Assembly (NCBI GenBank): GCA_900617975.1
Contig: UZAE01000058.1
Coordinates: forward strand, 1-44,404
DNA from: Rodentolepis nana
Taxonomy: Eukaryota; Platyhelminthes; Cestoda; Cyclophyllidea; Hymenolepididae
Direction of reading: 5' to 3'
DNA: 44,404 nucleotides
How positions within the stretch are numbered: position 1 is the first letter of the stretch; every line of letters begins with the position of its first letter. Positions 1-44,404 of this stretch are shown in pieces. The notes under the pieces were generated by a model. The model did not search any database. It worked only from the letters and a program-made list of their open reading frames with translations, and was not told the DNA's origin. The translations under genes and the position numbers were made by a program.

Positions 1-76
1 CTCTGTGAAGCCTGAAGTCAACTAAAGGGCTAATGATAACCATCAAGACGCCTGCCATTTGATATAAATAAATAAA
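1..76 (+). repeat. Family A SINE-like repeat, copy 1 (cut by the window edge)
   Basis: The 3' end of the family (CAACTAAAGGGCTAATGATA, GCCTGCCATTTGATATAAAT plus ATAA-type tail) lies in plus orientation, directly next to the zinc-finger exon at 148-234. Confidence 0.8.
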
Positions 77-147
77 ATGTTGAATTCGTAAGGAATTTTC
101 ACCTGCAAATAATAAGTAGTATGATAGCTATAGCATTGTGAACATAC

Positions 148-234
148 CTTTGTGAACGGCCTTTACGTGTGAGTTGAGATTGCAGCTCTTGGTGAAATTT
201 TTGTTGCACAATTCGCAATGATAGGATTTGCCCG
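148..234 (-). CDS. Zinc-finger gene exon 6: second C2H2 finger on its own exon
   Basis: The acceptor is TTTTCAG|CGGG and the donor is CAAAG|GTATGTTC. The 87 nt encode one complete finger, GKSYHCELCNKNF followed by TKSCNLNSH and VKAVHK, with C-x2-C-x12-H-x4-H spacing like the first finger. The exon is phase 1 at both ends and holds exactly one finger, so it is a modular finger exon. The donor shows that the gene continues to the left of the window. Confidence 0.85.
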
Positions 235-2778
235 CTGAAAAGTATCCAAAAGAAGGGTCTACTGATTAGATTTCAGTAACAAATGACTATACATCAATAC
301 CGATCTGTTGACAAACAATGTCAACAAAATCCGGAATAACCAAAGAGATGAGCCTAAGATTATTGTCAGTCACACAAGTCTGAGTTTTAGATGGAATTTT
401 CACAGGTTTATTGATTATCATAAAATGGAGCATTAATAAATATGATTTCAAATCTACATCAATGGTAGTGACCAGAGAGACTATTGAAAAACACCTCAGT
501 TTCTGTTGAAAAATGAAGAAAATTACTTATGATAAAGTGTTCGTTTTAACAAGCTCTTTACGATCCAAAACGTGATTATAAGTAGGTTCCAATCATAGTG
601 TCTCTTTTATAAATTCCTAAGATTATTTCAATTGAAACACCTCAAACAAATGCAACCTAAATACACTAGCTATCTACTGTTTAGCTTCAATCATTATTAC
701 AAGAGTAAGTCTCACTTGAAAAAAAAACAAGATGAATATGTATTCCACTTTAAAATATACCCTACTTATTAAATAATCACTAACTTATCGGCTCACGTCT
801 AATGGAAAAGATGACAAAGATGAGTACGAAAATTGGGCACTTTCCTGAATGGAGTTGTGAGTCATATTAAGGTATAGTAGTTGCATAGTAATTGGCCACT
901 GTTTGAAGGTAACTTAAGGACGCTTGTTAAACTTAAGTTTTCAACTTTAGATCAAAAGGGGTAAAAGTCTTGGGCAATCACACTGAGCGTGGTAAGGTAG
1001 GGGGATCAACATCAACTTAGTCAACCTCTGAATAATTACTGCACTACATCTCAGGAACATAGTAGCCAAGCTTCCCCAATATGTGCAAGATGTTGCCCAT
1101 ATTTAAGGCATATTTTGTTAATACGATGTGTTCACTACTTCTACTTGATACCCTGCTCCAGGCTTACTTGAACAATTATTCTAATTTTTCACATTTAGAT
1201 GCAACTTCAGGCACTTACGTTTAGCTTGCTAAGGAGAGTTCAGTCCCATCCATTCCCAGATTTCTTAGACGTGTTCAGTTACGTAGAACCCTGTAGAATC
1301 ATAACACTCTCCATCATAACTAATTAAAGCACTATAGAGACCTAAGATTTTAGATTCTGAGAGAATAGCGTATTACAAGTCATCGAACTATGAATGAAGA
1401 AAATAGGGGGAGTATAGAACAGGACAAAAAGGAAAATATAAAGGAATAGTTTTTTTAATATTTAGTTAACTAATACCCCCCCCCACTACACCCCTTTTTT
1501 AACTACCTAAAAATAAAGTGAATAGTTAAAATCTTCCAAATTGCACTACCTCCTAGCAGTGATAATGACTCTTAATTTTAACAATCCATTACTCCACTGT
1601 TATTGCATAGCTACATCAGGCAGCAATGTAATCTTATGCCATCTCATCACATGCCAATAATGCGGCAAGAAGAAAAGCGGGGTCGACAGCTTGTAAGTGG
1701 TGCTGCTATTTCTTCTGCTCGTAAAAGACCAAAACATCACAGCATCAACTTTCTTTAGCTTGTCACCCCAGTAGCACATAGACACATGCGTGCAACAGCA
1801 TGAGTGTTAAGTAATGACTTTACTGCATGTCTCTGCTTAGTTTTGTGGTTCAATATCAAAGGTCTGCCATATGCAGCCTCTTTGGATGTTTAAAGCTTTT
1901 GTAAATAGTGTAATTCACTTAGCGTGATTGGCACTACTTTTTGAAGCATTTTGAGCGGAGGAAGAAAGGACGTCGAAATGAGACCTAAGATGTGGATCAA
2001 TCATGGGTAAGTACATTTATTCGAACTCTATCGTAATTCAGAATTGAAATATGTAAGCTCTCATATTGGCCTAGCACATGCTGGACTGCTTCGGCGAACT
2101 ACCAGAAAATGAGTGACCTGATACAAGCTTTCTTAAAAATGAGAGATTAATGATATATTTTAAACCCATGATTGAAAAATATTATGGTTAGATTCCATTG
2201 TCCATTGTTTTAATATCTTTACGACACATACTCTAACTCAATCACTTGATCTTAATAACGAACATATTATGTACAGACCTCTATAGATGTCTGAATTACA
2301 AATGCATTTGTGACACTTTCCACATTATAAAATGGTAGCAAACCATGGGATACATTCAGTTGATTAAGAATGGACCGTTTGCAAATGCTTCCGCTTCTCT
2401 GTCAATTTTTATCCCCCCCCCTCCTACTGGAAACTTACAATATAAAAAAGGTAAAACAATTATTTTAATCTAAACGACATCTGGATAATAAATAGATTTA
2501 GAGAATAAATCAAATTAAATTATAAAAAAATTGCCATAACAAATGCATAGTACCCAGACCTTTGCTACTTCAGTACAGTAGCCCAATCCTGCATAGTTAC
2601 GTCCGAGATCAATGATTAAGGTTACCTATTCATTGTCCAGGTATAATTCTTTGTGTTCACCTTACACAAATGAAGTTTTCTGATTTGGAAATAATTGTTC
2701 TAATCGCCAGTACTAAAATTTTGCCCAATTACACCGGTCTCCTTATGTCCACAAATTGTTTAATAACTACTTACTTAC
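235..2778. other. Intron sequence of the zinc-finger gene, no exon seen
   Basis: This stretch is AT-rich with stops in all frames. It holds a C9 run at 1476-1484 and another at 2413-2421. A possible plus-strand donor (GTAAGTAC after 2008) has no convincing partner. Nothing else is supported. Confidence 0.5.
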
Positions 2779-2808
2779 AGTTAACGAGATGATACTTTAC
2801 TACCTTCT
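2779..2808 (-). CDS. Zinc-finger gene candidate micro-exon (30 nt)
   Basis: The acceptor is ACTATTGCAG|AGAAGG and the donor is AACT|GTAAGTAAG, the best donor consensus in this gene. The 30 nt add ten codons (EKVVKYHLVN) in the frame carried by exons 4 and 6, and are phase 1 at both ends, so inclusion or skipping keeps the frame. It is short enough to arise by chance. The strong donor and matching phase are the support. Confidence 0.5.
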
Positions 2809-3730
2809 CTGCAATAGTTAACTTAAAGATTTAGAATATTTATGGCAACAATCACGCATTGAATACCTTAAAGTGTTACCATAGATGTCCTCAACTATTG
2901 ATCCTTGAAACAGAATGAAGCGTTGTCCGATTGCATTTCAGAGAGCACTATCAGACGAGTGTGTTTACTCGGAAGTCAGTGTAAATAGAAGTATCTACAA
3001 TTTCATTTTTATGCGATAACTATTGAAGAGTTGATGAAATAGACAATGCATTCATGTTGAAGAAATTATATTTATCATGCAGCAACTACACCTATACTGA
3101 AAACTAGGATCTATTTTTGAGCAGGGACGTAGAGAGGTAAATATGTCTGTTAGCGTCTAAAAAAATGTGAATCAAAAGCCAATATGTCTGAAACCTTCAG
3201 CATGCAATCAATATCAGGCCAATATTGGCAAATTTGAAAGCCGCGCTAGAGGTCATATAACACCAGGCTGAGAAAGAATTGGCAAGCAGAGAATGCTTCT
3301 TTGAAATCAACCCCCGACTGACTTTGGCACTGACAATAGCGTTACTAAGTGACTGACATCTCAATTATCGGGTTTTCTTTCCCTGAGTGTAGAAGTAGCA
3401 AAGGTCATAGAGTTGTTGTAATACACATAAATGTGTGTTTTCCTCTCCAGGAATTTAAATTGAATTAAAAGTCAGTGTTCTAGCTTGGCAAAAATCCTCA
3501 GACCTATTTCCCTTCGAGGGGGATAGAGAAGATGTAAAAGGGGGGCGGGGCGGCGAAAGAAATAACCTTTCGCCCCCTTCTTGAAATTAAAAAAAACATG
3601 GGGCGTTGCTCTTTCATACACAAGCTAAAACTTTTAAGATTTATTTGAGTTTAAAGAATAACCAGGCTGCGAGTGGGTAAACTTTTTCGTAGTACTTCTA
3701 CATATTACTGACATAATGACAAGTATTTAC

Positions 3731-3832
3731 CTGGGCTATTAGCAAGAGAAGGTAGGCGATCAGTAGATGGGTATTCGTTGATGCTACTATGACCACTGTT
3801 GATTGCGTCACTTTGTGTATCGTAGGCTTCTC
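3731..3832 (-). CDS. Zinc-finger gene exon 4 (102 nt, linker)
   Basis: The acceptor follows a (TA)n tract (TATTTTAG|GAGAAG) and the donor is CCCAG|GTAAAT. In phase 1 the 34 codons are open and polar: GEAYDTQSDAINSGH ... DRLPSLANSPG. The exon is phase 1 at both ends, so it fits after exon 3. No domain is seen; it looks like another disordered spacer between fingers. The 17-kb gap to exon 3 is large compared with the other introns. Confidence 0.65.
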
Positions 3833-4859
3833 CTAAAATATATATATATATATATAACAAGTGAGGTGAAGTAACTGGTCCAGAGTCCAGATTGTATTTT
3901 AAGTATGTTTTCGAGATCGGTACACTGCCAAGCATGAAATCTAGCGCTACATACCCCCTAAAACTCTTTAGTCAGCACCATAACCCCATTTTAGACATTT
4001 GTGCATTACTATAATTCTTCCTTTGATCTGAATTTTTAATTTTATTTGTGATGATGAGATGTGGTTGTTATGAGATATTTGAAGGGTTGAATGTTAAAAA
4101 CATAGGTCTTACCAAGAAACGTTATAAAGGGAATAGTATTAATAGTGCATCAGATACTTGAACTTATGAACAGAATAAATAGGATTTTCTCGGACTCGTG
4201 AAGTATCTAAAACTTTTATTTAAAACAATCTCATGAACTAAAATGATTGAACAGAGGATCGCCGGTCAGAGGTGAGTTTATTACGGTGGCTCAAGCCTTA
4301 GAAAGGACGTAAGGATGTGTTGGTTAGCAAAATTTGTGACTGACAAAATAAAATGTTCTGTTGAGAGTAACATCTATGGCACGAATTATAATTATGAAAA
4401 GGAATTTCCATTGTTTTAACTATGGTCTTTCGCAGTGTCCATTAAGAAGGAATAAAACGGCCAGATAAGAGTTAACATTTTGAATAGATTTTAAGAATTT
4501 TAGTTCAATCAAGCTCAATCGTTGTTTGAGTCATAAAATGGAGAACGAAATTGAGCGCTTGGTCTTGCTTGTATAGAAAGGCTGCGTCCGTTCAATTTAA
4601 GCCTCGGCTTTTATTAAATACAACGATTCATCCGATTCAATGATACGCATCGATACAGTTCGAAACCAAACCACATATAGAGTTGATTATACTTCACATT
4701 ATCATACAATTTGAAAATGTCACCCAAACTAAATAATATTTGGCATAGATTGAGGATAAATGCTATTTGTTGTATTTGTAAAACTACTATGAACTTGATT
4801 TCATCTTTCTCAAACAGAACATTCATTAATGGCTGGTCTACAATCGACACTCAATACAA

Positions 4860-5380
4860 GTCTACTTTTAGGCACCAATGGACAATACCCTCTGCGGCAC
4901 AGTCATCAAAAGAGGGTGACGCAAATGCGAACACTGCGCCAAATACACAAAACACAACAAGTAAACAGTTGTACCCATCGCATCGTCATAACAGTCATCT
5001 TCTACTACTCAAGCGAGCGCACGCAGAGCTGCGCACGGGTAGCTGGAGAACACGGGCTTACAGAAATTAGGTTACAAACACAGCAGTGTACACACCGAGA
5101 GAATTCAAGGTGTATACATACAACAACTAGTTAGTTAGAACCGATAGACAGTCTTGTCCATAAGTTGTGCCAGAGGACACAGGATGCTGATGATAATGTT
5201 GACGGCTTTACTACAACAAACTATCAACACCACATAAAATGCGTTCCTAAATGTGGGGTAACTACTAGCGCACAACCGACTTAGCAGTCGAAGTAGCGTT
5301 TGTTTACAATGGTGGCAGAGGCGGCGATTATCAGTCAATAGGGAACGCCGTTTCCACTTGGCTGAATTCAGGCAAGGCAT
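4860..5380. promoter_or_regulatory. GC-richer island, candidate internal promoter or first exon
   Basis: Base composition rises well above the surroundings, with several CpGs (GCGAGCGCACGCAGAGC near 5013). On the minus strand an ATG at 5380-5378 opens a 73-nt stretch that reaches a GTAAAC donor at 5307 in phase 1, the phase used by the zinc-finger exons downstream. A (TA)n tract lies just upstream of it. An alternative first exon is possible, but one donor in three would match this phase by chance. Confidence 0.25.
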
Positions 5381-8300
5381 ATATTTATTTTCTGTAACTC
5401 ATTTATATATATATATATATATATATATATGCTATACTATAAACTACCATCTAACTGTGCAATAACGATTTCAATCATAACCGTAATTCAGCAAAAGTAT
5501 GCTTAAAGTTTAAACCTAAATTGCACAATTTCCACCAACTGTAACTTGCATCTGTTATGCTGGAATGAATAAAAAATGTCGAACTATCCAATCCTACGAA
5601 GTTATATAATTCCGGATCTCTATTTAACTGGATATGACTTTCATCTCTCTCGTAGACCATTCATTCATTAACCCAAAATAGGTAATACACGTGTTGGGAA
5701 CCTACGAATTTCCCCCTCCATTTAATGTAGATTTCATCCCATTGCCATGTTCTTTTTATAGAAGGATTGGAAAAAAGATCAAAAAATATTTCACCGCACA
5801 CCGTTACAATCTATTAAGAATGCGTTTTTTGTAGTATTTAAATGGACGATGCTTAATATGAAACTTCATGTGCCTTACTTCATGTTCGGGATTAAAAAGT
5901 AATTCTCAATAAAGATTTCTAGTCGCTTAAATATTCCACAGCGTACAAACTTCCCGCTACACTAAGAAATCGGAAACAGGTTGATTGAGAGCTCATGTGA
6001 TGATTAATTATCACACTTGCTCAGATCGATGTTAAAGCAGTCACAAAAGAATCATGCAAAATTCAAAACCCACTTTCGGGAAAATTTTGTCATGAATATA
6101 TATATAAGACAAGCGTTCATCCAGTTTACCTGCCTATCGTAATTCCAAAACAAACCATCAGCATTCGAAAATATCTCAGACAAAGAAGTTTTCAAGGGCA
6201 AAAGTTATATCTATCAGTACTCCTACGGAGCTATAACTTCAAATTGAATAGAATTCTTCCTTCAGGTTATATAATATTGAAATATGTGCATCTTTTATCC
6301 AAATCATACGTTTTTTAGGAACTAGAATTGACCAATTTAAATAAATTGCTGTTTGTCAATTAACTTGTTCCACTGTCGTGGTAACAAGATAGAATGAGAT
6401 GGAACGGAATAAATAGCACTTCAAAAGCAACATTCGATATATTGGGAGGGTTCCCTTAACACACATTTGTTCAAAATATATTACCGATTCCTCCGATGTC
6501 GACGGAAGATGTTTACTAATACAGGACGACCTGTTTCAACCTGTGGATGGTTGCACTCCACATTACCAGTTGACAGAGGATATAAACTCTATATGAATGG
6601 TTGATGCGAATTTTCTTCTTTTACATCCAATAAAAAAAATGTTACTCACATGGAGACATGCTCACGTGTGTCGACCTGTCTCAGTCCACTCGCTCAATTC
6701 TAACGCTCTTTCTCTATAATCAGACTAGTGCAGTAGCGCAATAGGTTTCTGGTCCCGTAATCTTTTAATTTGAAGGGTAAGAATAGTACAGCCTACTCTA
6801 CTCCAAAAGTACCATTAATGTGTGCGAAACACTGAGTCTGAGCTGTCATCAATTGAAATTCGAGTATTGTCTTGCGCAACTTGGGAAAGTGATAATTCAC
6901 GCCTTGTGTATACAAACATAAATCTTGAGCCTTGCTTTAATTCCAAGATACCCAAGAGAAGGAATCTTACACAAATTCATGGCTAAGGCAAATCGATTAG
7001 GGGTGTCATAAACTAAAACGGCTAACCTTTGGATCGAAACGTGCAAATCGTCACCTCAATTAAACTTGGAGCAAAACACCCACTTGCAAACAGGCTAAAT
7101 AAATTTTTTCAGAAGTGAAATCAATACTTCCGCTCTACTAACACAAGTATGGTTCCGCAGGTCGACTGTACAATAACTCTGGTTTCTGGTAGCCTTAAGT
7201 ATTATGAAAAGCTAAGTATTAGATTTTGTCCACAACTTTAAAAGCAAATTCCTAGCAAAGGTCTCCAAAGGTTCTTAAGAAAAAGTAATAGTGCGTACTT
7301 TTCTGAGTGGAGAAACGACCAGGTCTTCTCGGTTGTTCTAGATTACTTCTAACAACAATAGTAATTTTTCGAAATTATGCAATTTGTACTATACTTATAG
7401 ACAGGGAGAGAGAGAATATTGAACTTTATTTGAGTTCCGTAGGTGAATAGAAATAAATATTCAGTGATTCTTCTAAAGGCCGTTTTTTATGCCTGATGGT
7501 ATAAAATATACGCCTAGGTGACATCACTAACTAGAGAATTAAATTAACTACTCAATAAGCTTCCACTATTGTGGGCATAATCTCATCCCTGAAATTAGGG
7601 ATCATATCGTGCAATTTGGCAATTAAATATTGTTTCTCCTAAAACAGTGGGTAGATAAAGGCTTTCAGATTTCAAATATGCTGACACTCAATATGTTCTG
7701 CTTTCAATTTTCTTCATTACTCTATTCCTCTTTCATACTCCTTTGAATTGATGGTTTGTAGAATCATGAGTAATGGCGGGAGCAATAAGTTGTGATATCG
7801 GACGATAGATAAAGCGAAAAACCAATATCTAGACTTCGTATTATACAAACTTTATAATACATAAATTGCCCATAACTACTTTCAAGCATTAAAATTTGAA
7901 GGTTACAATAAGCAAACTCATTTTTAAATTTGTATGGTTGAGTGTCTTGTAAAAAGAAAGGGCAGTTTATAATGGGAGAAGTTATGTAAAGCCAACTTTG
8001 AACTGCTTTCTGCTGCACACGGTAATAAACGAATACAATAAAATCAGATGAAATACCGGTATGATTTTACTATGACAAATGTGCCCGGTTTTGATATTGC
8101 AAAGGTGAATTAAGTGCAAGTGAGCGTGGAGTTGTCATTATCAGACAAAAGCTTCCTTTTTCTTCGCTTTTGTCTTACGGGTGTCTGACGAAACCTCGAT
8201 TAAGGATTCTCTAGATTCTCTAAGAAGGCTGATCTTAAGATTACATTCTTCCATAAAATCCCCGCAGCCAAATTTTGACAACGAGAACTTCAACTTAGCC

Positions 8301-8660
8301 TTAGACTTATTAAGAGCCAGGAGTTATCAACAAGGATCAGAAAGAAAGTTTTCCCACAGTTGTTAAGACACCAAGGAAATCTCTGGTATGAACTCATAAA
8401 TGTTAATCCCTGTTCCAGGAATGCGAATATTTACTCCCAAAGAATTTTGGGCAAAGGCGGTACTGTTCCTACTACACAATGAACAACGATCAACCAATTT
8501 CCCCATTATTTTAAGTCTTTCCCTGTTAGCGGAAATGTCACATATCAGAAATTCGTGCTTACTTTTGACTCTAACCCCAATTTGATCCAATTTCTGTAAA
8601 AGTATAGAGAGCCCTCTTCTATTATAGTGCGCCCATTCTCAAAAGTTAAACGAACAGGAG

Positions 8661-8684
8661 GTGGGTGGGTGGGGGGGGGGGTGG
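8661..8684 (+). repeat. G-run with G-quadruplex potential
   Basis: GGGTGGGT is followed by eleven G and TGG, giving at least four runs of three G on the plus strand within the large intron. Similar tracts occur at 18719-18734 and 19932-19951. Confidence 0.7.
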
Positions 8685-10369
8685 TTACAAAGCCAATTAC
8701 TTATATACTCGCTTATTGTACCCGAGAGTTTAAACGAACTTTCAAAACTAGCAAGTCCGATTCGGATAACGAACAGTATAAACGAAGAACATATGCTTTA
8801 GCGTTATTGATAGGCTTAAGCAGACTTTTCAGCATGTGCATAGTGGCTTATTTTGCAAAGAAACTTTCACCTCATGATTTTGTCACCTTAGTTCCTTATA
8901 TGTTCTTCATAAAATTGGAAGTAAACATTAGTCAAGTAGGGGTAATTAATGTCAGGTGCTTCCAATATTTTTATCAGAGTTTTTTCTCGAGAAGAGGCTT
9001 AATATACATGATTTCATGTTAAATCAACAGTTATTTGACTCCCCTCTTTAATTGTATTTATTTACTCTAAACCACTTGCTCTACTATTTGAATATTGCGG
9101 AGCGAGTTCTACGAGTGTTGTGACATAAGATCATTGCAAAGAGATGAATTGAGAACTACTAACATTTTTCAAAGTGCGTCAGAGTAGAGCTCAAGGAAGA
9201 TAATACTGTGCTCAACATCAAGTGTGCATGTAAATACGCTTTTTGTTAAAAAGTAACTGTTTGAAAGACTCTTGAAGTCAGATGCAAAACAATTTAGGAC
9301 GCTGAATTTTTTCTAATATTCTCCTATGCTCGTAACTGGAATCGAAATCCCTGACTGCTGTACTAGATAGGCAATAAATCTAGTATATCCAAACTTTGTA
9401 TAGATTATTGTCTTAATTCCTTCTGGTTCTGAGGTACCGTAAGGCAGCGAGGAAAGTAGAAAGCATGATTAGCTACTTATCGCTTTATATAAGGTTTTAA
9501 AGCTTTGCATTAGAAGAATAGCACATTTGAGGAAAATCTTATAATAATAGGACAAGGCAGAAAGTCAATAGGCGCCGAATATCGTGGACAAAATTTACTG
9601 CCAATCAGATTGAGAAATCGTGAAAGTTGAATTTCGAAATGTAAACTGAGTAGGAAAGAAAATCTATTAAAATCTGTATTCGATGATCAAATTAATCACA
9701 ATTTTTGGCGGTATAAAAAATTAAGAAATGATTTAGCTAAGATGGAAATGTTAACACAACTTTCCTGTTGGTTATGCAATTACTAGGCTCCATTTTAATA
9801 TTGACAAAAATTTCCATTCTGTTTAAAGTAAATGGGCCCAAGTGTTCTGATTTGATCAGAGATATTGCAACCTAAGGCCGCTCTTAAGAGGACTCTACAA
9901 TTCACCATCTTTCCTATTTGATGGAATTAAAAGGCGTGGCTTTTCATTCACATCATTGGATATGCACTGATGAGCATCAATCTCGTAAACTCCAATTTGA
10001 CAGACAATAGGCCAGTGGTAAATCAACAGATGTTCTATTTACTAGGCTCTGACCATTGCATAAAATTGGTATTTCCTGTAAAGCATCGAATAGCTTCCGA
10101 CTATTTTTTCATTCCCAAGGAAGTAAATAGCCCGCTTTGGTATGGGGTTGATTGATTTTGTTCGGTAAATAGCACAACTCTATCTAAACTGTGGTAGGTG
10201 CTAATTTACCGATAATGAGCTTAATAAATAAGATCATCAAATCAATTTTAATTAACGTTACTTAATTAAATGAATTCATGTAGCGCAAATCGACTTTTTA
10301 AACGTCGACAACTCCCGATGCATTTTTATCATACGTATGCGATGGAAGGGGCTAAACCCAGTTATTGGA

Positions 10370-10660
10370 ATGGCTACAACAGTAATGCAGCGAAACCCTC
10401 ACTGGAGTAAACAAGTAAACAACACCACAGCTCATCACGTGCACAAACTCAGTGAACGCTGTTAGATAGACAGACAGGACAAGCGTAAGCATGCTTTGCC
10501 CAATCTATGCGCGAGCGAGTGACTAATAGCAAACATGGGAAGCCGATGACAGCAGCCCGCTTAATGGTCCATACGCAGTACCCTCCTCTTGTCTTTTAAC
10601 CAATCAGTGAAGAGAGCGTGTTTTAATCACCCCGATTACATGCTACACCAAGGAGGTACA
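10370..10660. promoter_or_regulatory. GC-richer island with a CCAAT box, candidate promoter
   Basis: The stretch contains CCAATCAG near 10600, CACGTGCAC near 10437 and GCGCGAGCGAG near 10511, a density of CpG and motif-like words not seen in the flanks. No convincing exon or start codon with a phase-matched donor was found on either strand. It is called on composition only. Confidence 0.25.
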
Positions 10661-12724
10661 TGCGTGAACTTAAACTAGGTCATCTCGTCTTTGTATATAG
10701 GCATTGGAGTGGTTTGTTTATTTGTGTATTTGCATACAATTATCCCACTCATTAGACTGCTTCACTTTTTAAATACTTATTGATAAAGAAATTAGACATA
10801 TTAAACTCAAATTGGGGAGTGGTTTGATGGTGGAAGCAAACTAACTCCAGGAAAGATAGAGAATTTAGTCAGTCAGTCGCTTTGCATCTCTGTCTCCAAA
10901 AGCTGGTTTGCTTTATACAGAGAGGTGAAACGACCATAATTTCAGACTTTCCTCATTTCTGGAAGCCTAACGCAATGACTTTCGGCCATTTCGTGAAAGA
11001 GAAATCGATAAAGGCCAAATTAATTTTAATATACTTCCCCATAAAAATAACAAATAAAGAGGGAAATAAATCTGAGCTGATTCAAAAAGAAATTGGGTAT
11101 GATTTGGCTTTGAATAGACCTCTATACATTGGTTTTTTAGAGCAGAGTTGTTTACTAGTTAATAGGTCTGATTTATTTTGATGCCAAAATCTTGCAATCT
11201 AGCAAGTGATAACCTGCGAATCTTCAAGTTCTCAATAATTCATCTTAAATAGGGGCTTCTGGTTACCTGCACAAAATCCATTTAAAAGGGCTTAATTTGG
11301 ATAAAGCCAGACTAGCCTAAAGTACAAAGACGTAACCTAAATAACCATTTGTTCACTTTGTATTCATCTCAAAGACAGCTAAAATTTTAAATTCGGCTAT
11401 CAGTGTTTTATAAAGTTAAAACAAAATGTAATTTGGAAAATAAATATAAATATACAATTCTCTCCCATCACTTTTGAAATTGGATTCCAGCTGAATAGAA
11501 AGCTCGTAGAGACTATCAGTGCATAAAAATTTTTGAATGGCAGATTTGATAAGAACTAGATTTGCGTAGACATTTAGGTTTCAAGAAGGAAATAGAGAAA
11601 TTTGCTAACTCCATTCCATTAGTAAAAGCAGCATTAAAAGTTATGTACTGCGTGTGACAGGGCTAAGACAAACTGGCCAAAATGAAATCTCAGGAATATA
11701 AGTGAATGTTCCTAGAAAGGAAGGCAATGACTCAACAGGAACCACCTTTACCCAGGACTTCCAGTGCACATTTTGCTGTTGCTTTGAGTCTTATAGGATA
11801 CACGAATAACTGAAATGCCATTTATCAGAGTGCCATCCTTAATGATGACAACAGATTAAGTGCGAGCTTACACAAAAGATCGTTTGCAAATGCAAAGCCT
11901 GAGGAGAAATAGGAAATTATTTTTTAATTCCGTGAAAATGAATGTCCTTCACTTTAGGCTGATTATTTTCATTGCTATAGGTGGGTACCTTTTCTTCGGA
12001 CACACACATATACTTCGCTTTTGAATGTGTACCTTTAATACAGTCCTTGCATTAAGTAAAAATTAGGTGGATTATGTACAAATATGATCCCAGAAAAATC
12101 ATACAATTCCCCAACTTCCAAAGGCTTACACAACGCACGGAATGCGGAGGCAAACACGACAAATTTCCACTGAAAAGCACAAGCTTGCAAAATTTACACG
12201 TTTAGTCATAATACTTAAATCTGATATTGACATATATCATCGTATTGCGCTAAAATGCTGGACCACTCTTTGAGAACTTGGAATATGATAAGAATGTTCA
12301 ATAAACCGGTTTTGCTATAAAACCACCATCTAATATTTTAAAAAAAGATAAAATTAAAAAGACAAAAACTTTCAAGTAATTAAAGGCCAGAGTTTAGACA
12401 CCATCTAAACTTTCTGAAGTGAATAAAATTAAACGAACTAAATAGCCTTAAAAATTCTTTGTACTAAATCTAATTGTTCACCATTGCCATAATTTCGTTT
12501 TCGCAAGGATAAGGTCAGGTGAATTTAATAGGCATATCAACGACCTATCGGAATGGTGACTTATACATGGTGCATGCACAAAACTTCCGAAAGAACTCAA
12601 TCGACATACTGTAATAACTGAAAACACGGTTGGTTATATTTATTTTGCCTAAATCGAAAATCAATCATTGTTACTAGCCAAGTCATTCACTAACACAAAG
12701 TGCTCGATGCAAAATTAGAGTTCA

Positions 12725-12810
12725 GTGGTTTGGTGTCCATCGGTGCGCACCCAATGGACGAAATGATTTCTCCCGAGGGAGGCTTCCAGTCACTACCTCT
12801 CTACCCAAAA
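12725..12810 (+). repeat. Degenerate piece of the tRNA-headed SINE family
   Basis: The segment around TCCATCGGTGCGCACCCAAT and the following GAGGGAG word resembles the SINE in BCAS2 intron 2 (CCCATCGATGCACAC ... GAGGGAG) in order and spacing. Similarity is partial by eye, and the tRNA-like head is not clear here. Confidence 0.35.
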
Positions 12811-14039
12811 TAAGGGTTGGACAAAGCTTAAGAAATCATGTTGTTTAAAACTGGTCAAAGAGAGAGGTAGCAAAATGCTTCATTCATATTGAAGAAGATT
12901 CGAATATTTCGTTTGAAAGAGAGCTTAGGGCCTTTACTAGTTGGCTGCGGTATATTTTGAGAATACCGTAATACGTCTCATGATCCATTTCTCTACATTG
13001 ACACAGGATTAGCCAGTACACGAGCTTAAAAATTTCTCAATTAAAGCTAAAGCATTTTTCAGAAGGAATCAGTGATACACGATTTCGAGTAAATTTTCTA
13101 CTAAACATCGAAGTCACAACCTTGAGACAATTAAAAATTTGGGGCCTTAAAAAAATGAGTCAAGTGCTTTTGACGACTTATCAAAGTTGCTAAACAAAAT
13201 AGCTGGCCGAATTTCAGAATCTTTTGCATTGTGTTTGAAATGTGAGGAGGAAAAAATAAAAAGTGAAAGTCTGGAAGAAATAACAATAATTTGTTTCGAA
13301 AATAAGAACTTGGAAAAATACTCTTAGCTGCCATACACACCTGAATACATCCGAAAAGATTTTTGAACTATGTATGTAATCAGCTGAGTATAACATGAAC
13401 TCAAGCATTGCCAATCTATTTATACATAATTGTTGATTTAGCCTTGCCATCTCGTCAAAGTAACAGAAACTATTAAGCTGCGTGCTCGTCCGCTCTTGCA
13501 GACCACAAGATCAATACCCTCCGTTGCAAAACCATAAGACGATCAAATCGACATTAGAAAATATCTAAGATTTTATATTAAAGGACATGCGCATGACCAA
13601 GTTTTCAGGTTTCCATGCCAACCAACAATTTTAGAAACGAAGATTAAGTATTACTGGTATATATTCCCATAGAAAGGAAATGTGCAGAACAATATATTAC
13701 CAACCTTTTAATTCATTGTATTGGTCATTCAACTCTGAATAATGTAAAATGACAGATCTCATAAAAAACTATAAGTCAATACCGAAGGTAGGTTACACTT
13801 CGGATGATTTTTTGAAATTTTTATCATCCACTATTTGGACAATATTACTGGAATCCATGTTTTCGCTATTCGAAAAACAGATTTTAATAATTATCGCTTT
13901 GCAAATATAAAAAACTGAATCACACAATAACTTAGACACCATATCAAAAATCCCATGATTACTAAACGCAACGATCACCCGCAATTGACCAGTTAGAAAT
14001 CAGCTGCTTATATCCCCTGTGTATCCAGATGTCAAATAG

Positions 14040-14420
14040 GGTCACCAAAACATCAACAACGCGCACACATAAAGGGCCCGAGGCCATTGGAAAGACCTTC
14101 ATCTGATCGTCAACATCCATCTACCAATCTTCCCTCCCCTCAGCACAACATCCAAGGCCACGGTCACGCGGAAAGGCCGTACCCACGAGATTAAGGCTTG
14201 CCATGGTTCTGTGCACGTACCCTGATCTGTGTGCACTTTAGGGTCAGCCGCTGTACATACGTGCATACATCACACGCGCTGTGTATATCTGATCCCTTCA
14301 TTTAGGAGTGAGAGCTACACACAGTACCGAGAGAGAGAGAGAGCAAAGGCAGCTTGTGATCTGAGAAAAAGTGCAAAGCACCACTACTGCTAGTGTGAAC
14401 ACTGCAAGAAGGGGAGAGAA
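14040..14420. promoter_or_regulatory. GC-richer island with (GA)n, candidate alternative promoter
   Basis: This CpG-containing segment (AACGCGCAC, GGTCACGCGG, ACACGCGCTG) ends in a (GA)n tract. On the minus strand, ATG at 14204-14202 reads MASLNLV and meets a GTACGG donor after 14183 in phase 1, which would fit the zinc-finger exons to the left and give a form without the N-terminal finger. This is inference from composition and phase. A plus-strand 5' UTR is an alternative reading of the GA-rich part. Confidence 0.3.
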
Positions 14421-17400
14421 GAAATTTGAAAACAGAGAGAGAGAGAATACCCTACTACATTGATATCTTTCGTGGTAGATTTAAAGCGAATTGGAAAGGC
14501 ATAGCTAGTGGAGTGCTAGTAACTGAAAATTGTAGCATATTACAAATGGCTACTTTTATTATAAGAAAATGGGATGGACACCCTCATCTAACCATGCAAA
14601 CCCGTTCAATTTCGGGTGTAAGAAGCACTCGATTAACGAAAATAGGTGGAGTCCCATTTGAGCTCACATTCTCGATTATTTCAAAGCAAGATCTCACGGA
14701 AAACTAATTGTCGGAAATCAAAATTGTTCCTTTCTTGATAAATGAATTGTTCTTAATTTGACTCTTTTCTTCATATTAGAAAGCAGAATTTATAGCTTTG
14801 GTTTATTTCTACTGGTGTGAGCAATATAAAAAATAAACAGATGGGAATACACTTTAACTGGGAACTGGCACGTAGTGACGGATTGAAGTTTTTCCTTTTC
14901 CGACTTTTTGCTTGAACCGGCCAACCGTAATGTCATAGGCTTATAACTGATCACTTTCCAATAGCAATTACAGAATACTATGTAGGCAAAGATGTTATGA
15001 CAGACACTTTTAAGAATCAAGGTATTTCAGGTATTCAGAATATTTTCCACAATAATTTGTGGGTTAATAATCTTGTCCTTTGAAAGTTAGATAACCGGAA
15101 GGTAAGAGACATTAATATTTGAGACAGAACTTTTTAAAAGTGCAATTAATTTGGCTGGTGAGAAGTTTGCTAGGAAGGTATCACTAATCGATATTGGGGT
15201 TTGTCACTTTAAACAAACCCGTTAATTTTTGTGGGGAAAGCGTACTTTTCTTTCACAACAGAGACCATCTGTACATTCTCTACAGTTACAAAATTTAGGT
15301 AAAAATGCGTGTCCAGCTGAAATTTCCATGAGGAAGCTAGAAAGAAAAATTAAAACAGAAGAAAACTCTGATAAATTGATTTGACGAGTATTGACTTTAA
15401 TTTCTAAAATCTTTACAAGATAGAGGAAGGACACTGCGACTATGCAATTCAATCAGGTACGAAATTTCCGCCACTACAAAATGTCCCTTGTAATCTACTA
15501 AAAAATAAAATTCACTTGGCAATAGTGACTGACATAATTTTACATTTAAATGGAAAGGCTTATCCAGAATGACTTGGAAAAAAGTATTAATGAATTTTGT
15601 TTTTAAGTAAAAGTAAATGCTTTCTAAATACTGTTCAAGTCGACGGACACTTTCAACTGATTAGTGGCCAAACGAAAGATTTAGGTAGATGTACGCCCTT
15701 AACAAGGCAAACGGTTGAAGAATTGCTTTGGGACAGTGATTTTAACGCCTTTAGAAAACGTTACCCAAATCTAATCTAACCTCCAAATTTCTTGAATATT
15801 TGGACTCTCTTTTATTCCTTGAGGCCATTTTGTGAGAAAATATGACTACGTGGAATTTATAAAAAATGTAAACACTACAAATCTATGGCAAGGTTACTTG
15901 GAGAACTCGGAAAAGAAAGAACTATTTTGCATAAGTATATGCCAGCAGTCAATAATCGGAACACCTCGGTATGATTCAAAGTTAACTTGACATACATAAA
16001 GGTCCTACTTTGAGCATCGTGTAATTTAGTCTCTGACATATTAATAAGTCAGAAAACCTCACTTGCGCCATTAATTATGCAGAATCAAAACGATAGTCAA
16101 CTCCTGGATATTTAAAATCATACGAGATTGAATGATTACGCTATCGATAAATGAGTTTATCCCAAATCCAATGAAGGAAGGTGACCTCTAAAACGCACAC
16201 CGAATAACAAGACTTCTGACTACAAAAGTACAAAATACCATTGAGTCATGGCGGTATTTTCTGTGATTAATGTGTTCGTCTTCGGAGTCATGATGTAACT
16301 AATTCGATACTCATCGGTGTATAGCATACTCAATATATATATATAATTTCAGCCATTCCTATTTTCCCCATTTTTCCGGAACTTAAAATTGTTTTTCCTA
16401 CCTAAATAGCCTTGCTTTCCTCATTCTCTATTTGGCAATTATATCCCAAAGTCATTCACATATACTCAGTTTGCCAATCTAAACCTCCTGCTTGTAGCTC
16501 GTTTGATAACCTGTTTGTGAGTACTGACATAAGGACGATTTTGACGTCATTTTAGTACATGCTTTCTGTTCTGCTTTTTAAGCTTTGAATCTTGAATTTG
16601 AAGACCACCCTCGGAGTTTGGTTCCTCAGTTACTAGTCTAGTCGCTAACCCTTTAGTCTGCTTCATGGGGTAGACTTCGGCTATAGAATCGCCTCAACAT
16701 CTTGGTATTGAGTTTGCGAGGACATGTTCCACACTTCACTGTCTTCCTGGAAGTTGGTTGATTGTAAATTGTCAATTATTTTAAAGTTATATTTTTGGGT
16801 TCATAGAATTTCATAATTTTCACACAATAAGGAATTTCAGGTCAAAACCGGTTGGTCTGTGAGACGACAAAACGTCCCAAACGCTAGTAATCGTGTTTGC
16901 CTTCGATTCCATAGGTTCTCTAGAAACGTGGAAGTCTTTTAAGACTTCAGATAAGGCAAAATTTTTTACCTTTAACATGAGGTGAGGCACTATATTTTAC
17001 TGATTTGGTTTAAAAAAACCAACATCTCAAAAGACCGTTTAATAGTACACTCTTGATAAGCAATGAAATTTCTTCTTCATTAGAAAAAATGTCTCCCCAT
17101 GTGGGAGGGGTGGGAAGGAGTTAAAAAGTTCCCGTCTCTTTAGAGTGGCAGACGAGTCTGTCTGATAAATTAAGAGATGGGAAAAGTCCTATAGCCCGTC
17201 TCACTTAGTTTATTTTTTCCTTTCTCATTAACGTTCACTTAATTGGCGTTAAATTTTTCTCTAGCTTTCACCGCTCTCTTATGGGATGATAACAACCTTG
17301 GAGAAAAAAGTTGCGTATGGAAATGGGATCACAAATGTGTGATGAGAAAACAGGAGAGATGTCTGCAGTTAGGTATCACATTCACTTAGATCTCGATACC

Positions 17401-19283
17401 TACCTATCTGCTACCAAGGTGTGGTGTGAAATAGCCCAAAAAAAGCCCGATAGACTGCTAGAGTGATTAAAGGAGAGACAGAGAGCAGATCGCACTGACA
17501 TTTGGAGTTTTCAGCAGTATAAGCAAATATACAAATACACAAATATATATATCCGTATATATATATATTGGGGGTGTTGGGGCACAGGTACTTAATGTGG
17601 CAGCAGCGCAACCTCAGCGACGCGGCCGTGGCTAAAGTACATAAAGTACAGGTCAGCAGTAGTACACATTTTAGATGTGTGTAGCGGAAAAAAGAGGAAA
17701 ATGGATTTTGTAGAAACACTTTAGGATTTCGAGTTAGTTGAAATGATTCTCTACTAATTAGTGTTCGAAATAGCGAAAGTAATGGTCTTGAATTATCAAC
17801 AGCGATCACTGTTCGCTGTCTCTTCATGGTTATTGATAGAGCCTTTTCTACTTACGCCATTCAATTGGAAGAAATAGTCAGAAAATATTGATTTCGACAG
17901 AATGTTTGCACAATATCATACCGTTAGAAATATTTTAAAGGCAGACGCCCTGATTTTTGTCTAATTGAATAGTCACTTAGATCAGTTGAGCGTTTGTAGA
18001 AATATATAATTTCAGCTCTAAAACATCACACGATTTATTATTAGAGCTAAATCCGATTTGAACTTTCATCCATTTTCAATACCCAAGAGGTGGGTATCTA
18101 AGACGATTTATGTAACGTTCGTACAGTATCAATATTCAAAAGAGGCTCTGACTTTTTGGCTTAAGCAGTTAATTAAAATTTAATAGAGCTGTGGATTTCA
18201 GCATTCAATGAGCAGAAGTTCCATCACCCCCTGACTTAGGTAGAAGGATGGTGTTCTGAAGCCGCTCTTAAGAAAAGCTGATATTCGATCATCTATTTTT
18301 TTGATCAATGCTAGCCAACCACACTACTGTATGTACGTTGATGAGCACTGATTTTCTGATGGAAATTCAAGTTATTCAGAGATGAACTTGAAAAAACTCC
18401 CTAGTCCATTGCAGAACTTGACTTTGGTAGACGGAAGTTAATTTGAAATCATAGGAATAGTACCTCTTTTATTTACCCGATTTAACATGGAAAATTGATC
18501 AATCGCACCACTGGATGTTCACTGATGGTCATTGATCTTGCTGACCCCTAACTTGACAGGCGTACAAGTTGGCTGTTTCGATACCGGATGAAAAAGAACC
18601 TTCTCTTCGTCTTGCTCCTTTTTTTGGTGAAATAATTGCATAATAAGTAAAAACGCAATACCAATAATCGAGTTCTATTAAAATAGAATAAGCGAACGAC
18701 TGATACACACTATCGACAGGGGGAGGGGGGGGGGTTATTTAAGTTAGAGAAATTCTTGATCTCTCAGTAATGTCGATGGATGAAAATTATTTCTTCCAAT
18801 AACTTAAAAAAGCGCATCTTCCCTAAAATAACTCATTAGCCAGCCAAATACCCGAATTTTCTCAAAGGACTTTAAAAGTCGTGCCCAACATTGTTGTATT
18901 AATGCATATTAAGTTTCAAATTAATATACCTTGATGAACATTTTATGCCGAAATTTTGATATATCAAAGTCAGTTGACGATAACAATAAAGTAGTTTAGA
19001 AAAATAAGGTAGGACTGTTAGAAAGGACATTCGGAATTATGAAACGTGAGGGACTACTTCACAATTTACTGCTTGTGACTTGAAGGTGAGTGCTACTCAA
19101 TAACATCTAATAGGTAAAGTGCATAGGAATATTGAAAATTAGGGTCTCAATGGAGTATGATTCACAAAACGATAATATGCAGTAAGGGGAAATATCCCTA
19201 ACAAATTACTTCGCTATTTCTATAGTGACTCACTCATCTCTATATTGAGAAGACTTAACGACCTTGAATGAAAGACAAATGCT

Positions 19284-19304
19284 TACGTCACGGTATATGA
19301 CGTA
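19284..19304. promoter_or_regulatory. Inverted CRE-like half-sites (TACGTCA-N7-TGACGTA)
   Basis: A perfect 7-bp inverted repeat, each arm holding the CGTCA core recognised by CREB/ATF-type bZIP proteins, is separated by CGGTATA. It lies about 1.3 kb downstream of the 5' block of zinc-finger exons, within the putative large intron. It could be an intronic enhancer or coincidence. Confidence 0.3.
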
Positions 19305-20583
19305 GTGGTCACCGATCTCAGTCTTTACTTTGCCACGGCGTTAGTAACTAAGCAGGAATGAATGTAGCTCCTACCCCGACATCCAAATCGAAGTGAATGA
19401 TCAGGGGTTATGGAGTCAACCTACTTTTACTTATTTATGAAGCATCAGTTTAAACTAATGTTAGCTCGAGAGAGAGAGAGACCTGTCGAAGGTTGCGGAT
19501 TGAGACTAAAAATCGAAACCGAAATTCTTAGTTATGTTTCAAATCTCAATACTGCACACTAACTCAGAAAGGGCCGAAATGCCTTAAAAGTTAAAAATGT
19601 TTATATATTAAAAAATACGAATGTAATTGTGGTGTAATGGAAAAATTTTAATCAAATGTAGTTCATCTAAATAGCTGTAGAAAAATAAATGCTTCACTCA
19701 GATAATTAAGCAGGCAATTAGGGTCAGCATATGAAATTACTATGGCTACTATTTTAACTCTGCTACGGATATGACAAAAACACCTAGTAATGAGAAAAAG
19801 AGAAAGAATTTACCGAAGAAGTGAGTATATTAAAGAGAAAGCTATCGGACAGTAGCGAAGGGAAGCAAAAGCTCGTCCGTAAGTGCACGGAGTAAAAAAA
19901 AACTAAATTTATCAAATACTTTTTAAAGCGCGGGTGGGGGGGGGTTGGGGGAATTTATGATTAGCTAATCAAAGTGGGACGCAAGCTTATATATATTCTT
20001 ATAAGCCTTCGATTCTTAAAAATTTGGAAATCATGGAAACACTTAAGGAAACTTCAGCTGATCAAAAAATGTTGCTCAAAGCTACATCAAGGAGAGCTTT
20101 CTAAAGAAGTTGCCGATAGCTTTGTAAATATACCAGACCTGAGCATAAGACAGAGAAATATTAAAGGAAGCAAAGCATATAATATTGATTTTAGCGTTAC
20201 TGATCGAGTCTTACTATCTGGGTGTATAAGTCTAGCTAGATCGCAAAACGTAATACAATACAAAATACTGAGGTCATGGAGGAAACTGTAGAGAAATCAA
20301 GAGCAGTGAAAAGCGATTCAGTTGGTGACCAACAGAATACACCCACTTGAAAGCATACATCCTTCGATACAATCACATCAGAGAAAGCGGGTGCTTGTTC
20401 GAGATGAATAGCGTGAAGCGAAGGAAGGTATGCACAACATGAATGAATGCATGCAAAGCCCTAGCGCTAACTCGTAAGCAGAAAGATCAGACAACTAGGT
20501 CACTATTTCCAAAAGATGGGTAACACAATTTGATGTGATAAGCCGTGTATAGCACACATACATAACATATAAGTAGCACATAC

Positions 20584-20916
20584 TTGAGACATCATGGTAG
20601 CGTTTGTAAAGGTAGGATGCTTGATTAGTGAGAGAGCCTGAGGAACTAGTTTGACGATTGAGGAGATTTTGAGACTGGAGGGGCATTGATTGAATTGGCG
20701 CTTGAGTAGGAAGTGGAGCGGTACTCACTGATCCTGAGGAGAGAGTATCTACTGGGGATCGACGAATTCGCAGGTCTTGCGGGTGACATGAATCATCACT
20801 ACTTTCATCTCCGCACTCTTCACTATTTACTGTCGACGCAGCTGCGGCGGCTGCTGCAGCAAGGAGGGCGGAAGAGAGGAGGGGTAGAGTTGGATTAGAA
20901 AACCATCCATTTTTTT
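20584..20916 (-). CDS. Zinc-finger gene exon 3 (333 nt, low-complexity region with polyalanine)
   Basis: The acceptor is TTTCTTTAG|AAAA and the donor is CTCAA|GTATGT. The 333 nt are open in the inherited frame. They encode a run of seven alanines after SSALL, an acidic patch (EECGDESSDDS), then a Ser/Thr/Gln/Pro-rich stretch ending YLYKRYHDVSS. There is no folded domain; this composition is usual for activation or repression segments of transcription factors (inference). The exon is clearly GC-richer than its surroundings (20740-20900), which supports coding. It is phase 1 at both ends. Confidence 0.75.
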
Positions 20917-20974
20917 CTAAAGAAAATTTATATTAATTAAATAACTTTGACAACATGATCAGAATTTAGCTTAC

Positions 20975-21037
20975 GATTATCCGAATCATCGGTAGGGAGA
21001 AAAGTAGAAGAATGTGCAATGGGAGGAGTTTCAGAAT
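20975..21037 (-). CDS. Zinc-finger gene exon 2 (63 nt, linker)
   Basis: The acceptor is TTTTTTAG|ATTC and the donor is AATC|GTAAGC. Starting in phase 1, the 63 nt read as an open linker rich in Ser, Thr, Pro and Asp (DSETPPIAHSS ... DDSDN) and end again in phase 1. Only 46 bases of intron separate it from exon 1. No domain is visible; the exon is a disordered linker. Confidence 0.75.
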
Positions 21038-21083
21038 CTAAAAAATGCGATAAGTTTTAATTCGAGAGTTAGTTAGAATATAC

Positions 21084-21219
21084 CTTCGTGAACGATGGCC
21101 ACATGAAGATGAAGTGAACGGCGGTCTGTGAAAGTCTTTCCGCAGATGCAACACAGGCTGAGTTCACTACCCTCTATTTCATCAAAATCCGAAGAACCGA
21201 ACGGACGGCTTTCCGTCAT
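21084..21219 (-). CDS. Zinc-finger gene exon 1: start codon and first C2H2 finger
   Basis: Read right to left, the ATG is at 21219-21217, with an in-frame TAA five codons upstream. The exon encodes MTESRPFGSS, a short acidic stretch, then a finger with C-x2-C-x12-H-x4-H spacing (core CCICGKTF, ending HVAIVHE). The donor is GAAG|GTATAT at 21083, leaving one base of the next codon (phase 1). A possible 3' splice site (ATAG) eight bases before the ATG could also mark a 5' UTR intron or a trans-splice acceptor. The finger spacing is canonical for C2H2 domains, with all four ligands present. Confidence 0.8.
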
Positions 21220-22374
21220 TTTGCAACTATTATATTAAATGCGAAAGCAATATAGAAAAGGACATAGTGCTTGTTATACATAATATTGGTGAAATGAAGC
21301 AATATAAAATACTGAATGATCAGCAAGATTGAAATAGAATATAAGCTTCTTTATAACGATTTAATGTAAATTACAAAAGAATGAAACAAAATCTGAATGA
21401 AAGAGATAAATCAAATGTACTGAATGAAAATGAAAAAAATATTTTCCCAAAAATAAAGGTCAATGAAAATACTGTCCATTTTATGGAAAAAAATTTTCGA
21501 GAAATATGCATAATAAAAATACAAATAATAAGTAAAAGCAGTTTACACTAAAGAGAGCATTGTAATTTTGTCCTGCAATGTCTAAGACAAAGTGAGAATT
21601 ACCAAAATTGAACTAATGAATCAAATAAATAATACCAACTCGATAACGTCTTATCGCGTTAATTTGTTTATCAAGGTCATAGAGTTAACCGTGTAATGTG
21701 TGAACCAATAGGAGCTAGGAGCTAACGACCTTAATGCAAATCAAGCCATTTGAATATAAATAAATAACATAATATATGTTATTATTCTTTTCTAGAACAT
21801 TTTTAAAACTACGAAGAATGTAATTGACTGAGCATTTACTCAAGTGTTGTGGAAATAAAAGCATTATAACATTTAATTACTTATTTGCGTAAATAACATT
21901 AAATACATCTCTTTCTATTCTCTTTTATGTTTGAGTTTATGCTATTTTTATAAATGATAATATCGAACTCACTTCATATATTGTTAAATCATATTATCGA
22001 ATGAACAATTTAAATCATCAAATTGTAAATATTTGCATTTTAATCCAATGTATTTTTGTTTTTACTGCAAAATTAATCTTATTATATTTTACGAAAAAAC
22101 ATTTTAGTGAGTAATGTGAACCAACCCTTGTGTGCATTTTGACTGCAATTTATGGTTTGTTGCCTACCCTATTTCATTTGAGCTTATTGCCTACATACAT
22201 TATGCTTTTTGATTGCTATTTTAGACAATTTAATGAACTATTTTATTCGGTTAAATGCATTTATATGTAATCTTCGATGGTTAGTATAAATATTGCGTTT
22301 AATAGTTTGATACATTGTAAATTCCGATTTCACTGACGGTATATCCATTACCTTTTTCGAATCATCTTTCTTAG
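21220..22374. promoter_or_regulatory. Divergent intergenic region between the zinc-finger gene and BCAS2
   Basis: About 1.15 kb of very AT-rich sequence separates two oppositely directed start codons, so promoters for both genes are expected here. I see no CCAAT box or clear TATA box at a useful distance and no ORF. The BCAS2 side ends in a pyrimidine-rich 3' splice site at 22373-22374. Confidence 0.4.
22360..22374 (+). other. 3' splice site three bases before the BCAS2 start codon
   Basis: A pyrimidine-rich tract ending CTTTCTTAG lies immediately before ATAATGG. No 5' UTR exon is evident upstream. Flatworms add spliced leaders to many mRNAs, often close to the ATG, so this could be a trans-splice acceptor; an ordinary 5' UTR intron is the alternative. 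Confidence 0.5.
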
Positions 22375-22377
22375 ATA

Positions 22378-22701
22378 ATGGAACACCAGAACGCCGTTGT
22401 AGATGCACTACCGTATTTCGATAAGGGCTATGACGAAAGTGGAATGAAGGAAGCCAATGCTCTACTCACAGAAGAAATGCGTCGCTACCGTCCAACAAAA
22501 AATTATCTTGAGAATTTTCCTTCACTCAACGGCCCATTTTCGACGAAATTTGAAACTGAGGTGATGCGAACGGAGTATCACCGTTTGGCTAACAGACTGC
22601 CCATGGAAATGCTGAGCATGAAGAGATATGAATTACCACCACCTCCCACCAGCAAATTAGGTGATCTTCGGGCTTGGCAGGAAGCGATTGAAAATGCTCA
22701 T
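22378..22701 (+). CDS. BCAS2: BCAS2/SPF27 pre-mRNA splicing factor, exon 1
   Basis: BCAS2 (SPF27) is a core subunit of the nuclear PRP19/CDC5L complex, which activates the spliceosome. The three exons here (22378-22701, 22772-22908, 23664-23853) join to 651 nt, 216 residues plus stop, close to the 225 residues of the human protein. Exon 1 gives residues 1-108, including the conserved start DALPYFDKGYD, EEMRRYRPTKNYL and the RAWQEAIENAH end. The donor is CAT|GTACTC in phase 0; the splice site was chosen because it restores the family sequence across the junction (AH then AQLEHQ). The ATG is the first codon after the 3' splice site at 22374. Identity is confident from sequence similarity over the whole length. 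Confidence 0.95.
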
Positions 22702-22771
22702 GTACTCATTCATTTCTTATTGTCTGCTTGTTGCTTTTCCTTGAAATTTAGGCATATTTTCGTAATTTCAG

Positions 22772-22908
22772 GCTCAATTAGAACATCAGCTTGTTCGTTT
22801 GAACAATCTCGAACTGATGACAGAATTCGGTTCTACCGCTTGGAAGACCTATAATGAAGAATTAGAGAAGATTTTGAAGAAACACGAAAAGGAGCTCCTT
22901 GAAGTTAG
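22772..22908 (+). CDS. BCAS2: BCAS2/SPF27 exon 2
   Basis: After a 70-bp intron (acceptor TAATTTCAG), this exon gives AQLEHQLVRLNNLELM and WKTYNEELEKIL, the family's helical middle region, and ends in phase 2 at GTTAG|GTCTGT. The uninterrupted reading frame through intron 1 is in another frame and is not the product. Confidence 0.93.
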
Positions 22909-23413
22909 GTCTGTCTAATTTTCCCGATTTCTGAGTGATTAGCAAATTTCTTTTGGCGTATTTTGACATTGAATAATCTTTTTTTATTAAATTACTGTAT
23001 GTCAGCCATTTTCGTCCATGTTTGAATATATTCTTCAGACCAATTTTTCTTTTGTAAGAAGGATTTATGCAAACCTCTAATTGTGAATGAAGTTATTACC
23101 CTTTTAATGCTTTGTCATTTTTGATCTTTTGTTTTTAAGCTAATTGCTGACTATTCCACTAAATCTTAGGTTTGAAAAGCACGAACGAATTTGGCAAATA
23201 AAGCCATTCCCTTACTGACTTTTTCAACCGTTAGTTTTCCTCCGACCAACCAAGTTGGCTTATTATTTGGTAATTTTAGTTTATTTCAACATGGATTAAA
23301 ATTAACTGCCCTAGTCCCTTATTAGTATGCTGCAAACAACATTCTTAACGGGTGTGTTAGAGGTCTTTTTATTTAGTTGTATATTATAATATCTAAATGC
23401 ATGATTTGCTTCC

Positions 23414-23600
23414 GTGTGTGCCTGTGGTGTAGTGGTTAACGTGGTCGATTGCCATATTAGAGGCATTTAGCTTGTTGCCCATCGATGCACACTTCATTGG
23501 TCAATTCCCTTTTGTGAGGGAGACGGGAATGTGTGAGTTTCTCATCGTGAAGATTTGTCGGTTCTACTCTCTCCCCATCCCCACCCACTTTGAGTGTTAT
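23414..23600 (+). repeat. tRNA-derived SINE in BCAS2 intron 2
   Basis: The head TGGTGTAGTGGTTAACG matches the tRNA D-arm and the polymerase III box A consensus (TGGTGTAGTGG, 23425-23435). A degenerate box B-like word (CATCGATGC, 23480-23488) follows at roughly the right spacing. A unique body with GAGGGAG and CATCCCCACCC follows. A related piece lies near 12725-12810. It is not a functional tRNA, because no intact acceptor stem or T-loop is seen. Confidence 0.6.
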
Positions 23601-23663
23601 AAAATGCTTTATTAAATTGAACTATCTCTATATTAAGATCACTTTATTGCTCTTTTTTCATAG

Positions 23664-23853
23664 ACGCAAAGTTCAAGAGATTAATTGGCAGCGAAAGCAG
23701 GAGCAGACGAAGGCAGGCGAAGCACTGACTCGTCTTGAGGAAGAATGGGTCAGTTTGGTTGGCAAAAACTACGAGATCGAACAGGCGATTCTGGACCTTG
23801 AACAGGAGCTGCATGCCGCTGGCGTTACCACGAATTCTAAAGAAGAAAAGTAA
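23664..23853 (+). CDS. BCAS2: BCAS2/SPF27 exon 3 with stop
   Basis: The acceptor is TTTTTTCATAG|ACGC. The exon completes an Arg codon and encodes RKVQEINWQRKQEQTKAGE and the strongly conserved WVSLVGKNYEIE, a coiled-coil C terminus used in contacts within the PRP19 complex. The stop TAA is at 23851-23853. Intron 2 (22909-23663) is 755 bp and carries a SINE. Confidence 0.95.
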
Positions 23854-24022
23854 AATTGCATTAGGATGGTGTTTGTACATATTTTGCTTGTAAATTTTCT
23901 TGTGTAGCAAAGTAATAAGGGATTTTATGGGGTTGAAAAACGTTTTTTTTTTCATTTTTTTAAAGGGTTACTGGTGCATTTCACCCAATTTTAACTAGTG
24001 GTTTCTCAAAATTGGGAGGTTT

Positions 24023-24028
24023 AATAAA
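24023..24028 (+). terminator. BCAS2 poly(A) signal AATAAA
   Basis: The canonical AATAAA lies 170 bases after the BCAS2 stop codon, a normal 3' UTR distance. It is the first such signal downstream. Confidence 0.7.
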
Positions 24029-25769
24029 GGAAAAAGTTGTTATTTAGTACTAATTATGCTACTTCATAAAGCACTGGAGTCTAGGTGCAATTGCGTACTT
24101 GAATTATGCCAAGAATTAGACGACCAGAATTCCTTCTCGGACATTGATTTGGAGGATTTTATAACACGTTCTACTTATCAAAGTCTAAGTAGATGTTAAT
24201 TTTGGTTTGCTCTGTTGAAAGCTTATAGCTGATTTAAAGGTTTTAATAATTTGTGCTCCACAAATCTAGAGGTTTAGAAAAGTCTATTTCACGTATGGTC
24301 GCGTTTATAATGCTTTGAATTTCATAAATGCTTTGAGGACGCAGGGACAATAGCATCGGCTTGATTTGAATCCATGGAGGTACTCATGGTATATGAATAT
24401 ATATATAAGCGAAGGCGAAATCTAAGATTTCACTAAGCGTATTTCATTTTGTTAATTCTGAGATCATAGGAATAAGCGAATTTTATACCAACATTATTAT
24501 TCAAACTTCATTGAAAATATTTTAGGAGACATTTGCTATAAGTGTTTTGTCGCAAAAAGTGTTCATGGATTTTGTTTGAGCGGAATCTTTAAAACAAAGG
24601 AGCTTCACCAGAATTTGCTTAATACTACCTGACATAATACATCGATTACCGAAGCTTGCTCTTCTCTTGCGCTTGGCAAAAAGAGATATGACATAATTTA
24701 AACACAAACTATAAAGAACCATGCATATTATTAATTTTACTTCATAAGACTAATTTTTCGGGGAATTTAGTCTCTAATGCTAGGAAAAAATTAATCAATA
24801 TTTGTTGGCAGGTCAGTTAACGGGAATTTAATTTTCCCTAGGGTCTTCACAGTTTGCTTAATAATAGCCGTAATGGTAGTTATATCCGTTTTTCCGGCCT
24901 GTGTGTTGGGAGTATTTTTTTGATAGTTTGAGGTTCCAAACCGAACATTATTGGGCCAAAAATGTGAGTACATTTGAAGGTAAAATAAGTATACCATTAT
25001 GAAGACGGTCGTAAGGGAAAAAACTCTTGGTATTCCAATATATGTATGTCGATCACTTGAGCCTTTAATAGAGATTAATTTGTTTTATTTTTAGATTGAG
25101 AGCGGTTTGCGAATAGTCAAGCGGTATATAAAGACATGAACCATTTTTTAATAAAAATCTTGACCAAATTTGAAATGTACGCAAAGTTATAAAATTTCTA
25201 TGTAACGGTCAAGTGACCTTATCTCATAATGTTATTTACCTTATTCTGGAATATTTCCTAACACTGATTACTTATAAGGAACAAGTTACCAGCCGGTAGA
25301 TCAGCATCCATTCTCAAGATATTCAATATGAAATAGTGAAAACATTGGAATTCACTCATGGACATATGCCAATCGATCGGCTGTCTTGTCGACAAGTTTT
25401 TTTTCATCGTAGTTGGGTGTTTACCCAATAGTTTTGGACCATGGCACCCCCACCCCACAAGTGAATACCAAAGCTAAGACCCTAACTATTCTTCTGAGCT
25501 ACGAGACTATAGAAGCCAAAACTAAATCTGATAAATCTTAGGTTTATTATACAGAGTTTCGCCAAATGCATTTTCCGTTTAAATACCATGTACTGTGGTA
25601 TTGCTATTGCTATTTTTTATTTCTTAAATAAGACGAAGTCCAAATTAATGGTCATCTCCAGCCTTATTTGTGGTGTGCGAGTGATTGCACTTTTATGGAC
25701 GAAGCAATTAAGATTTGAACTAGTGGCGTAGGAAGAAATATAGCACCTTTTAAAAAATTTATTGAACAA

Positions 25770-25885
25770 AGCTGCGTGGACACGTCATCGCTTAACGCGT
25801 CCTCGCATGCCTGCACGCAAGGATTGGGAGGTGCGGCCCTACAGCTCTGCGTGCAGCGACCGTACAGTGGTCAATCAGTAGCCTC
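25770..25885. promoter_or_regulatory. GC-richer CpG patch, candidate promoter
   Basis: ACACGTCATCGCTTAACGCGTCC is followed by a run of CpG- and TGCGTGCAG-type words and GGTCAATCAG, unlike the flanks. The ACGTCA word is CRE-like. No exon could be attached on either strand. Confidence 0.25.
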
Positions 25886-26002
25886 AGTTTGTTTAACCTT
25901 ATCCGCCATGCTGATCATGATTAAGCTCCTTCCGTGTACACTTTTTATCCACAATATACTTACTGAATGAACGTGTTCCGTGCTATACGTATGTTTTCTC
26001 TA

Positions 26003-26080
26003 TAGCTGGGCTATAGCTTAGCTAGTTCTGGGAGTCTAGCGTAGCTGGGCTATAGCTTAGCTAGTTCTGGGAGTCTAGCT
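26003..26080 (+). repeat. Two tandem copies of a 39-bp unit
   Basis: The unit starting TAGCTGGGCTATAGCTTAGC is repeated with only the last base changed. It contains the near-palindromic words CTATAG and TTAGCTA. The near-identity points to a recent local duplication. Confidence 0.9.
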
Positions 26081-27199
26081 AGATATAGGAGAATCTGCCA
26101 CAGAGATTTCTCAGTCAGTCAGGCTTTACTAGTGTAGCAATCCGCTATAAAGCTCAGATAATAAGCATTTGATGACTAACGTTCAGACAAGACAGCTACT
26201 TTGTGCTAAAATTTTGAAGAAGACTTTACCTGTGCGAATGCCCTTCGATGCCATTGCTGTTTAATTAGGTTAGTGCAAATATTTAAACTTGAAGCACATA
26301 ACTATTTCTGGTGAAAGTTATCGAGATAGTTTAATGAAACGCGCACTCACCAAAATTCTGGCAAAAAATTTGAGATTTATAGAAAATTTCACTTCATTTT
26401 TCCCAGTTATCCAGTAAATTCTACCATTTCTAAATAATGTCAGTTGAAATTTAAATGAAGCACCTAAAATAATGAACAGGAACAATCATATAAACACCAA
26501 GTTAACTATTTAATGTTAAAATTAGCTTGATTCTCAATTTTTTAATTCAATTGACCTTAGTTTCTAAGTTTTGACCAATAATGAAACTATTAGAGTTAGT
26601 TATAATCTCTTTCTACCTCTTTCGAATGAAAAAAATGTCAAAAGCGGTCGCTGGCTCACGAACCCCTTGTCCTATTCTAGTGAAGTTATTTATAAATTTG
26701 CCCCAAATTACGCCTTTAAGTATCTCCCCCCCCCCGCCAGCTATTTAGTAATTAGTTAGTTCAAAATGCCAAGGTATATAAAAATATTCCCACTTCTCAT
26801 CCACTCGATTTGAGAACTTTTATTGCGGCTAAATACCCCACTTTCACTGTCTCCACCTAATCACAAAGATGTGGGTAAGAAACTTGTTGAGCAAATAAAA
26901 GGGTGTCTTCTTGAGCCACGAGAGAGGTGACAGTAGAGTTGACTCTTTCCCAAAATCTGGATACGTTATGACGAAATCATATTGTCCAAATAAAAAATAG
27001 ATCCAATAGAGATCTATCTCGAATCATGTTGCCGCATTCAGCAACTTAGGAGACTCAACTAAATCATCAGCCTAATAGTTAACTCAGGCGCTTTAGAAGA
27101 GCTAGAATAAAATTGCAAGGTTGAACTAATGAACGGCTTTCACTGGGAGTTATTAGATAGAAATGAACACATTTTATTAAAGAAGTATTAACCTCTCTT

Positions 27200-27380
27200 A
27201 CAGTATTCGTCTTACCATTTCTCTGCCTTTGTGTTCTTCTGCCCCTTCACATCTGTGAAGCACTCTTCTTTTCCCCACCACTTTGATGTTTCTCCTCCTC
27301 CTCTCTTTGAAGCCCGGAGTCAGCTAAAGGGCTAATGATAACTATCAAAACGCCTGCCATTTGAGATAAATAAATAAATG
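27200..27380 (+). repeat. Family A SINE-like repeat, copy 2 (5' truncated)
   Basis: It carries the 3' half of the family (CCACTTTGATGTTTCTCC, CTAAAGGGCTAATGATAAC, GCCTGCCATTTGA) and the tail ATAAATAAATAAATG, in the plus orientation. The 5' head is missing. Confidence 0.8.
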
Positions 27381-27683
27381 ATCTGGAGAAACCATTGTAT
27401 ATTCTTGGTTATCAATGAAACATTTTGATTAATGACCAAAATTTAATATTTCCGTTTTATTTATACAGGGACATTCGTTTTATGAATTTAACTTATTATT
27501 TTAATTGTTAGGGGTAATGAAATGCTATTCTCTACATAGAAATATTTTATCTATTCGCTATCGTTAATGAAATTTACATTTTATAAACGGAGTAAATAAT
27601 CGTATTCATATCATCAGAATTACAAATCACTGAGTTAATTTTAGTAAATCAAATGATACTACAACTATATTTTCACATCTCAG

Positions 27684-27704
27684 AATTTTCATGCACAGAA
27701 GGCC
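27684..27704 (+). other. 5' leader of the 27705 gene after a 3' splice site
   Basis: The tract TTTTCACATCTCAG ends at 27683, 21 bases before the start codon, and could be a trans-splice or 5' UTR intron acceptor. An out-of-frame ATG at 27691 would start an 11-codon upstream ORF that overlaps the real start. Confidence 0.35.
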
Positions 27705-27789
27705 ATGGATACAAAAATGGAATTAAGTGAACCTAATCTGGCCTATCAACTAAGCCGACTTCCTCACTATCCCCTTGCGCAACGCCAAG
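27705..27789 (+). CDS. Unrecognised protein with WD-like C terminus, exon 1
   Basis: From ATG at 27705, 28 codons (MDTKMELSEPNLAYQLSRLP ...) end in phase 1 at CCAAG|GTAGTT. The frame is joined to the long second exon by an 82-bp intron (27790-27871) ending CCCATCAAACAG. The junction forms a clean Asp codon. An open frame also runs back from exon 2 through the intron, but it lacks an ATG and gives a hydrophobic stretch that looks like intron translation. Confidence 0.65.
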
Positions 27790-27871
27790 GTAGTTATAGA
27801 TTCTTATATATCATCTTACTCATTGCGATTGATTGGAATAATTACACCTTTATTCTTTTCCCATCAAACAG

Positions 27872-29028
27872 ACGTAGCATCTAAGATTCCTTACCAGTTA
27901 ATGAATCACCGTCTTTTAGTTGGCAATGAACGAATACCACCTGGAATCTGTATGGAGGGTTTCGCCCATGATGAATTCTTTTCCATTCATTATCCTTATT
28001 ATGTTACAAAGCTTAAACTAGTTTGGAGCCATCCTAACGAACGTTTTGAAATAAACCTCATTTTTCAAAAATATTTTGACTCCCTATATGCCAAATTTTG
28101 CAAAATGTCCAATGCTCTTATAGGATTTGACTTATACGGCCTGAGAATATACAAGTTAGATGGTAAGCGCAATATAACTTTGAATAATATTTACTTAATA
28201 CTTTTACCAGATGTGGATGGGTTCACATTAGTTAGATCAATCCGTCGTCAATTGGATTTAAATTGGTTTTTGAGCTTTGCGCAGGAGGCCTCGTGGTCAA
28301 ACTGGCCAACTGTTTCAAGTGAACAGCCCTCCGATTTGAGCTATTTACTTTATAATAAAGACTTAATTTGGTGCGTTAATCCAAGCCGTGATATCGAGTT
28401 CAGCTCCCAAGAATTTCAAAGTATTTCCGGCATATCTATTAGACAAAACAGCCTGAGTAACAGATTTGATTTTGTTGCAAGTGCGTCAAATTATGATAGC
28501 CATACCAACCTCCGTATATATATAGCTGCGCATGACCAATTCGGTCTCTTTAATCTATCAGCGCCAAGGCGCCAATTTGAAGAGATTTGTTTCCCGAAAG
28601 CGGATCACAAGATAGGCTTTGTCCAATGTGTTTTGAGAGATAACGGAGAGAGAAAAGGAGTACTTGTGCAAAGAGAAAATAATACAATCGAGTTTTGGGA
28701 TGAGCGTCAACCAAAAGAGCCTTGTCTAAATATCAAAAGCCCTCTTTCTTCAGTGATTTTTACACATTTGAATCATCCAGTCGTGGATTTACCATTGCAG
28801 TCTGCGATAGCAATTCACTCACAGCATCTACGAAAGATCCAGATTTGGAGTCTTCAAACGTGTGAAATTTGCTCAGAATTGACTTATCAGGAATTTACCC
28901 CATTTATGGTTTTACCTAAAAGGTATATGCTTTTCAGGTCACAATGGAGATATTTTGGTAATGAACCATCCCCAGGAGGGCCAGTTCTTTTGTTAAATAA
29001 TGGCTTAAATTTTGAAATTTTCTATTAA
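27872..29028 (+). CDS. Unrecognised protein with WD-like C terminus, exon 2
   Basis: This is the longest open frame in the window: 385 codons ending in TAA at 29026-29028, giving a 413-residue protein with exon 1. There is no signal peptide or clear membrane segment. The second half has blade-like strand patterns, such as KGVLVQRENNTIEFWDE and LRKIQIWSLQTCE, where FWD and IWS sit as the Trp-containing ends of WD40 strands. The N-terminal half has GFDLYGLRIYKLD and LILLPDVDGF. I read it as a divergent beta-propeller, possibly an adaptor of the kind found in ubiquitin-ligase or transcription-factor complexes, but no family is recognised. It stands alone, with a CCAAT cluster about 0.8 kb downstream. 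Confidence 0.8.
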
Positions 29029-29864
29029 TAGATTACTGAAAAGGGAAATTAACAAAAAATCTTGTCTATTTTTACAATTTTTGGTTAACTATAGGGGAGA
29101 GGGGGGGGGCGAATGATAAGATCATATGTCACATTTCATAGGGTGGCATTTTACTAGTTTGGTTTTTCTTGCCCACTGCGACTTGTTATACCCTGCTTAG
29201 ATGGTTATTGTATTTGTATTTAATCATATAGAATAACAAAGTAAGAAGATATCTCACCATTGATATTCTTTTCCATTATCAGTTTAGATAAATGTAAATT
29301 TTGATGGGGGTAGTTGTAATCATGGTAGGCTAGAAGAGATTCATATTCAATCTCATTATATTTAAATGAAAATGTTAAAAATTGTGTTTTCAGGACAAAA
29401 ATCACCTCTAAAAGTTGGAAGTGTTAATTTCTTTTCCTTGAACATTTGTGAGCTATTATGAGTATCGTGCCCCATGATGTCTTGGACGTAAAATCAAAAA
29501 GGCAGCTTTCATAGCCCTAATAGGATAGTCTAATTAGATACCGGCTTCAGTCTTTCCAATCTTTTCATATTATAAAAATGAGTACTGACGAGCCAAAGAT
29601 CTATATATCACATTTTCTGTATATATAGGTTTTCATTTATTTAGCTGATACAGGTTTTAAGGGTTTAATATGTGCGTACAAGTGAGGCTATAACTGTTTC
29701 ATATGCAAATGGTAATTCTAATTTGTTTATGAAATTATTATCTTAAGAAGAAAAGAGAATTTGATCCTTTTAGAAGATATAGGTTTGTAAAAGGAAGGCG
29801 TGTGCGGATATACAATTTCACGGAATAAAAGCGTCACAGAATGCATACCAACCGGCCTTTATCT

Positions 29865-29943
29865 ATTGGTCCGTTGCATGACCAATCATATACTAGAATA
29901 TCCACTGATTGGTTAAATCTTCTAAAGCCAATCAGCATCCAAT
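29865..29943. promoter_or_regulatory. Cluster of five CCAAT/ATTGG boxes
   Basis: CCAAT on one strand or the other occurs at 29865-29869, 29882-29886, 29908-29912, 29928-29932 and 29939-29943, with spacings of 17, 26, 20 and 11 bases. NF-Y binds CCAAT, and multiple spaced boxes are a promoter hallmark. No gene start could be attached: the next supported start codon is 2.2 kb downstream, and the nearby minus-strand ORF (30139-29945) is not convincing. Confidence 0.5.
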
Positions 29944-30557
29944 GTCAATCATATAATGAAGCCACCGAATGTCTGCTTAATAAGTCAGTCTCTATTGCTC
30001 CAATGTTACTGTAATATGAGCAATTGTAACCACCGTAGAAAAGTGGACATAATATAAGATATTGCATCATTCTGGACACGATGTTCCACTTTGCGTTAAA
30101 GTGAAAAGGCTTCAGAGCCCTTTGAATTTTCACCATCATTTTATGTAGGGGAAAGTGTTAGTAATGTGCATAAAATAGTTCAGCTAAACCCCAGTTCATT
30201 TTGGGATGCTATTGATGTGAATCCTCCAATTGAATAGCTATTGATTACCACCCTAACCCAACCCTCCCCCCAAATAGAGATGAGTAAATATTAATTTCTG
30301 GTTTAATTGTCCATTAAAATAGGCTAAGCAGCATATTATGCTCCAATTTATGATCCAATAATTCCGCCTTCCCCCTGTGTGACTTTATTTTTAATGTTCG
30401 CTCATTTACTTCAAAAGTGAATATAGATATGATTGACAAAGATATCTCTGTCAAATCCCCTAATAATGATAAAAATTGCTTGAATTTTTTCTCATAAATT
30501 CAGTTGACCTTACCCAAAAGAATATGAGCTTTATATGCGGTGTTACTTTCCATATGA

Positions 30558-30863
30558 GGGGTGCGCGATAGACTTACCTCTACGTGGTGCTCCCTGCGCA
30601 ACGCAAACTCTTACGGCCAAAAAGCTTATAAACCGGCAATTAATTTCAAACTACCATGATCCGACTGTTGGCCACTTTACTGTACCCATCTTATCTTTTT
30701 ATCTACCCCTGTGTCCGTCCCTTTTACATCTGTTAGTCACTCTTTGGTTTCACCCACTCGACATTTTGTGACTTTGATGTTCCTCCCCTCTCTGAAGCCC
30801 GAAATCAACTAAAGGGCTAATTATAACTATCACAAAGCCTGTCATTTGCTAAAAATAAATACA
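30558..30863 (+). repeat. Family A SINE-like repeat, copy 3 (near full length)
   Basis: It starts with the family head GGGGTGCGCGATAGACTTAC, continues CTACGTGGTGCTCCC, and ends CTAAAGGGCTAATTATAAC with an ATAAATA-type tail, in plus orientation, about 306 bp. No tRNA-like box A/B pair, ORF or target-site duplication was recognised. Confidence 0.85.
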
Positions 30864-32049
30864 TTCTTAATGTCGTTTACCAACTCAGGAATAAATACTC
30901 AATGGTTGAAACTCTGTGAACTGATCAGCCAGAGGTATCGACTAATTCTGTTAATCAAAGAATGTTAACTTCCACAGAGTGAGCTGCATCTAACGATCGT
31001 CTTTATTGGTCGAAAAGTTTAGAATGCTTTATTGAAAAACATTTGACCTTTTTCTTTTATCTAGTTTTGGTTTGGTAAGTAGGCTACTTAAATGCTCAAC
31101 AGAAAAAATATGTCTACTAATATGCAGTGAAAGATAGTCTGAAGACGTTTGGAAACGTGCGAGCTGAGTTGTACTGAAACCAACATGAAGCCAATTACCC
31201 CTTAAATAAGAGAAAAAAACAACATATGATTTTAAATGCCAAATGTAAATCACCTACAGGCGCAAAGTTGCTACACTATGAACTGTTACGCTTGGATTTA
31301 AAGATAATAATATCGGAGCGCGAGAACACTTCTGTGTGGAAAGATTTGGTAGTAGAGTAGGGCGTTTATGACTACATGCATTAATTGAGTAACGCATAAT
31401 TTACATCGACTTCTATATGACGCATCTCTTATTTAAATTGCTTCTGGCGTTATCTGCATTGGCAATAGTATAAAATTTATCACCTGTTGCTGTCTATCTT
31501 TGAATTGGATATGCAGAAGTCCTTGGGAACAATAACTAAAATCAGCTATTTTAATTTTGTGGATGGGTTATTAACTTTATTGAGCGAAAACCACACAAGT
31601 TCAAGTGAACTAGACTAAACACGATTAATCTACATCCTTCGCAAAAGTCATTGCATAAAGTTCATATTTACCATTCACAATAAAATATTTACCTAAGTCT
31701 CTCATCTAGAATGTACAGAAATGTATTTCTTCATGATTCAACACTCTGAAGTAATTTTGCAACTTCATCAATTACAAATAACTTTCACCTCTAACGCAGC
31801 TATTCATTTGAAATACCAAGGCCTTATTTACCACGAATTTATCATTTTCAGGCAGAAGTTATAAACAATATACCGTTTTAACAAACAGTCATTTGTAAAG
31901 TCATAAACGTTCTCTAAGTTTAATTCACTTTAGAAGAATAGTCATACTTCTCAAGGTTATGGCCTGTGATTCGCCAACATTTTTGATAGAGGACTCTCGG
32001 AGTAATTGCACTAGCACAAATAAACCGAAAAAACCATACTTAACGCCGC

Positions 32050-32128
32050 GCACACCCTTTAAAATTTTTTTTCGGTAATTGCTGCTGTTAACAGCACAGA
32101 TTCGTCATTTTCTTCTTTGAGCTTCACC
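32050..32128 (+). promoter_or_regulatory. Leader of the phase-1 small-exon gene
   Basis: A T-rich run followed by CTGCTGTTAACAG (ending at 32095) could be a 3' splice site, possibly for a spliced leader. It is followed by a short pyrimidine-rich leader ending CTTCACC directly before the ATG at 32129. Confidence 0.35.
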
Positions 32129-32150
32129 ATGTCTCGTGTATCAGCAAACA
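32129..32150 (+). CDS. Small-exon gene, exon 1 (start)
   Basis: ATG TCT CGT ... encodes MSRVSAN and ends one base into the next codon at AACA|GTAAGT, a consensus donor. The 22 coding nt set phase 1 for the whole gene. The ATG follows a pyrimidine-rich leader. Confidence 0.7.
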
Positions 32151-32350
32151 GTAAGTGCCTTTTCGTATCCAAGGTTTTATGAACTCAAATCTATTCATGC
32201 CCTGGCGCAGTGAAAAAATCTTTGCAGCTTTCTTTTAGACTCCTAGATTTAATTAAATTTTTCCTCAGCTTTGATCATGCAATTAAATGCGTACAAGTAG
32301 CTGACATTTCCCCTTGTCTCTATTCTGCTTTCCTTAAAAAACTATTTTAG

Positions 32351-32407
32351 ATTTTATTGGTAAATATGTTCCTGACAGTTATTTTACCAGAAACCAAGTT
32401 GCCAATT
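32351..32407 (+). CDS. Small-exon gene, exon 2 (57 nt)
   Basis: The acceptor is ACTATTTTAG and the donor is CAATT|GTAAGT. In phase 1 it reads FIGKYVPDSYFTRNQVAN, the best candidate for a conserved ordered segment of the protein. A second acceptor (CCTGACAG at 32378) inside it would need the weaker overlapping donor GTACGA to keep phase, so the longer exon is preferred. Confidence 0.75.
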
Positions 32408-32610
32408 GTAAGTACGAAAAAAGTGGGCAAAATCCATCAAACTCTGCTTTGTTTTAATGCTTCGAAAGGCTTATTCTCAATTACTTTACTCTAAAATTTA
32501 ATAAGCGCCGAGATATTAAATTGATTATTTTAATTTTTATGACTATTACTTTATTGTTCAATGAAAAGCATATTTACTGATAACGAAACTTTATTTGCAT
32601 TTCCTTTCAG

Positions 32611-32661
32611 TAAACGTGAAGAGTGCTATCCCAACTCGACCACTCTACCGTACAGTTGAAG
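32611..32661 (+). CDS. Small-exon gene, exon 3 (51 nt)
   Basis: The acceptor TTTCCTTTCAG is strong and the donor is TGAAG|GTACGC. It reads NVKSAIPTRPLYRTVE in the inherited frame. In phase 0 it would begin with a stop codon, which independently supports phase 1. Confidence 0.75.
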
Positions 32662-32984
32662 GTACGCTATCATTGAATAAACATTGTTAACGAGTACTAA
32701 TTAATAAATGCAACGAAATTAAAATAATGATAAAATGGACTCAATGTTCGAATAATAAGATCAAAGTTAAGATTAATTACCAAGAAAGCCCTTTAAAAAT
32801 GGACTTTATATTTAAATTAGCAGTGCTTTAATATCTTTTTTTTTAAAATCGATATTTTTTTCGATTGGATTAATGAAAACATTGAGATGTAGCTCTTTGC
32901 CAAATTGTAATTCCTTTGATGACGTCATTTGACATTGAGTTATAGTCTATCATAATGATTATACTCTATTGTAACTCTCGACAG

Positions 32985-33005
32985 AAATTGATTCCGATAT
33001 CTTCG
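32985..33005 (+). CDS. Small-exon gene, exon 4 (21-nt micro-exon)
   Basis: Between CTCTCGACAG and TTCG|GTACGT, 21 nt read EIDSDIF in frame, phase 1 at both ends. It is the shortest exon of the main chain. Confidence 0.65.
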
Positions 33006-33146
33006 GTACGTAAAAAGAATTAATTGCTTAACTTTCAAATATTCTAACCGCCAATATAACCAATAACAAATGTTTCTGAAATTGCAAATAGCTCTTTAGA
33101 ATAATGCTTGCAATAAACTCTATATGTACTTTCATATATTTTTCAG

Positions 33147-33173
33147 CAAGTGTTTTAAGAAATATGCCACCTA
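33147..33173 (+). CDS. Small-exon gene, exon 5 (27-nt micro-exon)
   Basis: Between TATATTTTTCAG and CCTA|GTGAGT, both strong, 27 nt read ASVLRNMPP in frame, phase 1 at both ends. Confidence 0.7.
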
Positions 33174-33253
33174 GTGAGTGTTATAAAATCCAACACTTCT
33201 TAACTCAGCAATTAAGCAGCTATTTTTCTAACCATGAGCGAAATGATTATTAG

Positions 33254-33553
33254 ATTACCCAAGGTCGCGACTTCATAATTCAAAACAAATCTCGGCCTTC
33301 TCCCAGAGTTACCTACAAAAACAGAGAGTAGAATCGCTCCTTTCTGGATCATCTGCAAGTTCATCACGTTCTACATCGCCTGAGAGAGCATATCAACCAG
33401 TGGCAAGAACGAATCATGACAACAGTGGCTACCATGGGAGGAGATCACATCAGGGAAGACGATCACCACCAAGATATACTTCACCGAATTACAACGTTGA
33501 TAGAATGTTGGCTAGTAGCCCCTACATAAAGAACGGACAAACCGAAGCTTATC
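33254..33553 (+). CDS. Small-exon gene, exon 6 (300 nt, largest)
   Basis: Exactly 100 codons are added, ending TATC|GTAAGT in phase 1. The sequence is Ser/Arg-rich with SRSTSPERAY, GYHGRRSHQGRRSPPRY and NYNVDRMLASSPYIKNGQ. The acceptor used (GATTATTAG, 33253) is the only one that keeps phase 1. A better-looking one at 33308 (CTTCTCCCAG) would need a phase 0 partner, so the 5' boundary is less sure than the 3' one. Confidence 0.7.
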
Positions 33554-33629
33554 GTAAGTTTATGGCAAAAAATTGAAAAACGTCAATTTGCTTATTTTTT
33601 CTCTCTCTCACTTACACGTGCCAATGTAG

Positions 33630-33656
33630 AGTGTCTTGAATTTAATCAGAATTTCA
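33630..33656 (+). CDS. Candidate optional 27-nt micro-exon of the small-exon gene
   Basis: It follows a very long pyrimidine tract (TTTTTTCTCTCTCTC ... AATGTAG) and ends CTTCA|GTATTT. It reads QCLEFNQNF in frame and is phase 1 at both ends. The donor is weak, and the following intron would be 52 bp. Confidence 0.4.
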
Positions 33657-33708
33657 GTATTTTGACAAATTTGAAAAAGAGCTTAACTTGAATTGTTACT
33701 ATTTACAG

Positions 33709-33747
33709 ATAGACGAGAACTGAGCCAGCCTTCAAGGAGGATAAGTG
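33709..33747 (+). CDS. Small-exon gene, exon 7 (39 nt)
   Basis: Between TATTTACAG and AGTG|GTAATT, it reads HRRELSQPSRRIS in frame. Arg/Ser-rich like exon 6, phase 1 at both ends. Confidence 0.7.
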
Positions 33748-33817
33748 GTAATTTTAAACAAAATATTTACTGAACTGAATAATTTGTAGGAAATTTTAAA
33801 GCATATTTTTATCGAAG

Positions 33818-33868
33818 GAAAACCAGGGCATCATGGCTCAAAACCATACCTTGATGGACACAATAGAG
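33818..33868 (+). CDS. Small-exon gene, exon 8 (51 nt)
   Basis: Between TTATCGAAG and AGAG|GTAAGT, it reads GKPGHHGSKPYLDGHNR in frame. Basic, His/Gly-rich, phase 1 at both ends. A family A SINE head begins 46 bases after its donor. Confidence 0.7.
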
Positions 33869-33914
33869 GTAAGTTGGCTGATTACTTACTTAATCTCATT
33901 ATTACTTAACTAAT

Positions 33915-33949
33915 GCACACCACGTGGAGGTAAGTCTATCGTACACCCC
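33915..33949 (-). repeat. Family A SINE head fragment in intron 8 of the small-exon gene
   Basis: On the minus strand it reads GGGGTGTACGATAGACTTAC and CTCCACGTGGTG, the 5' head of the family only. In the gene's direction it supplies GTGGAG|GTAAGT. Confidence 0.7.
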
Positions 33950-34107
33950 ACTTATTCTAAAATAGAAGCCAATATTATTATTCCTTTGGTAAATTAATCA
34001 ATAATAAAAAATCAGTAATATTATCCTTAATTCCTATGTTTTTGGACGATTTTGCAAAAAAATATTTCATTTTAAACCGGGTACATCTTAATTTACCGCA
34101 TCTGCAG

Positions 34108-34283
34108 ATATAAGTAAATTTGATAAACTTTCAAGCGAAGTTAAGAAATATGAATTAACTGTCGTAGTTCCATTCTTCTTTGGAAATAACGTTGTGCACA
34201 ACCGACAACATTTTACTGTGTATGCATGGCTTTTTCTTATTACTCTTCCATTCGGAAAAAGATATGGAGTCACGTTGTTCTAG
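34108..34283 (+). CDS. Candidate alternative 3' terminal exon of the small-exon gene
   Basis: After CCGCATCTGCAG, joining from exon 8 in phase 1 gives an open frame of 58 codons (DISKFDKLSSEVKKYELT ...) with TAG at 34281-34283. A GTAAAT at 34114 could instead define a 6-nt micro-exon. Its second half is hydrophobic and unlike the rest of the protein. Confidence 0.3.
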
Positions 34284-34468
34284 CTCGCCTCATCGATATT
34301 CTGCTGTTTGCTAATGTAACTCAAATGTCGTATTATGTGTGACTCCAATTTTTTTAAGAATTACGGGCCGTTTGTTTCAAAACATGAAATATACAGCAAT
34401 CCCATTAAAACAAATAGGTGAAAATAATGAAAACGAAAGTTTGTCATTTTTGAAAGCATCGTATCAAA

Positions 34469-34788
34469 TTTATTTATTTATATCAAATGGCAGACGTTTT
34501 GATGGCTATCATTAGCCCTTTAGTTGACTTCAGGCTTCACAAAGGGGAAGGAACGTCAAAGTGAAAAAATTCGAGAGGGGGGGGGGAGGAACAGAAGAGT
34601 TTCAAAGAGGAAGTTAGAAAAGGTAGAAAAAAGGTGGGTGAGTACTGTGAAAGTGGTGGAATATGACATAGAGTGGGGTCATGGTAGTTTGAAATCAGAA
34701 GTCAACTGCCGGTTTGTAGACTTTTTTGCCGTGTGAGTATACGTTGCCCAGGGAGCACCACGTGGAGGTAAGTCTATCGCGCACCCCC
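34469..34788 (-). repeat. Family A SINE-like repeat, copy 4 (near full length)
   Basis: In minus orientation it has the head (GGGGGTGCGCGATAGACTTA), CCACGTGGTGCTCCCTGGGC, a body, the GTTATC-type 3' word region and an ATAAATAAATA tail, about 320 bp. It sits in intron 8 of the small-exon gene, antisense to it. Confidence 0.88.
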
Positions 34789-35860
34789 GTATCAAATAAT
34801 AAGACAGATCCTCAGAGGGTTTCTGATTTAAATTTAAATTTAAAAAAACAAAAAAAGCAGTTAATTTTGGGCAGATATTTTCCACAGGACGGGAAAAAAT
34901 AAAAAACCTAAAACTTTTCAAAAATTAAGAATTTTAGAATTAGTATTTACTCACTGAATCTAATATTCAACCTGACGTCTGCTTTTTAATTGATTCTTCG
35001 AATTCCTAGATAAGTTGAATACGAAAATTTGCCTTGATGAAGAACGAGCAACTTTTCTGGATATTTCATAATCTTGCCTGATAATGTCAATTGCCTCGTC
35101 ATTGATAACTTTCAAATTCAGTGTTTATTGCACGGCATATTGAGGTGGGGAATATTTCGATAGAATGAAATAATTTATTTTGAGAACATTGCAAAGTATA
35201 GTTCAGAATGACATTTATTTTATAGGTTTCAAGTCCATTAAAGGAGTACAAATAGTTACGAGAAGGCGAATTTATTCCTGATGAAGTTTTTTTGTTGTTG
35301 TGAGTGCAGTCACCATTAGCCAAGTCCAAGATAGAATGTTTCCGATAGAAACTTCACCTTAGTTTTATTGAACTTTGGACATTCTAAGTGTGGATCAAAT
35401 CAACATAGTTCAATTCACTAAAGAATATTTAATAAAATATCCGAAAAATGTTTAGGTCCATTTTATTTACACAACCAAAGAATGATATACACGATCTCAC
35501 CCCCTCCCCTTATGACAATAGTATTAATCTCGGTATATTGAAAGCTATTTATCTTCTTGTCCAAATAGATTTTAGGTAAAACATATGATTGATTTCTGTC
35601 AAAATAAGGTGCATATGGGTATTGTTAGGATTTGGAGTTCATTGAATGGGGAGGACATGATATTTTACATGTAAATTATGGAGATTTCTTTACGTTGTTC
35701 ACAGCAAAAGTCGTTCTGTGAGTTTTCTCGTAAGCAATTTTTCCAGCAACCTTTTAGTCAATGTCAGGAATCTCTTGTGATCTATTTTTAATAGGAATAT
35801 TTTGAAGCTTTTGTTCCAATATGAAATTATTGTTAGACAAAATCAATATACCCATTTTAG

Positions 35861-36052
35861 CACCATCCACGACATCCTCCTCGACGTCGCGTTCATCATC
35901 AAATTCTTCTCTCACTTCCTCAAGATCTTCAAGATCTTCATCTGCTGAATCTCTCACCTCCACCTCATCTTCAGCGTCAAAATTCACATACTCTTCATCT
36001 GAGTCCACAGATTCGAGAAAGAAGCAAGTGAGGAAACACCATAACTCTCATG
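35861..36052 (+). CDS. Small-exon gene, exon 9 (192 nt, Ser-rich)
   Basis: Between CCCATTTTAG and TCATG|GTAAGC, 64 codons read as a Ser-rich block (more than half Ser) turning basic at the end (DSRKKQVRKHHNSH). It is phase 1 at both ends. The complementary strand carries an acidic open frame starting at an ATG; the splice sites and phase favour the plus strand. Confidence 0.7.
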
Positions 36053-36915
36053 GTAAGCGAATACGTAGCATAAGTCTAACACTTATTTTTGGCTTCCAGT
36101 TAACTTAGACATAGCCTATATGCCCGTCTGCTTAATTTTCTAGTATTTATTTAAAGGAAAACTGGTATTATTATAAGATGACTAGGCGATTACAAACATG
36201 AACTTGAATATGTCCACCGAGGATTTTCTAGTTGATTCAAATTGTGGCATACTGAGAAGAGCTGGTAGGGGTACTAAGTAAAATATAACCTTGCATGTGG
36301 GTATCGGAATCTCTTAAATTAAATAAGTTAGATCGGTCCTTCAAATTTGGGCATACTCTAATATTTATTTACACAGGTTTGGATTCAATAGTTAGTAGAT
36401 TATGACTTGAAAAGGCGAAGAATACTACATTCTAAACATCTGAACTCTATAAAGCGTTCACAGTTTTCACTAACACATCTCAAAATGATAACAGTTGAAA
36501 CACACAAAATGCTAAATTTCAAATAAGTAATAGTCAATTTATTTGAAGACGGAGGTTGTTATGGAATAGAACGAGTCATTACAAACAATCAACTTTCAAT
36601 AAAGCTAGCACAGATTTCTTAAAATCTAGTGGCAAGGGATAAGTGTCTGAAGATTATTGATTTAATTAGATTTCAACCTAGGTGAAACAAATCTTTTATG
36701 AAAAAAAGAAATTATTTTTAATGAAGTGAAATATAACCATGTTTTCACTAGTTGAGTTCCGAATTTAATACATGATTTCCAGAGAAGATTTCGAAATTCA
36801 TAATTTCGTAATGGTATCTTGATGTTTTTCTACAATAAAATCGGTTAAGCAATAAAGTAAGTAAATTTAAATCTGTCTATTAGATTTCATCTCGTATCAT
36901 GTATCTTGATGACAG

Positions 36916-37151
36916 ATATTTGGAAAATGCCTCAAAAAAACGAACGATGGGCTTCGAAATCGAAAGCAAGTGAAACACAACTGAAACAACAAGCCAAGTC
37001 CTCAAAATTTTCATCAAATTTGCGAACAAAATTGGCCATCAAAGAGAATCGAATAGCCAAAGAGGTACCAGCAAGTGAAAAATGGAGAATAGATAAAGTT
37101 AACATATGGAAAGACACAAAGATTCCCCCAGAATTCCTATTAAGACCATAA
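36916..37151 (+). CDS. Candidate extra or terminal exon of the small-exon gene
   Basis: After TTGATGACAG the phase-1 frame is open and Lys/Ser/Gln-rich (DIWKMPQKNERWASKSKASE ...), matching the gene's composition. It either stops at TAA 37149-37151 after IPPEFLLRP, or leaves at a weak GTGAAA donor after 37074 as a 159-nt phase-1 exon. Confidence 0.45.
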
Positions 37152-37450
37152 AGATACCCAAACTGTAAAACCCTTTCTTGAATAGTTATGTCAGAAAATA
37201 ACTCTAAAGAATTAGAAAAAATGGAAGGATTTTTATTGCAAAATTTCCGAAATATATGTATCTTGGTGATCTTTAACTACTAATTTAATTAAATCGCTCA
37301 ATACTTTCGCACAAGTAAGAAAAATTAATAATTAACAGCCCATTTTATTATTCAAAATCGATGAAAGTTTGACTACACTTTAACAGGCTTATCAACGTTT
37401 GCGTATTTGCAACTTTGAGAGTAAATGTTCGAGCTGCATAACGGTCATAA

Positions 37451-37747
37451 TATATTCATTTATATCAAATGACAGGCTTGTTACGTCTTCGGGCTTCAGA
37501 GAGAGAGAGAGAGAGGACACCAAAGTCACAAAATGTCGAAAGGGAGAACAGAAGAGTGATTTACCAATGTATAAGAGACAGACATAAAGACAGAGAAAAT
37601 GAAAGATGAGTACTGTGGAAGCGGTGGAATATGACACAGTCGGGTCATTGTAGTTTGAAGTCAGATGGCGGTTTATAGGCTTTTGTGCTGTACTAGTAAA
37701 CATTGCCCAGGATGCACCACGTGAGAGGTAAGTCTAAAGCGTACCCC
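37451..37747 (-). repeat. Family A SINE-like repeat, copy 5 (near full length)
   Basis: A diverged minus-orientation copy of about 297 bp with a (GA)n expansion at 37498-37515 and a mutated head. It lies antisense in the intron between exons 9 and 10. Confidence 0.85.
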
Positions 37748-38487
37748 ATGTCATTATATACAAAAACAATGGTTTGAATTATAATACTTAAGGATATTTA
37801 ATCCAGTTTGGTCGAATCTATTGCCAATTTGTCTTTGGAATCGAATTTTCGTGTCTTCATTAGCAGTATATGAGATTTAAAATACAACAAAAAATGGAAT
37901 CAATAATGGTCTAATTGATTAAACTTGAATAATCTCTGATAAAACGACTTTTGATTCCTGAACAGAATGAAACGTATGAAAATACTGTTCATTGGTTTAA
38001 ACCCAAGCACTTAAACACCTCTAAATACGAATGTTTAAGCATATAATATATTCTGGTATTTTAAAGATTTAATGTTCATTAGAATTATTTTAAATGTAAT
38101 TTTACTTGAAGTGTAATGATTTTAACCAAAGTACATTGATGATATGCCGAGTTCATAGATGATAAAGTTGAAACAGTAGTACTTTACTGGATAGAGAGGG
38201 ATGGGAAAATACCCTCCTATTACACTGATTATTGATACTAACTCATGATGTGCTCCAAATAAATCAAGGCCTCCACTTTTGCTTAATATCACATACTACG
38301 CATAATCAGATAAGCAGTAGAAAGAGAAGATCCCATAATAGTGAAATCTACGTATATTTGTGCTCAACGTCAGCCAGCTGAAACTGACATTTTAGCACTT
38401 CAAACGAGGGCATCTCATTGATCTAAATTGTAAAAAGTTATGCATGCTGCAATGACTATCAGCACTTATTTATTTTTAATTAATTAG

Positions 38488-38529
38488 CTTCAAAGAAGCA
38501 GAACACCGATAAGCACACAAAGTCAAAAG
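38488..38529 (+). CDS. Small-exon gene, exon 10 (42 nt)
   Basis: Between TTAATTAATTAG and AAAAG|GTAAAA, it reads ASKKQNTDKHTKSK in frame, Lys-rich like its neighbours, phase 1 at both ends. The intron before it (36053-38487) contains a family A SINE. Confidence 0.65.
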
Positions 38530-41500
38530 GTAAAATTGTTTGTTTTAACTTGTAATCAGCCTTAATTATCTCAGGATTTAAACTAACGGGCTTTAACTTT
38601 GAATGATATTGTGCATGCTTTAGCCGTTGCAGCATAACAAAGTACTCAATCAATAATATTTTAAATTCTGCCACCCTTTTCATAATCTTTGATTTTAATT
38701 ACAAGCACTATAATTAAGGGCAGTTTAAACACCAATTTTAGAGAGCCTGCGTTTTGCTAATTATGACCTGTTGTGCCATAACCCTTTTAGTCTCTAAAAC
38801 GGACACCATACCAAAACCCAACAATAACACGAAAATAAGCAGAATGTCCCCCATTTGCAAAGACCATATACGCTAGTGCATTTTAACACTTAACAAATTT
38901 TTATAGTGATTAAAAATAATTTATCAAGTTAATTCGAGTAGAAAAAATACTCTTAACAATCAAAAATTCTCAGAAAAAGTTGTTGATTTATAAAATATGG
39001 TGTTGGTTCCACCTTTGATCTTCCTGGGGTGTTCTGGAGCGTCTAGACTATATTTGCACTGAGTCTCTTGTAGCTTGTGTTCAGTTTAATCTCACTTGAA
39101 TCCGCTGACTAAGCTAAAGTTATGGCTGTGTGTTGAGAATGAAGATTGGGTTTGAATACTAACAGAGACGCTGTTTGGTATCTTCAAAGTAGAGTTGAGA
39201 TTTCCTTCAAACATCATCCCTCTTGTGGGTACGAGGAATCAGATTTCTAAATGTGAAACATTTTTCTTTTATCAAGACCACTAAAGGTAAGTGTAGGATA
39301 AGAATAAGAGGCATCGAGACCACTTGATGACATTTATAAGCACAATTTTTTCGTCACGTTATGATTGGCGAATAGCTAAAGGAAACTGCATCGGTTTAAA
39401 AGGAGTGACATTTAACCACTTTGAATATAAATTCATATGACAAGAATACTTTCTAGATGGACTTATCAATAGCTAAAATCACAATGTGATAAATCAACGT
39501 TAGATTGAAACCATACAGATGAATTTTGAGAAGAAGTGAGTTCAACATTTTGCTTAGTCATTTCAACCATTGTTGAAGACCCTTGCATGAAGCGGCAGGT
39601 TTATCATGATCGATTTCTTAGGACGTAAACGAGTGTAGACCTAGCTGAAATGTGATTACACTACTCAAAGTAATTTATCGTTCTAACGTGGTCAGTGTCT
39701 GTCTTTTCAGAGAGCATGGTCGATTGATATCGTTATCCTGTGACGGAACATCGGAGATGATTGTTGTTTTGGGGTAGTAGGCTCTGAAATAGGTGGTTTT
39801 GAACGACCACAGACAAGGTGATTTACATCGTTACTTTTACACTCTGGTGGATGACATTCCTCTTCATTATTGTCAACTTGAAATAGGGCAGCACATTGAA
39901 GGACAAAAAATAGGAGAAATGGACAAAAGGATTATGTTATAAGTGATTAAAATGTCATGAGAATTTTCTTTCCCAATTTTTTAATTTTCTGCAAACCAGA
40001 TTCCATAGTTTTATAAAAAGGTAAACAAATCACCCCTTCTTGAGTGGCCTGAGACGTTTGGATTCTGTTATTTTAGAAATACTTAGAGAGCATAAATAAT
40101 ATATGTTTGTTACTTTTTATATCTCAATTATCTCAAAAAGAACTGTGAATTAGCCCCCTTTTAACATGCCACAATCTAATAAATGAACAACTTTTATTTA
40201 TTTGAAGATCCGCAAAATGAACCAAGTTCAGGTTTCTTAGATTAAATTTATGATTCATTTCCCCATTCTTGGAAAGATTGAATCCTCTCGGATCAATAAT
40301 TCGATGAAATCATTTAATATTATTTAATGAAAGTTTGAATACTCTATAGGATAGTGAAAAGGCTTGAAATAGGAAAGAATTCCACTATTTTGAACTGGTG
40401 ATTGCCAAACTGTACTTATATTCAACAGTAAAAGTTCTGTAAACTGTAGAATTATCCTTTGAACTGGCAAAAAAGAAGTTATTATGGGAGGAGGTGATTT
40501 AAATCGAAACAACATCTCAATTTTACTTTCAAATTCAAGTTGTTGAATATTCATTAAAAAGGAGATTTCACTGTTCTCGCATTCCAGCAGCTAAGTCACT
40601 TTCCTTCCAGGTGGATTACCGATCAATGTCTTATCCAGTGCTTATTGGATTATTGTTTAATCGGTAAAGTAAACCTTCCCACTTCAGTTCATTTCTTTAT
40701 CTGTCTAAAACGATTGTACCAATCTTACATGATAATGATTTTTTCAATTTAAGCACTTTCAATGAATTATTAAAATAAATATTCGCTTTCATAAAGTTAA
40801 GGAATTGAGTTGTTGCCTGGTTTTATGCCGATAACGTTTAAAACATCCTTCGCACCAAAATTTGGGAAAAATAAGAACGGGTAAAGAATCTGCCACCTCA
40901 AGTAACCTTTGCATATGTTCTAATTGTAACAGCAAGATTTATTTTTGTAGAATGTCCGATCAAGGAGTGAATGTTAGTAGATGAAGGAAAATTGCTAACA
41001 AAATCTAGACTTCATTACCATTTATTTATTTTAAGTCTAACAAATTACGCTTCTTCTGTTAAAACGTTCATTGCTTCTTTCTCTAATGACGTAAATATAA
41101 AACTTTTAGGATGAATAAATAAACATTTGCTCAAAATGTCCGTATTTACGGAACCGTTTTTTATTCTCTATGGCTGGTATACAATTTCGGTGATTCGTCT
41201 TCTAATGGCACGGTTAATTACAAGATTTAAAATGAAATATTCGGATAAATTTTCCTTTATTAATTTATGAATTATAGAAGCATAAGATATACGAATCACA
41301 AAAATGAGTTCTAAGGAAAGTTGTTTGTCTTATTTCACTAACATTCTTCGTTTTTTTCACGAGTTAGTCGTATTTTTCTATTTTTCAATAACGAATACAT
41401 CTTTAAGCCCTCACCTTATTGTGCTTATTACGATTTAATAAATATTTTAATCGTTCTATTTAAATAGGCTAACCGGTGTTTTTTTCAAGGTGTAGTATGA

Positions 41501-41531
41501 AAATCATGCACCTATTTTCTGAAACTTTCAG
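38530..41531. other. Intron 10 of the small-exon gene, no supported exon
   Basis: This 3.0-kb AT-rich stretch has several good-looking acceptors (for example before 40011 and 40611) whose downstream sequence either stops in phase 1 or ends in the wrong phase. No repeat of family A and no recognisable domain were seen. Confidence 0.45.
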
Positions 41532-41636
41532 ATCACCGACGTCAAAATGAAAATCGACACAAGAGCAAGAGCCCTGATCGATCGTCAAGTCGTAAAATGC
41601 ATCGTACTAAAGGGAGAAAATATCAGAGTAGAACAA
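41532..41636 (+). CDS. Small-exon gene, exon 11 (105 nt)
   Basis: The acceptor is AAACTTTCAG and the donor is ACAA|GTAATT. It reads DHRRQNENRHKSKSPDRSSS then RKMHRTKGRKYQSRT, very basic with SP and RS dipeptides, phase 1 at both ends. Without splicing, the frame stops 15 codons later. Confidence 0.7.
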
Positions 41637-41675
41637 GTAATTCTTGTATAATTCCATCTCATCCACTTCTTTAAG

Positions 41676-41738
41676 TTAAAAGAAACGAGTCCACTTCTAT
41701 GAAGAATGATGTTACTCCACCTAATTCTGGCAAAATAT
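41676..41738 (+). CDS. Small-exon gene, exon 12 (63 nt) after a 39-bp intron
   Basis: The acceptor TCCACTTCTTTAAG has a long pyrimidine tract; the donor is ATAT|GTGAGT. It reads IKRNESTSMKNDVTPPNSGK in frame. The intron before it is only 39 bp and has an in-frame stop, so its removal is needed to continue. Confidence 0.65.
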
Positions 41739-42453
41739 GTGAGTTTTCACTCTAAGCAGTGAGATAACCACCTATGCGAGCTAAATGAACTTTAATTATC
41801 AACTAATCGCATCGATGTTAACCAATTTTATTCTAACACAGCTTCAAGCTAAATATAAGGCGAATTCAAAGAAATTTAACTGTACTTTTAAGAACTAATG
41901 GGATGGAGCTCTCAATTGATATAACTATAAATGCTATTTCAGGCTTACTCTAGGAATATTGCGACGCGCACTTTTAACCGTTTCCTCAGAAATGGGACAA
42001 AGTAGAGACAAGTTAATAAATGACAATACATTCAAAAATAAAGAAGCCCAAACTGATTGAATGGAAGATTTTATGAGCTCAAGAGCAAGATGGTATCTTT
42101 ATTTTCGCCGTCTTTAATCTCCAATATTTAAAATTTATTGAAATTAATTACTACCTCATTCAGCTTCCGAAAGCAATAATTATGAATGCAGTCATGAAAA
42201 AATTTCACTTTAAAACTACTAAATATATTGCTCAATGACAATGAGTAAGGAAACAATTGTAATTTGAATTATGAGAATATAATTTTTGAATTTACTTTCT
42301 GCATTATTTGCAAAATTTCATCGTCAAAATTCTTGGAAACTAAACTAATGCTCTGAAGAAGATATCTTTCGTTGTTGAAAGTAAGGACGTTTACACTTGC
42401 GGCTGAAACATATGAATTTCAATGGAAAATCAAAGTGCTTTTTAATTTTGCAG

Positions 42454-42468
42454 TGATGTACTCTGAAA
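42454..42468 (+). CDS. Candidate 15-nt micro-exon of the small-exon gene
   Basis: TTTTTAATTTTGCAG is a strong acceptor; 15 nt later lies AAA|GTGAAT. It reads LMYSE in the running frame and is phase 1 at both ends. If the donor is not used, the frame stops at once (TAA). Confidence 0.3.
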
Positions 42469-42949
42469 GTGAATAAGTTTCTCGAAAGCGCATTTACTTC
42501 TTCGAAAAAGTTGGAAATAATCTAAAGTTTAGCGTGATTCCTAAATACTTATCAAGAACTCAAGAGACATTTCTTTTCTACAAGGTGTAAAAACGAATAA
42601 ATAAATAAGTTTTCCACACATAAAATAGAATTTTTTGGCATTATACGATTATCGATTCATGTAGTTCATATTTTACAATAAACAAGTGGATTGGCTTCAT
42701 TCCTGACTTGCTTCAAACAGCTTATCAAGATAGCCGTATATTCTATTACCTAATCCATCCAATATGAATCTACTTTTATAGAAGGTATAAATGACTCTAA
42801 CGAATTTTTAGTTCAAAAATATATATTAACTACTATTAATAAAATTCAACTTGACAAATAGGTTTAAAATAAACGTAACTAGCAGCCATAAAAATCGACA
42901 AATTCATTCAGTAAATCACCTAAATCGCAATCTAAATCTATTTAATTAG

Positions 42950-43012
42950 CAAAGGAACCCGTAAAATTGGAGAAAAAAGTTACATCGACTTCAATGCCTA
43001 GGAACAACAAAG
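42950..43012 (+). CDS. Small-exon gene, exon 13 (63 nt)
   Basis: Between TATTTAATTAG and CAAAG|GTAATT, it reads SKEPVKLEKKVTSTSMPRNN in frame, Lys/Ser-rich and phase 1 at both ends. Confidence 0.65.
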
Positions 43013-43098
43013 GTAATTTCAAGGCGGATTGTCTTAAAGATAAATATCAATACTTACAAACATTTGAAAGTTATTTTTTTAAATTCACCCTACTTTAG

Positions 43099-43151
43099 AT
43101 GGCAATACTGATGACTACACCTGCAAAAAATGTAGGTCTAAAATGAACTAA
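43099..43151 (+). CDS. Small-exon gene, exon 14 with stop
   Basis: After CCTACTTTAG the frame reads DGNTDDYTCKKCRSKMN and stops at TAA 43149-43151. The paired cysteines (CKKC) could bind metal with a partner or form a disulphide. An AATAAA-type signal lies near 43292. Another 3' end using exons at 43691 and 43842 is also possible. Confidence 0.6.
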
Positions 43152-43690
43152 CCACCAAAATGCTACTAAAATAATGCCAATTACAGACAAAACGGCATAC
43201 CCTAATAACCCTTCACCTTTGTCACTGTCCACAAAGAAATGAGAAACTTTTTAACATTATAACCAGAGAGAATGTCATCAGCCACAAACAAAATAAAGAT
43301 ATTAAAAACCATACTCTAGATAACATTTATAATTAATACAGACAAAATGAAATAAACAAATAAACTGTTACCATGCTAGGTGGTCACTTGAAGCCTTTGA
43401 ATTTTGAGCATGGTAAGCGACTAACTATGAATTTACCGACCAAAACAAAATTTTAATCAGAGAAATTTTAAACTACAAATAACTTTCCACTCACTAATTC
43501 CTTCTATTTTTCTATGCAAAAGGCAAACTAATAACAATTTTCACTGAAAGCCAAATTTGATTAAAAAATTAATACTTCATTTTATTAACTCTAGATGAAA
43601 GGAAACAAAAACATTCCACAAAGAAAAGTATGCACTTTTCAGTTTTAAATGAATAATTTTTACCATAAATTTACCTCACTTTTTCCTCAG

Positions 43691-43723
43691 GCACCTTAAA
43701 TAAGAATTCTCAACCAAGTAAAA
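43691..43723 (+). CDS. Candidate micro-exon of an alternative 3' end (27 or 33 nt)
   Basis: TTTTTCCTCAG is one of the best acceptors in the region. Two donors, after 43717 (GTAAAA) and 43723 (GTACGT), give 27 or 33 nt, both phase 1 (GTLNKNSQP, plus SK). It would follow exon 13 when exon 14 is skipped. Confidence 0.4.
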
Positions 43724-43841
43724 GTACGTTGTTCTTTTAAAGCACAGCAATTATTAATTATATTAATTTATCCTATTCTAGTAGTTTTATCAATTTTTCA
43801 TGCTTAAGAGTGATTGATTTAATTGTTCAATTTTTACATAG

Positions 43842-44059
43842 AAAATATCCTTAGAGTAAGAAAAAACACGGGAACACATTATGAAAATTTACTTATATCT
43901 CTCCCATTAAAATTTGTGGGTAGTATTAATTTGGCCGCTAGAAATCATATTTGCCTAACATATCTAATCATAAAGGAATCATCCTTAAAAAAGGCGATTA
44001 CTTTAGTAGAATGCATAAAGTTCATTTTGATAAATGCTAAATATAAATCGAAAATTTAA
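43842..44059 (+). CDS. Candidate alternative terminal exon with poly(A) signal
   Basis: After CAATTTTTACATAG the phase-1 frame runs 72 codons including a TAA stop at 44057-44059 (ENILRVRKNTGTHYENLL ...). AATAAA follows at 44071-44076. The protein is more hydrophobic than the rest, so it may be a chance ORF. Position, phase and signal argue for an alternative end. Confidence 0.35.
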
Positions 44060-44070
44060 ATTTTGTTGCA

Positions 44071-44076
44071 AATAAA
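44071..44076 (+). terminator. AATAAA poly(A) signal, possible end of the small-exon gene
   Basis: A canonical signal lies 11 bases after the stop of the candidate terminal exon. The distance is short but workable for a compact 3' UTR. Confidence 0.35.
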
Positions 44077-44343
44077 TCGTCTTATTTTACTCAGAACACA
44101 ACGTAATGGTGAGCTTCACTGGGCTGTTCATATTATTTAATTAACTGCTTACAATGCTAAAGTAACCACTTATAAATAGACTTTTGGGTTAACATTTAAC
44201 AAGTCTATTTCGTTTTTTTTCAGATTCATGACGAATAAGTGCTAATTTGAAAACGGAATGATTCTTATTTGAAACAAAAATTAACTTTATAGTTCATTCT
44301 TCTCCATATATATTTTTTGTCTAATGGAATTATTGTGCCCGAA

Positions 44344-44404
44344 TATTTATTTATATCAAATGGCAGGCGTCTTGATGGTTATCATTAGCCCTTTAGTTGA
44401 CTTC
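44344..44404 (-). repeat. Family A SINE-like repeat, copy 6 (cut by the window edge)
   Basis: The 3' end of the family (tail plus TATCAAATGGCAGGCGTCTT and TTAGCCCTTTAGTTGACTTC as read on the plus strand) lies in minus orientation and runs off the right end. Confidence 0.8.

What the first reader, a model, noticed from the sequence alone, without database searches (positions are those of the whole stretch)
32129..43151. A hidden gene built entirely from phase-1, frame-neutral small exons
Fourteen exons, invisible to ORF calling, chain together with all 13 introns in phase 1. All 12 internal exons are multiples of three (21 to 300 nt), and the joined frame is open for 361 codons with consistent Ser/Arg/Lys-rich composition. 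Such symmetric exons define micro-exon genes of flatworms, which make variant proteins by skipping. Those usually encode secreted proteins, whereas this one has no signal peptide and an SR-like disordered body. It may be a non-secreted, possibly nuclear, relative of that architecture, or an unrelated gene that evolved the same design.
Basis: partly seen in the sequence, partly recalled or inferred. Interest (0 to 1): 0.85.

Follow-up and report, generated by a model that had tools for sequence, protein, structure and literature searches.

The report
Tapeworm micro-exon gene lacking secretion signal
This is a real tapeworm gene chopped into many small exons, nearly all of which can be left out without breaking the reading frame; the design is known from secreted flatworm proteins, but this protein shows no sign of being secreted.

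Summary
The gene is real. The window is a contig of the tapeworm Rodentolepis (Hymenolepis) nana. Exon 7 is 3 nt longer. The 'last' exon is a 33-nt micro-exon followed by two more 33-nt exons and the true last exon. The corrected chain has 17 exons and 393 codons plus stop, all 16 introns in phase 1. Models in H. microstoma and H. diminuta omit different exons in frame.

By a published structural rule (PMC7653826) it is a micro-exon gene: 12 of 17 exons qualify, longest run 5. It fails two traits stated for schistosome MEGs: no N-terminal hydrophobic signal (hydropathy proxy), and micro-exons give only 513 of 1182 coding nt. Three protein searches matched only hymenolepidids. Best reading: an intracellular, mostly disordered protein with skippable segments and two alternative ends. 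Splicing and location are inferred; no RNA was available.

The parts
32129..32150 (+). Exon 1 (coding part, ATG), 22 nt, leaves in phase 1
   Evidence: P0001 and P0002 N-termini
32351..32407 (+). Exon 2, 57 nt micro-exon, phase 1-1 (IGKYVPDSYFTRNQV)
   Evidence: weak acceptor score -3.2
32611..32661 (+). Exon 3, 51 nt micro-exon, phase 1-1
32985..33005 (+). Exon 4, 21 nt micro-exon, phase 1-1
33147..33173 (+). Exon 5, 27 nt micro-exon, phase 1-1
33254..33553 (+). Exon 6, 300 nt, phase 1-1; best conserved block (contains VDRMLASSPY)
   Evidence: tblastn P0002 E=1e-38; weak acceptor score -4.0
33709..33747 (+).
   Evidence: P0001 and P0002 read RRISG
33818..33868 (+). Exon 8, 51 nt micro-exon, phase 1-1
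   Evidence: diverged or absent in the H. diminuta models
35861..36052 (+). Exon 9, 192 nt, phase 1-1, serine-rich
   Evidence: tblastn P0002 E=4e-22
36916..37151 (+). Exon 9b, alternative last exon with its own stop, entered in phase 1; tail ends KEVPASEKWRIDKVNIWKDTKIPPEFLLRP
   Evidence: H. diminuta P0004, 55% identity over 71 residues, E=1.5e-19; junction 9-9b gap-free with identical joint residue
38488..38529 (+). Exon 10, 42 nt micro-exon, phase 1-1
   Evidence: in P0002; not in P0003
41532..41636 (+). Exon 11, 105 nt, phase 1-1
   Evidence: in P0003; not in P0002
41676..41738 (+). Exon 12, 63 nt micro-exon, phase 1-1, after a 39-nt intron
   Evidence: in P0003; not in P0002
42950..43012 (+). 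Exon 13, 63 nt micro-exon, phase 1-1
   Evidence: in P0002
43099..43131 (+). Exon 14, 33 nt micro-exon, phase 1-1 (reader took it as terminal, to 43151)
   Evidence: P0002 continues past it; junction 14-15 gap-free
43380..43412 (+). Exon 15, 33 nt micro-exon, phase 1-1 (missed by reader)
   Evidence: P0002 GRIKPLYYEY against GHLKPLNFEH
43595..43627 (+). Exon 16, 33 nt micro-exon, phase 1-1 (missed by reader)
   Evidence: P0002 DEKKQKPYAKK against DERKQKHSTKK
43691..43740 (+). Exon 17, terminal coding part, 50 nt to stop TAA
   Evidence: P0002 SILNNNSQPSR against STLNKNSQPSK
44071..44076 (+). AATAAA, first after the stop; possible polyadenylation signal
   Evidence: sequence; not tested

Best explanation
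A single-copy, protein-coding gene of Rodentolepis nana with orthologues in Hymenolepis microstoma and H. diminuta. It has 17 coding exons in the long form plus one alternative last exon, and every intron sits in phase 1. Because of that, 134 of the 136 possible forward joins between two exons keep the frame and make no stop at the joint. The protein is mostly low-complexity (Ser, Arg, Lys), without a hydrophobic leader, and probably intracellular and disordered after a more ordered N-terminus. Most likely mechanism (inferred): a constant N-terminal part and exon 6 carry the binding function, while the small exons behind add or drop short basic or Ser-rich segments that tune interactions or phosphorylation, and choice of last exon (9b or 17) gives two different C-termini. 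Shown here: exon chain, phases, conservation, both ends encoded. Inferred: that the isoforms are made, where the protein sits, and what it binds.
For: Order-preserving match of P0002 (69.7% identity, 14 of 14 junctions gap-free, joint residue identical at 9 of 14) and of the H. diminuta models P0003 and P0004. Omissions in those models fall on exon boundaries: 10-13 in H. microstoma; 9-11, 2-6, 6-9 and 9-9b in H. diminuta. All 16 introns phase 1; 2 of 136 joins make a stop, 2-4 and 2-8. One locus in the genome: 7 of 9 matches at E<=1 are exons of this gene, the other two have E=0.28 and 0.33. Highest 12-residue hydropathy starting in residues 1-30 is 0.53, against 2.68 for the MEG consensus motif printed in PMC7653826. 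Charge-hydropathy on the disordered side for the whole and for residues 61-393. AlphaFold2 of P0002: mean pLDDT 46.5, no residue at 70 or more.
Against: No RNA evidence was available for any junction; P0001-P0004 are database proteins whose experimental support I could not see, and P0001 and P0003 end in what looks like intron read-through. Junctions 10-11 and 12-13 appear in no model, so the full 17-exon form may not exist. Skipping of exon 3 alone (2-4) would create a stop. Residues 1-60 fall on the ordered side. The AlphaFold2 alignment had only 4 sequences, so a poor model is weak evidence of disorder. Exon 8 and its junctions fit the H. diminuta models badly.
Confidence: 0.7

Rival explanations
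1. It is an ordinary MEG of the secreted kind whose true first exon, with the signal peptide, lies upstream and has been missed.
For: MEG first exons are short and hard to find (PMC10526429 passages); a third of MEG proteins in one study were recognised by little except a signal peptide (PMC4671649 passages).
Against: P0001, P0002 and P0004 all begin at the same methionine and P0002 was modelled in a different genome; the composition is basic and Ser-rich with no hydrophobic stretch.
Confidence: 0.12
2. A splicing-associated nuclear SR-related protein that happens to have phase-1 exons; micro-exon architecture carries no regulatory meaning.
For: Ser+Arg reach 62% of a 50-residue stretch; basic tails.
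Against: At most 7 RS/SR dipeptides in 50 residues, below the usual RS-domain demand (recalled); no RRM or other Pfam domain; no solved-structure match; exon-precise omissions differ between species models.
Confidence: 0.2
3. A HYLS1-like centriole or cilium protein, as the UniRef name of the H. diminuta homologue says (HYLS1_C domain-containing).
For: The name attached to P0004, whose tail corresponds to exon 9b.
Against: P0004 and both 9b-type tails give no HYLS1_C match in the Pfam library used; the only HYLS1_C match in the R. nana genome is elsewhere, contig C2476 (22.3 bits; 23.6 bits, E=8.9e-5; both below the 27-bit cut-off).
Confidence: 0.04
4. Chance: a skilled reader can thread open phase-1 fragments through any AT-rich intron sequence.
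Confidence: 0.01

Closest known systems
Micro-exon genes (MEGs) of parasitic flatworms, structural sense (PMC7653826: 52 reported in Hymenolepis microstoma)
   Same: At least 7 exons, at least half of them micro-exons (<70 nt, divisible by three), run of at least 4; here 12 of 17 and a run of 5. Same family of tapeworms.
   Different: Whether this gene's H. microstoma orthologue is among the 52 could not be checked (supplements not readable here). No hydrophobic leader; three exons of 105-300 nt carry much of the protein.
Schistosome MEGs as first defined (secreted or membrane-anchored; PMC4350168, PMC10526429)
   Same: Symmetric small exons allowing in-frame omission; low-complexity, largely disordered product.
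   Different: PMC4350168 states that all MEG products have a signal peptide and most of the coding region is micro-exons; neither holds here (513 of 1182 nt). No sequence homologue among them was returned.
Schistosoma mansoni VAL-6 (group 2, non-secreted, with a MEG-like stretch; PMC4350168 passage)
   Same: Precedent for symmetric micro-exons in a gene of a protein predicted intracellular.
   Different: VAL-6 is a composite with a folded VAL part; no VAL or other Pfam domain was found here.
SR and SR-related splicing proteins
   Same: Ser/Arg-rich low-complexity body.
   Different: No RRM found; few RS/SR dipeptides.

Membership tests
Micro-exon gene, structural rule of PMC7653826 | At least seven exons | tested here: met
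   17 coding exons; 15 in the form that matches P0002
[quoted passage not shown]
   12 of 17; 11 of 15 in the P0002-like form
[quoted passage not shown]
   Exons 2-5 (4) and 12-16 (5)
Schistosome MEG (PMC4350168, PMC10526429 passages) | N-terminal signal peptide | tested here: not met
   Hydropathy proxy only, no SignalP: best 12-mer starting in residues 1-30 is 0.53 against 2.68 for a MEG consensus
Schistosome MEG (PMC4350168 passage) | Most of the coding region made of very small symmetric exons | tested here: not met
   513 of 1182 nt, 43%
Schistosome MEG (PMC4671649 passage) | Two long 5' and 3' flanking exons around the micro-exons | tested here: inconclusive
   Coding parts of first and last exon are 22 and 50 nt; untranslated parts unknown
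Schistosome MEG | Exon skipping demonstrated in transcripts | not testable with these tools
   No RNA data; only in-frame omissions between protein models
SR protein family | At least one RNA recognition motif | tested here: not met
   No RRM in Pfam scans of P0001-P0004, of residues 1-159, or of exon 9 plus 9b; exons 10-17 of R. nana were not scanned as such, their H. microstoma counterparts 10, 13-17 were, within P0002
SR protein family | RS domain (at least 50 residues rich in RS/SR dipeptides; definition recalled) | tested here: not met
   At most 7 RS/SR dipeptides in 50 residues
HYLS1 | HYLS1_C domain (PF15311) | tested here: not met
   No match in P0004 (E<=1) or in either 9b-type tail (E<=10, HMMER filters on); the sole genome match is on C2476

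The most novel reading that the evidence does not exclude
A hymenolepidid-restricted intracellular micro-exon gene: the flatworm micro-exon design, thought of as a device for varying secreted proteins, here serves an internal disordered protein, with entirely phase-1 introns (16 of 16), almost unrestricted exon joining and two mutually exclusive C-termini (CKKCG..KPL tail from exons 14-17, or WKDTKIP tail from exon 9b). It would mean the design is a general protein-variation mechanism of these worms and not tied to the host interface.
Probability: 0.45. Interest if true: 0.6.

Novelty: new variant of a known kind. Interest (0 to 1): 0.42.

Why it matters
Micro-exon genes are often left out or truncated by annotation, and in print they are almost always discussed as secreted, host-facing proteins. 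A conserved single-copy gene with the same symmetric exon design but no leader lets one ask whether the design evolved for host interaction or for making variants of any disordered protein. It also gives a worked example in which a public gene model stops about halfway (202 of about 393 codons) because small exons were missed.

Tried and rejected
HYLS1: suggested by the UniRef name of P0004; rejected by Pfam scans and by a better candidate elsewhere in the genome. SR protein: rejected as a family claim on dipeptide counts and lack of an RRM. Distant relatives: N-terminal search (P0002 residues 1-95) gave 2 proteins among 24 candidates, tail search (P0004 residues 190-271) gave only P0004 among 5 candidates, whole-chain search gave 4 proteins among 7989 scored; none from Taenia, Echinococcus or others, but the search needs shared 5-residue words, so diverged relatives could be missed. 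Solved structures: no match for the family alignment. H. diminuta insert KNELHKSK... (P0003) sought in intron 7 to intron 8 DNA (33749-35860): best score 28.0 against shuffle mean 27.1 and maximum 40, so not found. AlphaFold2: no confident fold, so no fold search was run. RNA families and tRNAs: none in the window. A comparison of P0003 was in the wrong frame through my error and was redone. A chance control stopped with an error because no shuffle gave a chain at its stricter acceptor threshold; it was rerun with a laxer one and extended. A first translation with a wrong exon-12 start had stops, corrected.

Not done: SignalP or a dedicated disorder predictor (not on hand), dN/dS (no DNA of the relatives on hand), RNA mapping, background intron-phase frequencies of this genome.

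Full report
Source. The 202-aa protein P0001, named as an unnamed product of Rodentolepis nana with longest contig 44404 bases, is 189 of 189 identical to exons 1-8 here. The window is the whole contig C58 of a 107-Mb assembly. The tapeworm is therefore R. nana (syn. Hymenolepis nana).

The 14 exons chain as claimed: phase 1 throughout, 12 internal exons divisible by three, 360 residues plus stop. In the three window regions that do not overlap the gene the highest value on either strand is 43.0; the fourth region (24001-36200) overlaps it and gives 81.7 in phase 1.

Homology. The whole-chain search returned four proteins: P0001, P0002 (H. microstoma, 'expressed conserved protein', 350 aa), P0003 and P0004 (H. 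diminuta). Against the exons that it uses (1-10, 13-17), P0002 has 235 of 337 identical residues and no gap within four residues of any of the 14 junctions; the codon that spans the junction gives the same residue at 9 of 14. The other four (7-8, 14-15, 15-16, 16-17) I corrected or found with P0002. P0003 supports 4-5, 5-6, 6-7, 9-11 and 11-12, and fits exon 8 badly; P0004 supports 1-2, 2-6, 6-9 and 9-9b. In all, 14 of the 16 consecutive junctions of the full chain are seen in some model; 10-11 and 12-13 are not.

Corrected gene. Coding exon lengths: 22, 57, 51, 21, 27, 300, 39, 51, 192, 42, 105, 63, 63, 33, 33, 33, 50. All 16 introns are in phase 1; they are 39 to 3002 nt long. Of 136 forward joins between two exons, 134 make no stop at the joint; 2-4 and 2-8 do. 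Exon 9b (36916-37151) is entered in phase 1 and ends the protein with a tail that is 55% identical to the H. diminuta tail over 71 residues, with the stretch EKWRIDKVN.WKDTKIP kept.

Protein. 393 residues, 78 Ser and 76 Lys+Arg. No Pfam family above its cut-off and no solved-structure match. No hydrophobic leader by hydropathy. Charge-hydropathy puts the whole, and residues 61-393, on the disordered side, and residues 1-60 on the ordered side. AlphaFold2 on P0002 with four sequences: mean pLDDT 46.5, 0 of 350 residues at 70 or more, one longer helix at 42-55; with so few sequences this says little. RS/SR dipeptides number 18, at most 7 in 50 residues. One locus in the genome.

Known kinds. PMC7653826 (passages) defines MEGs by structure and reports 52 in H. 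microstoma; the gene here meets all three of its conditions. PMC4350168 (passages) says that all MEG products have a signal peptide and that most of the coding region is micro-exons; neither holds here. It also describes VAL-6, a non-secreted group-2 VAL with a MEG-like part, so the combination has a precedent. PMC10526429, PMC5825161 and PMC4671649 (passages) likewise tie schistosome MEGs to secretion. The first MEG paper (PMC2909574) is not held. In the search listings I saw no title or abstract start on a non-secreted tapeworm MEG; these are listings only and the library lacks most subscription journals.

Reading. Best supported: a lineage-restricted gene for an intracellular, largely disordered protein whose small exons can be left out in frame and which has two possible ends. 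Exon chain, phases, conservation and both ends are shown; use of the alternatives, place in the cell and binding partners are inferred. It fits the structural class MEG and fails two traits of the classical schistosome class, so I call it a new variant of a known kind.

Noticed in passing
window 34440-34800 (intron 8), 37500-37730 (intron 9), 30558-30865 (upstream, other strand), 44344-44404 (contig end): A dispersed repeat of about 320 bp, 88-92% alike among the genome copies scored over most of its length (40 of 8808 first-look candidates scored); it ends in a donor-like GAGGTAAGTC. It makes up part of the two long introns.
   Followed up: partly
L004:1411-1662 minus strand (contig C2476): A likely HYLS1 exon of R. 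nana (SDPVSLWRMYNSQWERQ..ERALRWSVKAAM), HYLS1_C 23.6 bits, below the curated cut-off of 27.
   Followed up: partly
window 22375-23850, + strand: BCAS2 (SPF27) gene, at least two exons (Pfam E=8e-28 and 2e-15).
   Followed up: no
window 27754-29028, + strand: A 424-codon open frame without a Pfam, PADLOC or solved-structure match; long for this genome region and possibly one exon of a conserved gene.
   Followed up: partly
window 33744-33749: Tandem donor sites GTG|GTA 3 nt apart at the end of exon 7; both would keep the frame.
   Followed up: no
L002 (contig C1797): COX1 match with 7 in-frame TGA, as expected if TGA is read as tryptophan in flatworm mitochondria (code recalled).
   Followed up: no
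window 33869-33907 and 41739-41755: P0001 ends by reading through the exon-8 donor, and P0003 ends by reading through the matching exon-12 donor (residues CEFFR; the window reads CEF there): truncated models, or intron-retention forms.
   Followed up: partly
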